Source: Clostridia bacterium (GTDB taxonomy: Bacteria > Bacillota > Clostridia > Oscillospirales > CAG-272). Taken from it: a DNA stretch of 64,000 nt. The stretch covers positions 1 through 64,000 of the forward strand of contig JAFVXI010000013.1 in the NCBI GenBank assembly GCA_017501245.1, given 5' to 3'. Position numbers and translations under genes: made by a program. The notes under the pieces are model-generated. The model was not told where the DNA came from, made no database searches, and saw only the letters and a program-made list of their open reading frames with translations. Below, piece by piece: positions 1 to 64,000 of the stretch; the stretch's first letter is position 1, and each line of letters begins with the position of its first letter.

Positions 1-9
1 CAGCCGTAT

Positions 10-31
10 AAAAAGCCTATATTGGCTTTTT
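10..31. terminator. Hairpin terminator, both orientations
   Basis: An 8-bp stem (AAAAAGCC/GGCTTTTT) with a six-base loop. It has A/T runs on both sides, so it could end transcripts in either direction. It would close the minus-strand unit that starts near position 339. Confidence 0.6.
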
Positions 32-59
32 GCACTACAATCATTTCAACAGAAATCAA

Positions 60-137
60 CAAATTTCATCTTTGAAATTTGCTTGCAAATCAAAGATTTG
101 CGGTCGAAATCCTTTGAATTTCGACTTTCGATTGTCG
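60..137. repeat. Four tandem perfect hairpins
   Basis: Back-to-back inverted repeats: CAAATTTCA/TGAAATTTG (60-81), GCAAATC/GATTTGC (85-101), GTCGAAAT/ATTTCGAC (103-125), then a weaker CGAC/GTCG (122-137). Spacers are only 1-3 bases. The arms differ in sequence, so this is a run of hairpins rather than a copied repeat. Confidence 0.6.
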
Positions 138-345
138 TTATAAGCACGAAAAATGCTCTCGTTAGCCGCCAAATGCAGTATTTTGTAAATTATCATTTAC
201 AGTTTTAACAATTAAACAGGTTGATAAGCCGCATAAGTAGAAGGGTCAGACGGAAAGCTCGGGCTAATAGTCGCCCTCGCCGACCGTGACGGACGAGCAC
301 CGAAGCGCCTCCATCCTACGATAGCTCCGCATTTGCAGTACGTAC

Positions 346-374
346 ATTATAGCCCCTCGAGGGGATTTTGTCAA
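346..374 (-). promoter_or_regulatory. Consensus sigma-A promoter with palindrome in the spacer
   Basis: On the minus strand, TTGACA (369-374), a 17-base spacer and TATAAT (346-351) match the vegetative consensus exactly. The spacer contains the 12-bp palindrome CCCCTCGAGGGG (353-364), a plausible repressor site between -35 and -10. It fires away from rtcB, toward the structured region at 10-339. Confidence 0.8.
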
Positions 375-408
375 GGGATTTTGAGGATAGAAGTTAAGCG
401 ATCAGCCG

Positions 409-1617
409 TTAAGAGGACGCCTTGAAATTGTAGATGGGCTTGATCTGGCGGATGATCCTTGCGGTGGGTGAAATATTGCTGACTATCTCCTCCATGCTCT
501 TATACGCCATGGGCGACTCGTCGAGCGTGTCGGGAGTGACGGAGGTGGAATATATGCCCGACATCTCTGCCTCGTACTCCGCCATAGTGAGACGCTCGAA
601 GGCGGTGGCACGGGACATAAGACGGCCTGCGCCGTGGGGCGCTGAGTAGTTCCAGTCCTCGTTGCCGATGCCGACGCAGACGAGCGAGCCGTCCCTCATA
701 TTTATAGGAATAAGAAGCCTCTCGCCCTCCCTCGCCGAGACAGAGCCCTTGCGAAGGATCATACCCTCAAGGTCGATGTAGTTGTGGATGGTGGAAAAGC
801 TCTCACGGGCGGTGTAGCCGCATCTGTCCATAATTATCTCGGCTATCTTTTCCCTGTTTCGGGTGGCGAAGCGCTGACAGACGTCAACGTCGTGGAGGTA
901 ATCCTGCATATAGTCGCCCGAGAGGTAGCAGAGGTCCTCGGGGAGCGTGGGCTCCTTTGCCATAAAGCCTGCCTCAAGAGCCTTGAGAGCCGCCCCGATC
1001 TCCGAGCGCCTGCCCTCCTCCTTATAGGCGCGGATTATTCTCTCACGCTCACGGAAGTACTCCTCCTTGCCGAGGTTGAGATCAACGGCAAGTCTTTGGT
1101 AATACTCAGCCACCTGCGTGCCGAGATTGCGGCTGCCCGAGTGGATGACGAGATACTTTCCGCCCTCCTCGTCTACGTCCATCTCGATGAAGTGGTTGCC
1201 GCCGCCGAGCGTGCCGATGCTCCTCTCAAGGCGCCTTGAATCCCTGAGTTCCCTATAACAGCGAAGAGCCGTGAGGTCAAATCTCTCCTGCCTGCCCTCC
1301 CAGACCCTCTTGCCCGAGGGGATAAAGTGCGCCGCCTCGTCGAGCCTCTCAAAGTCGATGTCGACCTCGCCAAGATATACGGTATACATACCGCAGCCGA
1401 TGTCAACGCCCACCATAGCGGGGACGATCTTGTCACTTACGGTCATCGTAGTGCCGATGGTACAGCCCTTGCCTGCGTGGACGTCGGGCATTATTCTGAT
1501 CCTCGACGAGGAGAACGCCTCGGTGTCGCAGACCGCTCTGATCTGCTCTACGGCGCCCTCGTCTATCGTGGTGGCAAAGCATTTTGCCACGTTGTATTTT
1601 CCTTTTATCTCTACCAT
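409..1617 (-). CDS. rtcB: RtcB-family RNA ligase
   Basis: GTP- and metal-dependent RNA ligase that seals 2',3'-cyclic phosphate or 3'-phosphate ends to 5'-OH ends, repairing or splicing cleaved RNA in the cytoplasm. At 402 residues it is the short RtcB form. Visible family motifs in order: the MPDVHAGKG and GVDIGCGM metal-site segments in the first 80 residues, GGGNHFIE near residue 140, VIHSGSRNLG near 157, and APHGAGRLMSR near 328, whose His is the guanylylation site in characterised RtcB. The start has AAAGG just upstream. The gene follows the Ro60-like gene by 56 bases, and that gap holds a hairpin with a U-tract, so rtcB may depend on read-through. Linkage of RtcB to Ro60 and Y RNA is known from Salmonella (rsr-yrl-rtcBA). 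No RtcA cyclase is visible here. Confidence 0.95.
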   Translation of the reverse strand: MVEIKGKYNVAKCFATTIDEGAVEQIRAVCDTEAFSSSRIRIMPDVHAGKGCTIGTTMTVSDKIVPAMVGVDIGCGMYTVYLGEVDIDFERLDEAAHFIPSGKRVWEGRQERFDLTALRCYRELRDSRRLERSIGTLGGGNHFIEMDVDEEGGKYLVIHSGSRNLGTQVAEYYQRLAVDLNLGKEEYFRERERIIRAYKEEGRRSEIGAALKALEAGFMAKEPTLPEDLCYLSGDYMQDYLHDVDVCQRFATRNREKIAEIIMDRCGYTARESFSTIHNYIDLEGMILRKGSVSAREGERLLIPINMRDGSLVCVGIGNEDWNYSAPHGAGRLMSRATAFERLTMAEYEAEMSGIYSTSVTPDTLDESPMAYKSMEEIVSNISPTARIIRQIKPIYNFKASS

Positions 1618-1636
1618 AATGTAAACCTTTCTTATT

Positions 1637-1666
1637 AAAAAAGGGGCAAAGCATCCGCTTCACCCC
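1637..1666 (-). terminator. Intercistronic terminator-like hairpin before rtcB
   Basis: On the minus strand a 10-bp stem (GGGGTGAAGC/GCTTTGCCCC, two G-T pairs) with a GGAT loop is followed at once by six U. It meets the rules for an intrinsic terminator yet sits only about 20 bases before the rtcB start. It could attenuate rtcB relative to the Ro60-like gene. Confidence 0.65.
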
Positions 1667-1672
1667 TATTAT

Positions 1673-3157
1673 TTACGCCACGATGGGCGCATATCTCTCG
1701 CTCTCTACGACCTCCATCATAAAGGCGTAAGGATCGATCGTTCCGCCTGCGATCATCGAGAAGAGCCTCGGCGTGCATCCTGAAACGAGGGCAACGCCCT
1801 TATCGTTTACCGTGACGGGCTGCTGCCTTCTGCGGCTTGCGACGTTCCAGAAGATGACGTCGGGGAGCTTGTAGCCTGCCCTCTCAAAGCGCTCTCTGGC
1901 ACACTCGATGTTTGTGAGATCTGCCCTTTCGACGCAAGCGTCAAACTCCATATCCGAGATGATAACGAGCTTTGTGGGCAGCTCGCCGGCATCCACGTGA
2001 TTCTTTATCGCCGCCTTTAAGATGAGGTTAAATACAGCCTCAAGATTGGTGTTTGCTATCTCGCAAAGAGAGGCTAAGTAGCGCAGCTTTGCGGTAAAGG
2101 TCCTGCCCTTCAGCTCCATCAGCCTCGGCCTCGCCGAAAACTCGATAAAGTGATTTGCGAAGCTTCCCGTGTTATGCTCGGCAAGATAGATGCCCAGCGA
2201 GAGAGCCACCGCCGCAGGCAGAGGCCTGCCTCCGGAGTACATAGAGCCCGAGGTGTCGATGACGGCGAGCATATTTTCACTCGTGCCGAAATCGGGGAGG
2301 CTATGCCAGGTTGCGTTGAGGGCGAGCTCCTCCTCCTTGGACATAGCGCGGAGGTTTGGGGAGCTTGACCAGCTGAAGTTGAGATAGGGCTCGACAAGCT
2401 CGTAGGGGGCGAGCGTGTCTGCGTGGAGCCTTGCTTCTCCCGCCGAGACCTTTTTTATAAAGTCGGAATATCTCTCGGAGTCGTTGCGGATAAACGCCTT
2501 GCGATACTTATACATAGCACCCGAGGGCTGCTTAGAATAGTCGAAGGTGTAGTCCTTTACTCTGAGATTATTTTCGATGATGCGGATCCTCGCACGGAGT
2601 GCGACGAGAGACTTACGGTAGGTCGCATCGTCCATGCCGAGGCTCCTTGCGATCCTCTTTGCCATTTTTCTCGTCTCGTGATTTGATGCGTTTACCGAGG
2701 GGAGCCACTTGGCAAGCAGGGAGATTTCCCCATCTGCCGCATCAGCCGCCATATCCTCGGTGAGCTGCTCACGGATCATGGCAAGAGCATCAGCCTCAAG
2801 AGGCGTGTCTATAAGCGTGAGCAGATCGTCAAATCTTCCGTATTCCTTAATATGAACGAGGTTTTTTCTTAGGCTGTCGGGCTCGTTATACGCAAGCCAC
2901 TTAAGGATGACTCTGAACACACGGCGCTCGCCGAGGCCGCCTCTGACGTCCCTTGCGAAAAAGAGAAGCTTCATTGCTATATCTCTGTTTTCATAAAAGG
3001 CACGCACGAAGCGCGCTTCTATCTCACGGTAGCTCTTGCGGCGAAGTGCGCCAACGGTGGCAAAAAGGTCGAGGCAGTCGGAGCCGGTGGTGGCGTAGGT
3101 CAAGGCACCGTTTTCGGTAAAGGTCATATTTGCTTCCCTTTTAAGATGCTGTAACAT
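1673..3157 (-). CDS. TROVE/VWA protein, bacterial Ro60 (Rsr)-like
   Basis: A 494-residue Ro60-type protein. Ro60 is a ring of helical repeats that binds Y RNAs and the ends of misfolded or cleaved RNA. The first ~290 residues are helical and include the conserved ALTYATTGSDCLDLFATVGAL and LLFFARDVRGGLGERRVFR-type segments of the bacterial family. The last ~190 form a von Willebrand A domain with a MIDAS-like DTSGSM motif near residue 310. The start chosen is the ATG at 3157, behind AAGGAGTGAG; the upstream in-frame GTG overlaps that Shine-Dalgarno. The gene lies directly downstream of four structured RNAs and upstream of rtcB, all on one strand, which supports an RNA-quality-control role. Databases may label such proteins TROVE or DUF2828; I am sure of the family type, less so of the partner RNA. 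Confidence 0.85.
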   Translation of the reverse strand: MLQHLKREANMTFTENGALTYATTGSDCLDLFATVGALRRKSYREIEARFVRAFYENRDIAMKLLFFARDVRGGLGERRVFRVILKWLAYNEPDSLRKNLVHIKEYGRFDDLLTLIDTPLEADALAMIREQLTEDMAADAADGEISLLAKWLPSVNASNHETRKMAKRIARSLGMDDATYRKSLVALRARIRIIENNLRVKDYTFDYSKQPSGAMYKYRKAFIRNDSERYSDFIKKVSAGEARLHADTLAPYELVEPYLNFSWSSSPNLRAMSKEEELALNATWHSLPDFGTSENMLAVIDTSGSMYSGGRPLPAAVALSLGIYLAEHNTGSFANHFIEFSARPRLMELKGRTFTAKLRYLASLCEIANTNLEAVFNLILKAAIKNHVDAGELPTKLVIISDMEFDACVERADLTNIECARERFERAGYKLPDVIFWNVASRRRQQPVTVNDKGVALVSGCTPRLFSMIAGGTIDPYAFMMEVVESERYAPIVA

Positions 3158-3199
3158 GAAACTCACTCCTTTTCTAATGAATTTGTAATGATTTGTTTA

Positions 3200-3298
3200 C
3201 AAGGCACTATTTTAATGTGAGATTCGAACTCACGTTAGAGGATATAATTATCCCCGGCTTTAACCATTAAGCTAATTTATATTGCTGCTTGTGCCTTT
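3200..3298 (-). ncRNA. Y-RNA-like RNA 4 with tRNA-like module (YrlA-like)
   Basis: On the minus strand the ends pair perfectly (AAGGCAC/GTGCCTT). After the 5' arm comes CAGCA and an A-rich segment, shared with the three RNAs upstream. Inside are a D-arm-like hairpin (GCT...AGC around AATGGTTAA), a GGGGATA/TATCCTC hairpin with a four-base loop, and a canonical T arm with 5-bp stem GTGAG/CTCAC and the loop TTCGAAT. It is not a normal tRNA: the middle hairpin lacks a seven-base anticodon loop and there is no standard acceptor stem. A tRNA-like module joined to a closing Y stem is the known design of bacterial YrlA RNAs, and the next gene downstream encodes the Ro60-like partner. Confidence 0.7.
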
Positions 3299-3300
3299 AA

Positions 3301-3414
3301 CAAGATACCTTTTTTGATATGCCGATCTTCCGCCTTTTTCGTTGTGCGGTGCGGCAGTGCCAGACGCTATGCATCAGCCTGTAATATGATAGTTTTATTG
3401 CTGGCGGTATCTTT
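3301..3414 (-). ncRNA. Y-RNA-like RNA 3
   Basis: The ends pair as AAGATACC/GGTATCTT (8 bp). The 5' arm is followed by CAGCAATAA and the 3' arm is preceded by a run of A, as in RNAs 1 and 2. The enclosed ~95 bases are GC-rich and hairpin-prone, with no T-arm motif. No credible reading frame covers it. The call rests on the repeated architecture and on its position upstream of the Ro60-like gene. Confidence 0.55.
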
Positions 3415-3425
3415 ATTGAGTTTTT

Positions 3426-3606
3426 CAAGATACGCTTTTTTGGAAGGGCGGCGTCGGAGCGCACTGACTAAAGTCCTACGCCCCCGCAACCCATAATAAC
3501 AAGTGTGCAAGAGACGGGCGACGGGCGCCTCCTCTTACGCTCGGCGAGTGAACGCTTTTAGCGATCCCCGTCCGTCATTCTCTTATTATCTGCTGTTCGT
3601 ATCTTT
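3426..3606 (-). ncRNA. Y-RNA-like RNA 2
   Basis: The ends pair as AAGATACG/CGTATCTT (8 bp), with CAGCAGATAATAA after the 5' arm and six A before the 3' arm. Internally it has a GTAAGAG...CTCTTGC hairpin and an ATCGCT-AAAA-GCG hairpin. Related versions of both occur in RNA 1, but in swapped order. It is about 180 bases, the largest of the four. Confidence 0.55.
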
Positions 3607-3615
3607 ATTCGGCTG

Positions 3616-3760
3616 CAAGATACTTTTTACCGAAGCTCGCTTTTTGCGAGCGATTAACCACCGTAAGAGGTCGGTGATGGACACCTCTCCCTTACGTTCG
3701 GCACGGCGCACCGAGGTGCATCTGCCTGTTATTCATCATACGGCTGCTGTAAGTATCTTT
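3616..3760 (-). ncRNA. Y-RNA-like RNA 1
   Basis: First RNA of the array in transcription order. The ends pair as AAGATACTT/AAGTATCTT (9 bp), with CAGCAG after the 5' arm and a GTAAAAA run before the 3' arm. A GTAAG...CTTAC hairpin and a GCTCGC-AAAAA-GCGAGC hairpin lie inside. Linkers between successive RNAs are 3-13 bases, so one transcript processed into units is as likely as separate promoters. Confidence 0.55.
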
Positions 3761-3883
3761 CTCTTGCGGCTCTGATATCGGGCTGATCCGCAGGTCGGCT
3801 TCACTGACCTTAAGATATGTCCCGGGGGTGCCGCATTTGCCTTTGTGACTACATTTTACCATCTCAAATCCCTATTATCACGG
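3761..3883 (-). promoter_or_regulatory. Leader and candidate promoter of the RNA array
   Basis: Between the WYL terminator and RNA 1 there is an extended -10 (TGG-TAAAAT, 853-861 in the last three digits) with only a weak -35 (GTGATA) 17 bases upstream. A short AGGTC...GACCT hairpin follows. A poor -35 fits an activator-dependent promoter, but that is inference. Confidence 0.35.
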
Positions 3884-3918
3884 AAAAAAAGCTGCGAACT
3901 CATCAGATGAGCCCGCAG
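3884..3918 (-). terminator. Terminator of the WYL gene pair
   Basis: On the minus strand CTGCG-GG-CTCAT/ATGAG-TT-CGCAG forms a hairpin with one internal 2x2 mismatch, followed by seven U. It overlaps the last codons of the upstream WYL gene and separates it from the RNA array. Confidence 0.75.
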
Positions 3919-4814
3919 TTTTTCTGATTTTTTAGCTTTTCGACTATCAGATCGACGAAGCTCTGTGGCTCCGTGACCTTGACGAGAGAGCCGAAGGATA
4001 GGATCCTGATGACCATCTCGGTCTCGTCGTTTTTGTTGTAGGTGACCGTAAGGCGGTATTTGCGCCCGCCGAGAGACTCCGCCCTCTTCTCAAAGTGGGC
4101 AAAGTGAAGCATCACACGCTCGAGAGCGTTTTTCTCATCGGTAATCTCGAGTGTCACGCTGTCGGTTTCGGGCGGATAATCGGTAAAGGGCACGAACCTC
4201 TCGCCCTCGTAGGGCTTACACTTCGTGATCCTTGCGAGGTTCATAACGTATACGTACCTCTTGCCGCTGGTATACATTCTGAATTTATCGTCCTTCTCGG
4301 AGTATTCGAGCTTGGTGGGTATGCATCTGCGGAAGATCGTATCTCCCGCACGGTTCGTCATCTCGATCTTCAAGGGGGATTTTTTCTTTATAGCGTCGAG
4401 AATGATCCGAAAGCGCTCGATATACCCCTCGTCGTCAAAGGGGTCGCCGTCCGAATACTTGTCGTAGACGTAGTAGTCCTCCTCGGTGAAGAGTGGCTCA
4501 ACGTCACAAAGGTCGGGAAATTCCCAGCCGAAAAGTCTGATGCGTCTGTCGAGCGAGATCGCCTTGAGCCATCTGCGCTCAAGCTCGGTGAGGGGCATCG
4601 AGGGCGAGCCTTGTATCGGCGTCGTCATATCCCTCTTTACGAGCTGCCATCTTCCGCTCTTGAGTGCAGGGAGGATGGTAAGCACGCTCTCGCCGAAGGC
4701 ATGCTCGGCGACGATCCTCTGAAGGTCCTTTTCGCTGCTGTCCTCTCTGAGGAGCGCCGCAAGTATCTTGGCGACGGCGTTGTAATATGCGGAATATATC
4801 TCGTGGAAGATCAT
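3903..4814 (-). CDS. WYL-domain protein (second of pair)
   Basis: A 303-residue protein with a predicted helical N-terminal part and a WYL-type ligand-binding domain at about residues 120-220 (segments FRMYTSGKRYVYVMNLARI and the following CKPYEGERF), then a C-terminal WCX-like extension ending near the stop. WYL proteins are usually transcription regulators whose SH3-like WYL fold binds a ligand, often nucleic acid or a nucleotide. No clear DNA-binding helix-turn-helix is evident in this one. Its start overlaps the stop of the upstream WYL gene by 4 bases (ATGA), so the two are translationally coupled and may act as a pair. The position just upstream of the RNA array and Ro60/RtcB suggests control of that locus. 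Confidence 0.75.
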   Translation of the reverse strand: MIFHEIYSAYYNAVAKILAALLREDSSEKDLQRIVAEHAFGESVLTILPALKSGRWQLVKRDMTTPIQGSPSMPLTELERRWLKAISLDRRIRLFGWEFPDLCDVEPLFTEEDYYVYDKYSDGDPFDDEGYIERFRIILDAIKKKSPLKIEMTNRAGDTIFRRCIPTKLEYSEKDDKFRMYTSGKRYVYVMNLARITKCKPYEGERFVPFTDYPPETDSVTLEITDEKNALERVMLHFAHFEKRAESLGGRKYRLTVTYNKNDETEMVIRILSFGSLVKVTEPQSFVDLIVEKLKNQKNCGLI

Positions 4815-6067
4815 TTTTCATTCACCTCCAAGCCGTAGAGCGAATACATTTTGCTAAGATCCGCCTTAAGCTGATTTTCAACCGTTCTGTTTGAGAAGCG
4901 CAGGCTGACTATACGGCAGATAAAGCTCCTGATCCAGGGGATGAGTTCCATCGTGTCGTAGACGTCGGCGGAGAAAAGATAGGTCCTCTCATCAAGCTTC
5001 TCTACCCTGCCGACACGCTTTTCCCTCTCTAGCCTCCTCAGAATATGCCCCTCATCCTCCTCGATCCTGACGGCAAACTCAACGTGCTCAAGATGCTCCT
5101 CCGAATGGCGCCCTCTTTTGATATTAACGCCCCACATATATGGCTGCATACGGTCGAGCATCTGCCGAAGCTCGTCAAACCGCGGAGAGGGCTCCTCCAG
5201 CTTTACGCCCGAGAGGTAGTCCACTCTGAAGGATCTGAAGGTGTTAAACTCAGGCGAATAAGCCAGAAGATGCTGCCTGCCGTTTTGCACGCTGATGAAG
5301 ATGCGAAGGGGGATAAGGCGGTTTTTCCTCGGCTCGTCGCGCCTACGTGACATATTGTTTACCGTGATGGCGCATTTTTTCCTCATAGCATCAAATAGCA
5401 TAGCCAGAACACCGGCATCGAGCGCACCGGTTATGTAGTGATGCTTGAAGTCGAAGGGATGCTCAGCGTGCTCGGTCTTATCAAGCAAAAACGAGCCTAT
5501 GACTCCGCAGGGCGCTATCTCGGAATAAAAGTCGAGAGCGTGGACGTCCGGCAGGGACAGGTCGTCGGGGATGCGGCTGTAAATAACACGCTTGCCCTCC
5601 TTCCTCGCCGTGAGCAAGCCAAGCTCCTTGTATTCCTTCAGCTTTTTTCTGACCGTGGACTCGTCGAAGCTCATCGGCTCCTCAAACTCCGAGAGATATT
5701 TCTCCTCGATGATATCGACGAGCTCGGGGACGGAATAGCCGACGGATGGGGAATTCAGTATGTCAAAAATAATAAAATGAAGAGTAATATCCCCGTCGGT
5801 AAAGCTCTTGGCCTTCCACGCCTTGTAGAGCGGATTATGATCCGAAACACGGCTGTCGATGGAGATGAAAACACTCTTACCCTCGGGAGTACGCACGAAG
5901 CTCATATGATCGCCGAGCCAGCTCTCCATACGGCGGCGCTCGTCGTCGTAGGTCCTTGCGCTCTTGCTCTTATAGTCCTCGCGGCTCTTGATGCCATAGA
6001 CGTAAAACTCGCGCATATACGCTCTGATGCGCTCAAAATTCTTTATCAGCTCGCTGTATGATGACAT
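4811..6067 (-). CDS. WYL-domain transcriptional regulator with winged helix
   Basis: 418 residues. Residues ~85-165 look like a winged helix-turn-helix (FIIFDILNSPSVGYSVPELVDIIEE onward, then DESTVRKKLKEYKELGLL), with a long charged helix before it. Residues ~215-320 carry the WYL-type domain (RIFISVQNGRQHLLAYSP, then FRSFRVDYLSGV), and the rest matches a WCX extension. It starts with ATG behind AAAGGAGTAACGT and has its own strong promoter at 6152-6180. It probably acts as the DNA-binding partner of the coupled downstream WYL protein. Proteobacterial RtcB operons use RtcR instead, so a WYL pair here would be an alternative regulator; the regulatory link is inferred from position only. Confidence 0.8.
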   Translation of the reverse strand: MSSYSELIKNFERIRAYMREFYVYGIKSREDYKSKSARTYDDERRRMESWLGDHMSFVRTPEGKSVFISIDSRVSDHNPLYKAWKAKSFTDGDITLHFIIFDILNSPSVGYSVPELVDIIEEKYLSEFEEPMSFDESTVRKKLKEYKELGLLTARKEGKRVIYSRIPDDLSLPDVHALDFYSEIAPCGVIGSFLLDKTEHAEHPFDFKHHYITGALDAGVLAMLFDAMRKKCAITVNNMSRRRDEPRKNRLIPLRIFISVQNGRQHLLAYSPEFNTFRSFRVDYLSGVKLEEPSPRFDELRQMLDRMQPYMWGVNIKRGRHSEEHLEHVEFAVRIEEDEGHILRRLEREKRVGRVEKLDERTYLFSADVYDTMELIPWIRSFICRIVSLRFSNRTVENQLKADLSKMYSLYGLEVNEK

Positions 6068-6151
6068 ACGTTACTCCTTTCTTTGTGGGTTTTAGTGTCA
6101 TACGTCCGTGCCGCCCTCACTCTTTGATCTCGTGCGGGCGTTTTTTCTTTC

Positions 6152-6180
6152 ATTATAGCATAGGGGTGAGCGCTTTTCAA
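6152..6180 (-). promoter_or_regulatory. Sigma-A promoter of the WYL pair
   Basis: Minus strand: TTGAAA (6175-6180), 17-base spacer, TATAAT (6152-6157). It lies about 85 bases before the start codon of the first WYL gene. Confidence 0.8.
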
Positions 6181-6262
6181 TGTTTATTCTTTTTCGTGCT
6201 TTTTCACAGGCGTCAAGTCGGGAAGGTCTACATTTACAGTCATTCATCGGTCGTAAAGTAAG

Positions 6263-6299
6263 AAAAGCCGCCGGGGGCAGCGTTCCCTCGGCGGCTTTT
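6263..6299. terminator. Hairpin terminator after the 464-residue gene
   Basis: AAAAGCCGCCG/CGGCGGCTTTT stem of 11 bp with T runs on both strands. It ends transcripts of the unknown gene at 6340-7734 before the WYL promoter. Confidence 0.75.
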
Positions 6300-6339
6300 T
6301 CGTTTTTTGTTCAGCGCATCGGAGCTTCTCGCCCCCGAG

Positions 6340-7734
6340 CTATTTATATACGCTGAGCATCCTTACTACGTCGGAGACGGTGTTAAGTCCGCTCCTTACG
6401 TCGCTCGGCGTTTTTGAGAGGGTGAACCAATATTTTTCACTGCCGGCAAAGCGCAGCTTATAGTGATTTGCGTCGGCGACGACCTCAAATCCGACGCTGC
6501 GGAGCCTGGCGAGGTCTGTCTCCCTTGGACTCCGCCCCTCGGAGAGCGTATTTTTTACAACGGCTAAAATCTCTTTACCTATGCCGACCTCGGCGTTTGC
6601 CTCGAGGAGCTTCTCCGAAAGCTCGTATGCTCGGGTGTCAGGTCCGTAGCCCCTTTGCGCAATTCTGAGAGAGGAGAGGATGAGATCGTTTTCCTCGCCC
6701 TCGTATAGCTCGCCGGGCGCTTTTTTTATTATGCACTCACCGTCTCCTCTATCTAAGGCAAGCTCCAGAGCCTCGTTTTTAGATCTTAGTATGCGGTTTT
6801 CCTCCACGAGAGCTGAGATCCTCTCCATCGCATGGCGGAGCCTATCCTCGAGGCTTTCGTTTTCGTCAAACGCCACGTCGAGCAAAAGCGCCTTTTCCTT
6901 CTCACGCTCCTCCACCAGCTCCACGTGCAGCTGCTTCCAGGTTGGGGCGGTGGCGCCGACGGCGGCGGTCACAAGCCTTTGCGCATCCTTTAAGATCTCC
7001 TTATCCAGCTCTCCGCCGAAGCTATCCGTGCCTCGGTAGATCCTCGGCTTTCCGTTTGCGGAATAGATCGCCACGGCTCCGTTATACGGCGGCCTTGCGC
7101 CCGTGCGCTCCTTTAATAATCCCGTATACTCGCTGTCGCAGACAAGCACGGCGGCGATGCCCGCAAGGCTCCTCGCTAAGCCGTATTCATCCACGGCGTA
7201 GCCCATGCTGTCAAAGTATCTCGTGACGAGGACGATGGGCATAGAGGCGCTGTATTCCTCCCTCACGGCAGAAACGAGCAGCCCCTCAAGTCCCTCGGCT
7301 TCTATCGGCTTATCACACACGGGAGGTAAACCATTCTTTACAAATCCGCTGTTAACGAAGGCTCTGACGACCTCGGTGCGCATTTGCGGCACCTCGTCAA
7401 ACCTCGAGATATCTCTCGAGCAGTCCAGGTGTATAAAGAGCGATCTCTCATCGTCTAAGATGCGCAGTATCAATTCCGTCGTCCAGGTCTGCTCGTGGAA
7501 GACCTGCTCGTGCTTGATCAGATAATGCTCGCAGTCATCCCTCCTTGCCTCGAAGGTCTCAAGCCTCGAGTAGCCGCATTCGAGCTTAATTCCAAGCTTG
7601 TTTTCGCTGGCGAGAAGCTCCTCACCGATAGGCTTGCAAGGTCCCGCCGAGATGAGCCATTTGCAAGCAACGTCAAAAAGCTCGACCTCAGAGAAGCTCT
7701 CGACCATCTCAAGCCTCGTGGATAAGACTATCAC
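6340..7734 (-). CDS. Conserved protein of unknown function with coiled coil
   Basis: 464 residues, function not recognised. Three parts can be seen. Residues 1-270 are a mixed alpha/beta region with a PIVLVTRYFDSMGYAVDEYGLA stretch (166-187) and PYNGAVAIYSANGKPRIY (216-233). I have seen this pattern (a hydrophobic strand, a D-x3-LA helix, then YxGAVxIY) in uncharacterised proteins, though I cannot name the family. Residues ~285-328 are heptad-like and charged, a probable coiled coil. Residues ~395-464 form a small domain with HYKLRF...YWFTLSKTPSDVRSG, reminiscent of HicA-like or dsRBD-like folds. It overlaps the upstream 600-residue gene by 4 bases and shares its operator-bearing promoter. 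A two-protein stress or defence module is possible; nothing in the sequence proves it. Confidence 0.5.
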   Translation of the reverse strand: MIVLSTRLEMVESFSEVELFDVACKWLISAGPCKPIGEELLASENKLGIKLECGYSRLETFEARRDDCEHYLIKHEQVFHEQTWTTELILRILDDERSLFIHLDCSRDISRFDEVPQMRTEVVRAFVNSGFVKNGLPPVCDKPIEAEGLEGLLVSAVREEYSASMPIVLVTRYFDSMGYAVDEYGLARSLAGIAAVLVCDSEYTGLLKERTGARPPYNGAVAIYSANGKPRIYRGTDSFGGELDKEILKDAQRLVTAAVGATAPTWKQLHVELVEEREKEKALLLDVAFDENESLEDRLRHAMERISALVEENRILRSKNEALELALDRGDGECIIKKAPGELYEGEENDLILSSLRIAQRGYGPDTRAYELSEKLLEANAEVGIGKEILAVVKNTLSEGRSPRETDLARLRSVGFEVVADANHYKLRFAGSEKYWFTLSKTPSDVRSGLNTVSDVVRMLSVYK

Positions 7735-9533
7735 CCTTTTACCTCCCGGTTTTCATCAGTCATTTCGTTAAGCTCGCCGCGGTATATCTCGGCGAAGCCC
7801 TTTGCGGCGTAGAGCCTCGTTATCTCGTCGTTATTTCTTTTTTCTGCCGAGAGGGCGGCGGCTATCAAGCCGTCTATCGCACTGTTGAATTTATCTCCGA
7901 AGCGACGGATAACGCTCTTGTTCGTATAGGCACAGAGAAGCTCCGAGAGATTACGCATGCTTACGTCGGGGTAGCGGAGAAATTCTCTTCCCGAACGGAG
8001 GACGCCGCCCTCCGCAACGTAATCCATAAAGATGCCCGCGAGATCCCCGATCGGATCAATAATATCGCATTTAGACCACTCAGAGATCGAAACACCCTTT
8101 CCGTCACGGCTCATATTGAAGCCGCCCGACAGCGCCCTTCTATACGAATATACTCTGCACTCTCCGAGCCTCTCCATAGACAGGCTATGGATATCCGAAA
8201 GCATCTCGCCAAGCTCGGAGCAGCTGATATATCTGCGAGCGCCTGCCGTGGCGGAGAGCTTAGTTACCCCGCTTTCCTCACCCAGATATTCGGGCAGATA
8301 GCGGCAGCCCCTCTCGCCCGAGAGATAGAGCAAAGCCTCGAGAGCCACGTCCGGTGTCTTTTTATAGTAGCAGACTCCGTCGTCTATAAACCATTCGCCA
8401 TCCTGCATTTTTTCAAGGCTCTTGACGCCGAGGCGCGCGATCACGTTTTCGGTGAGGCAATAGCTTATCTCATCCTCAAAGCCTGTGCCGGAGGTGAGCA
8501 GCTCCGAAAGTCCCCAGGAATACATAACGTGCTGACCGTCATAGGTTATTTCATACAGGCCGCGATTTATGCCCGTGGTGAAGAACCTTTCGCCCGGCTT
8601 ATTTACGGCGCCTCTTCTGAAGGCTTCACTCATCTCATCAAGATAGCCGCGATAAGCCGTGAGGATCATCCTTGCCGCAGGTCCGTCGCCGTGCGCAAGA
8701 GAGTATTTAAGCATCTCGAAAGCGATGGGGGAGATATATTTGTTTTTATCCTCGTCCCAATCAAGCGTGCGAGCCTCGAGGAGCGACTTGAATATCCTGT
8801 CCGTGGCTATAACAGAGGCAAGAAAAGCCTCCAACTTTTTTTCATCATCAACCCAAAATTCCGCACTGAACAAGGTCCTTCTGTCAAATGCGGCAATAAA
8901 AAGCTCGGGGTCATCAAGCGAGAAGATCTTCTCCCATATCTTATCCGAATGCTCGCTCGCCCGATAGAACGTGCCGTCTCCAAAGCGGAGGCGGGAATCG
9001 CATCTTAAGAGCCCTTTTTTAATGATAAAGGCGAAGCCCGTATCCGATCCGTACTCGAGAATATAGTCGATGACAGTCTTGCCATATTCGTCAGTGTTTT
9101 TGATCACTCTGGTGTAGCCGTCGGCGTCGTAGGTGTCGAACAGCTCTTCGTAAAGCCACTCCTCGTCAAGATAGGCGGCGTATCTGATGCCGCTCGGCTT
9201 AAAGGGCTCCCTGCCTTCGTCCGGGACCACCGGCAAGGGCTCTATAAGGTCTACCCAGCTGGAGCCAAGCGCTCTTTCGATAGCCTTGATATCGCTCTCG
9301 GTAAAGGGCTTGATGCCCTTGATCTTTTTGCCGAAGTCGGGCATCTGCCCCTTAACCCACTCATCACGCCCCTTATCCATATCGGGCAGATGCATGTAGT
9401 ATCTATCAAACATTTTGCGAAGCAGGGCGCTGTTTCCGTCTATATTCTTTTCACGGTATATGTGCTTGAACTGCTTTTCATAATTACTCTTTTCCTTAGG
9501 CGGTCTACCCACCTTTTTTATTTCGTTTGCCAT
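7731..9533 (-). CDS. Large protein of unknown function with AT-hook-like N-terminus
   Basis: 600 residues, not recognised. The N-terminus has a basic KKVGRPPKEK stretch, an AT-hook-like GRP core that suggests DNA contact. Most of the rest is predicted helical with repeated hydrophobic-acidic blocks (for example around 140-290), compatible with a solenoid or ankyrin-like array but without clear repeat consensus. No membrane segment, signal peptide or nucleotide-binding loop is visible. ATG start behind AAAGGAGAG. First gene of a two-gene operon with the 464-residue protein, 4-base overlap. The promoter is near consensus and overlain by a 14-bp palindrome, so expression is probably repressed until a signal arrives. 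Confidence 0.45.
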   Translation of the reverse strand: MANEIKKVGRPPKEKSNYEKQFKHIYREKNIDGNSALLRKMFDRYYMHLPDMDKGRDEWVKGQMPDFGKKIKGIKPFTESDIKAIERALGSSWVDLIEPLPVVPDEGREPFKPSGIRYAAYLDEEWLYEELFDTYDADGYTRVIKNTDEYGKTVIDYILEYGSDTGFAFIIKKGLLRCDSRLRFGDGTFYRASEHSDKIWEKIFSLDDPELFIAAFDRRTLFSAEFWVDDEKKLEAFLASVIATDRIFKSLLEARTLDWDEDKNKYISPIAFEMLKYSLAHGDGPAARMILTAYRGYLDEMSEAFRRGAVNKPGERFFTTGINRGLYEITYDGQHVMYSWGLSELLTSGTGFEDEISYCLTENVIARLGVKSLEKMQDGEWFIDDGVCYYKKTPDVALEALLYLSGERGCRYLPEYLGEESGVTKLSATAGARRYISCSELGEMLSDIHSLSMERLGECRVYSYRRALSGGFNMSRDGKGVSISEWSKCDIIDPIGDLAGIFMDYVAEGGVLRSGREFLRYPDVSMRNLSELLCAYTNKSVIRRFGDKFNSAIDGLIAAALSAEKRNNDEITRLYAAKGFAEIYRGELNEMTDENREVKG

Positions 9534-9557
9534 TTTTCTCTCCTTTGGTCGTAACTT

Positions 9558-9603
9558 ATCACTGCAGTGATTTCATTATAGCAGGAGGTGAGTTTTCTGT
9601 CAA
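9558..9603 (-). promoter_or_regulatory. Consensus promoter with palindromic operator
   Basis: Minus strand: TTGACA (9598-9603), 17 bases, TATAAT (9575-9580). The perfect 14-bp palindrome ATCACTGCAGTGAT (9558-9571) lies over the expected transcription start, an ordinary repressor position. The bases from 9604 to 9776 hold an imperfect GCCAA...TTGGC inverted repeat and no gene. Confidence 0.75.
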
Positions 9604-9776
9604 GAGTTTTAGCCAATTTCTAGTTGGCTTAAATTAAAGCATCTTTTCTTAAGCCGCACTCGTGATACATTTGACCGCTTGAATTTTCGCCAACTTGATG
9701 GTAGGCGGATATGTTTTTTCTTCATTATTTAGTATTATCACGCGCGTATGTATATTATAGTTTGCGTTTTCACGTC

Positions 9777-9814
9777 AAAAGCCGCCGATGGAGATAATTT
9801 CCTCGGCGGCTTTT
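9777..9814. terminator. Terminator of the lipocalin-like gene
   Basis: A 12-bp stem AAAAGCCGCCGA/TCGGCGGCTTTT, with T runs usable on either strand, just downstream of the minus-strand CDS that ends at 9844. Confidence 0.7.
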
Positions 9815-9843
9815 CACTATTTTATTTTTTGCTGACGGACGTG

Positions 9844-10965
9844 TCACTTCGCTTGCTTTGCCTTATATATTTCATCGGCGGAGGTCTTGCCAAAGTACAT
9901 CAGCTCCCAGACGGCCGGGTCGCTTACACTCTCGATCACTCTGTCATCCGAGAGGCGCTCGACGGTTGCCCTGCCCTCAAATCGGAGGTAGCCTCCGTCA
10001 AAGCCGATGAGCCTTGCGAGCAGTCCGAGCGGCTTCGGAAGGACGTCGACGAAGCGTGTTTTGTTTATGTCGCCCTCTCGCTCGTAGATTATGCGATAGT
10101 CCTCGTCGCCATCGGTGGTGTATTCATAGACGACCCTGTTGTAGACGGGCTTGCCCGTGTGGCTGTCTATGTATCTTTCCTCGGGGAGGAATTTAAGCGT
10201 ATGGTTAGAGTTGTCGCCGATGATCTCGCCGCCCTTAGCTATCATAAAGACGCCGTGCTCCTTGAAGCCGTATTTCTTTTCGGCGGTTATCCATGACGAG
10301 ATGACCTTATAGTCGCCGATCTTGGCTCTGCCCCAATACCAGTGATGCATCAGCTTCATCATCGAGATGTTTCCCCAGTTGTGGTCGTGGTAGCCCGAGC
10401 CCTCAAGATGCAGAGCCTTGCCGCCGTCAAAGGTTACGTCAGCGACCGCAACACCCTCGGGGATAGCAGGCAGCCATGCGAAATAATGCTCCTCGTTATC
10501 GCCGAAGAAGATGCTTCCCGTCTGCGAGCGCCAGGCTCTTATCGTGCCGTCGAGGGTGAGGTTAGCGCTCATCTCCTTACCCCGGAAGCAGACCTCGTAA
10601 TGCTTTAGATCACCACGGCAATAGCATTCACCTATCCGCACGTCGCACTTGTCCTTTGCGTAGTGGCTCTCCTCTATGGTGGCGTAGACATCCTCGGAGA
10701 ATTTCCTGCCGTCAGGGAGCGTCAACTCCATCGTAGCGATGGGCTTTATCGGCCCGTCAACGGCTATCGGCATCTTTGAAAAGAGGAATAAGACGAGCAC
10801 CGTTCCGTCGGGGTAATGCGAATCAAAATACCACCACTCGTAATTGCCCTTTGAGCCGTCGACACGGGAGCCATCCTCCCATTGCTCGACCTCGCCGCGC
10901 TTAAGCCCCATTTTTTCATAATGGAGATCATCATCGGGATGTATCGACTTTAATATCTTTTTCAT
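9844..10965 (-). CDS. CrtC/AttH-like lipocalin-domain protein
   Basis: About 373 residues. It resembles the tandem-lipocalin AttH/CrtC superfamily, which includes hydroxyneurosporene synthase (carotenoid 1,2-hydratase). Signature-like segments are WYFDSHYPDGTVLV near the N-terminus, GSGYHDHNWG near the middle (the family's conserved HDHNWG) and HHWYWGRAKIGDY after it. No carotenoid genes are nearby, so the substrate is unknown; most clostridial members are unassigned. I place the start at the internal ATG (MKKILKSIHPDD) at 10965 because GAAAGGAA precedes it, whereas the upstream in-frame ATG has no ribosome site. It is 47 bases downstream of the CPBP protease gene and probably cotranscribed. 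Confidence 0.7.
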   Translation of the reverse strand: MKKILKSIHPDDDLHYEKMGLKRGEVEQWEDGSRVDGSKGNYEWWYFDSHYPDGTVLVLFLFSKMPIAVDGPIKPIATMELTLPDGRKFSEDVYATIEESHYAKDKCDVRIGECYCRGDLKHYEVCFRGKEMSANLTLDGTIRAWRSQTGSIFFGDNEEHYFAWLPAIPEGVAVADVTFDGGKALHLEGSGYHDHNWGNISMMKLMHHWYWGRAKIGDYKVISSWITAEKKYGFKEHGVFMIAKGGEIIGDNSNHTLKFLPEERYIDSHTGKPVYNRVVYEYTTDGDEDYRIIYEREGDINKTRFVDVLPKPLGLLARLIGFDGGYLRFEGRATVERLSDDRVIESVSDPAVWELMYFGKTSADEIYKAKQAK

Positions 10966-11012
10966 TTGAGTTCCTTTCGTAGCCCTGCGAGGCTTTAGCA
11001 TAATTTGATTTA

Positions 11013-11783
11013 TTAAAGCTGATCCGCATCTCCTTTGTCAGCGCATTCGCTCGCCTCCTCGGGCTTCAAGCCCACCGCAAGATAGGCGGCGTAGGAGCCT
11101 GTGATGAGAGTGAGAATCACGGCGGAGATAATCATAGCCGTGGGGGTGTTGGCAAGTGCGGATGAGAAGGCACTGAGAGAATTGAATAAGCCGTGGGCAA
11201 GTATGGGGATAATCAAGCTGCCCGACCTATAATAGATCATAACGAACATAAAGCCCGCAGCGGTGGCATAGATGATCTGGAGGATGCTTGAGAGCAGGTC
11301 TGCGCCCGAGCCGTTGACGAGGTTTATGATGTGGCCGATGCCAAAGGTGAGGCTTGAGACTATGACAGCAGCCTTGAAGCTATCCTTGCGCATAGCTCCA
11401 AATAGTAGTCCTCTGAAGATGACCTCCTCAAGAAAACCTACGCAAAACATAGACAATATGTAAAGTATTGTTTCTAATATGCTGTAATTCAGCGCAACCC
11501 CAAACCATAAATTAGCACTGAGCATAACGATCAGTGGAATATAATAAAGCATCGAGCGAGCCGACGACATAGGTCGGCAGATGCCGTAGGTGCTAAGCAG
11601 GTCGCCTTGCTTTAAGAAGGCAAAGAGACCGAGGGATAAAAGAAGCCCTACCGGAAGTGTCACCGACTTTTCTACCCCCAGAAGTTCCGATGCGGCATCG
11701 CCAAGAGAGAATAAAACGCAGTATGCCACGATCCACAAAACGGCAAACCATATTTCGCTCTTTTTATATAGCTTATTAAGCAT
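11013..11783 (-). CDS. CPBP-family intramembrane metalloprotease
   Basis: 256 residues, mostly hydrophobic, with about seven or eight membrane spans. The CPBP/CAAX-protease signature is present: FLEEVIFRGLLFG (EExxxR motif) near residue 118, GIGHIIN near 150 and HGLFNSL near 197, which supply the zinc-binding Glu and His residues. Members process prenylated or peptide substrates; many bacterial ones give bacteriocin self-immunity or act in membrane signalling. The start has GAGGATAAGCT before ATG. It lies between a helix-turn-helix protein gene and the lipocalin-like gene on the same strand. No specific substrate can be read from the sequence. Confidence 0.85.
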   Translation of the reverse strand: MLNKLYKKSEIWFAVLWIVAYCVLFSLGDAASELLGVEKSVTLPVGLLLSLGLFAFLKQGDLLSTYGICRPMSSARSMLYYIPLIVMLSANLWFGVALNYSILETILYILSMFCVGFLEEVIFRGLLFGAMRKDSFKAAVIVSSLTFGIGHIINLVNGSGADLLSSILQIIYATAAGFMFVMIYYRSGSLIIPILAHGLFNSLSAFSSALANTPTAMIISAVILTLITGSYAAYLAVGLKPEEASECADKGDADQL

Positions 11784-11857
11784 AGCTTATCCTCTTTATT
11801 TCTTGCTATATCCGGGGTATATGCCACCCCGTGTAAGCTTTTAGGTTGTTTTTAAAT

Positions 11858-12619
11858 TCAGTTCCTTATTGCGTGTGGGTCTCTGCCGAGCTTTCTCAGC
11901 CTGCTCGCCACCGCCTTTTCGGCTCTGCCAAGATCCAGCGCGATCTCGTGAATTCCGGTACCGCCGTCAAAGAGCTCGAGGAGCCTTGCGACGTCCTTTT
12001 CTAACCACTCCTTGCCCTGATTTGTCAAGCCCATCTTAGCCTTGTATTCCTTCTTATCGACCGAGACGATCGCCTCGATGTTGTCGAGGATGAAATGCTG
12101 GGCATCGAGGTCGTAGACCGTTACAAAATATGATCCGTACGGCCCCTCTCTCTCCTCAAGCGAGATGCCCATCTCCTCGCCTGCGGGGGTAGGCCTTCTC
12201 ACCCTTTGATCGCCGACGACGACCTCCTCGAGGAGCTCGAGGATAACGAGCCATTTAACGAGATTTTTATTAGGAAATCTCTTTACGCCGTCTCTGTTGC
12301 CGACGGCGGAGATCCTGTTGCAGATCTCGGTGGCTGTTAAGGGTCTTTCGGAATAGTTGAAGCTCTCTATCTGCTCGGGCGAGAGCGAGAAGCTCTGTTT
12401 TTTAGGCTTTTTAGGAGGCTTTGGCTCCTCGGGCGCATTTATTCCGCCCACCTCAACGACACGGCGAAGAAGGTCCGAAACGTAGAAAAGGCACCTGGAT
12501 ATACGCACCTTGTTTACGACGTCGCCATCGGGAATAGCGCTGCCGTCGGTGGGGTCAATGCCGTTTGCCAGCTTATCAATAAAGCTCCTTGCGTATGCGA
12601 TGGTTTCAAGCTCTGTCAT
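11858..12619 (-). CDS. Conserved hypothetical protein with C-terminal helix-turn-helix
   Basis: 253 residues, family not named with confidence. The N-terminal ~60 residues (TIAYARSFIDKLANGIDPTDG, then VRISRCLFYVSDLLRRV) are helical. A Pro/Lys-rich linker at about 63-75 follows. The central part contains TATEICNRISAVGNRDG and NLVKWLVILELLEEV, winged-helix-like. The C-terminus has IHEIALDLGRAEKAVASRLRKLGR, a typical recognition-helix pattern. A regulatory or DNA-transaction role is likely. ATG start behind GGAGGACGAGAAG; promoter at 12686-12714. Confidence 0.55.
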   Translation of the reverse strand: MTELETIAYARSFIDKLANGIDPTDGSAIPDGDVVNKVRISRCLFYVSDLLRRVVEVGGINAPEEPKPPKKPKKQSFSLSPEQIESFNYSERPLTATEICNRISAVGNRDGVKRFPNKNLVKWLVILELLEEVVVGDQRVRRPTPAGEEMGISLEEREGPYGSYFVTVYDLDAQHFILDNIEAIVSVDKKEYKAKMGLTNQGKEWLEKDVARLLELFDGGTGIHEIALDLGRAEKAVASRLRKLGRDPHAIRN

Positions 12620-12685
12620 CTTCTCGTCCTCCGTCTTTGAATGCCTAGGGCTGTGTCTCGCCGTCGGTCGTTTTTCTCTAAGTTT

Positions 12686-12714
12686 ATTTTATCACTTCTT
12701 ATGCTCTTGTTCAA
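12686..12714 (-). promoter_or_regulatory. Sigma-A promoter for the HTH-protein gene
   Basis: Minus strand: TTGAAC (12709-12714), 17 bases, TAAAAT (12686-12691), about 65 bases before the start codon. It may serve the HTH, CPBP and lipocalin genes together. Confidence 0.65.
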
Positions 12715-12797
12715 GAGGATTTACCATAATAGGGTAAAAAAGCCGACAAAACGGCAGCCGACCCGACTAATTATTGACGACGGTCGCCGCTATGATA

Positions 12798-12827
12798 AAG
12801 TGAGGCTACCCGAAGATAGCCTCACTT
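12798..12827 (-). terminator. Hairpin after the 2053-residue surface-protein gene
   Basis: 11-bp stem AAGTGAGGCTA/TAGCCTCACTT right after the stop codon. The U-tract on the minus strand is short (TTTAT), so termination may be partial. Confidence 0.55.
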
Positions 12828-12833
12828 GGTTAT

Positions 12834-15800
12834 TTATCTGAAGAAGGCGATAAGCTCAATCCAACTCTTCTTTTTAAGAACGAACCAGAAGAGAGAGAAG
12901 CCGCCCGCTCCAAGTGCAACGGTGGAGCCGGTCACGATGCCGGAGATGGCGCCGCCAGAGATGCCCTGCTTGGGGGTGTGCTCGCCGCAGATGTCGCACG
13001 ACTCGTCGCCGTTTGCATCGGTGTGGAAGGATTCGGCACGGGTGGACCTGTTGCAGACCTCGCAGACGTGTGCGCATTCATTCGGATAACGATGCTCGCT
13101 GAGCTTGCCGTCCGCCATCGCACAGAGAGTGCATACCGCACCTACGGTGCAGTCAGCCTCGCCGAAGGTGTGAGCGCTGCGCTCAGCCTCCTCACCACAG
13201 CAAGCATAGAGCTTGATGTGAGTTGCGGGGTCGACGTCATCGGCAAGATAAACGAACTTATCACTCTCGTGGTTGGTGGGGTCAACGTCGCCGTAAGCCG
13301 CCCCGCACTCATTGCAGATAGCTCCGCTCGTGCAGGTGGCGGTGCCGCCCTCGTGATAGCGCTTGCCTGCATACTCGCCGCAGCAGACGTAGAAGGCGTC
13401 GTGCATAGATGCGTTTTCCTCATTTATCTCATAGGTGAGGGCGTCGGAGGTGTGATTGTCCTTATCCGTTTCGCCATAGGTGGTTCCGCAAGCCTCGCAA
13501 ACAGCCTTTGCCTCGCAGGTCGCCTCGCCGCCATAGTGCGCCTCATCGGTGCTTACTCCACAGCAGATGTAAACTTTAATATGCATATCGGGGTTATCGG
13601 GGTTAACCTCGGCCTCTATCTCGTCAAGATGGTTGTCGGGGTCGACGTCGCCATAGCCTGCGCCACAGCCCTCGCAGACAGCCTTAGCCTTGCAGGTTGC
13701 CTCGCCGCCGAAGTGCGCCTCGTTATAGCTATCGCCACAGCAGGGATAGCTGATCTTATGCTCGCTATCGCTGACCGACTGACAAGTGGAGGTCTCTTCG
13801 TGGTTGGTGGGGTCGAGCTCACCGTAGCTTCTGCCGCAGCCCTCGCAGACAGCGAGAGTTTTGCAGGTTGCCTTGCCGCCATAGTGCGCCTCTCTGTAAG
13901 CGACCTCGCCACAGCAGGTGTAGACCACCTCGTGATAAGCGACGTCCTCGCCGCATCTGAAAATGACGGTTTCGCTCGAGGTGTGTCTTGGCTCCTCGGG
14001 CTCGTACGCCGCACCGCATATCTCACAGATATACGCCTTGTGGCAGCTGCCGACACCGCTCGCATCGCCTGCGTGACCGACCGCTCTCGTATATCCGCAG
14101 CCATCGATGTTACACTCGGTGTCGCAGGGGGTGTCGAAGACGTGAGCAGTTCCTATTCCGTCGCCTAAGTGATCGACGAGATCGGTGTCAAAGTCCTTAG
14201 GTACGTAGAGATAGCTGACGTCGTTTCCAAGCTCGTCAACGACGGTGAAGCCGGTGACCTTGACATAGCCGCTCGGATAGAGGTAGGTGTTGTAGGGGTT
14301 GGTGTTAACGTAGAACTCAACGTCAACCAGCTTGTGGCCAAGACGGAACACGCCGCCCGCCTCCATAATTACGTGCTTGTAGATATCCTCGATATCAAAG
14401 TTGAAGCTCCTATCGGAGATGTTGTACTCCACCTCCTTGAAGAACATCTGGATCTCCTTAGCGAGATAGAACTCGTGGGAGGTGACCTTGTCGGGCTCAC
14501 CCGACTCGTAGCCTTCGGAGCTGCCGAAGGAGCTGACGGTAACGGTGTAGCATCCGATATCGCCTATCTCATCCACGTCGCCATCCGCTCTTTCGTTGAT
14601 GCCGATATTGAAGTAGATCTCGGTGATTATCTCGTTGTTTTCGACGCCGGGAATCTCTATCTGATTGCCGTAATACGCGTTTGCGGTGGCAACGATGGTG
14701 ATGAGGAAGGAGCCTGCCTTCTTGGTTCTGACGGTGAGGATATTTTCATCAAGCCTGTCGCTTCTGCCGACGCTGAATCTATTGACGGCGATCTTGTTTT
14801 CAACGCCGTACGTGACGTCGTAAACGGTGATGGCATATCTCCAGTGCTGACCTGCATTTTTATCAAGCTCAAAGCCATCGACCACCGGCTCAGGCCAGCT
14901 GAAGCTATACCTGAAGCCCCAGACCTCCTGGTAGAAGCCGCCGACGTTCTCATAATCGTAGGAATACTCCTCCTCGATTATCTCGGGTAGGCCGATGCCG
15001 GGCAGGCTGACTAATACGTCCTCCGCGGAGTCTGCCCTTTTGATAACGTAGTTGGGAGCATCGCCTATCACCTCAAAGGAAAGGTAGTGATTAGTTCTTG
15101 CGGGGTCAAAGTCAATTGGGCCAAGATCAATGCTGTCGCTCAGAGCAGCCTTGACCGAAATGCCAAGCGAGCTTTCGCTATCACCGTTAACAAAGCCCGT
15201 GAGCCTGATGCCTATCTCATCGAGACTATCGATAAGGTAATAGATGTCGTGATAATAGGTAGCCGTTTCGACGTCTTCGGGGAGAACGTACTCTACCGTC
15301 AGCTCTACAGGATCGATCCTGACGTTGACGTCAACGTAGCTTGCACCGAGGCTGCCAACCGAGCCGGCATACGCTCTGAGGACGTATTTGCCTGCGTCCT
15401 TCGGCTCGTCTACGGGCACGAGATGCGTGTGGACTGCATTATAGTTTTCGACAAGCTCAAACCACTCGTAGGAGAATGCCGCACCGGGTGTCATATCAAA
15501 GCTGTCCGCCGTGGGGGTGAGAAGCTCTTCGCCGTAGGAGAACGCAGTGGGATAATCCACGTTCCGGATATAGACGTTGCGCTTTTCGATGATTGATCCG
15601 ATTACGGTGTTCTTTGCGAGGGTGATGATAACGTTGTCGCCGTGAGACTTAGAGGTTACGCTGACCGAAAGCGTGTAGTCGCCGACGAGGGCGGAGGGTG
15701 CCTCTGAATAAACGACGTCAAAGTCGCCTGCGTAAAGCTCCTCGTTGTCGATAGTCCAAGAGGGGGCAAATCTGCCGTCGCCATCCTCGTATTTGAATAC

Positions 15801-18800
15801 GTCGCGGGGCGTGACGGTTACCTCTGCGGGGGTGATGGTCAGGATCCTCTCGTAGGTTGCCGTCTGACCGGAGAAATTACGGGCGTATCTATGTACTATA
15901 TTGTCCTCCGTCCAGTTGCCGCCGACCTGATCCCAGCTCTCGCCCTGTCTGCCGACCACGACGAGGTCGTAGGTGCCTACGTCATATATGGGCTCGGAAT
16001 AAATATCATTGTAGCCCTCAGACATATACTTCTCGCCCGTATCGGAGTTGACGAAATAAGCATCGAACTCGGACTCATGGAGGGCGTGGTTTGTCATAAC
16101 GTGCTCGGGATATATACCTCCGCCGTTATAGGTGAGGGTTACGGGAGAGATGCCGATGAAGTCCTCGAGGGTGGCGCCGTAGAAAACTACGGGATCGCTC
16201 TTTACGACCTCACCGCCGATAAGAGTGGTCGAAGCCGTGTGCGTTGACTTAGGATAATCGTAGACGATCTCCACGACGGCGGGAGTGAGTATCCTCTGGT
16301 TGCACTTGCCGCAGAAGACGTCTGCATCGCAGTATGCATGTGCAAAGCCCCACTCGAAGCCGTAGACCTCCACGGGATAGTGGATCATCTCGTCCTTTTT
16401 GTTGTTGGTGTAAATGGCGGGCGTTCCGTCGCAGTACTCGGTTATCCTTACGTATAAGGAGGAGGCGTTGCGGGTGGGATAGAGATCCCTTTCATCGCCC
16501 GTGACCGTCTGACGCCAGCCGATGCCGGGGCGCCTCTGGTTAAAGGTGTAGGAAACGAAGCCGGACGCAAAGGTGTCGGCACTGATATATCCGCCCTCAC
16601 CGTCCTCTGCCGCAAGGAAGAAGGAGGTGTCGTTTACGGGAGTACCAACGCCCGATGCGGGATAATAGACGGCGGAGTCGCCGACCGTAGGATAGGAGAA
16701 GGAGAGAAGGAGCGAGGAGTCAGCGTCTGCTGAGCCGAAATACGCTCCGACCGAGCCGCCACCGGAGGTGAGCTCTATCGATCCGTCAATGATGACGCCC
16801 TCGACGTCTACGTTCGTTGCCTTGCCGACAAGTGCGCCAACCGCGCCGCCTCCCTCGAAGGAAAGGTCGGAAATGTAAAGATTTGTTATCGTTACGTTCT
16901 CTGCATAAGCGATAATGCCTAAGGCGTCAGCCTCGGGATCGGAATAATCGATGCCGCTTATAGTAAACCTTCTGCCAAGGCTGTCGACCTCGCCGCGGAA
17001 GGGATGCTCCTCTGTTCCAAGGGGCTTGAAGTCTTTGCCGGAGAAGTCAATATCGTCGTCGATATAGACCGAATACTCCTCCCAGGGAGCGTAGTAGAAC
17101 TCGCCCTTTGCGATAAACTCCGACACCCAGAGCCAGTTGCCGACGTTCTTAACTCTGAATATCACGTTCTTGCCCGACATACTGATCTCGGGGGGCTGAT
17201 AGTGCGCCTCGTTTCTCGTGCAGATGCCATCCGAGAGGAAGTTATGGTCCTGGCTGTTTTCGTCATAGTTGCCGCACTTGCAGGGGATGTTGCAGGCGCC
17301 GACGAATTCACACGCCTCGCTCGGACCCTCGCTTCCGCAATCGGGGCAGACGCGGCGGTGGGTTGCGGCAGCATCGTCGTAAACGTAGTCGCCGTCCTCA
17401 AGATTCGGATGGTTGGAGCCGTCAAGCTCGCCGAAGCTCTCGCCGCAAATAGCGCAGCTGCCGAGTGCGGTACAGGTGGGGAGGCTGACGAAGCTGCCGT
17501 CAAGCGCATAATAGGTGTGAGCGCAATCGAGCTCTACCATATTGCTCGTGTAGGAGGGCATCCTCTCGTCAAGAGAGTTCTTCCTCTCCCAGAACACCAC
17601 GATGGTGTCCGTCGTCTCGTCGTAGTCGTCAGGGAGGGCAAACTGAGCGGTGAGTACCTCGGAGGAGATCTTCTCCTCGTCCTTTTCGTAGTAGCACTGC
17701 GGGATCTCGGCGATCGAGGCGTAGCTCTTTATACTGCCATCCTCACCCTTGATCATTACCGAAAGGTATTCTACCTCGTCCTCGCCGTACCAGACGGTCG
17801 AGCGGGAGCGGATGGCGCCCGAATACTTAAGGGTCACTATTCCGTCCTCGGTGTTTACGACCTCGGCGGTGAAGGCGGGGAGAGATGCGTAGCGGGGATC
17901 TGTGAAGGCAAGCTTATGCACGCCGTCGATAACCCTGTTGTAGCTGATGGCGTCGGTTGCGAGATTGAGAGCAAATCTACCGTAAACGCCCTCTGCCTCC
18001 GCAGGCAGGTCAACGAGACTGCCGTCAGCGTCGACGCCGACGACGATGTTGCCAAGATAGGACTGCTCACGCTGGATGAAGCCCTCGAGAAGCGCGGCGT
18101 TGTCTGCCGCTGCCTCTCTGAGATCGGTATACTCGTAGATGCCCGTACGGAGCCAATAGCTTACGCCCTCGCCCGTCAGAATGTACTGAGACTTATAATA
18201 GTCGCTCTTCGAGAGGCTGCCCATGTACTGATGGAACTCGCCGACAGAGAGCGGAAACAGCAGGCTGCCGACGAGGTTATCGGCCTTATCCGACTTTACC
18301 GCCTCGGGTGAAAGGGGATCGCCATCCGCAGGGGGTGCGTCGGTCTCAAAGAAGAAGAGATAATGGTCGCCAAACTGCTCAAGCTGAGGATAATCCTTAT
18401 AATCAATAGAGGCGAGGAAGTCCTCAAAGAGACCCTCGAAGTCTGCCTTGTAGTCGGACTTGGTTATCGGGACGAGGAAGTCCTCGGGCTCGGGGACGTC
18501 CTCAAAATTACTGCCGTAATGAGATCCTAAGAAATACTTACCGCCTGCGTCCTTAAGAGCGCTGAGCAGATAGATATTCTCGGTGCCGACGAACAGCTCG
18601 TATCCGTCGGTTTTCGGATAGAAGCGTGAGGGCTCTATCGCATTCTCGGTATAGAGGAGCATAGCACCCTCGGCGCCGGTGTTGTCCTTATCGTTATCGA
18701 GGACACGGCATATCACGCTTTCGTATCTTCTCGTGGAGGCGTTATAAACCTCGCCGAGGTAGACGTATGAGGTTGGGACCATATAATAGCCCTCCCCCGT

Positions 18801-18995
18801 CTCTACCCTCGTGGGATCGGAAATTCCGACGGTTCCGATATTGAAGCTACTCATTAACATAGAATCAAGCGTGGGCACGCTCGACGCCTCTGCGACAGGA
18901 GTAAGCGCAGCAAGCGAGACGCCGACGAGCATCATAAGCAGCACTGCCGCTACCGTCACCTTTCTTATTATATTTTTCATTCCGATCTTTTTCAT
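12834..18995 (-). CDS. Giant secreted protein with MBG-like domains and CxxC repeats
   Basis: About 2053 residues from the ATG (MKKIGMKNIIRK) at 18995, which has CGGAGG seven bases upstream; the longer frame adds 30 basic residues without a ribosome site. A signal peptide (VTVAAVLLMMLVGVSLAAL) is followed by a DUF6273-like region (~70-300). A GLUG/beta-helix-like stretch (~650-760) and MBG-type Ig-like repeats (~1080-1350) follow. Cys-rich segments occur at ~490-600 and, as a tandem array, at ~1620-2010: each unit has CCG, a GG-x-ATC motif, AxCExCGxxYGexD and an NH. A C-terminal membrane span ends in a short basic tail; no LPXTG is present. Third of three giant secreted proteins downstream of a TetR gene. 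An adhesion or surface-structure role is inferred. Confidence 0.75.
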   Translation of the reverse strand: MKKIGMKNIIRKVTVAAVLLMMLVGVSLAALTPVAEASSVPTLDSMLMSSFNIGTVGISDPTRVETGEGYYMVPTSYVYLGEVYNASTRRYESVICRVLDNDKDNTGAEGAMLLYTENAIEPSRFYPKTDGYELFVGTENIYLLSALKDAGGKYFLGSHYGSNFEDVPEPEDFLVPITKSDYKADFEGLFEDFLASIDYKDYPQLEQFGDHYLFFFETDAPPADGDPLSPEAVKSDKADNLVGSLLFPLSVGEFHQYMGSLSKSDYYKSQYILTGEGVSYWLRTGIYEYTDLREAAADNAALLEGFIQREQSYLGNIVVGVDADGSLVDLPAEAEGVYGRFALNLATDAISYNRVIDGVHKLAFTDPRYASLPAFTAEVVNTEDGIVTLKYSGAIRSRSTVWYGEDEVEYLSVMIKGEDGSIKSYASIAEIPQCYYEKDEEKISSEVLTAQFALPDDYDETTDTIVVFWERKNSLDERMPSYTSNMVELDCAHTYYALDGSFVSLPTCTALGSCAICGESFGELDGSNHPNLEDGDYVYDDAAATHRRVCPDCGSEGPSEACEFVGACNIPCKCGNYDENSQDHNFLSDGICTRNEAHYQPPEISMSGKNVIFRVKNVGNWLWVSEFIAKGEFYYAPWEEYSVYIDDDIDFSGKDFKPLGTEEHPFRGEVDSLGRRFTISGIDYSDPEADALGIIAYAENVTITNLYISDLSFEGGGAVGALVGKATNVDVEGVIIDGSIELTSGGGSVGAYFGSADADSSLLLSFSYPTVGDSAVYYPASGVGTPVNDTSFFLAAEDGEGGYISADTFASGFVSYTFNQRRPGIGWRQTVTGDERDLYPTRNASSLYVRITEYCDGTPAIYTNNKKDEMIHYPVEVYGFEWGFAHAYCDADVFCGKCNQRILTPAVVEIVYDYPKSTHTASTTLIGGEVVKSDPVVFYGATLEDFIGISPVTLTYNGGGIYPEHVMTNHALHESEFDAYFVNSDTGEKYMSEGYNDIYSEPIYDVGTYDLVVVGRQGESWDQVGGNWTEDNIVHRYARNFSGQTATYERILTITPAEVTVTPRDVFKYEDGDGRFAPSWTIDNEELYAGDFDVVYSEAPSALVGDYTLSVSVTSKSHGDNVIITLAKNTVIGSIIEKRNVYIRNVDYPTAFSYGEELLTPTADSFDMTPGAAFSYEWFELVENYNAVHTHLVPVDEPKDAGKYVLRAYAGSVGSLGASYVDVNVRIDPVELTVEYVLPEDVETATYYHDIYYLIDSLDEIGIRLTGFVNGDSESSLGISVKAALSDSIDLGPIDFDPARTNHYLSFEVIGDAPNYVIKRADSAEDVLVSLPGIGLPEIIEEEYSYDYENVGGFYQEVWGFRYSFSWPEPVVDGFELDKNAGQHWRYAITVYDVTYGVENKIAVNRFSVGRSDRLDENILTVRTKKAGSFLITIVATANAYYGNQIEIPGVENNEIITEIYFNIGINERADGDVDEIGDIGCYTVTVSSFGSSEGYESGEPDKVTSHEFYLAKEIQMFFKEVEYNISDRSFNFDIEDIYKHVIMEAGGVFRLGHKLVDVEFYVNTNPYNTYLYPSGYVKVTGFTVVDELGNDVSYLYVPKDFDTDLVDHLGDGIGTAHVFDTPCDTECNIDGCGYTRAVGHAGDASGVGSCHKAYICEICGAAYEPEEPRHTSSETVIFRCGEDVAYHEVVYTCCGEVAYREAHYGGKATCKTLAVCEGCGRSYGELDPTNHEETSTCQSVSDSEHKISYPCCGDSYNEAHFGGEATCKAKAVCEGCGAGYGDVDPDNHLDEIEAEVNPDNPDMHIKVYICCGVSTDEAHYGGEATCEAKAVCEACGTTYGETDKDNHTSDALTYEINEENASMHDAFYVCCGEYAGKRYHEGGTATCTSGAICNECGAAYGDVDPTNHESDKFVYLADDVDPATHIKLYACCGEEAERSAHTFGEADCTVGAVCTLCAMADGKLSEHRYPNECAHVCEVCNRSTRAESFHTDANGDESCDICGEHTPKQGISGGAISGIVTGSTVALGAGGFSLFWFVLKKKSWIELIAFFR

Positions 18996-19146
18996 ATTCG
19001 GCCTCCGATTCAGTGGGTTTATAGAGCCTGCTCCCTCGAGCCTGCTCCGTCGGGAGCGCCGACGGGGATGGCTTTTCATCCTCATCGGGCTCTCCTCGGG
19101 TTATTGATTTTGCTTGGAGTGATATACTTTATTGAATGCTGTTTTC

Positions 19147-19166
19147 GGAGCGGATGCTCCTTTTTT
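19147..19166 (+). other. Reverse-oriented terminator-like hairpin
   Basis: GGAGC-GGAT-GCTCC followed by six T on the plus strand, while both flanking genes run on the minus strand. It would stop antisense transcription, or act as an intercistronic stem on the sense mRNA. Confidence 0.5.
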
Positions 19167-19186
19167 CTTGTTGATTTTGAGTGGCT

Positions 19187-22100
19187 TTACTCTTCCTGCC
19201 CCTCGTCGCCGCCCTCGGGTGTGTCGCCCTGCTTTTCATCGGGCTTCGGGAGAGATTCTGCGAGGCTGCGCCTTCTGCGAAGGTATTTAAGCAGCATAAG
19301 GATGCCGAAGGCGATGCCCAGTGTGCCAACGGTGGCAACGGGGATTATCCAGGTCAGGTGATCGAAGCCTCTCGTGTCGTGCCTTACGGAAACGGTGCCG
19401 TCAAAGCTTCCTATGCCCGTGACGGTGACTATCGCCAGGCTTCCGTCGGGAGAATGCTTGATCTCGAGGGTGTAGTCGGTGCCCTCGGTGAGAGTCTGCT
19501 CGCCGAATTTAACGCTGACGCTAAGCTCCTCCCTGCCGCTGACCTCTACCTTAAGGGTCTCGACGGATACGGGGGAGACGGTGAAGCTGATCACCCTCGT
19601 GCCGACGCACTTGCCGTCGGCGGTCGCACTGATTATAGCGGAGGCCACTCCTGCGTCTACGTTGTTTACATAGCTGACTACGTAATCAACTCCCTCGGTG
19701 AATGCTATTCCCTCGCCGAACACGGGGCTCGGGGTATGTGCCTCGCCGGTGTAGGTCAAGCCGCCCTCGGGGATATCGAGGCTTACCTCGACCTCCATAA
19801 GGTCAACGGTTATCAGCTCTACGACTGCAGTTCTGCCGCCGAGGGACGCCATTACGATGCCCTCTGCGCCGCTGTCGCCGGTGAGAACGCCGTCAGCGCT
19901 TACAGATGCGCTCTTTGAGATGATCTGGCTAGACCATACGACGCTCGACGCAGCCGCGGAGCCCTCGTTAAGGGTTACGTAGCGATCGCCGGATCTGAAC
20001 GCCATACGGAGCTGCTTTGCATCCTCGCCGCTGACGATGGCGTCGATCTCTCTGCCGCCGTAGAGTATTACGGGCTTGAGATCCTCGGCGCCAAGCACCG
20101 AGTTTGTGAGGGTTGCTCCGAAGGGCATGCTGACGTTGCCGACCGCATCGTAGGAAAGAACTCTGATGCTCTGGTAAGCGAGGCTCTCGTCAAGTGCGAC
20201 GTCTGCCTCGAACGCTCCGTGTCCGTCCGCCACAAGGGTGGTTGCAAGCTCGCCCTCGACGTAGATCTCTACCTTAGCGTAAGCCTCGGTCGAGCCGATA
20301 ACGGTGGTTTTGCCGCCGTCGAAGAAGCCGCCGCCCGTGGGCGAGGAGAGGAGGAGTGCGGGTGCCTCGGTGTCTACCGAGAACTGATATCTTGCGCTGA
20401 AGGCGTCGTTGGTCTTGCTGACACCCTCAAGGGTTACGGTGTAGATGCCGCTCTCAAGATTGTAGAGCCTGATGCTGCCGCCCGTGTAAGCGACCTTAGC
20501 GCCGTCGCCGATGCGGTAGTAGGCGCTGCCGAGCTGCTCAACTCCGCCGATCCTTATCTCGGGGGATGCTGTTCTGACCGTGTCGACCTTCTCTGCTACG
20601 TCGCCGATGGAGAGGCTGACCGAGCCGTCGATAGAGAACTCGGGAGTGATCTTAGTGGGCATGACCATCATGACCTCGTTAGAGAATACGGGGTCGGAGA
20701 GGAGGATGGAGCCATCCTCCATTTTTACGAAGGTCTGTACCGAGACGGAATATTTCTTTCCTGCCTCGAGACCGACGTAGGTGGTTATCTCGCCGCCGTC
20801 GTCAGCGGTGGAGACGTTGGAGGTCCTGCCGCCGAGGCGGAATTTGTGAGTGAGAGAGGAGTAATTCTGCTCGCCAAGCTCGTGGCGCTGCTCTACGAAC
20901 ACGGTTGCCGCTCTGCCGCCCTCGCCGACCTCCCACACGGTAGTTACGAAGCCGTCTCTGTCGGTGGTGTCGGTGTCGGTGGTAAGGGTGACGGTGTAGT
21001 CGCCCGAAAGAGTGATAGATGCAGATGCGGGAGCCTTGGGCTGATCGGGGTTGACGTAGGTGAAGGTGGCGCTTGCCATCGGGCTTGCCAGCTCCTCGCC
21101 TGCCGAATCAAGCACGGTGCCGACCGCCTTGACGGTGTAGTCACCCGAGGGCATATTGAGAGGAATGCTGATAGGCTGATCGGTGACGCCGCTCTCGGTG
21201 AGGCTTGCGGGGTCGACCTCTGCGAGGAGGTAGAAGGCTCCGTCCGCCGTTTCGGCAAGGATCTTCATCTCGGAGAGCTGATCGACGCTCTTACCGCTTA
21301 CGCTGACGGTCTTAAGATCCTCGCTGACCGATACGGTGTAGAGGTCTGCAACTCTCTCTATGCCCATAAGCTTTACGGTAGACCATACGCCCGAGGAGAG
21401 AGTGATCTCCTTGCCGAAGTAGGCATCGTCGGTTACCGAGAGGCTGACCGAGCCTATCTTCGACTCCTCGTCGTAGATGAATATTGCGTTAGTTCCTATA
21501 TTTTCCTCGTGATCTGCGGGGAAATCGTTATTATACCATACCGTGGGGTAATCTACTCCGTCGACCTTCATCGTGACGAGGTTCTTGTAGTCCTCAGCCA
21601 TCATAGCGTTTTCAGCCGTGAAGCGGATGCCGATAAGAGCGTCCTGCCCACTGTTTTCGGGGAGGGTGAAGCTATGCTCGGTTCCGTCCGAGGAGGTCGT
21701 TATCTGCGTGTCGTCGATGGCCGCACCCTCGCTGAGAGTGGTTAAGCGCATGTAGAGCGTCTTGCCCGTGCGCTCGTCGGTGTAGATGGGGTAGGAAGCC
21801 TGCTTAGGCTTGTTTTTATCATCCTCGGGAAGAGGAGTCGGGACGTCGTAGCTCTCGCCGAGATCGACCTTTACGCTCTCGCCCCAATAGTATCTGATGC
21901 CGACCGCTATGCCGATGACGCTGACCGACGCCCAGACCTTTTCGGTGCTGATGCCGACCGCCGCCGAGCCTATCTTCGTTCCGCCTATGAACCAGATGAA
22001 ATCGGGGATCTTGACGGTTGCGCTTGCATATGCGCAGAAGTAGAAGCCGTCGTCGCTTTCCTCAAGGATAATTCCTCCCTCTCCGATGATACAGTCGAGG

Positions 22101-25100
22101 ATGTCGATGCGGATAGCGAAGGAGATCGAGAAATCCGGATACCAATAAACGCTTCCTCCAACGCTGTCGATGAGGGTTATGCCCGCTATGGATACGTCAC
22201 GCATATATCCCTCGATGCCCCTCATAGAGAGGCTGAGGTCCGCCCTTGCGGAGAGCTGGCTGAAGAGAGCAAACTCGCCGCTGATGATAAGAGTGAGAGG
22301 GGGGATAACGTCGGTGCCGAAGAAGGACTCGTACATATCGGTGATGCCTGCGCCCGCACCCTTGACCCAGAATACCATAAAGGGATCAATGGGGATGCCG
22401 GGCTCAATGCCGCCGACGAAGAAGCGGATAGTGTCGGGGACGGGGATGCCGTTATAGCTCTTGAGTGCAAGCTCGACCTCCATCTCAAACACCATCATAT
22501 CCGCTCTGCCCTCAACTCCGAACTCCCAATAGTCGTTGATGACCTTGAGCGAGAGAGTTCCCTCAATGTAAGGGAGGGGATCGGTGTAGGAGGGGATGCC
22601 GACCTCGATAGAAGTGTTAAAGCCGATGAAGCCGCCCGCACCGAAGAGAATGTCGTCCATATAGAGGTTGAGCGTTCCTATCTGCTCACGTCTCCACTGC
22701 GACTGATCCTTGGCATACTGCGTGTCGGTGGCTCTGAGCTGCTGAGCGGTGTACTGACCTAAGCCAAGCTCTCTGTACTGCGTCTCCATCTTGGAGTAAT
22801 GCCTCTTGTCGCCGGCTATGCCGGGAGGCACGAGAATAGAGGGATCGAGAGCTGCGCCGAAGGAGATGACCCTTTCAAGCGAGCCGCCCTGCTCCATAAG
22901 GCAGAACTGACCGTAGCGGAAGTTGAGGAGAAGCCCGACGAGCGTCTGCATTCCACCTGCGGCACCCGGCCAGAGGAGAGTGATCTCCTTGCCGTCCTCG
23001 CCGTCGACCTTTTCGCCCTGCTCGTTGTAAACGGGGAGGCTGTATTTAGTTCCCTCGTCGAAGGAGGTGATAGCGAGAACGCCGTCCCAGACCTTGGTGT
23101 TTGCGCCGACGGTGTATACCTTACCGTCGATATCGACGTCGATGGCGACCTGCTTATCGCCCTCGAAGCGCTTGGTGACGGTTACTCTGCCGTTTTTGAC
23201 CTCCAGAGTGTCGTTGATGATGATATGCTCGCCGTTCAGAAGAGTGAGAGCCTCTGCCTTATATCTGCCCTGCTCCTCGGTGGAGAGGACGTTGAAGTCG
23301 CCCCTCATAACGAGCATTATGTCCTCGGTGGCGGTTCTCGTATTGAGATAATCCTGCTCCGTAGGATAGTTTACGATGTCGTAGCTCGTGCCGTCACGCT
23401 CGATGGTTACGATGCCGTACATTCCCGAGCTGACGTAGCCGGGGTCACCGGGCTTGGGAACGTCGGTTACGGTGAGCTTGAGCGCCTCGGGGAGCATATC
23501 CTCCACGGTAAGGTCGTTCCAATCTATGACGACCTGATAGGTAGTTGTGGAGAGAGTCTGATCTATGACTAAGGTAGCCATATTAAGCTCGGTGTTGATG
23601 ACCACGCGGTCCATATCGAGGACCACGTCCTCGCCGCCGTTTGCGGGACGGAGGAGGATTCGGTACTGCGATTTATCTCTGATGAGCCCGAAGCTCGAGC
23701 CGGTTACGTAGCATATTCTCGTGCCCTTGTGGAAAACGGTGTCGGGTGTCATACCGGTAAAGCCGACGCTCGCACCCTCGGCACCGGGGCAAAGAACGTA
23801 TATTTCATCCTCTATAACGGTGTTGTTCTCGTTAAGAGTGATACTGTCGAGATTTGAGACGTTGTAGACGACTACCCTGATCTTGCGATAGCCGGTTGCA
23901 ACGGTGGGATCGATGCGCATATCGAAGCGCACGTCCCTGGTTTCACCCGCCTTCAAGCCGTCGATAAGCTTGTAGTAGGGATTGACGGGGGAAACATCGT
24001 AGCGGAAGTTACTTCCGTCGTGAGGAATTACCTGCTCCTCGGGGTAGATGGCAACCGCAAGGCGCTTGATCTCTGCGTCCTTGATGTTCTGCACCTTTAT
24101 GGTGGTGGAGAAGTTGCCGGGGAGGCTGCCGTTTATGTCCTTGTAGGCGTCGCCCGCATTGTTGAAGAACATACTGCCCGTGGTGGTGTAGTTGAGGGCA
24201 ACGTCGGCATCGCCTGCGTTGTAGTTGGAGTAAACGCCGTAATAGAGCGCCGCACCCGTGCCCTCGGACTCAGCCTCTATACCACCCATATCGTAGTAAA
24301 GAGCGACTGCGCTGTCGGCGGTGAGATGATCTATGCTGCCGGTAGCCTCGGTGAAGTCGGCGGGGTTGTTTGCCGGGGGCTGATAGTCGAATACGGTGGC
24401 TGCGAGGCTGCCCCAATGTGCGAAGGTGACCTTAGAGGGGACTATCATCTCGCCCGCTACGCTTGCGTTGAGCGTATAGGCGGTGACGGTGGGTGAGGTG
24501 AGATCGTCGTAGGCGAAGAAGTAATTATAATACTCACTTCCCGAAACCGTTCTCTCACGTCTGACCTCTACGTAGCTGCCGTCGTTCTGACCGAGCATAT
24601 AGTAGCCGTAGTCCTTGGTGCCGAGGGCGGTGTCCATCATTACCCTCGCCTCAACAGAATCAACGGCAGCACCGGAGGTGTTGGTGGCGGAATAGCTGAT
24701 ATAAGCCATACCGTGCTGATAGGTGTCGGCGCCCATAAGAGCGATGACCTGGCGGAAGAGTATGCCGTCTACCGTCCACTCAGCGGTTATTGCGTTGTCG
24801 GCGTTTCTGATCACTGTGACCTCGGAGGTGTCCTTGCCACGGAAGGAGTAATCTCTGCCGAATATGTAGTCGGAGACCTCGCTGCCCCTCTTCACACGGA
24901 AGGAGGTGAAGGAGGTGTCAAAGTCGGATGCCGAATAGACGAGATCCTTGCCGTTATCCGACTTGGTGAGGACGTCGCCCTCGTCGGTTCCGATATAGAA
25001 GCCGCCGTTCTCGGTAGAAACTCTGACCTTTATATAACCGTCGGTAAGCTCAATATACCCCGGGCCGTTCGTTGAGGTGATGGATCCGCCGCCGGCTCCA

Positions 25101-25219
25101 CCCTCCTCGCTGTTTCCGACCGCGCTGACGCCCTCTGCAAGCAGAGTGACGGGAACCGATGCAAACAGGACGGTAAGCACCAGAAGAGCGGTCAATATTT
25201 TCGTTAAGGTTTTTTTCAT
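19187..25219 (-). CDS. Giant secreted Ig-like-domain protein with C-terminal membrane anchor
   Basis: 2010 residues. A clear signal peptide (KILTALLVLTVLFASVPVTLLA) begins at the ATG chosen, which lies 8 bases after GGGAGG. The N-terminal ~1100 residues are beta-rich and carry no motif I can name. After ~1440 there are Ig/FN3-like modules, including one that begins DTEAPALLLSSPTGGGFFDGG (a big-Ig/HYR pattern), then a VEVSLDIPEGGLTYTGEAHTP segment like a YDG/MBG repeat. A membrane span near 1955-1975 is followed by RRRR and a hydrophilic Glu/Gln-rich tail. No sortase motif. Second gene of the three-gene giant-protein run; 175 bases after the 2662-residue gene. Likely cell-surface; ligand unknown. 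Confidence 0.7.
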   Translation of the reverse strand: MKKTLTKILTALLVLTVLFASVPVTLLAEGVSAVGNSEEGGAGGGSITSTNGPGYIELTDGYIKVRVSTENGGFYIGTDEGDVLTKSDNGKDLVYSASDFDTSFTSFRVKRGSEVSDYIFGRDYSFRGKDTSEVTVIRNADNAITAEWTVDGILFRQVIALMGADTYQHGMAYISYSATNTSGAAVDSVEARVMMDTALGTKDYGYYMLGQNDGSYVEVRRERTVSGSEYYNYFFAYDDLTSPTVTAYTLNASVAGEMIVPSKVTFAHWGSLAATVFDYQPPANNPADFTEATGSIDHLTADSAVALYYDMGGIEAESEGTGAALYYGVYSNYNAGDADVALNYTTTGSMFFNNAGDAYKDINGSLPGNFSTTIKVQNIKDAEIKRLAVAIYPEEQVIPHDGSNFRYDVSPVNPYYKLIDGLKAGETRDVRFDMRIDPTVATGYRKIRVVVYNVSNLDSITLNENNTVIEDEIYVLCPGAEGASVGFTGMTPDTVFHKGTRICYVTGSSFGLIRDKSQYRILLRPANGGEDVVLDMDRVVINTELNMATLVIDQTLSTTTYQVVIDWNDLTVEDMLPEALKLTVTDVPKPGDPGYVSSGMYGIVTIERDGTSYDIVNYPTEQDYLNTRTATEDIMLVMRGDFNVLSTEEQGRYKAEALTLLNGEHIIINDTLEVKNGRVTVTKRFEGDKQVAIDVDIDGKVYTVGANTKVWDGVLAITSFDEGTKYSLPVYNEQGEKVDGEDGKEITLLWPGAAGGMQTLVGLLLNFRYGQFCLMEQGGSLERVISFGAALDPSILVPPGIAGDKRHYSKMETQYRELGLGQYTAQQLRATDTQYAKDQSQWRREQIGTLNLYMDDILFGAGGFIGFNTSIEVGIPSYTDPLPYIEGTLSLKVINDYWEFGVEGRADMMVFEMEVELALKSYNGIPVPDTIRFFVGGIEPGIPIDPFMVFWVKGAGAGITDMYESFFGTDVIPPLTLIISGEFALFSQLSARADLSLSMRGIEGYMRDVSIAGITLIDSVGGSVYWYPDFSISFAIRIDILDCIIGEGGIILEESDDGFYFCAYASATVKIPDFIWFIGGTKIGSAAVGISTEKVWASVSVIGIAVGIRYYWGESVKVDLGESYDVPTPLPEDDKNKPKQASYPIYTDERTGKTLYMRLTTLSEGAAIDDTQITTSSDGTEHSFTLPENSGQDALIGIRFTAENAMMAEDYKNLVTMKVDGVDYPTVWYNNDFPADHEENIGTNAIFIYDEESKIGSVSLSVTDDAYFGKEITLSSGVWSTVKLMGIERVADLYTVSVSEDLKTVSVSGKSVDQLSEMKILAETADGAFYLLAEVDPASLTESGVTDQPISIPLNMPSGDYTVKAVGTVLDSAGEELASPMASATFTYVNPDQPKAPASASITLSGDYTVTLTTDTDTTDRDGFVTTVWEVGEGGRAATVFVEQRHELGEQNYSSLTHKFRLGGRTSNVSTADDGGEITTYVGLEAGKKYSVSVQTFVKMEDGSILLSDPVFSNEVMMVMPTKITPEFSIDGSVSLSIGDVAEKVDTVRTASPEIRIGGVEQLGSAYYRIGDGAKVAYTGGSIRLYNLESGIYTVTLEGVSKTNDAFSARYQFSVDTEAPALLLSSPTGGGFFDGGKTTVIGSTEAYAKVEIYVEGELATTLVADGHGAFEADVALDESLAYQSIRVLSYDAVGNVSMPFGATLTNSVLGAEDLKPVILYGGREIDAIVSGEDAKQLRMAFRSGDRYVTLNEGSAAASSVVWSSQIISKSASVSADGVLTGDSGAEGIVMASLGGRTAVVELITVDLMEVEVSLDIPEGGLTYTGEAHTPSPVFGEGIAFTEGVDYVVSYVNNVDAGVASAIISATADGKCVGTRVISFTVSPVSVETLKVEVSGREELSVSVKFGEQTLTEGTDYTLEIKHSPDGSLAIVTVTGIGSFDGTVSVRHDTRGFDHLTWIIPVATVGTLGIAFGILMLLKYLRRRRSLAESLPKPDEKQGDTPEGGDEGQEE

Positions 25220-25312
25220 TTTATGAAACCTCCCGGGGTTGATTAATGTTTCTTTTTCTTACTTTTGTCTTTCGGGCTTCCCTCTTGTGATTTATAGAGG
25301 AGAAGCTCTTTT

Positions 25313-25335
25313 GCGGCAGGTGCTGCCGCTTTTTT
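25313..25335 (+). other. Reverse-oriented terminator-like hairpin
   Basis: GCGGCA/TGCCGC stem with six T on the plus strand, in the gap between two minus-strand giant genes. Next to it (about 25340-25380) is a second, GC-rich hairpin without a T run. Confidence 0.5.
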
Positions 25336-25394
25336 CTTTTCCCGAGGAGCGCTTTGGGAGCGCCCCTCAGGATCGGGCTTTACTTTTCCTCGGC

Positions 25395-28300
25395 TTAACC
25401 TTCGCTAAGAGCCGTGCCCGGCTCCTCGGGAGTGACCGAGATGAGGAAGCTGAAGTAGTCTCTCTCCGCAGTTGCGATAAGCACCGTGTAGATGCCCGCA
25501 TCAAGCTCGCCTAGCGAGATCTCGCCGCCGAGAGAATTTTCCTCCGTGGGCGTCATGCCCTTGATCTGTGCTGCGGTCCTTCTGCCGGATACGAGATAGA
25601 GATCAAACTCCACTCCTGCGGAGTTGACCGTCAGGGTTATCTCCTCTCCGACGCCGAGATAAATTCCGTCGTCTCTATCCACCTTGAGATCTCCAATGTA
25701 TACGATGGGATCGTAGATGGAGGTAACTCTCAATCTGCCGTAAAGCTCGGTGGTGTTGCCGGAGGAGTCGGTTGCTGAATATCTGACGTCGTAAATTCCG
25801 ACGCTCTCGACGTCCTCGGGAATCGTGACGTCAATCAAGATCGACTCACCGGAATCGTCAAACGCCGTTGCGTTTGCCCTTAGGGCTGCCAATAGCTCTT
25901 CCCTGTTGCCGCCCGCTCTCACCGTCCAGACGTCCTTGTTGATCACAAGCTCGGGGGGCGTTTTGTCAAGCGGGGTAACCGAGGCAAACTGCCCGAGGTA
26001 TACGTTTCCGTATTCATCCGTCACGGTGACGTAGGGGGAAACTCCGCCAAGAGCCTCGGGGATAGCTATGGGCGTCCACTCGCCTGCGGGAGCCGTGATC
26101 TCTCTGCCGTCGGAGAGCCTTACGCTTGCATTTCTCGAGGGCTTGACGAACACCGTTTCTCCGACCTTCAATTCGAGGAGTGCGGGATCGGTGACTGCGC
26201 CCGAGCCGTCCTGCTCCTTGGCAAACTCTGCCGAGAGAGGCTCGAGGACAAGCTCGCTGACGCTGACCGAGACGCTCGAGGAGATGCCGGACATATCGGT
26301 GAAGGTGTAGGTGTAGATGCCGTTTGCGGTTACCGTCCTGACGTAGACGTAGCTGGAGTCTATAAGCTCGCCGACGAAGCCGCCGCCCTCCTTGAAGGTT
26401 ACCCTCTCGTTTACCTTAAGGGTCACCGTCATACTCTTTGCGTCGGGGGCAAGAAGCTTTTCGTAGGTGATGACGGGTGCAGTCCTGTCGATGTTGGTTA
26501 CCGCATCTAATTCCACGGTGACGAAGCTACCGTCCTCGGCGTAGCATCTGAAGCTGAGGGGAGCGTGATTATCCTTGAAGGTTACCGTGAGCTCGCTGCC
26601 CGAGCGAAGGAATTCGACCTTAGCGGCGTCAAAGTCGCCCACCGTATTGATGGAGGCTATCTCCTCGGTGAAGAGCAGCCTTGCGACCACGTCCTCGGCA
26701 GTTGCTTCTCTCAGCTTGTTTGCCGACCAGTCGACCGCTCCGACGAGGGATATCTCGTTCGGCCTCAGCTCGCTGACCGAGACGTCGACGGTTGCGGGCT
26801 TTATCTCTGTGCCGTTATACTTCATCTTATAGAGAAGCTGATAGGTGTCGTTTTCGGTGAGGTCGACGTAGGGAAGGCCTTTATATTCGCCGTCCTCGGT
26901 CTCGATGCCTATCTGCATACCTGCCGAGAGTATCTCGAGCTCGGTTGCTCCCTCGGGAGCTACGAGGTAGGCTCTGACGCCCTTGTCGGTTACGACCTTT
27001 CTGACGGTTGGGCGAGGAGCCTCACCCACGTTGTTTATATCGAAGGCTACGCTTGATACGTTGCCCTCTCTGTCCACCGCAAAGACGGTGAATTTCGCCG
27101 CCCCCGTGACCGTTAAGAGCTTTGAATTAAGCTCTACACCCTCGATCTCGTCGCTGACGCCGTTCTCAAACGAGGGTGCCTCGGCGTAAAGTCCTTCCTT
27201 AACGAAGAGCCTCACTCTGTTTGCGTCCGAGATCTCAAAGAGGAAGCGATAGGAGGTTGACCAGCCCATCCTCTCAAGCAGCTTAGCCATATTTGCTCTC
27301 TCGCCCGAGAAGGCGAAGACGGTGTAGCCATCGTAGCTTGAAAGCGAGAAGAGATCTCTGCGTGAGGTGAGCTGAAGGAGAAGCTTTTCCTCAGACCATT
27401 CGCCGCCGAGGCTTGAATAAGCCAGCACCTGTATCGCAGGAGCAACGGCGTCATCCTCGTCGCCGAAGCTGACCTCGGGGATCTCTCTCTGGGGATACGG
27501 AAGCGAGACGGTTATCTCGCCTAACTCGACGTCTTTGTCGCCGTTACCGAGCCTTGCAACGAGAGTGCCCGCAGCGAAGGTGTAGGTGCGGCTGCCGCCG
27601 GGAGTAAAGGTGAAGATGGGGGGTGCGCCCGTCGCCTTGTCTATGATCTCGAAGTTCGGATCGCTGACGTAGGCGTTGACCTCGCCGTAGATGAACTTCT
27701 CGCCCGTCAAGGGATCTGTTGCGGGAGAGGAGATATCGGGCGAGAAGGATATCTCAACCTTGGGCTTGACTATATTGTCAACAAGGATGAAATACATCTT
27801 CTCGTTGCCCTCGTGATCAAGATATCGGTAGGAGAACCTTGCGTTTGCCGTCAGGGTAACTGTAACGCTGTCGGTTCCGTTGCCGTCGACGGACATGATG
27901 TCGTAGTCGATGATGTCGGCGTAAACCTTATTGCCCGACTGTTTGATCGTTACCGTAACCTCATTTGCGGTCTTTGCCGTAGTGCTGATCTCTACCGTGC
28001 TGTCGATATCATCCACCTTGATGTCGTCTATCAGATAGTCGATCGGGATCCTGTTGCCGTAAAGGTCGGTGAACTCGACCGTGTGGTAGCCGCCCGAGCC
28101 CTCGGCGTTGTTTTTGGAGAATTTGCCTGTTCTGACGCCGACTCCGATACCGTCTATCGTTGCGAAGGTGGGCGTTACCACCGCTCCGCTCTCGGTCATA
28201 CTGACGTTCTTAACGCCGTAATCGATGTAATAGAGAGTCAGCTCGCCGCCGTATAGCGGCCTCTTGATCTCCTCGCCTGCACCGTCCTCGTAAACGTAGT

Positions 28301-31300
28301 ATTCGGGTGAGGAGTAGGTCTCTCCGTAGCCGTTATCAAATTCCAGCCTGTAATAGAGCTTGCGCTCGGTGCCCGCAGGGCTTTCCGCCGTGGCTCTCGG
28401 ATTTCCGAAGCCGAACTCAATGCCCTCGGTGCTGTCGTAGCCGAATACGGCAAGCTCCGCTCCCGTGAAGCCGTACTCGGTATTTGCCTCGAAGAGCGGG
28501 AGAGTTACCTCTCCGTCAATGCCGTCACCCCAGATGGTGATGGTTGATAGCGTCGTGATAAGATCGGCGTTGTCGATATTCTCGAGCCTTACCGTTGCGC
28601 CCTGGAGATCGGCACCGTAGCTGATTACCGTGTCGGAGAAATTCGGGTAGATATCGTTCGTGCTGATGTGGAAGAGGTTGCGCCCGAGAGAAGCACTGCC
28701 AACAGACCTGTCTTCAACTCTGACGTCATCGCCGTCCACGTTTTTGACGAGATAGCTCTCGAAGCCGAGCAGGATATTGCCGTTGTAGCTCGCCTCGTTA
28801 TACATCACTCGCCAGCTGATATCGCCGTCGTCGATGAAATAGGGGTTGTCGAAATACTGTCCTACGTAGGAGATGTTATACTCCTTCTCGTAGGCGACTC
28901 CGCCGTAGACGTTGTGTCGCTGTGCGTTTCCGAGCTGGGGAGCAACGACCGCCACTCCGCCGTACTCGTCGATCGCAACGAATGCCGCCGTGCATAGCGC
29001 ATTATAGTGCGGGAAGTCGGAGGTGTAGCTGTTTTCGGTAAGGATGGCGTATTCGCCCTCCTTCAGCCCCGACCTCAGGATAGTCAGTCCGTTTATCAGC
29101 TCCTCGCCGTTCACGTCGGTGTCTAAGAGGGTCTGTTCGAGAACGCCGTCCTCATTAAAGATGCCGAGCTTCATACCGTAGGTGGACCAGAGCTGAACGT
29201 CGAGCTCGCCCGAGCCGTTGAAGGAGTAGGCGGTTTCGATAAACATTCTGATGCTGTCGATGTTGACAACGCTTTCCACGTCGGAGGGGTTGTGCGATGG
29301 GATGTAATCCTCTATCGCCACGTTGAGCGTCGGCGCCTTGTCGGTTACGGTAACGGTGAAGTAGCGCACCGGAGTGACGTAGCCGTTTTCAAGCTTTGCC
29401 TGATAGCAGAAGGTGTTGACACCCTTTACGAGGTGGAGGCTGCCGATCGCATCCGCACCCTTGGGGATAGTGTTTTTATCGTAGATCTCGTTTAGTCTGT
29501 TGTAGACCGTGAGGCTGTCGGATCTGAGGTCAAGCTCAAAGTGCGCACTGTCGATCTCCTGCTGTGTGGGAGCGGATAGAATGTTCCAGAGCTTGAAGCC
29601 CTCTATGGCTCCGACGGTCAATCCCTCTACGGTTTTGGTGACGCCGGGGGCGGAAAGCTCGACCGTTATGCTGTCTACACCGTAGGAATATACGGCGAAG
29701 AGCCTGCTTCGCATTGTTTCGCCACCCGTTATTACCGAGATGCCGAAGTCGGTGAAGTAGTCCTCGGCGAGGGGATCCCTCGACTTGACTATCGCAGAGT
29801 AGCTCGTAGGATCGTTTATCTTATTGATATTTCCGGGAGAGGAATAGCTATACTCCCAGACGCCTGCACTGTCTGCTACCTGTGCGTCGAGGACTATGCG
29901 CCCCGAGGTGTAGGTGTCCTCGTGACCGGAGAGAGATCTGACCGTCACGGAGAGGTAGTAAGCACCCGTTTCATAGGGTGAGCCGTTCATATCGGTGTTT
30001 CCGACGGTGAAATACTGGCTGCCCGAGGCGCTGATGCCTACCGCCTTATCCACGAGGACGTCGCCGCCCTCGCCTACCTTATAGAATTCAATGAAGGAAT
30101 TTTCATAATCGAGGTCGAGATATCCGAAGCTGGCATCGGCTATATTTGCGATCGAGAAGTGGATCTGCATATTGCGCATTGCGCCGAAGCCGATCTCGCT
30201 CTGCCTGATAAGGATCGGATCTGCGCCCTCGGGGAGAGCCTCAGCAATTATCTCGTCCTTTCTGTCGACGAGCTTGCCGAAGCTTACGGAGTGGACTTCC
30301 CTATCCTCGTCGAGCGGGGAGGCAAATCTCACGGTGAGGTAGTTCGGATCCTTATAATACGAGCCGTCGAGCGCACTCTCGTAGGATTTGTCACCCACGG
30401 CGGGAAGCATGCTTCCGTACCCGTTCTCAAAGCTGATCTTCAATTCGCCGTAGTAGCCGAACAGCTCCTCGAGCAGATGACCCTCGAGCGGATCGCCCTC
30501 CGAATAGCTGACGGGGCCCTCGACCTCGGTGTATACCACGTCGCCTCCCGATCTCTCGGTCTTGACCTTATAATACTGAGCCTTGTCGGAGTACGTGCCG
30601 TCCTTACCTAAGAGGTCGAGGATGCTGACCTTCTCGCCCGTCCTGACGAGGACGACGTAGATAAAGTCCTGTGCCCCGATGGGGGTGATCGTCACTCTCG
30701 TGTAGGCATCGTCGCCGGTCAGAGTTGATGCTGCGGGGCCATCGACGATCAGCTCGTGATAGGTTGAAACCGCCATGCCGTCGGTCTTAAGCTCTGCCCT
30801 TGTTGCGGGCTTCTCGAGGCTGAGGCTGACGTAGGTGCTGACCGGCTCGGAGTAGTTTAGGAATTTGTCGTAGGCTCTGACCCAGATCGTTTCGCTGATG
30901 ACCTTGCTTGCCGCAGGGTCGATGCCGCCGTACTCACGGATGAAGGAGCCGGTGACGTCGGTGCCCGAGGCATCGATGATTATCGGCGTCCAGCTGACGC
31001 CCTCGGCACCGGGGTCATCGCCGACGTAGTACTGCAAGCCCTCGACGACCGAGTGATCGACGGCAGCCACCGAAACGTCAAGAACTATCTTGGTGTTTTC
31101 CGAAGTGGCGGTGGCAGTCTTGCTGACTATCTTTACCTCCGGGGGGACCTCGTCTATAACGTAGTCGAGTAGAATGGGAAGGTCCTTTGCGTCGTTGAGA
31201 TTTCCTGCCGCGTCGGTCAGTCTGACGTCGAGCAGCAGATCCTCAAGATAGACCGAGGGCTGATCAATGAAGATATGCAGGTAGAGCTTTTCGGGATCGT

Positions 31301-33383
31301 TTGCCACGGTTAATGAGCCGACCCTTTCATAGCCGCCCTTGGCTATCGTTGCCTCGGCGGTGTAGCCCTCCTTTGAGGTCGGAGGTATCGGGTCTGTCGA
31401 CAACAGATACCTGAAATCGACCTCATCCTCGACCTTGGCTCCGAGGCTGACTGTGACCTCGCCACCAACAAGCCCCGCGATCCTCTCGTAGTCTACCGTG
31501 TCGGCGAGGACGAGCTCTACTACCGCTGAGTAATATCTGTTGCCCTCCTCCTCGGACTTCTTATCCTCGAGGAGCCTTGCGGCTACGGTGGGTGCGGTGG
31601 AGTCAAGCCTCATATCCGTGATCGGCCTATCGAAGTAGGGATAGAAGCCAAGATCCGGGATGCTTTCGATAACCTCGGTGACGATGATGACGGGGTCAGC
31701 GCCCGCCTCGACATCCACCTTCGCACCCACGGGGATGCGGATCTTTTCAAACAGGACTACCGAGCCCTTGATCGTTCCGTTATCGTAGACGTAGTTTCTT
31801 GAGTATTCCATAGCCCTCGTCGGCGCCACCGTTATATAGTTGCCGCTCGGGTCTTTGACGTTCAGCTTAAGTCTGATCTGCTTCCACTGATTTTCGGTTA
31901 ACGTCCTGGATATGTAAGCCTTTATTGTCATATCCGTGGCAGAACTGATGAAAAGGTTTTCGGGTAAGAGGCTGTCCGCGCCGATCTTACCGTTTGCGAT
32001 GGCGAGGGTCTTATCGTTGTGGATCTCTATCTGCTCGATGCCGAAGGATGGCTCGTTGAACTGCTCGCCGAAGCTCCAGTTCACTATACTGTCGAGGTTT
32101 AGAGAGTTGCCCGCCATGTCGGTTACGGCGGTGATCTTTTCGCTCCTGCGAGTTAAACTGCCGTAGGCGGATCTGAACGAGTAGAGCGCCTTTTCGGGAC
32201 CGTCCTCAAGATCTGCCTTGACGTCTATCGCCGTGCCCGTGTAGACCCTTAGCTCATGCCTCTCGGGGAAGCCGACGCCCGTGATCCTGTTGACACGGTA
32301 TTTCTTATAGTGATATCTGCCGATGTTTGCCTTGAGGGTCATGGTGCAGTCGTTGCCGACGTCGCTGGCGTAGAGCTTGATCTTGTTCTTTTCTCCGCTC
32401 TCCATATCCTCGATCTCAACCTCTATCCACATCTCGTTCAGGTAGGCGGATGAGTGGGCATATTCATAATCTGCAAATCTTATACCCTCGTTGAAGCTTA
32501 GCTTCATTATGAGGTCGGCATCGTCGTTTTCATGTATCTGTTGGCTGATGCTGATGTCGGTTACCGAAGGTGAGGTGTCGTCAACGAGCATAGCCATAAC
32601 GTCGGTGTAGCTGCCATTGTAGCGATAGCCGTCGATGCTGCCCGAGATGGACACGACCTCGCCAAGGGGGATGCGCAGGGTGTCAAACTGCCCGTTTGTC
32701 GTAAGCTCCTTGTCGTATTGATAGGTCTTGCCGTCGGACTTAAGGACGAGAGCGTCGAGGACGACGTGCGTGTAGCCCTGCTGCCTTGCGCCGTAGACCA
32801 GAGTGAGATGATCCTTGTTGAGATGCAGGACGTCGTAGACGTAGCTGCCTGTAAGGAAGTTGGTGTAGTTGTCGGCGTTGTCGCCGCCTGTGTTAACTCC
32901 GAAGGTCAGCTTCTGACCGTAGACGGCGAGGTCTGGATGCAGGGTCTGCGATCTGATGCCCGGGATGCCACGGCCGTCAAACTTTGCGTAGGAGCCGGCA
33001 TAACGGTTTTGAACGTAGTAGCCGAGCATCGCACCGAGAGACGCCGTATAGTAGTCGCTGTGGTCGGCAGAGCGGCCGTTCGTTTCGATGCTTTTCATAG
33101 CGCTGTCGTAGAAATCAAGGATCTTTGACCTCACGACGGGATAATAGTATTGATGCACGGTGGGTTTGTACGGATTGCTATTTACAGTGGGGAGAACTAT
33201 CTCGCTGTAGCTCGGCTCGTCACCGCCCACCGTCTGGTCAGTGCCACCGGGTGCGGCAAAGAGGGGGAGGGAGAGCAGTCCGCTCGCCATATAGTAGACG
33301 GGGAATGCCGTAACGCTGAACACCACCGCCAGCAACAGAAGCGATACCGCTAATTTATATATTATGGAAGATTTCTTCGTCAT
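25395..33383 (-). CDS. Giant secreted protein with many Ig-like repeats
   Basis: 2662 residues, the largest gene in the window. The N-terminus is a signal peptide (IIYKLAVSLLLLAVVFSVTAF). The remainder is acidic and beta-rich with serial Ig-like modules, many starting with a D-x-TAP or PPE-type junction (for example DRTAPVITYEKLLAP and TPPELVINKDVWTVRAGG, the latter followed by a DUF5011-type GIYDVRYSATDSSGN). There is no C-terminal membrane span or sortase signal, unlike the next two proteins, so it may be released or held by partners. Its ATG overlaps the TGA of the TetR gene (4 bases), so the regulator and the structural gene are translationally coupled. Function unknown; a surface fibre or polysaccharide-binding role is a guess. 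Confidence 0.7.
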   Translation of the reverse strand: MTKKSSIIYKLAVSLLLLAVVFSVTAFPVYYMASGLLSLPLFAAPGGTDQTVGGDEPSYSEIVLPTVNSNPYKPTVHQYYYPVVRSKILDFYDSAMKSIETNGRSADHSDYYTASLGAMLGYYVQNRYAGSYAKFDGRGIPGIRSQTLHPDLAVYGQKLTFGVNTGGDNADNYTNFLTGSYVYDVLHLNKDHLTLVYGARQQGYTHVVLDALVLKSDGKTYQYDKELTTNGQFDTLRIPLGEVVSISGSIDGYRYNGSYTDVMAMLVDDTSPSVTDISISQQIHENDDADLIMKLSFNEGIRFADYEYAHSSAYLNEMWIEVEIEDMESGEKNKIKLYASDVGNDCTMTLKANIGRYHYKKYRVNRITGVGFPERHELRVYTGTAIDVKADLEDGPEKALYSFRSAYGSLTRRSEKITAVTDMAGNSLNLDSIVNWSFGEQFNEPSFGIEQIEIHNDKTLAIANGKIGADSLLPENLFISSATDMTIKAYISRTLTENQWKQIRLKLNVKDPSGNYITVAPTRAMEYSRNYVYDNGTIKGSVVLFEKIRIPVGAKVDVEAGADPVIIVTEVIESIPDLGFYPYFDRPITDMRLDSTAPTVAARLLEDKKSEEEGNRYYSAVVELVLADTVDYERIAGLVGGEVTVSLGAKVEDEVDFRYLLSTDPIPPTSKEGYTAEATIAKGGYERVGSLTVANDPEKLYLHIFIDQPSVYLEDLLLDVRLTDAAGNLNDAKDLPILLDYVIDEVPPEVKIVSKTATATSENTKIVLDVSVAAVDHSVVEGLQYYVGDDPGAEGVSWTPIIIDASGTDVTGSFIREYGGIDPAASKVISETIWVRAYDKFLNYSEPVSTYVSLSLEKPATRAELKTDGMAVSTYHELIVDGPAASTLTGDDAYTRVTITPIGAQDFIYVVLVRTGEKVSILDLLGKDGTYSDKAQYYKVKTERSGGDVVYTEVEGPVSYSEGDPLEGHLLEELFGYYGELKISFENGYGSMLPAVGDKSYESALDGSYYKDPNYLTVRFASPLDEDREVHSVSFGKLVDRKDEIIAEALPEGADPILIRQSEIGFGAMRNMQIHFSIANIADASFGYLDLDYENSFIEFYKVGEGGDVLVDKAVGISASGSQYFTVGNTDMNGSPYETGAYYLSVTVRSLSGHEDTYTSGRIVLDAQVADSAGVWEYSYSSPGNINKINDPTSYSAIVKSRDPLAEDYFTDFGISVITGGETMRSRLFAVYSYGVDSITVELSAPGVTKTVEGLTVGAIEGFKLWNILSAPTQQEIDSAHFELDLRSDSLTVYNRLNEIYDKNTIPKGADAIGSLHLVKGVNTFCYQAKLENGYVTPVRYFTVTVTDKAPTLNVAIEDYIPSHNPSDVESVVNIDSIRMFIETAYSFNGSGELDVQLWSTYGMKLGIFNEDGVLEQTLLDTDVNGEELINGLTILRSGLKEGEYAILTENSYTSDFPHYNALCTAAFVAIDEYGGVAVVAPQLGNAQRHNVYGGVAYEKEYNISYVGQYFDNPYFIDDGDISWRVMYNEASYNGNILLGFESYLVKNVDGDDVRVEDRSVGSASLGRNLFHISTNDIYPNFSDTVISYGADLQGATVRLENIDNADLITTLSTITIWGDGIDGEVTLPLFEANTEYGFTGAELAVFGYDSTEGIEFGFGNPRATAESPAGTERKLYYRLEFDNGYGETYSSPEYYVYEDGAGEEIKRPLYGGELTLYYIDYGVKNVSMTESGAVVTPTFATIDGIGVGVRTGKFSKNNAEGSGGYHTVEFTDLYGNRIPIDYLIDDIKVDDIDSTVEISTTAKTANEVTVTIKQSGNKVYADIIDYDIMSVDGNGTDSVTVTLTANARFSYRYLDHEGNEKMYFILVDNIVKPKVEISFSPDISSPATDPLTGEKFIYGEVNAYVSDPNFEIIDKATGAPPIFTFTPGGSRTYTFAAGTLVARLGNGDKDVELGEITVSLPYPQREIPEVSFGDEDDAVAPAIQVLAYSSLGGEWSEEKLLLQLTSRRDLFSLSSYDGYTVFAFSGERANMAKLLERMGWSTSYRFLFEISDANRVRLFVKEGLYAEAPSFENGVSDEIEGVELNSKLLTVTGAAKFTVFAVDREGNVSSVAFDINNVGEAPRPTVRKVVTDKGVRAYLVAPEGATELEILSAGMQIGIETEDGEYKGLPYVDLTENDTYQLLYKMKYNGTEIKPATVDVSVSELRPNEISLVGAVDWSANKLREATAEDVVARLLFTEEIASINTVGDFDAAKVEFLRSGSELTVTFKDNHAPLSFRCYAEDGSFVTVELDAVTNIDRTAPVITYEKLLAPDAKSMTVTLKVNERVTFKEGGGFVGELIDSSYVYVRTVTANGIYTYTFTDMSGISSSVSVSVSELVLEPLSAEFAKEQDGSGAVTDPALLELKVGETVFVKPSRNASVRLSDGREITAPAGEWTPIAIPEALGGVSPYVTVTDEYGNVYLGQFASVTPLDKTPPELVINKDVWTVRAGGNREELLAALRANATAFDDSGESILIDVTIPEDVESVGIYDVRYSATDSSGNTTELYGRLRVTSIYDPIVYIGDLKVDRDDGIYLGVGEEITLTVNSAGVEFDLYLVSGRRTAAQIKGMTPTEENSLGGEISLGELDAGIYTVLIATAERDYFSFLISVTPEEPGTALSEG

Positions 33384-34096
33384 ACCTTATCTCCTTTGGT
33401 TGTTTCGCTTGTGACGTAGGAGTCTATCTCCTCCTCCGTAAGTGCGCCCGTGTATTCAATGAATTCGAGCAGCAGCTCCCTGCCGATCCTGCGGTAGTCC
33501 ATGCCGAGGACCTTATCGACCTTTCTGCGCCAGATCTCCTCGGGAACTCCGTAGATCATCATTATCGAGCCTATCGCACCCGAGATCCTGACGTCAAGCC
33601 CCGGGGAAAACTCGGTCTCCATAAACGTCGTATACTCGATGCCCGAGACGAGAAGCTCTGCTTCCTTATAGTTCGTTTCACCCCATCCGCGGCAGAACTC
33701 GCCGAAGATGCCTGCGGCTCGCTCACAGTCGTTGCGCCTTATGATCTCAAGTGTCATAGGGCTTTTGTAAGCCGAAAGAAAGAGGTCTCTTACTACGGGG
33801 TCGCCGTCGCAGCCTGCCGTAACCGATGCAAGCTCGAGGCAGAAGGCGAGCAGGGCGCTCGTTCCGTCCTCCGTCAGCTCTCGCATCCTCCGCCACTGGA
33901 AGTCACACAGCATCCTGATGACAAGCGCTAAGAGATGCTCCTTCGTCGGGAAATAGAAGGTGAGGTTTCCCGTGCTGATGCCGACCTCGTCGGAGATCAT
34001 CTTCGCCGTCGTCGCCGTATAGCCGTCGGTCAGAAATCTCCTGGTCGCCACCTTGACGATGTCGCACCTCGTTATGTTTATCCTCCGTCTTGCCAC
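33380..34096 (-). CDS. TetR/AcrR-family regulator heading the giant-protein run
   Basis: 238 residues from a GTG at 34096 (MARRRINITRC), which has CGGAGGTAAGC before it. The longer frame from 34135 has no ribosome site, and the shorter start also matches the paralogue at 34981-35691. The N-terminal helix-turn-helix is clear: AKMISDEVGISTGNLTFYFPTKEHLL. The C-terminal ligand domain is helical and unassigned. The gene is coupled by a 4-base overlap to the 2662-residue surface protein. A 9+9 bp palindrome just after its transcription start suggests autoregulation, so the protein probably controls the three giant secreted proteins. Ligand unknown. Confidence 0.85.
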   Translation of the reverse strand: MARRRINITRCDIVKVATRRFLTDGYTATTAKMISDEVGISTGNLTFYFPTKEHLLALVIRMLCDFQWRRMRELTEDGTSALLAFCLELASVTAGCDGDPVVRDLFLSAYKSPMTLEIIRRNDCERAAGIFGEFCRGWGETNYKEAELLVSGIEYTTFMETEFSPGLDVRISGAIGSIMMIYGVPEEIWRRKVDKVLGMDYRRIGRELLLEFIEYTGALTEEEIDSYVTSETTKGDKV

Positions 34097-34265
34097 GCTT
34101 ACCTCCGTTCTCCGCCGTCGGGTGTGCCGAGCCATGCGGCTCGCTTTCGCATTTTGCGCCTTGGCTGTATTTTCGGGGGAATACTGCCCTGCCGACGCTC
34201 TTCCCTTTTCAGGGTATGCATTTATATCCCGTGTCGGTGTTTTTCTGTCAGACCTTGTAGTCGTA

Positions 34266-34331
34266 CTAGTTTAGGTGTTTTGCTAAACTAGGTTTTTTAC
34301 TAATTATAGCACGCCTACTAAAATCTGTCAA
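34266..34331 (-). promoter_or_regulatory. Promoter and palindromic operator of the TetR/giant-protein unit
   Basis: Minus strand: TTGACA (34326-34331), 17 bases, TATAAT (34303-34308). Five bases beyond the expected start lies CTAGTTTAG-N8-CTAAACTAG (34266-34291), a perfect 9+9 bp inverted repeat of the size TetR dimers bind. Confidence 0.8.
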
Positions 34332-34442
34332 TAGATTTGACAAAAAAATAGCAAATTAATAATTATTAATATATTCCCTCTTACCCCCTCGGTGAGATCT
34401 ATTCAGCGGACGATGTGAGAGGCTGAGGCGACAGCTCATCTG

Positions 34443-34601
34443 ATGATGCGGGTAAGAATCGGACTAGAAGCCTACCGACAGAAAAACGGACAGGCCTACG
34501 TTTCGGCAGATAAAGCCGCTCATTCGATGGGATATGCCGCTCCTTACGTAAAAAAAGCCTCCGCACATAATCTGTGCGGAGGCGAGGATCATCTCGGATA
34601 A
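34443..34601 (+). other. Small open frame of doubtful status
   Basis: An ATG-to-TAA frame of 52 codons beginning MMRVRIGLEAYRQKNGQAY. It has protein-like composition but no ribosome site, and its 3' half contains a terminator hairpin for the other strand. It may be a remnant. The region 34136-34980 otherwise holds only the promoter, terminators and a second remnant. Confidence 0.2.
34550..34583 (-). terminator. Strong intrinsic terminator
   Basis: GCCTCCGCACA/TGTGCGGAGGC, 11-bp perfect stem, followed by seven U on the minus strand. It now follows only the remnant frame at 34623-34754, which suggests that a real minus-strand gene once ended here. Confidence 0.75.
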
Positions 34602-34622
34602 TCCACTATATTAAAGTATTCT

Positions 34623-34754
34623 TTAGAGAGCTTTGATAAAAGCAAGCGCCTCGTCATTACGCCCGGCGCCGAGCACGGCATATGCTTTTCGGTCGGCGAG
34701 GAGGAATATATCTCCGAACTTCGTGATTTCTTTGGTCCGATCGAGCAAGCCTCG
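34623..34754 (-). pseudogene. Gene remnant, YcxB-like C-terminus
   Basis: A 43-codon open stretch with no start, bounded upstream by a stop. It reads TKEITKFGDIFLLADRKAYA, then GAGRNDEALAFIKAL. The pattern (hydrophobic strand, charged turn, terminal amphipathic helix) resembles the C-terminal end of YcxB-like membrane-associated proteins. A proper terminator lies 40 bases downstream. The upstream sequence shows stops in this frame, so the gene is decayed. Confidence 0.3.
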
Positions 34755-34901
34755 CTATCTAAAGGCTGATGCCTTTAAGATGATTTTTATCAGAAAGCGG
34801 CGCAAAATGCTTTTATGATGACAACCTTTATTTACATCTACCTGATAATATGCCCAATTTAATCCCGGATAAATAAGAATGCCGCCCAAACACCCACAAT
34901 G

Positions 34902-34946
34902 AAAAAACGAGCGGACGAGATCGGCATTGCCGTCGTCCGCTCGTTT
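34902..34946 (-). terminator. Terminator of the second TetR gene
   Basis: A 14-bp stem, AAACGAGCGGACGA/TCGTCCGCTCGTTT, with T runs on both strands, about 35 bases beyond the stop codon. Confidence 0.75.
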
Positions 34947-34980
34947 ATTTTTTATGTAGAAATGCTTTGATCAAAGGGCA

Positions 34981-35691
34981 TTACTTCTCGTGCTTTATCC
35001 TCGTTTTGAAGATATGCTCAAGCTCAAGCTCGGATATCGAGCCAGCATACTCGATAAACTCGGTGATAATATCCCTGCCTATCCGGCGATAATCCATAGC
35101 CATGACCTTGTTAACCTTCTCGCGCCAGACGTTCTCCGGCACACGGTAGATCATCATAATAGATCCGATTGCGCCCGCAAGCCTTACGTCAAGTGCAGGC
35201 GAAGCCTCGGTGTTCATCAGCGTTGCAAACTCGATGCCCGAGACGATCGTTTCAGCCTCGTCATAGTACACGTCGCGCCAATCCGCACAATAATCGCCGA
35301 ACACCTCGGGTGCTCTCGCTCTGTCGCTCTTTCTGATGATGTCGAGCGTCATCGGGTGAGTGTAAGCGGAGATATAAAGATCCCTCGCCATGGGATCATC
35401 CTCACAGCTGGCTGCCATTGCGGCAATCTCCAAGCAAAACGCAAGCTTTGCGCTCGCTCCCTCATCGGTGAGCTGCTTCATCTTCTTCCACTGGAAGTCA
35501 CACATTATAGTGATCAAAAGGGAGAGAAGGTGCTCTTTAGTCGGAAAATAGAAGGTCAGGTTACCGGTGCTGATGCCGATCTTATCGCAGATCATTTTAG
35601 CCGTGGTTTTTGAATAGCCCTCCGTCAGAAACATCTTCGTCGCAGTTTTGATTATTTCGCATCGGGTGGCGTTTATCAGTCGTTTAGCCAT
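34981..35691 (-). CDS. TetR/AcrR-family regulator, paralogue of the 33380 gene
   Basis: 236 residues and closely similar to the other TetR protein along its whole length (both have MICDKIGIS/MISDEVGIS and STGNLTFYFPTKEHLL in the HTH, CDFQWKKM/CDFQWRRM after it, and a shared GSIMMIYxVPExxWRxKV near the C-terminus). The ATG has GGAGG-type bases upstream. It stands alone between terminators with its own strong promoter. Its promoter region shows no copy of the 9+9 bp palindrome, only a TTTAGCAAAAC segment that also occurs inside that palindrome. The pair suggests a tandem duplication, with the copies now bound to different signals or sites. Confidence 0.85.
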   Translation of the reverse strand: MAKRLINATRCEIIKTATKMFLTEGYSKTTAKMICDKIGISTGNLTFYFPTKEHLLSLLITIMCDFQWKKMKQLTDEGASAKLAFCLEIAAMAASCEDDPMARDLYISAYTHPMTLDIIRKSDRARAPEVFGDYCADWRDVYYDEAETIVSGIEFATLMNTEASPALDVRLAGAIGSIMMIYRVPENVWREKVNKVMAMDYRRIGRDIITEFIEYAGSISELELEHIFKTRIKHEK

Positions 35692-35729
35692 TTTCTCCTC
35701 CTTAAAGCATTATACCAGACTTTGTTAAA

Positions 35730-35758
35730 ATTATAACATTATTTTCCTCGTTTGTCAA
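35730..35758 (-). promoter_or_regulatory. Sigma-A promoter of the second TetR gene
   Basis: Minus strand: TTGACA (35753-35758), 17 bases, TATAAT (35730-35735), about 40 bases before the start codon. A second TATAAT-like element lies a little downstream (35708-35713). Confidence 0.75.
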
Positions 35759-35912
35759 TATATCTCAGGGATATAATTAGGATTTTAGCAAAACGAAGGC
35801 GATCTGTCACCGCAAGCCCATACACTTGCTTGACGTCCTGCACCTGTCATGGCCAAAAAAAGAGCTTAAATGACAATTATACTTTACAAATTTCTTAACA
35901 ATACCATGATCA

Positions 35913-37025
35913 TCACTTGCCACGCTGCGCAAAATACTCCGCTATTTCCTTCATACGCGCCTCCCCCTTCACCGAGAAGGGACAGCGGCTCTCACAGTGG
36001 CCACAGGCGATGCAGGCATCGGCGGCTACCGAAAGCTTGGTATAGTGATTTGCGGCTATGTCGTCACCCGCCTTTGCAAGGTCGTAATACTTATTTACGA
36101 TGCCGATGTCTATGCCCACGGGGCAGGGCTGACAGTGGTTGCAGTAGACGCATCTGCCCCTTGCGATAGTGCCGGGGAAGGATGCTATGACGGAGTAGTC
36201 CCTTTCCTCATCGGACGAGGAGGAAAAGCCGAGCAGAGCCTCAAGATGCTCCATCGTCTGTACGCCGGGAACCGCCGTGAGAACACCGGGGCGGTCTATC
36301 GCATACTGAAGGCACTGATAGTGTGAAAGCGGCGTGCCGAAGGGGGATGCCTCCGCCGTAAGCAGCTGACCTGCGAAGAAGGGCTTCATAACGCTGATGC
36401 CAACGCCCTCCCTATCACAGCGTGCAAACAGCTCTGCCCTCTCGCCGACCGAGCCTATGCCGTACTCGTCGCCCATCTCGTAGTCGTAGGCGGGGTTTAT
36501 CGAAAACATCATCATATCGGCTATGCCGAGGTCTAGTATCCTGTTTGCGACCGAGGGCGTGTGAGAGGAAAAGCCGATGTGATGAACGACACCCCAAGCC
36601 TTTAGCTGCTTAAGATAATCGACGACGCCGATCTCGGTGAGCTTGTCGAGGTCCTCGTCCTCGTCAACGCAGTGTAAGAAGCCGAAGTCGACGTAGTCGG
36701 TGCCAAGCTTTTCAAGCTCCCAGAGAAACGTCCTCTTTATCGTGTCGAAATCACGGCACCAGCCGTATTCTCCCTGCTCGTCGTAGACGGCGCCGAAATG
36801 CACCTGGATAAAGACCTGCTCTCTCCTGCCGGCGATCGCTCTGCCAAAGGGCTCGTAGACCGAGCCTGCGGCGCAAAGATCAAAGAAATTAATGCCGTTA
36901 TCTATCGCCCGTGAGATTATCCGCTCTATCTCCTCGGGCGGAGTTTTTCCTATACCGCCCATACCGAGGCCGAGAACGCTGAAGCGCTCGTTCTCCCCGC
37001 CGTGCGGCAGTCGTCTGTATTCCAT
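35913..37025 (-). CDS. Aldo/keto reductase with C-terminal 4Fe-4S domain
   Basis: 370 residues. The N-terminal ~270 residues form an aldo/keto reductase barrel: INFFDLCAAG with the conserved Asp near residue 50, FGFLHCVDEDEDL, and VHHIGFSSHTPSVANRIL. The C-terminus has two Cys clusters, CVYCNHCQPCPVGIDI and CIACGHCESRCPF, typical of ferredoxin-like domains in clostridial AKRs. It reduces or oxidises an aldehyde or sugar with NAD(P)H, with possible electron exchange through the clusters. It lies downstream of rhaM but behind its own promoter. Because rhamnulose-1-phosphate aldolase releases L-lactaldehyde, reduction of lactaldehyde to 1,2-propanediol is a reasonable guess, not proven. ATG start behind GGAGGCAAT. 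Confidence 0.8.
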   Translation of the reverse strand: MEYRRLPHGGENERFSVLGLGMGGIGKTPPEEIERIISRAIDNGINFFDLCAAGSVYEPFGRAIAGRREQVFIQVHFGAVYDEQGEYGWCRDFDTIKRTFLWELEKLGTDYVDFGFLHCVDEDEDLDKLTEIGVVDYLKQLKAWGVVHHIGFSSHTPSVANRILDLGIADMMMFSINPAYDYEMGDEYGIGSVGERAELFARCDREGVGISVMKPFFAGQLLTAEASPFGTPLSHYQCLQYAIDRPGVLTAVPGVQTMEHLEALLGFSSSSDEERDYSVIASFPGTIARGRCVYCNHCQPCPVGIDIGIVNKYYDLAKAGDDIAANHYTKLSVAADACIACGHCESRCPFSVKGEARMKEIAEYFAQRGK

Positions 37026-37053
37026 ATTGCCTCCTCAGGATATACTCTAAAGC

Positions 37054-37082
37054 ATTATAGCATAAAAAAGGGGCGCAGGCAA
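37054..37082 (-). promoter_or_regulatory. Promoter of the aldo/keto reductase gene, inside a terminator
   Basis: Minus strand: TTGCCT (37077-37082), 17 bases, TATAAT (37054-37059). The -35 hexamer is exactly the loop of the terminator hairpin that ends the rha transcript. Confidence 0.65.
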
Positions 37083-37088
37083 GCGCCC
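37064..37088 (-). terminator. Terminator of the rha operon
   Basis: GGGCGC/GCGCCC stem with a six-base loop followed by C and six U on the minus strand. The gap from 37089 to 37289 holds nothing else that I recognise. Confidence 0.65.
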
Positions 37089-37289
37089 GAGCCCCTATCG
37101 GTCATTTTTGTTTGCTTTAATTTTTTAATTGCGAAAGAAGGATCTCTGCTTTTGTCACGGCCGTTCGAGCCACGGATCAGTCTCTGCCTTGCATAGAGCC
37201 GAGCCACGAAGCGTGTAGCTATCTTGGCCTTACGTACGGACGAAGCATTAGCGCATAGCTTTTTCTGCCGCGGCGTCGGGATAGGCGGA

Positions 37290-37607
37290 TCAGTTAAGCT
37301 CAAAGACCTTAACGAGCGAGGGCTGTGCGCCGGTTACGGGATCCGGCTTCATAATGAGGATGTCCTTCATATACTCGTTCCACTTATCGACGATGGGGCT
37401 CTCACGCTGAACTCTCGTAGCGTATTCGATGCCCTCCTCGCACTCGTAGTAGCCGAAAAGCTCGGTTCCGTTACACCATATGGTGTAATTTCTGATGCCC
37501 GCACGGGTGAGAAGCTCCTTCATCTCCGGCCAGATCTCATCGTGCCTTCTCTTATACTCCTCAAAGGAGCCTTCCTTGATATAAGCCTTCCAAGCGTATT
37601 TTTCCAT
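37290..37607 (-). CDS. rhaM: L-rhamnose mutarotase
   Basis: 105 residues, the usual size. RhaM interconverts the alpha and beta anomers of L-rhamnose so that the isomerase receives the right form. The family segments YKRRHDEIWPEM (containing the catalytic His near residue 22) and NYTIWCNGTELFGYYEC are present. ATG behind AGAGGTGAATT. It is 10 bases after rhaD, last of the rha genes before a terminator. Confidence 0.92.
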   Translation of the reverse strand: MEKYAWKAYIKEGSFEEYKRRHDEIWPEMKELLTRAGIRNYTIWCNGTELFGYYECEEGIEYATRVQRESPIVDKWNEYMKDILIMKPDPVTGAQPSLVKVFELN

Positions 37608-37617
37608 AATTCACCTC

Positions 37618-38439
37618 TTAATCAAGGAACTCGACACGCAGATCAAGGCCGAACTCGGCGGCAAGATCGAGGAAATTCTGCTTGGTTATTCTCTGGCGCT
37701 TGGTGTCGGTTACCGAATGGACCTTCATAAAGACCTCAGCGCTCTTTTCGACTGTGTGAGCAAGTCCGAAGGCTACGTCAAAGTCGGTGCCTGCACAGAA
37801 GATGCCGTGATGCGCCCAAATGGCGACGTCGTATTCCCTCATCTTTTCAGCCGTATAAACGCCGATCTCCCTGCCACCGCAGACCATCCACGGAACGACG
37901 CCGACACCCCTCGGGAATACTACGGGGCACTCGGTGATCATCTCCCAGAGCTCACGGGTAAAGACCTTGTCCTCGAGCGGAAGCACGAATGTCATAGCGA
38001 TGACGTTCGAGGGGTGGCAATGGTAGATAACACGCATAGCTCCACCGCTCGCAAGCTTTTTGACCTCGTGGTTCATAAGGTGGGTGGGAAGCTCACTGGT
38101 GGGTCTGCCGCCACGGACGAGACCCCAGACTATCCTGTATTTTGCTCCGCTGCCGTCGACCTCGATGATGCAAACGTTGCTCTCGGGATCATCCTTTACG
38201 TGGCTGAAATATTTGCCCGAGCCGGTTACCATAAAGAATTCGCCCGCAAGCTCGGGAACGCTCGTTCCAAGATCTACGAACTCGCCCGAGAGATCGAGAT
38301 CCTCTCTTACGGCGTCGATATCCCCGTCGGGGATGCGGTAGGAGAGGTTGCCGCCGTTTCTCTCGTGGAAGCCGAGCTGCCAGCCCTCCTCACAGGTATT
38401 GATAAATTCACGTGCGAATGCACTCTCTAAAACCTTCAT
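37618..38439 (-). CDS. rhaD: Rhamnulose-1-phosphate aldolase
   Basis: 273 residues, matching the class II (zinc) aldolase family. It cleaves L-rhamnulose 1-phosphate to dihydroxyacetone phosphate and L-lactaldehyde in the cytoplasm. Zinc-ligand segments are visible: VIYHCHPSNVIAMTF (HxH) in the middle and WAHHGIFCAG near residue 210. The N-terminal NGGNLSYRIPDGD and MVTGSGKYF segments are typical. ATG behind GAAGGAGAATGAAAA. It follows rhaA by 82 bases; that gap contains a hairpin with a T run on the opposite strand. Confidence 0.95.
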   Translation of the reverse strand: MKVLESAFAREFINTCEEGWQLGFHERNGGNLSYRIPDGDIDAVREDLDLSGEFVDLGTSVPELAGEFFMVTGSGKYFSHVKDDPESNVCIIEVDGSGAKYRIVWGLVRGGRPTSELPTHLMNHEVKKLASGGAMRVIYHCHPSNVIAMTFVLPLEDKVFTRELWEMITECPVVFPRGVGVVPWMVCGGREIGVYTAEKMREYDVAIWAHHGIFCAGTDFDVAFGLAHTVEKSAEVFMKVHSVTDTKRQRITKQNFLDLAAEFGLDLRVEFLD

Positions 38440-38458
38440 TTTTCATTCTCCTTCATCA

Positions 38459-38481
38459 CCGCCGTCCTTGGCGGCTTTTTT
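38459..38481 (+). other. Reverse-oriented terminator-like hairpin in the rha operon
   Basis: CCGCC-GTCCTT-GGCGG followed by C and six T on the plus strand, inside a minus-strand operon between rhaA and rhaD. Same arrangement as at 19147 and 25313. Confidence 0.5.
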
Positions 38482-38521
38482 ATTTATTCGATCAACCGGT
38501 CTTGCTTTACTTTGGTGTGGA

Positions 38522-39769
38522 TTAGCCTCTTTTTAAGAGCACCTCACGCTCGTATCGCATAACCTCACAGAGCCAATCCTCCTCTGAGGGAACCGAGCAT
38601 ACCTCGCAGTACTTATCCCAGACAGCGCCCCAGGGGTAGCTCTTAAGCCTCTCCTGAGTGACGAGAAGCTCGGTGGTCTCTCCCCTGTCCTGCATCTCGG
38701 CGAGCAGCTCGTGGGGGGTGAGCATAGCAATGAGCAGCGCCTTGCGGAAGTTCCTTAAGCCCTGCACCCACGCCGCAACACGGTTGACCGAGGCGTCGAA
38801 GTAGTCAAGAGCAATGGCTATATCATCTATGCGACCCGAGGCAACGATCTCCTTGGCTATCTCCATCGTTTCATCGTCCAGCCTGACGACGTGGTCGGAG
38901 TCCCAGCGCACCGCCCTCGTTACGTGCAGGGCGAGCTTCGGGCAGAAGAGGAGCATAGAGGAGATCTTGTCCGACACCATTTCGGTGGGGTGATAATGTC
39001 CGTTGTCCATAAGCGGAACGATGCCACGCGTGAGCATATATCCCATAGCAAACTCAGCCGAGCCGACCGTGCAGCTTTCAAGACCGATGCCAAAGACCTT
39101 GGACTCGAGGGTGACAAGCACCTTTTCCTTATCGTATCCGATGCCGAGGATCTCGTCGAGCGACTTGGCAAATCTCTTTCTCGGGCCCAGCCTGTCGGCG
39201 GGGATATCCTTAAAGCCGTCGGGGATCCAGATATTCATAACGGAGGGGATGCCCGTCCTCTCGGCGAAGTATTCAGCGATCCTTAAGCACGCCTGACCGT
39301 GCCTCACCCAGAAGGAGCGGATCTCTTCGTCGGGAGAGGAGAGGGTGAGCCCCTCAGCCTTCGGGTGGCTGAAGAAGGTGGGGTTAAAGTCGATGCCCAT
39401 GCCTCGCTCGATGGCAAACTCTACCCAAGGCTCAAAATGCTCGGGCAAGAGCGCATCTCTATCCACCCACTCGCCCTCGCCGAATATGGCGTAGCTTGCG
39501 TGGAGATTGAGCTTGTGGGCGCCGCCGTCAAGCGAGAGAGCCTTGTCGATGTCTGCCATCAGCTCCTTGGGGCTTCTCGCTCTGCCGGGGTAGTTTCCCG
39601 TCGTTTGGATGCCGCCCGAGAGAGCGCCGTCGTTGTCAAAGCCGATGACGTCGTCGCCCTGCCAGCAGTGCATGGATATGCCGACCCTGCGGAGCCTCTC
39701 AAGCACCGCATCGGTGTCGATGCCGACGCTTTTATATTTTTCTTTTGCTAATTCATATGCTGCGTTCAT
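38522..39769 (-). CDS. rhaA: L-rhamnose isomerase
   Basis: 415 residues from the ATG (MNAAYELAKEKY) at 39769, directly behind AAGGAGGCATAT; the longer frame would need a TTG inside that ribosome site. It converts L-rhamnose to L-rhamnulose with Mn2+/Zn2+. Family segments: GISMHCWQGDDVIGFD near the N-terminus, KLNLHASYAIFGE, FNPTFFSHPKAEGLTLSSPD, NIWIPDGFKDIPADR and MDNGHYHPTEMVSDK, which supply the metal-binding Glu, Asp and His residues. Length is usual for the family. Second gene of rhaB-rhaA-rhaD-rhaM. Confidence 0.95.
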   Translation of the reverse strand: MNAAYELAKEKYKSVGIDTDAVLERLRRVGISMHCWQGDDVIGFDNDGALSGGIQTTGNYPGRARSPKELMADIDKALSLDGGAHKLNLHASYAIFGEGEWVDRDALLPEHFEPWVEFAIERGMGIDFNPTFFSHPKAEGLTLSSPDEEIRSFWVRHGQACLRIAEYFAERTGIPSVMNIWIPDGFKDIPADRLGPRKRFAKSLDEILGIGYDKEKVLVTLESKVFGIGLESCTVGSAEFAMGYMLTRGIVPLMDNGHYHPTEMVSDKISSMLLFCPKLALHVTRAVRWDSDHVVRLDDETMEIAKEIVASGRIDDIAIALDYFDASVNRVAAWVQGLRNFRKALLIAMLTPHELLAEMQDRGETTELLVTQERLKSYPWGAVWDKYCEVCSVPSEEDWLCEVMRYEREVLLKRG

Positions 39770-39808
39770 ATATGCCTCCTTATCGGTATATGACAATGTT
39801 TATTTACA

Positions 39809-41191
39809 TTATATCCGCTTTATGTCGAATGATCCCGCGATCATTCTCCTCGCCTCGGCAATATCACCGATCTCGCCCGACGCTATCATCTGGACGGCGA
39901 GATTGCCTATTGCCGTCGCCTCGGTTGGCCCTCTATAAACGGGGATGCCGACCGCCTCGGCGGTGAGGCTGTTAAGATAGGCGTCCTGCGAGCCTCCGCC
40001 TATGATATGGAGAGCGCTGACCCTCCTTTTCGTGAGAGCCTCGATGCTCCTTATACCCTCGGCGTAAAGCTCGGCGAGGCTGTGATAAACGATAGAGAGC
40101 AGCTCGGGGAGCCCGACCTCTCTGCCGATGACCTCAAAGAGAGCCGCCGTCATGCTTTCGGGAGCCATCAGCCTCTTGTCGTTGACGTTGATGCGCTCGC
40201 CCCCGTCGGGAAACTCGGCAGCCATACGGGATAGCTCGCCAAAGCTATATCCGTCGCCAAGCTCATGCCTTAGGGATTGTATGATCCAAAGCCCCATAAT
40301 GTTCGTTAAAAATCTGAAGCTTTTGCCGTAGCCGCCCTCGTGGGTAAAGGAGAGGCGACACGCCTCGGGAGTGAGGATGGGAGCCTTGTTTTCAACTCCG
40401 AGGAGCGACCAGGTGCCCGACGAGAGATAGGCGGCGTCGCCACCGAGGTCGGGGACGGCAACCACGGCAGACGCCGTGTCGTGCGAGGCGGCGTGAAGCA
40501 CGGTCAGATCGTAGCCTACTCGCTCCCTCACCTCGGGAAGCAGCCTGCCGACGGGCTCACCGGGCATAGAGAGCCTACCGAAGAGGTGCTCGGGATAGCC
40601 GAGCATTTTTATCAGCTCCATATCAAATTCGCCGCTTTTTGCATCGACGAGAGCACCGGTGGTGGCGTTCGTATATTCCTGATGAATAACGCCTGTGAGG
40701 CGATAGTTTATGTAATCGGGGATCATAAGGAGCGCATCTGACTCGGATAAAAGCTCGGGTCTATACATCTTATCAGCCATCAGCTGAAAGACCGTGTTGT
40801 AGCTGAGCCTCTGAATTCCGCCCCTCCTATAAAGCTCCTCGAAGGATATGAGGTCAAGCACGGCGGACATGCCCTCGTCGCATCTTTTATCACGGTAGCC
40901 GTAGCACTCTCCGAGCCGCTCGCCGCCCTTGCCGACGAGAACGTAATCGACGCCCCAGGTGTCAACGCCCATATAAGACGGCACTCTGCCCGACCTGCCC
41001 GCAAGCCTGATGCCCTCGACTACCTCGTCCACGAGTGCGTCTATATCCCAGACCTTATGCCCGTCCTTATCCTCCATACGGTTTTTAAATCTGTATATCT
41101 CCTCGAGCTTAAGCCTGCCGTCCTCGACCCAGCCGAGGATATGCCTGCCGCTCGATGCTCCGATGTCGACCGCAAGATAGTAAGCGCCCAT
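39809..41191 (-). CDS. rhaB: Rhamnulokinase
   Basis: 460 residues, FGGY carbohydrate-kinase family. It phosphorylates L-rhamnulose at O1 with ATP. Visible are the N-terminal VDIGASSGRHILGW phosphate-binding segment, GVDTWGVDYVLV with the substrate-site Asp, LHAASHDTASAVVAVP, YLSSGTWSLLGVE, and the C-terminal HIIGGGSQDAYLNSLTAEA adenosine motif. First gene of the operon, with ATG behind GGAGGGCGGA. The region upstream has a TACAAT -10 but no -35, as expected of a promoter that needs the divergent AraC-type activator. Confidence 0.95.
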   Translation of the reverse strand: MGAYYLAVDIGASSGRHILGWVEDGRLKLEEIYRFKNRMEDKDGHKVWDIDALVDEVVEGIRLAGRSGRVPSYMGVDTWGVDYVLVGKGGERLGECYGYRDKRCDEGMSAVLDLISFEELYRRGGIQRLSYNTVFQLMADKMYRPELLSESDALLMIPDYINYRLTGVIHQEYTNATTGALVDAKSGEFDMELIKMLGYPEHLFGRLSMPGEPVGRLLPEVRERVGYDLTVLHAASHDTASAVVAVPDLGGDAAYLSSGTWSLLGVENKAPILTPEACRLSFTHEGGYGKSFRFLTNIMGLWIIQSLRHELGDGYSFGELSRMAAEFPDGGERINVNDKRLMAPESMTAALFEVIGREVGLPELLSIVYHSLAELYAEGIRSIEALTKRRVSALHIIGGGSQDAYLNSLTAEAVGIPVYRGPTEATAIGNLAVQMIASGEIGDIAEARRMIAGSFDIKRI

Positions 41192-41292
41192 TCCGCCCTC
41201 CTTTTTGCTTTTCTACTATCATTGTATCACACGCACGGGCAATATATAAGGCTTTCGTTTTACCATAAAAGTGTCTTTTTTTGCTCTTTTTG

Positions 41293-41321
41293 TTGAAAAG
41301 AAGTAAAGGGAGTGATATAAT
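41293..41321 (+). promoter_or_regulatory. Promoter of the AraC-type regulator
   Basis: TTGAAA (41293-41298), 17 bases, TATAAT (41316-41321). The divergent rhaB side (41192-41240) has a TACAAT-like -10 (minus strand, near 41230-41235) and a poor -35. Confidence 0.75.
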
Positions 41322-41348
41322 TAGAAAAAACGGAGGGAGGATCGAGCC

Positions 41349-42314
41349 GTGAGAGATGAGATAAGAGCCAGGCTACTCGAGCTATCGAGAGAGGAATACG
41401 AGAGCCGTGGGGCAGGCGCCGACGAGGTGAAGAGGCTTTACGGCAGACCGGGCAGGTTTATCATCGAGCGCAGGCGTGTTTCGTATATATCGAGAGGAAA
41501 GCCGGACGAGCCGATATCGATGAGGGTTCATCCGATAAAGATCCCCTTCCCAGAGCATTCGCACGACTTTATCGAGCTGATGTACGTCTATTCGGGCGAG
41601 ATAACCCACCGCATAGGCGAGGCGAGGCTGACGCTGAAGAGAGGCGACGTGCTGATCCTCGGCAGGGGTGCGAGGCACTCAATAGAGGCAGCGGGCGAGG
41701 GCGACGTCGGAGTAAACCTCGTTATGTCGGTCGAGATATACGAGAAGCTCGTGGCGAGCATCCGCCGCTCGTCGGGGCTTGACGCCTCTATGCTCGAGGA
41801 GGCAATCATAAATGAGGGCGGCTACCTATATATCGAGGGAGGCAAGGGCGCACCGCTTGAGGGCACCGTCGAGGAGCTGGCAGAGGTCTGCCTGATAGAG
41901 GAAGCCGACGGGCACATAGTAAAGCTGCTCTCCGAGCTACTCTTATCCAAGCTGGCGTCCTCGGGCGGTGCAGGCATCGGCGGCGCAGGAAAGGAGCGAC
42001 GGCTCAACGACTACCTATATTCAAGCTACGCCTCCGCAACGCTTAGCGAAGCCGCCGAGCTGCTCGGCGTCAGCCCCTCCTACCTATCGAGATGGTGCAA
42101 GGCGAGGCTTGGCGGCGGCTTCAAGGAGCTGCTTACCGAGGTGAGATTTTCCGCCGCATGCGAGCTACTCTTAGGCACGGATATGCCGATAGGCAGCATA
42201 ATCTCTAACGTCGGATATGAGAACAGCAGTTATTTTCATAAGGAGTTCAAGCGCAGGCTTGGCGTAGCACCGGGAGAATACCGAAAAAAGGCAGGGAAAG
42301 TGGAGAGCAGATAA
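41349..42314 (+). CDS. AraC-family regulator of rhamnose use (RhaR/RhaS-like)
   Basis: 321 residues from a GTG that follows GGAGG by eight bases. An N-terminal cupin (residues ~55-130; PFPEHSHDFIELMYVYSG, then RGDVLILGRGARHSIEAAGEG) would bind the effector. The C-terminal ~100 residues carry two helix-turn-helices: ATLSEAAELLGVSPSYLSRWCKARLGG and IGSIISNVGYENSSYFHKEFKRR, the AraC signature. It is divergent from rhaB across 157 bases and is the only regulator in the rha cluster, so activation of rhaBADM by L-rhamnose is the likely role. Exact orthology to E. coli RhaR or RhaS is not claimed. Confidence 0.85.
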   Translation: MRDEIRARLLELSREEYESRGAGADEVKRLYGRPGRFIIERRRVSYISRGKPDEPISMRVHPIKIPFPEHSHDFIELMYVYSGEITHRIGEARLTLKRGDVLILGRGARHSIEAAGEGDVGVNLVMSVEIYEKLVASIRRSSGLDASMLEEAIINEGGYLYIEGGKGAPLEGTVEELAEVCLIEEADGHIVKLLSELLLSKLASSGGAGIGGAGKERRLNDYLYSSYASATLSEAAELLGVSPSYLSRWCKARLGGGFKELLTEVRFSAACELLLGTDMPIGSIISNVGYENSSYFHKEFKRRLGVAPGEYRKKAGKVESR

Positions 42315-42330
42315 AAACGCCGCCCCTTTA

Positions 42331-42359
42331 TTGACACGGAGGGGGTGCTATGCTATAAT
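42331..42359 (+). promoter_or_regulatory. Consensus promoter of the aminotransferase gene
   Basis: TTGACA (42331-42336), 17 bases, TATAAT (42354-42359), beginning 17 bases after the regulator's stop codon. Confidence 0.8.
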
Positions 42360-42395
42360 TCTTTTATCGCAAGGCTCCATCAAGAGGAAAGAAAA

Positions 42396-43595
42396 ATGAG
42401 CGTAAATGAAAAAATGCTCGGCCTCGGCAAAAAGAGGTCGATAATCAGAGAGATCTTTGAATACAGTAAGAAAAGGGCAGCCGAGATAGGAGCAGACAAG
42501 GTCTTTGACTTCAGCCTCGGAAACCCCAGCGTTCCCGCCCCGAAGGAGGTAGGCGAGGCCATACGCGAGCTGTTAGAGAGCGAGAGCTCGGTCAGCCTGC
42601 ACGGCTACACCTCGGCACAGGGTGACGCAGACGTCCGAAGGACCATCGCCGAGAATATTAAAAGGCGACACGGCGTTGATATGCCCTCCGAGCTTATATA
42701 TATGACCTGCGGTGCGGCGGCATCGCTTTCGATTTGCCTCCGAGCCATCGTCAGAGAGGGCGAGGATGACGAGGTCGTGGTTGTTGCGCCCTTTTTCACC
42801 GAATACCGTGTTTTCGTTGAGAATGCGGGGGCGAGGCTGGTTATCAGCAACCCCGAGGACGGCACGCTGCAGATCGACTCCTCCGACCTTGAAGAGAGGA
42901 TAAACGAGAGGACGAAGGCGCTCATCATCAACTCGCCGAACAATCCGAGCGGCGTGGTATATTCCGAGGATACTATAAAAGCTGTCTCGGAGCTTCTTAA
43001 GAGGAAATCGCAGGAGTACGGACACGCAATCTATCTTATCGCCGACGAGCCCTACCGCGAGCTTGTATACTCGGGCGTGGAGATACCCTACCTGATGAAC
43101 TACTATCCCGACACGCTCGTCTGCTACTCCTACTCGAAATCTCTCTCACTGCCCGGCGAGAGGATAGGATATATCGCCGTCTGCCCCGATATGGAGGAGG
43201 CGGGCGAGGTCTACCTCGCTATATGCGGAGCGGGCAGGAGCCTTGGCTACGTTTGTGCGCCGAGCTTATTCCAGAAGGTGGTTGCAAAATGCGTGGATGC
43301 GAAGGCTGATATCGACGCCTACCGTGAGAACAGAGATATCATCCTGGGAGCACTCACCGAGATGGGCTACAAATGTGCAAAGCCCGACGGCGCCTTTTAT
43401 CTCTTCGTTAAGTCGCCCTCCGGCGATGCCTACGAGCTATACGAAAGAGCAAAAAAGCACGAGATCCTCGTCGTCCCCTGCGATGACTTCGGAGTTTCGG
43501 GCTACGTCAGAATAGCCTACTGCACCGATAAGGAGAAGCTGCTCGGATCGCTCGGTGGCTTCAAGGCCGTAATGGACGAATATATCAAGGACTGA
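42396..43595 (+). CDS. Class I/II PLP-dependent aminotransferase
   Basis: 399 residues from ATG 42396 (MSVNEKMLGLG), which has AGGAAAG upstream; the longer frame starts inside the promoter. Fold-type I aminotransferase: FSLGNPSVPAP at the N-terminus, NSPNNPSGVVYSEDTI near 180, IADEPYRELVYSG (cofactor-ring Asp and Tyr), SYSKSLSLPGERIGY with the Schiff-base Lys near 245, and GYVRIAYC with the carboxylate-binding Arg near 375. It transfers amino groups between an amino acid and a 2-oxo acid, probably aspartate/alanine type. It has its own promoter and terminator and lies convergent with the glutamate-fermentation genes. A link to that pathway (regenerating glutamate) is possible but unproven. 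Confidence 0.85.
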   Translation: MSVNEKMLGLGKKRSIIREIFEYSKKRAAEIGADKVFDFSLGNPSVPAPKEVGEAIRELLESESSVSLHGYTSAQGDADVRRTIAENIKRRHGVDMPSELIYMTCGAAASLSICLRAIVREGEDDEVVVVAPFFTEYRVFVENAGARLVISNPEDGTLQIDSSDLEERINERTKALIINSPNNPSGVVYSEDTIKAVSELLKRKSQEYGHAIYLIADEPYRELVYSGVEIPYLMNYYPDTLVCYSYSKSLSLPGERIGYIAVCPDMEEAGEVYLAICGAGRSLGYVCAPSLFQKVVAKCVDAKADIDAYRENRDIILGALTEMGYKCAKPDGAFYLFVKSPSGDAYELYERAKKHEILVVPCDDFGVSGYVRIAYCTDKEKLLGSLGGFKAVMDEYIKD

Positions 43596-43684
43596 TAATA
43601 CTTTATCGGCTTTTTGAAAAACGCGACGAAAGTCGGTGAACCGGCGCAAGACGGAACCAAACGAAACAGGGCGAAAGCAAAATA

Positions 43685-43718
43685 AAAACCGCTCGGCAAG
43701 CTTCTGCTGAGCGGTTTT
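43685..43718. terminator. Bidirectional terminator
   Basis: 10-bp stem AAAACCGCTC/GAGCGGTTTT with T runs both ways, between the convergent aminotransferase and methylaspartate ammonia-lyase genes. Confidence 0.75.
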
Positions 43719-43837
43719 GCTTATTATAGTTTACAAAACAGGGCTATTTTGCTTCATTTAAACGCTTTGCACAGGGGCGGTGCATCCGCCTTTTAGCTCC
43801 GTTTTGCCCGAATGCGAAAAGCGCCGGATGAAAGAGA

Positions 43838-45097
43838 TCAGCCCCGAGCCGCCTTCTTTGCCCTGTGGAGAGCGATGATACGGTTCATCTCGTTATAAAC
43901 GATCATGAAGCCCTCGTCAACGCCCATACCGGGCTTAGCGAGGATCTGAACGGGCTTGGTTGCCATTGCACAGTGGACGCAGACCTGAGCCGAGCGGTCG
44001 GTTTCGTTGCAGGTTCCGCCCTGGTATGCGCCGATGCCGCGCTCCTTACAGTAAAGCACAGCCTCGATGGTATTGTTGATGCCGCCGAGATCGGGGGTCT
44101 TGATCTGGACCATATGACCAGCCTTGTTGTCGGCAAAGAGCTTGATGTCCTCAAGAGTGTTGCACCACTCGTCGGCAACCAGCTCAACGTCGCATCCGCG
44201 CTTGTCAAGCTCGGCAGTGAGGCCTGCGAGAGCTACGAGCTGAGTTTCCCTGTCAGAGTCGCAGTCCATGGGGCCCTCGATGCGGAGCTTGAAGGGCTTT
44301 GCTATCTCGCCGAGGCGCTCGATGTAGTCTGCCATAGCGGTGTAGTTATTGTTTCCGTAGATGGCGCCGATGGTGCCGTAAACGTCCATATGCATAACGG
44401 GATAATAGTTCTCGTCCTGACGATTTTCAAGGATCCTGTCACGGAGCCAGGCGATATAGTCGGCGAGCTTTTCGCCATCCTTGCCGAGCTTGTCCTCGAC
44501 GTTGTTGATGAGGGCGTGAGGAAGGACCGCCGCACCCTTTATGATCATCTTATCTGCGTTGCTGTATCTGTCGTCGCCCGACTGAGTGAAGATCGGGATG
44601 GGCTCGTCCGAGACCTCGCAGCCGTATTCATCGGCAACGACCTCGCACATCATCCTGCCCGTCGCCTTTGCTACTGCGTCGAGGAGCGCCTGAGAAAGTC
44701 CGTAGCGGATAGCGGTGTGCAGGCGCTTGCCGTCGATCTCGATGGCCTCCATATAAGCCGCAAGGCTACGGAAGTTGTCCGCCTCCTTGCCAACGAGCTT
44801 GGGCTTTATATACTTTTCGATAACGGGGATGAAGTCCTCGGCGAGGAAGAGGGGATCTCTTCCGCCCGCACCCGAATACTGAACTGCCGCACAGTCGCCG
44901 TATGCAACCTGGCCGTCCTCAAGCACGAGCATGACCGAGATAGCCTCACCAGCCTGCCTTATCGCACGGAAGCCCTCGGTTACGGGCGCGCCGACGTAAA
45001 ACATACCGTCGTGGCCTGCTCCGCCCTTGATGGCTCTCTGATCGTCAAAGTAGAAGCCCGTGCGTCCTGCCGAGCATACAAGATCAATGATTTTCAT
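43838..45097 (-). CDS. mal: Methylaspartate ammonia-lyase
   Basis: 419 residues, close to the ~413 of the clostridial enzyme. It eliminates ammonia from (2S,3S)-3-methylaspartate to give mesaconate. The enolase-superfamily active site can be read: VQIKTPDLGG with the catalytic Lys (about residue 331), VLPHALINNVED with the second base His (about 194), and metal ligands in HMDVYG, RIEGPMD and VADEWCN. ATG behind AAGGAGTACAAATA. It is the last gene of glmS-glmL-glmE-mal, 24 bases after glmE, and followed by a terminator region. Confidence 0.95.
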   Translation of the reverse strand: MKIIDLVCSAGRTGFYFDDQRAIKGGAGHDGMFYVGAPVTEGFRAIRQAGEAISVMLVLEDGQVAYGDCAAVQYSGAGGRDPLFLAEDFIPVIEKYIKPKLVGKEADNFRSLAAYMEAIEIDGKRLHTAIRYGLSQALLDAVAKATGRMMCEVVADEYGCEVSDEPIPIFTQSGDDRYSNADKMIIKGAAVLPHALINNVEDKLGKDGEKLADYIAWLRDRILENRQDENYYPVMHMDVYGTIGAIYGNNNYTAMADYIERLGEIAKPFKLRIEGPMDCDSDRETQLVALAGLTAELDKRGCDVELVADEWCNTLEDIKLFADNKAGHMVQIKTPDLGGINNTIEAVLYCKERGIGAYQGGTCNETDRSAQVCVHCAMATKPVQILAKPGMGVDEGFMIVYNEMNRIIALHRAKKAARG

Positions 45098-45121
45098 ATT
45101 ATTTGTACTCCTTTGTTTACA

Positions 45122-46573
45122 TTAATACTTAGGTCTGCCGACGAGTCTGCCCTTTCCGATGGCGTAGACGTCGTCGATTACCATCTGGAAGGATGCGGCA
45201 CGCTTCTCTGCCTTTGCCCTCTCTTCTATCTTCTCCTTGTGGAAGTCAAGCAGCTCCTTCGAGAAGGGGAGATGGCCGGGCTCGAGGATACGGACGGCGC
45301 CGTTGTTATCTCTGCAGGGGAGCATAAGACCGGCGTTTGCACGGCAGGGAGCGAAGGGAACGTCGAGCACGCCCGCCTCAACTCCACGGCAAACACCGAC
45401 TGCGATGTCGCCCTTGCCAAGCTCGAAGCACTTATCAACTATGGCTCTCGTCTCCTGTCTGATGATCTCCTTTTCAAGCTCTAAGGAATCGTTGTTGAAG
45501 TCCTGATCGTAGAGCATATTGACGACCTGCTTGGTGCAGCGAAGGCCCTCGGCGTTTGCCTCCATCGTGGGGATGCCTACTGCCTCGTGGGGAGTCTTGA
45601 CTATTACCTTAGTAGCCTTGGAGAGTGCTGCGATCATAGAGCCGAAGGAAATAACGCCAAACGCCATAGCCTCGTCCGCAGGGAAGCCTCCCATCCACTG
45701 GTGGAGAACGGTGGTGACCTCTACGTCGTCGTAGCCGTACTTGTGGAGATATTCGTCGGTCAGCTCCTCGAGAGTTCTGATCGCTGCGACGTCCTGAACG
45801 AGATTTCCGCACTGGCCGTAGCCGACGGTGATGTTCTTAACACCCTGCTCTGCTGCGAGGAGCGCCTCGATGACAGCCGCCGCGTGCGAGATACAGGGGG
45901 GAACGAGCGTGCCCGTAAGCGGTCCGAAGGGCTCACGGTTGATGGAGACGCCCATCTCCTCGTAGATGCCGACGAGCCTGTCGGTGTACTGCCAATCCCT
46001 GATGGTGCGCTCCATCGGAATGTTTTTGCAATAGGGGAGGTTATAGGAGATTCCGCCGCCCTCATAGCTCGTGAAGCCGCCTGCAAGGGTTACCTCGGTG
46101 AGGAGGCGGGCATCGGGAGTTCCGTGCCTGACCTGCATAGGTACGTTTACGCTCTCTACGACGCTGCGGCACTTCTTAACGCCGTGGTTAACTGCGGGGA
46201 AGCCGTTGAGCATCGCACGCTCGAGCCTCTGCGACTCGTTGATGCCGTTTTCAGCCTCCTCGTATCTGTTCTGCCTCGTGTAGCTGTCGATGGTGGAGGG
46301 GAGAAGGTCAGCCTCGCCAAACCTCTCAAGATACTGCATAAGCTTGATATGCTCTTCAACCACGGGTACGCCTGCTCTCGGCTGAACGAGAGTGCGCCTA
46401 TCACGCTTTGCGGCGAGCAGCTTCTTTGAAAAATCACGGCACTCGGGCATCGACTTATGGTAGGCGACGGCCTCCTCGAGATCGACCTCACGTCCCGTAT
46501 GCCACTGCGAGAGTACCTCCTCACGCTCCTTATAAAATACCTCGTCTGTGAGGCGCTTATTCTGTAGCTCCAT
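45122..46573 (-). CDS. glmE: Glutamate (methylaspartate) mutase, epsilon subunit
   Basis: 483 residues, the family's standard length. With GlmS it forms the adenosylcobalamin-dependent mutase that rearranges L-glutamate to 3-methylaspartate. Characteristic segments: [25 protein letters not shown] near residue 50, [12 protein letters not shown] near 175, [15 protein letters not shown] near 225 and [17 protein letters not shown] near 290. The start overlaps the glmL 3' end by 17 bases and has AAGGAG inside glmL, so translation is coupled. Confidence 0.95.
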
Positions 46574-47945
46574 TATAAAGCTCCTTTTTCATTATTCTGA
46601 GTGCCACGTCGGGATAATAGGTTGATAAAAGTCCCATAGCGGCCATAATATATCTCTTGTCTACTAAAACGCTTGCTTCCTTAGGGCGGAGCGAGGTGGG
46701 ATCGGCGGGAGAAAACCTGGCGTAAGCGGCTATCTCCTCGGCACGGGAGCTATGGATAAGGCTACCGCCCGTGACCACTATTCTTTTGACACGGGTGAGG
46801 TTCTTTCCCTCCTGCACGTAGGTGAGGCCCATCATAGTGTAGGTCTCGGCGATCGTTCCCGCATGGCGGCGCACCGCCTCTCTTACCGCAGATGCGGCGA
46901 GGGCAAAATCGAGCCTCTCGAGCTCGTCCTCCCCGTCGGGCACTCTTTCCTTATCCGCCTTTACCGCCTCTACAAGCTCGGCTACCCTCTCCTCCGAGAG
47001 CCCCGAGATCTTTGAGAGCGTATCGACGCCAGCCGCGGCAACTATGCCGTCTATGCTATATCTCATTCCGATATCGCCCTCGACGGTGCGCTTGCTATAC
47101 GGCTCGGGCAGACCCTTGTAGACGGTGTTCATCTGCTCGGGCATTCCGTCGGCTATCGAATAAACGTCGGTGGTCGCACCGCCTACGTCCACGGCGACGA
47201 GATCGCCTATACCGTCCTCGGTCTTTGTTCCCTTAGCTAAAAGCTCCATAGCCTTGAGAACGGCTGAGGGAGTTGGCATCATTATATCCGAGAGAAGCTC
47301 AGTCGCACGGGAGAGCCCCTTTGCCTTGATGATGCGGTTCAGAAATATCTCACGGATCTGCTTTTGCGTCGGGTCTATGTCGAGCGTGCCGAATTTCGGC
47401 ATAACGTTCGGGCAGGCGTAAGCCTCAAGCCCCGAGAGCAGACGCATACACTCGCTCTTGGCGTTTCTGTTTCCTGCGACGATGATCGGGAAATCCGGCT
47501 TCATTTCGGCAATCATCCTTGCGTTATGAAGGATGCAATCGGTGTTGCCGCCGTCGGTTCCGCCGACGAGAAGAAGGATATCCGGCTTCTCGCCTCTTAT
47601 CGCCTCGACGTCATCCTCGGTCAGCATAAAGGCGTAGACCCCGACGACCTTGGCGCCCGCACCGAGGCTGGCGAGCCTTGCCGCCTCTCCCGTGAGCTCG
47701 GGGACGAGGCCGCTCGTCACCATCCTTAAGCCGCCGGCGGCGGAGGAGCAGGCGTAGGTTGCATCAAAGGATATCTCGCCGATCTCGCTTTTAAGCTCCG
47801 CCATAGCGGCGGATAAGCCGTCGTTTATATCGGTTTCGACCGTTGTGAAGGATGCCGCCGTTCCGAGGATGACCTCAGCCTCGACGTCAACAGCCGTGAG
47901 CTTCGTGTAGGTGCTGCCGAAATCTATCAGCAATACGTTTTTCAT
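46557..47945 (-). CDS. glmL: GlmL/MutL-family protein of glutamate mutase
   Basis: 462 residues, ASKHA-type ATPase. Members lie between the mutase subunit genes and are thought to reactivate the B12 enzyme. Phosphate-binding and adenosine motifs: [15 protein letters not shown] at the N-terminus, [15 protein letters not shown] near 125, [14 protein letters not shown] near 250 and [13 protein letters not shown] near 390. The start ATG overlaps the glmS stop (TAATG) and has only a weak ribosome site, so it relies on coupling. Confidence 0.9.
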
Positions 47946-48373
47946 TATTTCTCGTCCATATGTAAGAGCTCACGCAGAGCCTCTATCGTGGTTTCGGGAG
48001 CCGTTCCGGGAGGGAAGGCACGGTCGAAGCCCATAGCGCGGAAGCGCTTTTCAACGTCCTCGAAGCGCTGCTTTCCTATTACTATATTACCTCCGACGAC
48101 GAGGGGAATGCCTGCGAGGCCTGCCTCGTCACACTTCTCTCTCATTCCTCGGCAGTCAAGCTCGCCCTGTCCGTAAAGCGAGGAGACGACTATGGCATCG
48201 GCATCGGACTCTATCGCGGCGGCAATATATTCCTCCTGCGAAACCATAACGCCGAGGTTGACGACCTCGAAGCCCGCCTGGGTGAAGGCGTGGTAAAGTA
48301 TCTTGTTTCCAACGGCGTGCACGTCAGCGCCGATAACGCCGATGACAAGCACCTTTTTCCTTTTTTCTTCCAT
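47945..48373 (-). CDS. glmS: Glutamate mutase, B12-binding sigma subunit
   Basis: 142 residues from ATG 48373 ([12 protein letters not shown]). The longer frame to 48526 runs through the promoter and operator and is rejected. GlmS binds adenosylcobalamin base-off, with the His of the DxHxxG motif replacing the lower ligand: here DVHAVG at residues 17-22. The SSLYGQGE and GGNIVIG segments complete the Rossmann-like B12 fold. First gene of the operon. The ~125-base leader between promoter and start contains no cobalamin riboswitch that I recognise. Confidence 0.93.
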
Positions 48374-48475
48374 AATAAACTCCATTCGATAAGCCTGCAT
48401 ACCGTCTCCGGGTGAGCCCTGCTCTATGCCGTGTGCGACAGCGTTATGCCGGTTTGCCCGTAGGATCGTATGCGA

Positions 48476-48534
48476 TTGTATTAAAAAAGTACAATTTCCA
48501 AATATATAATACTCTGCTGATGGCAAAAAGTCAA
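48476..48534 (-). promoter_or_regulatory. Promoter and palindromic site of the glm operon
   Basis: Minus strand: TTGACT (48529-48534), 17 bases, TATTAT (48506-48511). Just past the expected start is TTGTAT-N7-GTACAA (48476-48494, plus-strand reading), one mismatch from the perfect palindrome found at two other promoters in this region. Confidence 0.7.
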
Positions 48535-48681
48535 GCGCAAAAATGGAATTAATAATTATTTTTTAAACGGAAGAAAATAGCACGGTTGGTTTATCACAAA
48601 GAGGATGGGAAGAACGGGAAAAAGCGAAGCTCCGACGGCGGCGCCTGCCGCAAGAAAAACGGCGCTGATCCTACACAAGAC

Positions 48682-48720
48682 AAAAGCACCGCCCGAGCTA
48701 TTGCTAAAAGGCGGTGCTTT
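48682..48720 (-). terminator. Terminator of the citD-to-hydratase operon
   Basis: Stem AAAGCACCGCC/GGCGGTGCTTT (11 bp), followed on the minus strand by TTTTGTCTT. It lies 44 bases after the hydratase beta stop. The rest of 48535-48763 shows nothing else. Confidence 0.6.
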
Positions 48721-48763
48721 GCTATTCGATTTTATTCTTTTCTGCCTATCTTGGCAAGCCGCC

Positions 48764-49327
48764 TTAACGGCCGAGCGAGGCGAGATATTCCTCTCTGCCG
48801 CTCTTATAGAGGTTGTTTCCCTCCGAGTCGATAATGACGGTGACGGGGAGGTCAACGACCTCAAGTCTTCTTATAGCCTCGGCTCCGAGATCCTCGTAGG
48901 CGACGACCTCGGCAGACTTAATGCAGGAGGAGAGCAGCGCTCCGCAGCCTCCGATGGCGCCGAAATAGACGGCTCCGTGCTGCTTCATAGCGGCGACGAC
49001 CTCGTCGCCCCTCTTGCCCTTGCCTATCATTCCGGTTTGCCCGAGGGCTATGAGGGTCGGGCTGTATGCATCCATTCTGTAAGACGTGGTAGGGCCTGCG
49101 GAGCCAATCGCCTGCCCGGGCTTTGCAGGGGTGGGACCGACGAAATAAATAATGCTGTCCTTAAGATCTATCGGGAGAGGCTTTCCCTCCTTTACAAGCT
49201 CACAAAGCCTTTTATGAGCGGCGTCTCTTGCGGTATAGATGACGCCCGAGATAAGGCAGCTGTCTCCCGCTCTAAGTTCTCTTGCCGCCTCTCTCGAAAG
49301 CTGCGCGGTTATACGCTTCGGCATCAC
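48764..49327 (-). CDS. Class I fumarase-type hydratase, beta subunit (probable mesaconase)
   Basis: 187 residues, matching the C-terminal (beta) half of class I Fe-S hydro-lyases (fumarase, L-tartrate dehydratase). Typical segments are IYTARDAAHKRL, YFVGPTPAKPGQAIGSAGPT, SYRMDAYSPTLIALGQTGMIGKG and GGCGALLSSCI. With the alpha subunit it adds or removes water at a dicarboxylate. Because the flanking genes make mesaconate and cleave citramalate, hydration of mesaconate to (S)-citramalate is the most economical assignment; fumarase activity may also be present. The start overlaps the alpha stop by 4 bases. Confidence 0.85.
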   Translation of the reverse strand: MMPKRITAQLSREAARELRAGDSCLISGVIYTARDAAHKRLCELVKEGKPLPIDLKDSIIYFVGPTPAKPGQAIGSAGPTTSYRMDAYSPTLIALGQTGMIGKGKRGDEVVAAMKQHGAVYFGAIGGCGALLSSCIKSAEVVAYEDLGAEAIRRLEVVDLPVTVIIDSEGNNLYKSGREEYLASLGR

Positions 49328-50163
49328 AGCACCTCCGTCTTATGTCTTGTAACATGACAATTAATGTTTACAGCAACCGGCAATCCCGCTATATGAGTGG
49401 GATATTCCTCGATGTTTACGGCGAGGGCGGTGGTTCTGCCGCCGAAGCCCTGAGGGCCGATGCCAAGTGAGTTTATAGCCTCGAGAAGCTCCTCCTCGAG
49501 CGCCCTGTAAAGCGGCTTTTCGTTGCGCACGTCGACGGGACGGAGCAGCGCTCTTTTCGCAAGGTATGCCGCCTTATCAAAGGTGCCTCCTATACCAACT
49601 CCGACAACTATCGGGGGGCAGGGATTAGGGCCCGCCTCCTCAACCGTCTTAAGCACGAAGTCCTTTACGCCCTCGATGCCGTCGGAGGGTCTGAGCATTG
49701 CTATCCTGCTCATATTCTCGCTGCCGAAGCCCTTGGGCGCGACGGTAATCTCAAGCTTATCGCCGGGGACGAGCTCGTAGTATATCATAGCAGGGGTGTT
49801 GTCGCCGGTGTTGACCCTCTCTAGTGGATCGGCAACCACGCTCTTGCGCAGATAGCCCTCGGAGTAGCCGCGTCTTACGCCCTCGTTTACAGCCTCGGAG
49901 ATATCTCCCGTGACGTGGACGTCCTGTCCTATTTTCAAGAAAACGCAGGCAACGCCGGTGTCCTGGCAGACGGGCTGATCCATCTCGTCGGCTATCGTGT
50001 AGTTTTCGATGATGCGGTCGAGGATCTCCCTTGCCGCACCCCACTCCTCCCTCTCGCGAGCGGAGGCTATACAGTACTTGATATCATCCGTAAGATGACA
50101 GTTTGCCTCTATCGAAAGTCTTTTTACTGCATCGGTGATAAGCGATGCGTCTATTTCTCTCAT
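49324..50163 (-). CDS. Class I fumarase-type hydratase, alpha subunit (probable mesaconase)
   Basis: 279 residues, the N-terminal Fe-S half of the class I hydro-lyases. QPVCQDTGVACVFLKIG contains a cluster Cys, and PNPCPPIVVGVGIGGTFDKAAYLAKRALLR-type sequence (from about residue 185) the next; NMSRIAMLRPSDGIEG lies before it. The cluster makes the enzyme oxygen-sensitive, in keeping with an anaerobe. It lies 13 bases after citF and is coupled to the beta subunit. Specificity is inferred from the methylaspartate-pathway context. Confidence 0.85.
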   Translation of the reverse strand: MREIDASLITDAVKRLSIEANCHLTDDIKYCIASAREREEWGAAREILDRIIENYTIADEMDQPVCQDTGVACVFLKIGQDVHVTGDISEAVNEGVRRGYSEGYLRKSVVADPLERVNTGDNTPAMIYYELVPGDKLEITVAPKGFGSENMSRIAMLRPSDGIEGVKDFVLKTVEEAGPNPCPPIVVGVGIGGTFDKAAYLAKRALLRPVDVRNEKPLYRALEEELLEAINSLGIGPQGFGGRTTALAVNIEEYPTHIAGLPVAVNINCHVTRHKTEVL

Positions 50164-50176
50164 AATTATCTCCAGA

Positions 50177-51586
50177 TTACCTTTCGGGTACGTTATAAAT
50201 GACGTCGAGCAGCTCTCCGTCTCTGCCTATGACCTCCGCAACCACACGCTCGCCTCTCCTTATCTTCTTGGGAACGCCCGTGATGCGCTCGGTCCTCGCC
50301 TTCAATTCCTCAATGTCCATAACAGGAAGCCCTGCGTCAACGAGCCTCTCCCGGAGCTCGGATCTCATAGGATTGACGGCTATGCCGCTCTGCGTTACGA
50401 GAACGTCGATATCTCTGCCGGGAGTGGAAATGCAGGTTACCCTGTCGGTGACGATGGGGAGTCTGGCACGGAAGGTGGGGGCGATTATCATAGACAGCTT
50501 TGCGCCGTTTGCCGTGTCGCTGTGGCCGCCCGAGCCGCCCATAATATAGCCGTTTGAGTCGGTGTGAACGTTTACGTTAAAGGAGGTGTCTATCTCGGTT
50601 GCGCCGAGGATGACCACGTCAAGCCCGCCGACCGCCGCATCCTTTGCGAGAGGAGAAGCGTAGCGTGTTGCGCTGATCTCTTTATGCCTCGGATCCTCCT
50701 TGATGGAGGCTACGGCGTCGAGATCAAAGCACTGAACGTCGAGCAGCTCCTCAAAGCATCCCGCCCTCAGCATCTCGACCATATACGAGGTTATTCCGCC
50801 GAGGCCAAAGCTGCCGCGGATGCCCTCCTTAAGCATTATCTCCTTTAAAAACTTCGCAGCCGCAAGCGATGCTCCGCCCGCACCCGTCTGAAAGGCGAAG
50901 CCGTCCTTCAGAAGCCCCGACGCCTTGATGACCTTTGCAGCGGACGCCGCCATAACGAGGCCTACCGGATCTCTCGTTATCCTCGTCGTGCCCGAAACGA
51001 TGCCTCGGGGATCGCCTATCGCATCGACCGCCACGACGTAGTCTACGTGCTTACCCTCGATGGATGGGGAGGCTGGGGGCGTGTCGGCAAGATTGTCGGT
51101 GATGACTACCACCTTTTCGGCATACTCGGCATCGGCATAGGCGTAGCCAAGGCTGCCGCAGGCAGATCTGCCCTCCTTGCCTGTGCAGTTGCCCTCCTTA
51201 TCGGCGGTGGGTGCGGCTATGAATGCGACGTCTATCGGCGTGTTGCCGAGGGCTATATCCGCAGGACGCCTGCCGTGAGTGCGGAAGCTGACGGGCTTTT
51301 CCATCACTCCCTCTGAGATCGCTCTGCCTATGCCGGCGGAAACGTAGTTAGTTAAGAGCTTGGTTACAACGCCGTTTTTTATATGCCCGATCAGCGGCAT
51401 ATGCGTGTCAAAAAGCGAGGAGGCGTTGACGGTGAGATCCTTAATGCCAAGCGAGGCTATCTGTTCCATAACGGCGTTAAGAACGTAGTCGCCGTTGCGC
51501 AGGTGGTGATGGAAGGAAACGGTCATGCCGTCCCTAAGCCCTGCGAGCCTTATAGCTTCCTTAATTGATCCAACGAGCTTGCTCAC
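50177..51586 (-). CDS. citF: Citrate lyase-type alpha subunit (probable citramalate lyase)
   Basis: 469 residues, shorter than the ~510 of many CitF proteins at the N-terminus. The alpha subunit is the CoA-transferase part that passes the acyl group onto the ACP-bound thiol. Family segments: TVSFHHHLRNGDYV, VSGTTRITRDPVGLVMA, and FNVNVHTDSNGYIMGGSGGHSDTA-type sequence near 345. GTG start behind AAGGAGGAAAGC, overlapping the citE stop by 4 bases. In glutamate-fermenting clostridia the same three-subunit architecture serves citramalate lyase, which gives pyruvate and acetate; here the hydratase and mutase genes next to it favour citramalate over citrate. Confidence 0.9.
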   Translation of the reverse strand: MSKLVGSIKEAIRLAGLRDGMTVSFHHHLRNGDYVLNAVMEQIASLGIKDLTVNASSLFDTHMPLIGHIKNGVVTKLLTNYVSAGIGRAISEGVMEKPVSFRTHGRRPADIALGNTPIDVAFIAAPTADKEGNCTGKEGRSACGSLGYAYADAEYAEKVVVITDNLADTPPASPSIEGKHVDYVVAVDAIGDPRGIVSGTTRITRDPVGLVMAASAAKVIKASGLLKDGFAFQTGAGGASLAAAKFLKEIMLKEGIRGSFGLGGITSYMVEMLRAGCFEELLDVQCFDLDAVASIKEDPRHKEISATRYASPLAKDAAVGGLDVVILGATEIDTSFNVNVHTDSNGYIMGGSGGHSDTANGAKLSMIIAPTFRARLPIVTDRVTCISTPGRDIDVLVTQSGIAVNPMRSELRERLVDAGLPVMDIEELKARTERITGVPKKIRRGERVVAEVIGRDGELLDVIYNVPER

Positions 51587-52461
51587 GCTTTCCTCCTTCC
51601 GAGCCCGAGCGCTCTCGCCATCTCTATGGTGCGCTCAGCCCTTGCTACTATGGGAGCGTCAATCATCTTGCCGCGGAGAGCTATCGCTCCCTTGCCCTCA
51701 GCCTTTGCACGCTCTATCGCCTCGATGACCTCGAAGGCATACTCTATCTCAGCCTCATCGGGGGAGAAGGCGTCGTTTATCGCACCCACGTGGCGGGGCG
51801 AGATCGCAGCCTTGCCGCTGAAGCCGAGCGCACGGGCGAGCATAGCATCCTTAATTATTCCCTCGTCGTCGTTAACGTCAGTGAAGGGCGTGTCGTAAAC
51901 GTCTATACCTGCGGCACGTGCGGCAACCACAAGACGCTGGCGGGAATACTCTATTTCCCTGCCCTCCTTGGTGCGCTTACACCTGAGGTCTGCGGTGAGA
52001 TCCTCCGCTCCGAGGAAGAGAGCACGCACCCTCGGCGAGGAGGTTGCTATCTGAAAAGCGTTTTCAACGCCGAGCGCCGTTTCAATAAGGGCGATAATTC
52101 CGACAGAGCCGACCTCCATACCGCACTCAGCCTCGACCCTCGCCATCTCACACTCAAGCTCTCTGACGTCAGAGGCCGAGCCGACCTTAGGCAATAAGAG
52201 CATAGAGGGGCGCTCGGGAATGATAGCCTGAACGTCTGAGCGCCAATAGGCGGTGTCTACGGAATTGATCCTTACCACAGTCTCGGCGCTGCCGTGATCC
52301 ATGTAGCGTAGCGTGTTGCGCACGAGGATCCTGGCCGCATCCTTTTCGGCAGGGGAAACGGCGTCCTCAAGATCGAAGATAAGCGCATCCGAAAGAAGCG
52401 CAGATGCGTTGATCAGCATATTCGGGTTGTTGCCGGGGAAGAAAAGCAGACTTCTGATCAC
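51583..52461 (-). CDS. citE: Citrate/citramalate lyase beta subunit
   Basis: 292 residues, HpcH/HpaI-like TIM-barrel lyase subunit that cleaves the acyl-thioester. LLFFPGNNPNMLINASALLSDALIFDLEDAV-type N-terminus (first ~35 residues), RINSVDTAYW near 65, LLLPKVGS near 88, IALIETALGV near 123 (active-site Glu) and LFLGAEDLTADL near 148 are all present. GTG start behind GGAGGTGATCTCTC, overlapping the citD stop by 4 bases. Confidence 0.92.
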   Translation of the reverse strand: MIRSLLFFPGNNPNMLINASALLSDALIFDLEDAVSPAEKDAARILVRNTLRYMDHGSAETVVRINSVDTAYWRSDVQAIIPERPSMLLLPKVGSASDVRELECEMARVEAECGMEVGSVGIIALIETALGVENAFQIATSSPRVRALFLGAEDLTADLRCKRTKEGREIEYSRQRLVVAARAAGIDVYDTPFTDVNDDEGIIKDAMLARALGFSGKAAISPRHVGAINDAFSPDEAEIEYAFEVIEAIERAKAEGKGAIALRGKMIDAPIVARAERTIEMARALGLGRRKA

Positions 52462-52730
52462 GAGAGATCACCTCCTGCACGGCGGACAGCGGTTTCTACT
52501 CTCGCACGGATAACGCACTCAAGCGCACCTCTGTCGTTTATCACGAGCCTTGCGCCCTCGACGCCCAGCTCGGCAAGCACCTCACGGGCGCACCTCTCGA
52601 TGTCCTCGCCAAACTGCTCGATAACGACCGATTCGACCTCTACGGAAATTTCCTCTCCGAGAGGCTCTACGGTCACGTATGCGTCGCTCGACTCAACCGT
52701 TCCTGCGGCGGCATTTTTTAGTATTTTCAA
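52458..52730 (-). CDS. citD: Citrate/citramalate lyase acyl-carrier subunit
   Basis: 90 residues, usual for CitD. It carries the phosphoribosyl-dephospho-CoA prosthetic group on a Ser in the AAAGTVESSDAYVTVEP segment near residue 14. TTG start, eight bases after AAAAGGAG; no ATG or GTG fits better. First gene of the minus-strand operon citD-citE-citF-hydratase alpha-beta. No convincing minus-strand -10/-35 pair could be chosen in 52731-52879; the shared palindrome there lies between the divergent units. Confidence 0.88.
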   Translation of the reverse strand: MKILKNAAAGTVESSDAYVTVEPLGEEISVEVESVVIEQFGEDIERCAREVLAELGVEGARLVINDRGALECVIRARVETAVRRAGGDLS

Positions 52731-52819
52731 AAGCGTTTCTCCTTTTGCTTCGCATTTTTGTAACTAAATGTTTATATTTAGCGGTTTATTAGTCTTTTCG
52801 GGTTTTTTTCTCGCCGTTC

Positions 52820-52858
52820 TTTACATTTTGCCATTTATGTTGTATAATAAAAATACAA
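52820..52858 (+). promoter_or_regulatory. citC promoter with palindromic operator
   Basis: TTTACA (52820-52825), 17 bases, TATAAT (52843-52848). The perfect palindrome TTGTAT-N7-ATACAA (52840-52858) overlaps the -10, an ordinary repressor position. It lies in the divergent region shared with citD. Confidence 0.75.
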
Positions 52859-52879
52859 TATGATGAAGGGGGCGGGCAA

Positions 52880-53860
52880 ATGCACGACGAGATCCTCTCA
52901 CGCCTTGCGGGAGCGAGGCTTGAAAAATGGAATAAGCTTATCCTTGATGCAGGACTTGACGCAGGCACACAGCCCGAGAGAGTGGCACTGATCTTTGAGG
53001 GCGACGAGCTGATCGGCACGGGAGGCAGGGACGGTAACGTCCTAAAGCAGATAGCCATAGCCGAGGATAGACAGGGCGAGGACCTTTCCGCAAGGATAAT
53101 CTCCCTTCTGCGCACAGACGCCTTTGCCGAAGGACACGACCACCTCTTCCTCTACACGAAGCCAATGAATGAATTCACCTTCCGTCAGCTCTTCTTCTAT
53201 CCCGTCGTCAAAACCTCGGACGTCCTCTTGATGGAGGACAAAAGAGGAGGGATCGAGGAGCATCTTGCGAGCTACCCCGAGGCGGCCTCGGGTGAGGTCG
53301 GCGCCATCGTTATGAACGCTAACCCCTTCACGAATGGGCATAGATACCTCGTCGAGCGAGCGGCGGAGGAATGCGACAGAGTTTTCGTTCTTGTCCTATC
53401 CGAGGACCTCTCGGAGATATCGGCACAGGACAGGCTGAATATGGTGCGCATCGGATGCGAGGACCTTGAGAACGTCAGAGTTTTGCCAAGCGGGCCCTAC
53501 CTCATCTCGAGAGCCACCTTCCCGACATATTTTCTTAAGGAGCGTGACTGCGAGGATGCGTGGTGTGAGCTTGACGTCGCAATATTTTTAAAGTACTATG
53601 CACCGAGGCTCGGAATAACCGTGCGATACGTCGGAACCGAGCCACGCTCGGTTTTGACCGCAAAATACAACGGTATACTTGAAAGAAGGCTACCCGATGG
53701 GGGCGTCCGCTTCAAGGAGCTCGTGCGCAAGGAGTGCTGTGGTGAGCCGATAAGTGCAAGCACGGTAAGAGAGCTGATGCACAAGGGCGGCACGGAGGCC
53801 ATCGAGGCTCTAGTGCCTACAACGACTATAAACTATCTAAAGACCAAGGGTCTACTATAA
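52880..53860 (+). CDS. citC: Citrate/citramalate lyase ligase (acetate:SH-ACP ligase)
   Basis: 326 residues. It activates the lyase by acetylating the thiol of the CitD prosthetic group with acetate and ATP. The N-terminal ~120 residues are GNAT-like (LIGTGGRDGNVLKQIAIAEDRQGEDL). The C-terminal domain is a nucleotidyltransferase with MNANPFTNGHRYLVERAA (HxGH-like TNGH) and ISASTVRELMHKG near the end (an ISxSxVR-type motif). ATG behind GGGGGCGGGCAA. First of a plus-strand operon with the ATPase and citXG, divergent from citDEF. Confidence 0.9.
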   Translation: MHDEILSRLAGARLEKWNKLILDAGLDAGTQPERVALIFEGDELIGTGGRDGNVLKQIAIAEDRQGEDLSARIISLLRTDAFAEGHDHLFLYTKPMNEFTFRQLFFYPVVKTSDVLLMEDKRGGIEEHLASYPEAASGEVGAIVMNANPFTNGHRYLVERAAEECDRVFVLVLSEDLSEISAQDRLNMVRIGCEDLENVRVLPSGPYLISRATFPTYFLKERDCEDAWCELDVAIFLKYYAPRLGITVRYVGTEPRSVLTAKYNGILERRLPDGGVRFKELVRKECCGEPISASTVRELMHKGGTEAIEALVPTTTINYLKTKGLL

Positions 53861-53869
53861 GGAGGAAGC

Positions 53870-54811
53870 ATGCTCGACAGACAGGAAAGTCACATTTTAT
53901 CAAGCTATCACGCACCGAGAGGACATAACCGAATGTATGCGCTCGGTATGCAGCTGGCGCAGCTCTACTTATCCCCCTTCGACAAGCTGATCGGCGTTAT
54001 CGGCGAGGCGGGCTCGGGAAAGAGCGCACTGATCAGAGGAATGTTTCCGGGTCTTGAATTAACAAACGATGACGACGGCGTTTACGTAAGACCGCTGCCG
54101 CTGCTCGACGATGAGGGCGGCTTTAAGTTCTTCTCGCCTCACACATACCACGTGGATATCCGCTTTGAGAACGGATTTACACAGATGAGCGTGCTGGCAG
54201 ACGCTATAACCGAGGCGCTCAGCCACGGAAAGAGAGTTATCGTTGAGCATTTTGATCTCGTTTATCCCTTCCTGGGCTTTAACGCAAACCTGCTCATCGG
54301 AGCTGGCGAGCAGATCCTCATATCGAGGCCGAGCATATTCGGCCCTGCGCCCGAGGAGATAAGAGATGCGGTTTATAAATCGCTTCCATACCGCCTTATG
54401 GCTCACACGGCTGAGGACCTTTGCGAATTCTTTATGCCGAAGGAGGAGCTTGCGAGATGCGAGCACGATGACGTTAAGCACGGCTTCGTTATCGCCTTCC
54501 CCGACAAGAAGCCCGACTTCGATATCGCCGAGCTTGAGGAAAAGGTCAAGGGAATGATAGCCGCCGACCTGCCTATAACCTACGTTGACAACTGTCACAT
54601 TTCGATAGGCGAAAATATCCATCCCTGCACGGGCCCGAGAATTCACGTGTCCAGGACGGGGCAGATAGAAAACTTCCATCTGTTAAATCACTTTATCTAT
54701 GACCGCTTTACGAAAAGATATCTTCTCGTCGGCTGCGTGGGAGAGGGCGCCGAAAGAAACCTCAAGATCCTCGACGACCAGCAGAAGAAGCAGTCGGATC
54801 TCGTTATCTGA
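53870..54811 (+). CDS. P-loop ATPase-like protein with an alanyl-tRNA-synthetase-like domain
   Basis: 313 residues. A Walker A loop, GEAGSGKSALIRGMFPG, lies near residue 45 and a plausible Walker B-like VIVEHFDLVYPF near 125. The C-terminal part contains YVDNCHISIGENIHPCTGPRIHV-type sequence (about residue 245 on); similar proteins are labelled 'alanine-tRNA synthetase second additional domain' in databases, as far as I recall. The HAPRGHNRMYALGMQLAQLYLSPFDKL N-terminus is conserved in clostridial relatives that I remember, often near organic-acid lyase genes. Placed 10 bases after citC and 30 before citXG, so a role in maturing or regulating the lyase is suggested by context only. ATG behind AAGGAGGAAGC. 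Confidence 0.55.
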   Translation: MLDRQESHILSSYHAPRGHNRMYALGMQLAQLYLSPFDKLIGVIGEAGSGKSALIRGMFPGLELTNDDDGVYVRPLPLLDDEGGFKFFSPHTYHVDIRFENGFTQMSVLADAITEALSHGKRVIVEHFDLVYPFLGFNANLLIGAGEQILISRPSIFGPAPEEIRDAVYKSLPYRLMAHTAEDLCEFFMPKEELARCEHDDVKHGFVIAFPDKKPDFDIAELEEKVKGMIAADLPITYVDNCHISIGENIHPCTGPRIHVSRTGQIENFHLLNHFIYDRFTKRYLLVGCVGEGAERNLKILDDQQKKQSDLVI

Positions 54812-54841
54812 TCCAAGCTAGCCCGCCCTATCACACAGGAG

Positions 54842-56239
54842 GTGAGAAAAACGGACGAAAGCATTTTGGGCAAGGAGCCCTTTAATAAGGATATATTTGC
54901 ACCTCCGCCCTCGCTCGACCGTGTTCTTTGCTCGAGGGAGGAAAGGGTGAAAAGGCAGGAGCGGATGCGCCTTGAATATTCTCGGACCGTGATATCCTTC
55001 ACTATGAATATCCCGGGCGAGATAAAAAGCTCGGCAGCTATAAAGCGAGCCTTTCTCGACGGGCTGAATGAGCTTTTGGCGAGGCTCGGAGAAGAGCCGG
55101 GTGAGATAGACGTGAGGGCAGACGACGATACGGGGCCCTCTGCCATCCTATCGGTAGCTATGGATGCCGAGGAGGCTAAAAAAATAGCGCTTTACGTCGA
55201 GGAGAGACTGCCGCTCGGCAGGCTTTACGACATTGACGTCATAGGTAAGGGTGGCGAGAGGCTCTCGCGAGGTGAGCCGAGAGGCTGCATCATTTGCGGC
55301 AAGAAGGGTAAGACCTGCGCCGCTTCAAGAACGCACCCCGCCAAAGAATTATGGCAGAAAACGCTAACTACTATTTACAATTATTATAAAAATCGGGACC
55401 CGGAGTGCATCGGAGCTTATGCAATGGACAGCCTGATATACGAGGCTATGCTATCGCCGAAGCCCGGGCTGGTCGACCCCGCATCAAGCGGTGCGCACGA
55501 GGATATGACGGTAGAGCATCTAGGGGCAAGCGCCGAGGCTCTTTTGCCCTATTTTATTGAGTGCGTGCGGCTCGGGATGGAAGCCTGTCAAGAAGAGGCG
55601 TCGACCTCCTTCAGTAAGCTAAGAGAGCTTGGCTTGCGAGCCGAGGGTGATATGCTGATGGCGACGGGTGGCGTCAACACCCATAAGGGCGCCATTTATT
55701 CGATGGGAATTATGCTCTTTGCCATCGGCAGATGCTGGACGCCGGGCGAGCCTATCTCCGACCCGTGTCGACTTTTTGACGAATGTATGACTATTGCGGT
55801 CGATGCGGCAACAAGGGATCTTGAGCTGATCGACCGAAGCACCGCAGGCGGAAGAGCCTATCTTGACCACGGTATACGTGGGATAAGGGGCGAGGTCATC
55901 GATGGCTTCCCTACCCTTAGAAAATCACTAACTCGCTTTGAGCGAATGATAGAGATGGGAGAGAGCGAGGACGCAGCAGCGCTCGACGCTCTGATCCTTC
56001 TTATCTCCAAGGTAGATGACACCTGCCTATATAACAGAGGCGGCGTCGACGGCATACGCTATGCCAAGGAGCGCGCAAGCGAGCTGCTTGCCTTGGGCGT
56101 GACCGAGGAGTCGGTCCGACGGATGGACGAGGACTTTACACGCCTCCGGCTTTCGCCCGGCGGATCTGCGGATCTTCTCGCACTTACCTATCTTATATAT
56201 AAGCTTCGGCAAGAGGTAAATCCGACGTCACCTAAATGA
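54842..56239 (+). CDS. citXG: CitX-CitG fusion, lyase prosthetic-group biosynthesis and transfer
   Basis: 465 residues. The first ~170 residues match CitX (apo-CitD adenylyl/phosphoribosyl-dephospho-CoA transferase): LCSREERVKRQERM and DIDVIGKGGERLSRGEPRGCIICGKKGKTC-type sequence near 135-165. The rest matches CitG (triphosphoribosyl-dephospho-CoA synthase): LIYEAMLSPKPGLVDPASSGAHEDM near 200 and ATGGVNTHKGAIYSMGI near 280. Fused CitXG is known in several bacteria. The start is uncertain: AGGAGGTGAG lies right on the only near GTG (54842), leaving no normal spacing, and no ATG, GTG or TTG occurs at the best distance (ACG does). Confidence 0.88.
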   Translation: MRKTDESILGKEPFNKDIFAPPPSLDRVLCSREERVKRQERMRLEYSRTVISFTMNIPGEIKSSAAIKRAFLDGLNELLARLGEEPGEIDVRADDDTGPSAILSVAMDAEEAKKIALYVEERLPLGRLYDIDVIGKGGERLSRGEPRGCIICGKKGKTCAASRTHPAKELWQKTLTTIYNYYKNRDPECIGAYAMDSLIYEAMLSPKPGLVDPASSGAHEDMTVEHLGASAEALLPYFIECVRLGMEACQEEASTSFSKLRELGLRAEGDMLMATGGVNTHKGAIYSMGIMLFAIGRCWTPGEPISDPCRLFDECMTIAVDAATRDLELIDRSTAGGRAYLDHGIRGIRGEVIDGFPTLRKSLTRFERMIEMGESEDAAALDALILLISKVDDTCLYNRGGVDGIRYAKERASELLALGVTEESVRRMDEDFTRLRLSPGGSADLLALTYLIYKLRQEVNPTSPK

Positions 56240-56321
56240 TAATAGCCTCAAGCCGCTAAGCCAAACGCATCGGCATCTGAAATAGCGGCGCCGGCAAATA
56301 TCAATAACCAAGTCTATCAAG

Positions 56322-56347
56322 GAGAGCCTTCGGGCTCTCTTTTTTTG
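56322..56347 (+). terminator. Terminator of the citC operon
   Basis: GAGAGCC-TTCG-GGCTCTC followed by seven or eight T: a classic intrinsic terminator about 80 bases after citXG. Confidence 0.9.
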
Positions 56348-56355
56348 TTGCGACG

Positions 56356-56643
56356 TCAATCAAACTCGGTTCGCTCCTCGGCGTTGATGTTGCTTTTAGC
56401 AAGCTCGGAGACGGCACGAAGATGCCTGACTATATGAAGATAGCCCTCCTCGGTGTGAGGGATGGAGCAGCCCGAGCAGTCCTTTATTCCGCCCTCTATG
56501 TAGACGAAGTTGCCGCCACAGCCTGCGCCGAGCGCAAAGAGGGGACAGTGACAAAACATACAGTTAAAGTATTCGCCCTCGACATTATGGCAGGGGAAAT
56601 ACTCACATTTATCGTTTTTGAAATACTTGCTTGAGTTATCCAT
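56356..56643 (-). CDS. Cysteine-rich small domain protein
   Basis: 95 residues with eight Cys in the first ~65: CEYFPCHNVEGEYFNCMFCHCPLF, then CGGNFVY and CSGCSIPHTEEGY. This is the 'cysteine-rich small domain' (PF04071-type), a probable metal-binding module that in many genomes occurs next to or fused with cobamide-salvage genes. Here it is convergent with citXG, and its promoter carries the same 19-bp palindrome as the glm and citC promoters, so it is probably coexpressed with the B12-dependent glutamate pathway. ATG behind GAGAGGAG. A role in B12 or metal handling is inference. Confidence 0.75.
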   Translation of the reverse strand: MDNSSKYFKNDKCEYFPCHNVEGEYFNCMFCHCPLFALGAGCGGNFVYIEGGIKDCSGCSIPHTEEGYLHIVRHLRAVSELAKSNINAEERTEFD

Positions 56644-56693
56644 ATATACTCCTCTCGCCGAAAATCACGGCGGATAAGCGTAGCTTATATCGG

Positions 56694-56730
56694 TTGTATT
56701 TATTATATACAATCCTCTTGTAAAATTCAA
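56694..56730 (-). promoter_or_regulatory. Promoter and palindromic operator of the Cys-rich gene
   Basis: Minus strand: TTGAAT (56725-56730), 17 bases, TATAAT (56702-56707). TTGTAT-N7-ATACAA (56694-56712), perfect, covers the -10. Confidence 0.75.
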
Positions 56731-56799
56731 GTTCTTTTACTCAATTTCAGAGGATAATTCGCCGTTGGCGAGTTTCTTTTTTTCGAAGGGTAAAATTAT

Positions 56800-56839
56800 A
56801 CCCCGCACAGAAGCACGGGGTAAGCTCTGCACGGGGTAG
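56800..56839 (-). terminator. Hairpin and short direct repeat after the LCP gene
   Basis: TACCCC/GGGGTA hairpin (56800-56823) followed on the minus strand by TATAATTTT, a weak terminator. GCACGGGGTA is repeated directly at 56814-56823 and 56830-56839. Confidence 0.45.
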
Positions 56840-56842
56840 GTG

Positions 56843-57832
56843 TTATTCCTCGGGCTCATAGAAAAGCTCGACGAGGATCTTCTTTATTGAGGTGTCGTCG
56901 GCGTGGAACTCCATAAATTCCCCGACGCGGAACTCGCCCTCGATCTTACGGTTTCCCGCACTTTCGTAGGCTTCGATATGATCAGCCAGCTCCTCAAGCT
57001 CGGACAAGGAAGAGGAGGAGATCATATATTTCGACAGGCTTGATACGGCGTCTGCCGAAAAGCCGTCATTCGTAGCAACGTAATCCTTCAGCTTGAGATA
57101 AAGCGCATCCATATACTGGCGCTGGCGCTCCATCCTCGCGGCGTTCGTGCTGTCGTCGAGGCCCTGCCTATACCTTACGTAATTTAACGCAAGCTCGCCG
57201 TGAAGCGTGACTACTGCACCCTCGGTAAGGCTCTCGTCTATCGCAGTGAGATCCTCGGGCACGGTTACGGTGACGCCGCCGACCATATCGTTCAGCGTGC
57301 TTACGGCATCCATCGTGACCGACACGAAGCGATCTATTTTAAGGCCGCCAAGAAGCCCCGACACGGCGCGTGCAGTGTTTCTGCCGCTGTCCTCGCCGCC
57401 AGAGCCGTAGGTGTGAGAGAGCGCAAGCTGACCCACGACCGTGCCTACCTTTTTACCGCCAATGCCGAGAACGTTCATCTCTGCCATTGTGTCACGGTTG
57501 ATGGCGACGGTAGCTATGCTGCCCGACCTATGATCGATGACGAAGAGGGTCAGAAAGTCTGCACGGCTGTCGTTGTTATAGGAATCGCCCTGCACGTCGA
57601 CCGCCTCGCCAAACTTATCAAGTCCGATAAGCAAGAAGGTCCCCACGTCGTCACGGAGGGTATATTTCTTACCCTCGTATACGATATAGTCGGCAACCTC
57701 CCAGTCCTCGTCCGAGGAAAAATCCGAATGGTTCTTCTCCCAGAAATAAAGGAAGGTCAGAGCGATAGCAATTATCAGGATCAGGGCGATAGCCGCAATT
57801 ATGCTTACGGCTATCTTGTTGTCGCCCGGCAT
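56843..57832 (-). CDS. LytR-CpsA-Psr (LCP) family glycopolymer transferase
   Basis: 329 residues. One N-terminal membrane span (AVSIIAAIALILIIAIALTFLYF) leaves the catalytic domain outside. LCP proteins move wall teichoic acid or capsule chains from the lipid carrier to peptidoglycan. Family motifs: FLLIGLDKFG near 67, NDSRADFLTLFVID (the phosphate-binding Arg/Asp) near 88, VAINRDTMAEM near 110, and a LNYVRYRQGLDDSTNAARMERQRQYM-type segment near 220. Four bases after the secreted-protein gene, with no good ribosome site of its own. It ends the capsule-control run. Confidence 0.9.
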   Translation of the reverse strand: MPGDNKIAVSIIAAIALILIIAIALTFLYFWEKNHSDFSSDEDWEVADYIVYEGKKYTLRDDVGTFLLIGLDKFGEAVDVQGDSYNNDSRADFLTLFVIDHRSGSIATVAINRDTMAEMNVLGIGGKKVGTVVGQLALSHTYGSGGEDSGRNTARAVSGLLGGLKIDRFVSVTMDAVSTLNDMVGGVTVTVPEDLTAIDESLTEGAVVTLHGELALNYVRYRQGLDDSTNAARMERQRQYMDALYLKLKDYVATNDGFSADAVSSLSKYMISSSSLSELEELADHIEAYESAGNRKIEGEFRVGEFMEFHADDTSIKKILVELFYEPEE

Positions 57833-57836
57833 AAGC

Positions 57837-58490
57837 TTACTGCTGGAGGAGCTTACGGCTGAGAACTACGATGAAGAGAAGAGCCGCAAGAATGGTGAAG
57901 CCGCCTGCTCCGAGAGCGAAGGGATCGAAGCCGTCGGGAACAACTACGCTGCCGTCGTGAACTACGATAGCAAAGGGAGAAAGCTCCTCAACGGTGAAGG
58001 TGAGAGTGCCCTCCTCGCTGGGCTCAGCAACGACAACGTCCCAGCCATCATCGGTGTAATGCATAACGGCTGCAAAGTTCTCGATAGTTGCGGGCTTGAT
58101 CTCGATGCTGAATGCACCGTGCTCTTCGTGATCGTCACAGCCAACGTAATAAACGTCGAACAGATCGCTTACAGCAAATACCTCAGAGGCGATACCTACC
58201 TCGTCTGCAAGAGCGTCAAGCTCGGAATTAAGCTTGCCAAGATCGTCGCAACCTGCGATGGAAGCGTAAGCCTCCTCGATCTTAGCCTTGCCTGCCTCGC
58301 CAAGCTCAGCACGGTCAGAGTAAGAGCAGATCTTGATGACCGAAGTGCACTCCTCTGACTCAGTCTTAAAGGAGACAAGCTCGGGAGCCTCTTTGCCCGA
58401 AGGGCTGCTGACGAAGGTCTGCGCCATAGCGGACACGCCTAAGGACGCGATCATGAGCATAGCAAATACCAAGGTGAGAATTTTTTTCAT
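57837..58490 (-). CDS. Small secreted, membrane-anchored protein of the capsule locus
   Basis: 217 residues from ATG 58490 (MKKILTLVFAMLM), which follows AAAGGGG; the longer frame adds an unlikely leader. A signal peptide ends at about AMAQ. The mature part is acidic, with several Cys (ECTSVIKICS, GCDDL, GCDDHEE). A C-terminal span (FTILAALLFIVVLS) is followed by RKLLQQ; no LPXTG. Not recognised as a named family. Its place between the PHP phosphatase and LCP genes suggests a surface or wall-related function. The 85 bases upstream hold a possible weak promoter (TTGTTT, 16 bases, TATAGA). Confidence 0.6.
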   Translation of the reverse strand: MKKILTLVFAMLMIASLGVSAMAQTFVSSPSGKEAPELVSFKTESEECTSVIKICSYSDRAELGEAGKAKIEEAYASIAGCDDLGKLNSELDALADEVGIASEVFAVSDLFDVYYVGCDDHEEHGAFSIEIKPATIENFAAVMHYTDDGWDVVVAEPSEEGTLTFTVEELSPFAIVVHDGSVVVPDGFDPFALGAGGFTILAALLFIVVLSRKLLQQ

Positions 58491-58575
58491 TTTAAACCCC
58501 TTTCCGTAGCGGTTTCCCGCCCGTTTCTGTCTATATTTTCTTAAATTTAGTAAACAATTGTTGTCACACACGCAC

Positions 58576-59271
58576 TTAAACCCTTGAAAACAGGCTTTCC
58601 GTGAAGTGCTTATAACCCTCGAACCATCTGTCTCCGAGCTTAAGCCTTACCAGCTCGTGAGCCTCGCCGATTCGCGGCGGCCTGAAGGAGGAGCCGTGAC
58701 AGTCGGAGCCGATAAGATCGAAGGTGCCGTCCTTTAAGAGCTTGCAGGCACGCTTTGAGGTTTTCGGATCCAAGAGGACGGATGCGTTTATCTGCATCAG
58801 GACGCCTCGCTCCTTTAAGGTGTAGATGACCGAGCGCCTCTGATAACCGATAAAGCGCTCGACGTGCGCAAGCACGAGAGTTTTTCTTGAGGAGGAGCTA
58901 AGCTCGATAAGCTCGCTCAGTGTGTAATCGCTGAAAGGCTCGTTCGGCATCTCGAGAAGGAGGAGGCTCGTGCCGTCTATCCTCATCTCATCAAGCTCCC
59001 TCATACGGGAAACGCCGCTGTAATAGGCGACCTCAGCGCCCTTATGTAGGCTGACGTCGCATTCGCCAAGTGCGCCAAGGAGCGCCTCGTACGCCTCGTC
59101 TCTTCTCGAGATGAAGTGCGCGGGATCGTCTCTATGCGCATAGAAATGCGGTGTCAGGCAGATGCGGCGGATGCCGCTATCCTTCAGTGTCGAGATCATC
59201 TTAAGACTCTCGCCTATGCTCTCGCTTCCGTCGTCAATGCCCGGTAACGTATGTGTGTGAAAGTCGATCAT
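58576..59271 (-). CDS. cpsB: CpsB-type PHP tyrosine-protein phosphatase
   Basis: 231 residues, PHP-fold metal-dependent phosphatase that dephosphorylates the capsule kinase CpsD. Metal-binding motifs: IDFHTHTLPGIDDGS at the N-terminus, CLTPHFYAHRDD near 40, VLAHVERF near 137 and LIGSDCHGSS near 190. ATG preceded by GAGTGATAT in the end of the kinase gene, 3 bases apart. Confidence 0.9.
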   Translation of the reverse strand: MIDFHTHTLPGIDDGSESIGESLKMISTLKDSGIRRICLTPHFYAHRDDPAHFISRRDEAYEALLGALGECDVSLHKGAEVAYYSGVSRMRELDEMRIDGTSLLLLEMPNEPFSDYTLSELIELSSSSRKTLVLAHVERFIGYQRRSVIYTLKERGVLMQINASVLLDPKTSKRACKLLKDGTFDLIGSDCHGSSFRPPRIGEAHELVRLKLGDRWFEGYKHFTESLFSRV

Positions 59272-59274
59272 ATA

Positions 59275-60078
59275 TCACTCGGCTTCCGATGCACCCTGCT
59301 CGGTGGCTGCCTCCTCGGCGCCCCTCGAATACTCGTAGCCATATCCTCTGCGGTAATAATTCTTGCCGTATTTGCGATATCGGGAACCGCTTCCGCCCCT
59401 CGAATTTATCGACGAGATAACGAAGCCGAGAATCTTAACACCCGACAGCTCAAGATGCTTAACGCACTTGGAAAGCTCACGGCGGGAGGAATACTCACTT
59501 CTTACAACGACGAGAATTCCGTCAAGCATCGAGGAAGCAACGAGAGCGTCCGAAACGATGTTGACAGGCGGAAAATCAACGATGATATAATCATACTGTC
59601 CTGAAAGCTCACCGATAAAATCAGCCATCTTTGACGAGCCGAGGATCTCGGTGGGATTTGGGGGAATGCTGCCGGCAGGGATAACGTGCCAGCAGTCGAC
59701 GTCGGGCATCCTTCGGATAGCGCCCTCTGAGCCCTCAGCCATGATGAGCATATCCGTGACGCCGGGCGTGCCGGGGATGTCAAGCTTTTTTGCTATGGAG
59801 GGCAGGCGTAGGTCGGCATCCACGAGCAGAACTCTCTTTCCCGTTTGTGCAAGGGCGTAGGAGAGATTTACCGATGTGGTGGACTTGCCCTCACCTCTGA
59901 TCGAGCTTGTGATGCCGATGATGCGGCACTTGCCCTCTTCGGGGAGGGAGAAGCTGAGGTTCGTCCTGAGGAGCTTATACGCCTCCGACGCCTCGAAGCT
60001 TAATTCCTTATAGAGGAGAACGTCGGTCGAGCTTTCGACCTTTTTCTTCCTAAATAGTCTTTTGATAAATTCAAACAT
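59275..60078 (-). CDS. cpsD: CpsD-type bacterial tyrosine kinase
   Basis: 267 residues, BY-kinase that autophosphorylates on a C-terminal Tyr cluster and controls polysaccharide chain export. Walker A SSIRGEGKSTTSVNLSYALA near 58, Walker A' LLVDADLRLPSI near 88 and Walker B YDYIIVDFPPV near 162. The C-terminus has seven to eight Tyr in RYRKYGKNYYRRGYGYEYS. ATG behind GGGAGGTGCC. It works with the adjacent CpsC adaptor (12 bases upstream) and the CpsB phosphatase. Confidence 0.92.
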   Translation of the reverse strand: MFEFIKRLFRKKKVESSTDVLLYKELSFEASEAYKLLRTNLSFSLPEEGKCRIIGITSSIRGEGKSTTSVNLSYALAQTGKRVLLVDADLRLPSIAKKLDIPGTPGVTDMLIMAEGSEGAIRRMPDVDCWHVIPAGSIPPNPTEILGSSKMADFIGELSGQYDYIIVDFPPVNIVSDALVASSMLDGILVVVRSEYSSRRELSKCVKHLELSGVKILGFVISSINSRGGSGSRYRKYGKNYYRRGYGYEYSRGAEEAATEQGASEAE

Positions 60079-60089
60079 ACGGCACCTCC

Positions 60090-60896
60090 CTAGGACTTAT
60101 GGCCATGGCCGTGACCGTAGCCGTAGCTGCCGTAGCCGTAGCTGCCGTAGCCATAACCGTAGCCGCTCTTCTTGCCCGAGGCTCTCTCGTCGGGATTAAG
60201 CTCGGGGATCCTGCCGAGGATCGGGATATCGTATGTGCGTGTGAGGTGATCCTCAGAGCGGATCGTGTCGTCGATGATGGCGAGAAGCACGATGAGCATT
60301 ACGCAGAGTAAAATTCCGATCGTAAACGCCTGGATGACCGAGGTCGTTATATTCGGGGAGACCTTAGTCGGATTTACTACTGCGCTGTCAACTATGCGCA
60401 TTGAGGAGCCGTCGATAATGTCCTCGACCCTGAGGGGAAGGACACGGGAGATGCAGTTTGCGATATGGGCAGCCTCCTTGGCATCCGCCGAGGTGACCGT
60501 GACACGGAAGATCTCCGTGCCCTCTATCTTAGAGATAGAGACCATACTATCGAGGGTGCGATAGCTGTAATCCAGCCCCGCCTCCTCGGCGACCTCCTCC
60601 ATCGTCGTCCTCGTCTTGAGAATTGCGGAGTAGGTGTCGATCAGGCTCTGCGAAGCGGAAAGGTCTGCCGCCGAGATGCTGACGCTCGAGCCTCCGATGG
60701 AAAACGACTTGTTGTTAACGTAGAGCAGAACGCTCGACGAATACTTTGGTGTTACGAAAAACGACGTGTATATAAACGCAACCAGCGCAAACACGGCGCC
60801 GACCACGGCTATGAGCCACGACTTTCTGAGTAGTGACAGGCATATGTGACGCCAGTCAATGACCAGCTCCTGTTCAACTTCCTCTCTCTTTGCCAA
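60090..60896 (-). CDS. cpsC: CpsC/Wzz-type chain-length regulator with Gly-Tyr-His tail
   Basis: 268 residues. Two membrane spans (SWLIAVVGAVFALVAFIYTSFF near residue 30 and SVIQAFTIGILLCVMLIVLLAII near 190) flank an extracellular Wzz domain ending in the PTKVSPN segment. TTG start, eight bases after AAGGAGC. The family usually ends soon after the second span and activates CpsD. This one continues through a DRTYDIPILGRIPEL-type segment into an unusual tail made of GYG/SYGYG/GHG repeats. The tail DNA is a run of near-identical short repeats (about 60097-60165), so its length could vary between strains. Confidence 0.85.
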   Translation of the reverse strand: MAKREEVEQELVIDWRHICLSLLRKSWLIAVVGAVFALVAFIYTSFFVTPKYSSSVLLYVNNKSFSIGGSSVSISAADLSASQSLIDTYSAILKTRTTMEEVAEEAGLDYSYRTLDSMVSISKIEGTEIFRVTVTSADAKEAAHIANCISRVLPLRVEDIIDGSSMRIVDSAVVNPTKVSPNITTSVIQAFTIGILLCVMLIVLLAIIDDTIRSEDHLTRTYDIPILGRIPELNPDERASGKKSGYGYGYGSYGYGSYGYGHGHGHKS

Positions 60897-60901
60897 ATAT
60901 A

Positions 60902-62092
60902 TCAGCTCCTTCCGTTATCATTGTCAATATCCTTAAGCAGTGAAAGCTCCTTCGACAGCCTCTCGGTTTTTGAAAAGCTGCGGAACACCCTCGCCGCCCA
61001 AAGGAAGGGGATAGTTACTATAAATCTCCAAGCTCTTGGATAGGTTTGCTTATAATACTCCAGCGGCGGGAATACCCTTTGCCACAGGTATTTGAATTTT
61101 GCGAGCCTGCCACCGCCCGAGATGCCCGCCATAGTATTTTTGATATGGCCCTTAATTGTGCCGAAGGTGCCCGAGTCGGTGAGGTATAGGAAGAGCTCAC
61201 GCTCATCGCCATCGAAGGCGTCGGCGGTTTTGTATATATCCTCGGGGGGCGATGAAAGCAGGCCGAAGGCAAGACGGCGCATAGCCGCCTCAAAGTCGGT
61301 AAGCCCGAGCTCGGAGAGCTTTGCCTCAATATATCCGTTATCAAGCGCACCCTCGTTCTTTGAAAGGAAGAGGTAGATATCGGTCAGCATACGGTAGCCG
61401 CAGCCGCCCGAGATAAAATGCTTGTGCGCATGCACGATGAAATAAAGGTAGAAGTCCTCGGGTGAGAGGGTTATCTCGCCCTTGCCGCCAGCCTTCAATA
61501 CGATATCCTTTATAAGCGGCTTGTAGTAGGCTACGAAGGGCTTATTGGAATTCGTGTCGCTGACGAGCTTGCGGTGGATCTCAAAGAGGATGTTTCCCTT
61601 GCGGTAGGTGTCGTGGCAAAATCTGCCGTAGTCGGTGACCTTGTAGCCACGGTCTGTGAAAAATCTCTTTACCGCAGGTGCGATCCTCGGATCTATCAGA
61701 ATATCGTTGTCTGCCATCTGCCTTGCGCCGATGACAGGATAATACTCCTGAAGCACGAGCCCCTTTAAGGTTAAAAACCAGCTGGCGCTGTCGGTGATAA
61801 ATCTGCCGAGCGCCTCCCTTTCAAGATCAAAGACCAAAAGCCGCTTGACCGACACGGAGTAGTCTCGCTCCATTGTATCATACAGCTCGGGGGGTAATGC
61901 GTCTATGCCCTGCGCTTCACGGTATTTTTTAAGAGAAATGTAAACCAAAGCGTTCATTGAATGGAACTTAGCGAAGCGATAGAGCGTTTCGAGATTCATT
62001 TTTTCAACGATGGCTTTGTCGGGTGCGGTGTCGCCCAGAGCCGATGAAACAAGATATAAAAGATCCTTGCCGTAGCTTAGCACGTCGGGCAT
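60902..62092 (-). CDS. NTP_transf_5-type nucleotidyltransferase-fold protein
   Basis: About 396 residues from ATG 62092 (MPDVLSYGKDLLY). Matches the 'uncharacterised nucleotidyltransferase' family (PF14907-type): LVLQEYYPVIGARQMADNDILI with the catalytic-site Asp pair near residue 135, then FFTDRGYKVTD, ILFEIHRKLV and LYFIVHAHKHF. Such proteins occur in capsule loci and beside lasso-peptide genes, where relatives act on phosphorylated peptide ends. It lies between the peptidase gene and cpsC, all on one strand. Substrate unknown. Confidence 0.8.
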   Translation of the reverse strand: MPDVLSYGKDLLYLVSSALGDTAPDKAIVEKMNLETLYRFAKFHSMNALVYISLKKYREAQGIDALPPELYDTMERDYSVSVKRLLVFDLEREALGRFITDSASWFLTLKGLVLQEYYPVIGARQMADNDILIDPRIAPAVKRFFTDRGYKVTDYGRFCHDTYRKGNILFEIHRKLVSDTNSNKPFVAYYKPLIKDIVLKAGGKGEITLSPEDFYLYFIVHAHKHFISGGCGYRMLTDIYLFLSKNEGALDNGYIEAKLSELGLTDFEAAMRRLAFGLLSSPPEDIYKTADAFDGDERELFLYLTDSGTFGTIKGHIKNTMAGISGGGRLAKFKYLWQRVFPPLEYYKQTYPRAWRFIVTIPFLWAARVFRSFSKTERLSKELSLLKDIDNDNGRS

Positions 62093-62112
62093 CGGACGGG
62101 TCACCTCCGTTA

Positions 62113-62637
62113 TTATTTTTTATTTTTGCCGAAGAGGCGACCAAAAATTCGCCCAAGCTTTCGGCGCACCCTCAGCGCAAAATATCTTATCGGGCGCAGG
62201 GTGTGTATGAGGCGGGCGCGAGCCCTCTCAGAAAAGGAGTCTGCCGAGACGAGCCTGTCGCCTCTGCGATATTTCGCCACACGGGCGAGGAGATGGAGAT
62301 CGGTTATACCGCTCTCCTTTACGAACTGATTGTCACCGATGAAGACGTAGCCCTCGTCGGTTACGTCTATTACTCTATGGAGGACGTAAACTCCGTTCTG
62401 GCGCATATAGAGCGCCACGTCATATTTTTTGAGCCTTGCGGATATAGCCTCGAGGATGACGCTGTCCTGCCCGTCCCTTATCGTGGGGAGCATGCTCGTT
62501 CCGTGGGGCATAAGCTCGACCGTCTGACCCTCGTAGAGCCTCTCGCATATAAGCTCCATAAGCTCCGAGAGAGCTACCGTGCGCTCTGCCGCGCTCGGCT
62601 CCTCATAGTGCTTTTTGTGAGGTGAATTCTCAGCCAC
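62113..62637 (-). CDS. S24/S26-family peptidase-like protein
   Basis: About 174 residues from a GTG at 62637 that follows GGGGAGG by about nine bases. A signal-peptidase-type core is visible: LMPHGTSMLPTIRDGQDSVIL with the presumed nucleophile Ser, KYDVALYMRQNGVYVLHRVIDV, then GYVFIGDNQFVKE. There is no clear membrane anchor; the C-terminal ~40 residues are very basic (RVRRKLGRIFGRLFGKNKK) and could hold it to the membrane. The GTGGCTGA junction overlaps the end of the lipoprotein gene. It could process a secreted peptide from this locus; that role is inferred. Confidence 0.75.
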   Translation of the reverse strand: MAENSPHKKHYEEPSAAERTVALSELMELICERLYEGQTVELMPHGTSMLPTIRDGQDSVILEAISARLKKYDVALYMRQNGVYVLHRVIDVTDEGYVFIGDNQFVKESGITDLHLLARVAKYRRGDRLVSADSFSERARARLIHTLRPIRYFALRVRRKLGRIFGRLFGKNKK

Positions 62638-62911
62638 CGAGATCAACCTCCCCATCGTCGGGGACGTCCGTCATCGGATGGTCCGCCTCATACTTCTCAC
62701 GGGCTCTTTTATACCAGGCGTAGAAGTCCTCAACGTCGGCAAAGCTCTCCTTATAGGCTCTCTGCTCGCCGCCCGTCATTGACCAGTATTCCTCATAGGT
62801 GAGCTCGTCGTCCTCTTCGGGCTCGGGAGCGCAGGAGGACAAAAGCAAGAGAGAAAGAAGAAGCGATAGGAGGATGAGAAGCACTGCGCTTTTCTTCATT
62901 AATATATACAT
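62630..62911 (-). CDS. Small lipoprotein
   Basis: 93 residues. Signal peptide of Leu and Ser (VLLILLSLLLSLLLLSSC) with a lipobox LLSSC, so the Cys is probably lipidated. The mature ~68 residues are acidic and helical (DELTYEEYWSMTGGEQRAY, DFYAWYKRAREKYEADHP). No family recognised. The start could be the ATG at 62911 (behind a GGAGA-TAT-TCTCC palindrome that contains the ribosome site) or at 62899. The gene overlaps the peptidase gene downstream. Confidence 0.7.
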   Translation of the reverse strand: MYILMKKSAVLLILLSLLLSLLLLSSCAPEPEEDDELTYEEYWSMTGGEQRAYKESFADVEDFYAWYKRAREKYEADHPMTDVPDDGEVDLGG

Positions 62912-62945
62912 ATGGAGAATATCTCCGTGTTAGTTTCAAATTAAG

Positions 62946-62979
62946 CACACACCCGCACCCGACAGGTGACGGGTGTGTG
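62946..62979. terminator. Hairpin between pqqD-like and lipoprotein genes
   Basis: Perfect 10-bp stem CACACACCCG/CGGGTGTGTG. The minus strand continues CTTAATTTG, a poor U-tract, so termination there would be partial; the plus-strand side (ACTTTATTTTA) is better. Confidence 0.5.
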
Positions 62980-62987
62980 ACTTTATT

Positions 62988-63257
62988 TTACGGGGTGTCG
63001 AGACATCCCGCATCGCAAAGCTTTGCGATAAATTTGTCTACGTCGGCGAGCGCCTCCTCGGCGCTGACCTCGTACTCGCTGATGACAGCGTTTGCCAGCT
63101 CATCACGTGTTGCGCCCTCTTCGAGCAGCCTCCAGATCATGGAGCCCGTTTCGTTAAGGGTGAGCATACCGCGAAAGCTGAGCGTTGCACCCGATATAGG
63201 TAAAACTACGTCGGTGCCTGCGACGTGGCGCAGGACAAAGCCTTCCTTAATTTTCAT
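62988..63257 (-). CDS. PqqD-family peptide-recognition protein
   Basis: 89 residues, the usual size of stand-alone PqqD. The family binds leader peptides of ribosomally made, modified peptides and hands them to the modifying enzyme. The pattern VLRHVAGTDVVLPI, LTLNETGSMIWRLLEEGATRDEL and YEVSAEEALADVDKFIAKLCDAGCL is typical of this winged-helix domain. ATG behind AGGAGATAGGCTT, overlapping the end of the HprK-like gene by 4 bases. Confidence 0.88.
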   Translation of the reverse strand: MKIKEGFVLRHVAGTDVVLPISGATLSFRGMLTLNETGSMIWRLLEEGATRDELANAVISEYEVSAEEALADVDKFIAKLCDAGCLDTP

Positions 63258-63964
63258 AAGCCTATCTCCTTTGCCGCTTGGAGCATGGCACCATAGCTGA
63301 GCCTTGCCGCCTCGGGCACGGGTATTGAGTGCAGCTCGAAGATGGGTATACCCGTGGCGAGCTTATCCACACAGCTTAGCATCAGATCGACACGTGTAGG
63401 GTCCTTGAACCTTGACGCCGTTTGATGCACGAGGCGAGGTACTGCCTCGCTTGGGGTAAGGCGGCGGATGCTGTTTTCTCTGCCGCGCTTAAGAAAGCAT
63501 ATCCCCGCTAAGGGAGCCTTCATATTGATGTTGATGTGACTTGATCCGCTCCATGGCGTGCCGTAGGCATACCATCTGTCGCCCGAGGGGCGTAGGATCG
63601 GATTGTCATCGTTGAAAATTTTCGCCTCAGGGAACTCGCCCTGCCATAGCTTAGTATGAGTGGATTTGCCCATACCTGAGGGGCCCGAGAAGAGATACGC
63701 CCTGCCGTCAAGCTCTACCGCAGATGCGTGAAGCACCATGCCGCCGAAGCCAAGCACCCAGTAGTTAAACTGAGCGGCAGACTCAAGGTAGGCGATCGAG
63801 CTATCGCTAAGCCCTGCGAGAAAGCTCGCCTCTCGGCGATATTCCTCAGCTCGGATAACGATATCCGCCTCTCTGCCCTCCTCTACCCGATAGTCCTCGA
63901 GAAGAGGGGCGATGCCCCCCTCCTCGGGGATCTCGGTGTATAGATCCGCTATTTTACAGAGCAT
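63254..63964 (-). CDS. HPr-kinase-like (HprK-related) protein
   Basis: 236 residues. Walker A SGPSGMGKSTHTKLWQGEF near residue 93, then IFNDDNPILR (metal-binding Asp pair) and GTPWSGSSHININMKAPLAG, a typical layout for the PEP-carboxykinase-like fold of HprK relatives. The N-terminal HPr kinase regulatory domain is absent, and no HPr gene is near. In lasso-peptide clusters such proteins phosphorylate the precursor's C-terminal residue. Coupled to the pqqD-like gene. The start has GGGG before the ATG and lies 3 bases after the stop of a small frame that enters from the window edge. Confidence 0.82.
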   Translation of the reverse strand: MLCKIADLYTEIPEEGGIAPLLEDYRVEEGREADIVIRAEEYRREASFLAGLSDSSIAYLESAAQFNYWVLGFGGMVLHASAVELDGRAYLFSGPSGMGKSTHTKLWQGEFPEAKIFNDDNPILRPSGDRWYAYGTPWSGSSHININMKAPLAGICFLKRGRENSIRRLTPSEAVPRLVHQTASRFKDPTRVDLMLSCVDKLATGIPIFELHSIPVPEAARLSYGAMLQAAKEIGL

Positions 63965-63967
63965 TAA

Positions 63968-64000
63968 TTAGCCCCAGGGAGATACGTAACCGCCGCTCTC
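63968..64000 (-). CDS. 3' end of a small ORF at the window edge (partial)
   Basis: Ten codons and a TAA are visible on the minus strand, reading ESGGYVSPWG. It ends 3 bases before the HprK-like start, so it is probably the preceding gene of the same operon. A short Gly/Tyr/Pro/Trp C-terminus beside PqqD and HprK-like genes is what a modified-peptide precursor could look like. Only 33 bases are in the window, so this is a suggestion. Confidence 0.35.
   Translation of the reverse strand, partial: ESGGYVSPWG

What the first reader, a model, noticed from the sequence alone, without database searches (positions are those of the whole stretch)
3200..3760. Tandem array of four Y-RNA-like RNAs upstream of a Ro60-like gene and rtcB
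Seen: four consecutive minus-strand segments whose ends pair (AAGATACTT/AAGTATCTT, AAGATACG/CGTATCTT, AAGATACC/GGTATCTT, AAGGCAC/GTGCCTT). Each has CAGCA two or three bases after the 5' arm, and an A-rich run lies before the 3' arm. Linkers are 3-13 bases, insert sizes about 98-180 bases. Arms are compensatory between copies (TT/AA, G/C, C/G at the inner end), which argues for selected RNA pairing. Known: Ro60-type proteins bind Y RNAs through the end-pairing stem, and Salmonella links rsr, yrl RNAs and rtcBA. Inferred: a set of diversified Y RNAs, each carrying a different effector domain on a common Ro-binding stem, which would be a new clostridial version of the system.
Basis: partly seen in the sequence, partly recalled or inferred. 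Interest (0 to 1): 0.85.

Follow-up and report, generated by a model that had tools for sequence, protein, structure and literature searches.

The report
tRNA-mimic RNA arrays beside Ro60-like genes
Next to a Ro60-like gene and an RNA-repair ligase, gut Clostridia and many bacteriophages carry arrays of small RNAs that share one stem and often display pieces of transfer RNA, including anticodon loops and rearranged tRNAs, probably as bait for enzymes that cut tRNA.

Summary
Four minus-strand units (3201-3759), each closed by a stem, lie between two WYL regulators and a Ro60-like gene followed by rtcB; shuffled windows hold 0.95 such units, never two within 600 bp. The layout recurs: 31 of 33 related loci, mostly Clostridia, hold 125 non-overlapping units upstream, against 14 elsewhere on both strands. 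Phages with the same protein (677 of 50,697 records) carry units in nearly all the records opened. Typically a 7-9 bp stem is followed by ACAGCAA. Cargo is often tRNA-like: of 312 non-redundant cargos 42 carry a 5-bp hairpin whose 7-nt loop is a real anticodon loop (0.25 expected) and 43 a T-arm (0.65 expected). Separately, 11 of 558 T-arms belong to circularly permuted tRNAs with a capped acceptor stem (0.42 expected). The protein is a remote full-length TROVE homolog. Best reading: a Ro60-family particle presenting a panel of probably unchargeable tRNA mimics, likely decoys for tRNA-cutting nucleases. Function is inferred, binding untested, and only one of the window's four units is clearly tRNA-like.

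The parts
3201..3297 (-). Unit nearest the Ro60-like gene: 7-bp stem AAGGCAC/GTGCCTT, CAGCAA, tRNA-like cargo (D-arm and T-arm; anticodon arm with a loop that is not 7 nt)
   Evidence: Rfam tRNA 38.8 bits at 3209-3281; fold of 3202-3298 z -3.98
3302..3413 (-). Unit with 8-bp stem AAGATACC/GGTATCTT, CAGCAA; cargo not recognised as tRNA-like
   Evidence: fold of 3303-3415 z -2.34
3427..3605 (-). Unit with 8-bp stem AAGATACG/CGTATCTT, ACAGCAG; long structured cargo, no exact anticodon loop
   Evidence: fold of 3427-3607 z -3.70
3617..3759 (-). Unit with 9-bp stem AAGATACTT/AAGTATCTT, ACAGCAG; structured cargo, no exact anticodon loop
   Evidence: fold z -3.94
3770..3844 (-). Possible degenerate first unit without the CAGCA motif, at the place where related loci have their first unit
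   Evidence: sequence; fold of 3760-3850 z -2.55; position relative to the conserved element; inference
3845..3883 (-). Promoter-like element CCGTGA-N19-TAAAATG upstream of the array, directly after the T-run of a terminator-like hairpin behind the WYL genes
   Evidence: T-run plus CCNNGA pattern found upstream in 27 of 33 sequences searched, window included; in 24 of 33 a CAGC motif follows within 70 nt, in the window only after 127 nt
1673..3127 (-). Ro60-like protein, 484 aa from the ATG (DUF2828 + DUF7788; phrog_850), vWA-type MIDAS DTSGS
   Evidence: Pfam E 1.7e-35 and 1.3e-38, run on the 497-aa reading from the upstream GTG; phrog_850 E 8.5e-126; hhalign to TROVE prob 98, E 2.6e-13
409..1617 (-). 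RtcB RNA ligase
   Evidence: PF01139 E 3.4e-56
3903..4814 (-). WYL-type regulator a
   Evidence: PADLOC WYL E 3.8e-10; Pfam WCX below its cut-off; found in 26 of 33 loci
4811..6067 (-). WYL-type regulator b
   Evidence: PF13280 E 9.4e-8; found in 26 of 33 loci

Best explanation
The locus encodes a ribonucleoprotein in which a divergent Ro60-family protein (DUF2828/phrog_850) holds small RNAs by a common terminal stem plus the ACAGCAA segment. Many of these RNAs present a different tRNA-like head: an anticodon stem-loop, an anticodon arm plus T-arm, a whole cloverleaf, or a circularly permuted tRNA whose acceptor stem is capped and so should not be chargeable. I propose that the heads are decoys for nucleases that cut tRNA, in bacteria against tRNase toxins and phage or defence effectors, in phages against host tRNA-cutting defence, and that RtcB, where present, reseals cut tRNAs or decoys. 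Shown here: array, stem covariation, motif, gene order, tRNA mimicry, permutation, spread in phages. Inferred: binding by the Ro-like protein, transcription in the window's host, decoy function, the role of RtcB and of the WYL regulators.
For: Enrichment upstream of the gene; own-arm test 114 of 138 vs 7.6%; covariation in one cloverleaf family, 42 cells changed on both sides vs 11.6 shuffled, 0 of 500 shuffles as high; exact anticodon loops in 42 of 312 cargos vs 0.25, T-arms in 43 of 312 vs 0.65, 7-nt loops in 171 of 312 vs 64; permuted capped tRNAs 11 of 558 T-arms vs 0.42, none with an ordinary 5' half, all with the motif 27-41 nt before the T-arm; tRNA-like genes with the stem hairpin in the anticodon arm (loose rules), several seen independently as Rfam tRNA matches of 114-122 nt; order WYL-WYL-array-Ro-RtcB; Lys-UUU and Phe-GAA loops over-represented against nearby tRNA genes (nominal p 4e-4 and 5e-3, 12 anticodons tested). 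Literature: in Listeria phage CKA15 the same protein is in virions and abundant noncoding RNAs lie upstream of it, proposed there as possible Y RNAs (PMC12282133, passages and section 8); for Salmonella a competitive-inhibitor role of YrlA's tRNA-like domain was suggested (PMC7790460, passages).
Against: None of the window's four units has an exact anticodon loop, and only 1 of 4 is recognisably tRNA-like. Across loci 270 of 312 cargos lack an exact anticodon loop. Nothing shows that any nuclease cuts these RNAs, and phage tRNA work so far stresses cleavage-resistant tRNAs rather than bait (PMC10264068, passages); in Salmonella fragments of YrlA were not seen, so it is not itself cut there (PMC7790460 passage). 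RtcB was found in 24 of 33 bacterial loci (some contigs end early) and in 2 of 83 phage, viral-contig and plasmid loci, one of them a plasmid, by a search that could miss divergent ligases or ones beyond the flanks. Binding by the Ro-like protein is inferred from position only. CKA15's most abundant RNA (26,236-26,727) holds no such unit. Distribution is patchy: 4 of 59 relatives, own genome included.
Confidence: 0.5

Rival explanations
1. Expanded Y RNAs of the YrlA kind acting in RNA quality control: the Ro-like RNP tethers or gates an exonuclease such as PNPase, and the tRNA-like head is a docking or maturation module without decoy role.
For: D. radiodurans Rsr is tethered to PNPase by Y RNA and YrlA has a tRNA-like domain (PMC7790460 passages). 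Remote homology to TROVE. The unit next to the gene often has tRNA-like cargo (by eye; Rfam matches).
Against: Does not explain why several different anticodon loops are displayed or why homologous cloverleaves differ at the anticodon position (by eye).
Confidence: 0.2
2. Sentinel panel: the RNAs are cut by tRNases and the fragments signal damage to the WYL regulators, which switch on the array-Ro-RtcB unit.
For: Two WYL regulators in 26 of 33 loci and a conserved promoter-like element before the array. tRNA fragments activate the Salmonella rtc operon (PMC7790460, passages).
Against: The WYL pair was found near 1 of the 83 phage, viral-contig and plasmid loci compared, and that one is a bacterial plasmid, so it cannot explain the phage versions.
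Confidence: 0.13
3. The permuted and interrupted tRNAs are real tRNA genes that are matured, with RtcB as ligase, into working tRNAs; the Ro-like protein assists folding or splicing.
For: Acceptor stem, D-arm and T-arm are present; RtcB is a tRNA-splicing ligase by annotation; circularly permuted tRNA genes exist elsewhere (PMC3978253, search listing).
Against: Caps of only 3-9 nt join the acceptor strands; many cargos are lone hairpins; several lack a recognisable anticodon arm (by eye); RtcB is usually not beside the phage genes within the flanks held.
Confidence: 0.1
4. The heads bind the ribosome or tRNA-modifying enzymes and tune translation.
For: Lys-UUU, Asn-GUU and Phe-GAA loops lead the exact matches.
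Against: No specific evidence; cargos with a T-arm but no anticodon loop would not fit.
Confidence: 0.05

Closest known systems
Salmonella rsr-yrlBA-rtcBA operon and YrlA Y RNA
   Same: Ro60 relative, noncoding RNAs and rtcB side by side; a tRNA-like domain on a Y RNA (PMC7790460 passages)
   Different: Here the protein is of the DUF2828/phrog_850 family, regulators are WYL and not RtcR, no rtcA was seen among the seven ORFs checked, there are up to 8 detected units in a locus, and cargos elsewhere in the family show several anticodon loops and permuted tRNAs
Listeria phage CKA15 putative Rsr and Y RNAs (mSystems 2025, PMC12282133)
   Same: Same protein family (CKA15_055); abundant noncoding RNAs upstream proposed as possible Y RNAs; the protein is found in virions
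   Different: In the passages and section that I read I saw no repeat-unit anatomy, ACAGCAA motif, anticodon loops, permutation or spread to bacterial loci
Phage tRNAs that resist or replace cut tRNAs (PMC10264068 passages; PMC11555353 abstract start in the listing and a word search)
   Same: Phage-encoded tRNA-related RNAs tied to tRNA-cutting defence
   Different: Those are tRNAs meant to be used; these carry a common Ro-type stem and some have a capped acceptor or only an anticodon hairpin; the terms TROVE, decoy, Y RNA, permuted and Ro60 do not occur in either held main text
Circularly permuted tRNA genes (PMC3978253, search listing only)
   Same: 3' half encoded before the 5' half
   Different: Here the acceptor strands are joined by a 3-9 nt cap and the open side is closed by the Ro-type stem; no bulge-helix-bulge splice site was looked for

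Membership tests
Ro60/TROVE protein | Match to Pfam TROVE (PF05731) | tested here: not met
   Only DUF2828 and DUF7788 match; no PF05731 match in the window's own genome
Ro60/TROVE protein | Full-length homology to TROVE proteins | tested here: met
   hhalign of 39 relatives against 11 TROVE proteins: prob 98, E 2.6e-13, 393 columns; the TROVE set matches Ro60 and Rsr chains of the PDB at E 2.5e-46 or better. An earlier, shallower comparison gave prob 29.7, E 5.6e-4, and the family's own profile finds TROVE/Ro60 chains only at E 0.21-0.55, none in its first form
Ro60/TROVE protein | vWA domain with metal-binding DxSxS | tested here: met
   D291, S293, S295 invariant in 27 and in 39 sequences
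Ro60/TROVE protein | Ring fold and RNA binding | not testable with these tools
Bacterial Y RNA | Encoded next to a Ro60-family gene | tested here: met
   31 of 33 loci
Bacterial Y RNA | 5' and 3' ends form a conserved stem | tested here: met
   the canonical Ro-binding sequence was not compared
Bacterial Y RNA | tRNA-like module | tested here: inconclusive
   Met in window unit 3201-3297 and in many cargos elsewhere; not recognised in the other three window units
Bacterial Y RNA | Match to a known Y RNA family in Rfam | tested here: not met
   No Y RNA family reached threshold in the window, in 11 related bacterial loci or in 10 further loci, nor in window 3100-3900 at E up to 10
rsr-yrl-rtcBA operon type | rtcB present | tested here: met
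rsr-yrl-rtcBA operon type | rtcA and RtcR present | tested here: not met
   Not among the seven ORFs examined at 409-11001; WYL regulators instead. The rest of the window was not searched for them
Circularly permuted tRNA gene | T-arm and acceptor 3' strand precede acceptor 5' strand and D-arm | tested here: met
   11 cases in related loci; the window's units were not among the loci of that call and show no such order by eye
Circularly permuted tRNA gene | Processed into a functional tRNA | not testable with these tools
   Needs RNA sequencing

The most novel reading that the evidence does not exclude
A widespread, so far unnamed RNA class (common stem plus ACAGCAA, Ro60-family partner) in which phages and bacteria build unchargeable tRNA replicas, some by circular permutation, and display a panel of anticodons as bait for tRNA-cutting immunity and toxins: a multiplexed tRNA-decoy system.
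Probability: 0.42. Interest if true: 0.95.

Novelty: new variant of a known kind. Interest (0 to 1): 0.85.

Why it matters
What bacterial Ro60/Y RNA particles do and why they sit beside RtcB is an open question. A family in which the RNAs come in panels that visibly copy anticodon arms, present in well-known phages such as Felix O1 and LeBron, makes a direct test possible: delete the units and challenge with a known tRNase. It also adds an RNA class that I found unannotated in the records opened, and permuted, capped tRNAs, to well-studied phage genomes, and suggests why this RNA-binding protein (phrog_850) sits beside tRNA genes in several of them.

Tried and rejected
A bare 16-base pattern search of 398 phylum genomes gave matches in 96 genomes, mostly single and scattered, none in the window's own genome, and was not used as evidence. 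Canonical TROVE loci in viral contigs (59 loci) show 0.134 ACAGCAA per kb upstream against 0.089 elsewhere and 0.058 on the opposite strand, far below the 1.40 of the DUF2828/phrog_850 viral loci, so the motif belongs to that branch. A first count of capped acceptors with loose rules gave 11 of 367 T-arms upstream, 7 of 209 elsewhere and 0 of 41 on the opposite strand; it had no chance estimate and was replaced by a strict count with a swap control. One search, limited to upstream regions, suggested that LeBron, Felix O1 and Staphylococcus BE22 lack units; one search found units downstream of the gene. The first unit count (129) contained overlapping calls; without overlaps it is 125, two of them starting before the end of the WYL gene. 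I considered terminators and chance inverted repeats for the array and rejected them because of the arm-swap test and the conserved position.

Full report
The window array. On the minus strand four units lie head to tail at 3617-3759, 3427-3605, 3302-3413 and 3201-3297, between the WYL regulators (3903-6067) and the Ro60-like gene (1673-3127), with rtcB next (409-1617). Shuffled windows contain 0.95 units of this kind on average (max 3 in 100), never two within 600 bp. The unit next to the gene contains an Rfam tRNA match (38.8 bits); ARAGORN calls no tRNA in the window. The other three are structured but not recognisable as tRNA.

The protein. Pfam gives DUF2828 and DUF7788 and PHROGs gives phrog_850, RNA-binding protein. 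A comparison of 27 close relatives with three TROVE proteins was weak (prob 29.7). With 39 diverse relatives against 11 TROVE proteins it was strong over 393 columns (prob 98, E 2.6e-13); that TROVE set matches Ro60 and Rsr structures. The family's own profiles do not reach significance against Ro60 among PDB sequences. I call it a remote Ro60 homolog, not a TROVE-family member by Pfam.

Related bacterial loci. A scan of one genome per species found 33 loci, mostly Clostridia from animal guts by record title, also Fusobacterium naviforme, a Synergistales and an Acidaminococcaceae record. With a strict detector 31 of 33 have units within 4 kb upstream (L034 has none, L037 has no upstream sequence): 129 units, 125 without overlaps, two of which start before the end of the WYL gene, against 5 elsewhere on the same strand and 9 on the opposite strand; shuffles of one strand gave 3.0. 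The single unit of L029 is weak. In all 26 loci with a WYL gene a, units (111) lie between it and the Ro-like gene. With the bare word ACAGCAA (32 loci) the density is 1.56 per kb upstream, 0.146 elsewhere on the same strand and 0.093 on the opposite strand, and 92%, 34% and 42% of the words have a flanking stem. The gene order WYL-WYL-array-Ro-RtcB is conserved: both WYL genes in 26 of 33, RtcB in 24 of 33, some contigs being cut. A T-run plus CCNNGA pattern is found upstream in 27 of 33 sequences including the window; in 24 of 33 a CAGC motif follows within 70 nt, mostly at 42-45 nt, but in the window only after 127 nt. Among 59 relatives searched by family model, own genome included, 4 have the protein.

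Stem covariation. Of 138 five-prime motifs chosen without regard to pairing, 114 have the complement of their own four-base arm followed by CTT within 200 nt; with arms of other units the rate is 7.6%. In one recurrent cloverleaf family (19 sequences picked by eye, alignment A3) 94.7% of cells pair, 42 cells changed on both sides against 11.6 in shuffles, and the covariation score is 0.430 against 0.195, none of 500 shuffles as high. Two biases: the detector that supplied these units requires the terminal stem (helices 1 and 2), and the structure came from RNAalifold on the same alignment. Sliding the partners by 1-3 columns lowers pairing to 40-52%.

Cargo is often tRNA mimicry. I collected 365 units from 112 of 126 loci (bacteria, viral contigs, named phages, plasmids, window) and reduced them to 316 by cargo similarity, 312 long enough. 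Hairpins of 5 bp with a 7-nt loop occur in 171 of 312 against 63.9 in dinucleotide shuffles (max 72). Loops of 3, 4, 6, 8, 10, 11 and 12 nt exceed background by 5-26%; those of 5 and 9 nt are raised more (97 vs 65.8 and 104 vs 58.8). In 42 cargos the 7-nt loop is exactly an anticodon loop seen at least twice among 389 tRNA genes of the same loci (0.25 expected, max 2 in 20 shuffles); 43 have a T-loop hairpin (0.65 expected, max 2). Lys-UUU (8), Asn-GUU (6), Phe-GAA (6), Ser-UGA (5), Met-CAU (4) and Ser-GCU (4) lead; against the tRNA genes nearby Lys is over-represented (p 4e-4 before correction for 12 tests), also Phe (p 5e-3). The window's four units contribute no exact anticodon loop and one T-loop hairpin. 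In the A3 family the hairpin at the anticodon position differs between species (by eye: UCG, CAU, UAU, GGU, CGU, UGG). Two units of viral contig L070 fold as the common stem with a Lys or Asn anticodon hairpin and one small extra hairpin (z -3.79 and -2.94).

Permuted tRNAs. None of the 11 has an ordinary 5' half, all have CAGCNR 27-41 nt before the T-arm, and swapping downstream pieces among T-arms gives 0.42 (max 3 of 50). They include Mycobacterium phage LeBron, Salmonella phage Felix O1, Enterococcus phage EFDG1 (two), Sinorhizobium phage phiM7 and a Bacillus plasmid; the other five are in viral contigs L128 (three), L132 and L136. The minimum-energy fold of EFDG1 L153:3395-3516 contains the stem, the anticodon hairpin with the Phe loop, the T-arm, the capped acceptor and the D-arm (z -3.07); LeBron's shows stem, T-arm and capped acceptor but not the D-arm (z -1.56), and so does L128's (z -3.05). 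The reverse topology also occurs: 37 non-redundant tRNA-like genes, picked by loose rules without a chance estimate and a few of them doubtful, have acceptor, D-arm and T-arm and carry the stem as a short hairpin followed by the motif, ACAGCAA in nearly all, in the anticodon region. Independently, Rfam's tRNA model matches several of these over 114-122 nt (L067, L081, L101, L113, L116, L152); the two alignments printed, both of L081, place the insert inside the anticodon arm.

Phages. tblastn finds the protein in 677 of 50,697 phage records, hosts from Escherichia to Mycobacterium, Listeria, Vibrio and Campylobacter, and in 4 of 72,556 plasmids. Of 14 named records that I opened, 12 phages and 2 plasmids, units lie upstream in P100, F368, 4_4572, EFDG1, VRE9_4, Fnu1, CKA15 and both plasmids; phiM7 has an upstream unit about 2 kb away and a permuted tRNA; LeBron, Felix O1 and BE22 have them downstream; Vibrio ValKK3 has only a weak 6-bp candidate. 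In Felix O1 the stretch with two of the units (record 24493-24704) carries no annotation. In viral contigs 65 of 80 loci (the best 80 of 113 found) have at least one stem-bearing ACAGCAA within 2.5 kb upstream; 1.40 words per kb against 0.170 elsewhere on the same strand and 0.076 on the opposite strand, with stems at 69%, 50% and 25% of them. Viral loci of the canonical TROVE kind do not show this (0.134 per kb).

Published context. In Listeria phage CKA15 the same protein, CKA15_055, is found in virions; three noncoding regions within 2 kb upstream are very strongly transcribed, and the authors suggest siRNAs or Y RNAs (PMC12282133, passages and section 8). The units I find there (record 25289-25553) lie in an unannotated gap behind a TTGACA-TTATCAT-like sequence; the text read gives coordinates only for the strongest region (26,236-26,727), which holds no such unit, so coincidence with one of the other two is plausible but unproven. 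A jumbo-phage survey notes a TROVE protein in a small subset of jumbo phages and says that in cells it works with a tRNA-like partner (PMC7824862, passages), and a Vibrio phage paper notes a Ro60-related protein (PMC7765460, passages). Chen et al. 2014 and Burroughs and Aravind 2016 could not be read; the former is cited in PMC12282133 for Y RNAs in bacteria and mycobacteriophages. My ten paper searches listed no paper that by title or abstract start describes this anatomy; that covers only the open-licence library.

Judgement. That these are structured RNAs belonging to the Ro-like gene and often mimicking tRNA is, in my view, nearly certain (about 0.93). That they bind the protein is likely (about 0.85) from position and homology. 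Decoy function is my preferred reading at about one in two; quality control, sensing and true tRNA production are live rivals.

Noticed in passing
window 43675-43722, minus strand: The only other detector match in the window looks like a terminator hairpin that happens to contain CAGCA, not a unit.
   Followed up: yes
L159 (Listeria phage CKA15) about 4450-4941, record 26236-26727: The phage's most abundant RNA (published) is a roughly 490-nt noncoding region just upstream of the Ro-like gene; it has no ACAGCA unit and its class is unknown.
   Followed up: partly
L039 and L041, between units upstream of the Ro-like gene (printed): Free-standing tRNA-like sequences with acceptor, D- and T-arm but a very short anticodon loop lie between the units (by eye).
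   Followed up: no
L020 5152-5225 and L039 5816-5890: tRNA-Phe genes with an unusual AAA anticodon stand inside the arrays.
   Followed up: no
L153 (Enterococcus phage EFDG1) 65-415: Strong Rfam tmRNA match (140.6 bits) with no feature listed there in the record's annotation.
   Followed up: no
window 6340-7734, minus strand: ORF of 464 aa without a Pfam match but with a weak PADLOC HEC-07 match (E 2.6e-6), upstream of the WYL genes.
   Followed up: no
L009-L041, gaps between units: A second kind of hairpin (for example TACACCGTT...ACGGTGTA with GATTCACTT) without the motif recurs between units in several loci (seen by eye, whose output was cut).
   Followed up: no
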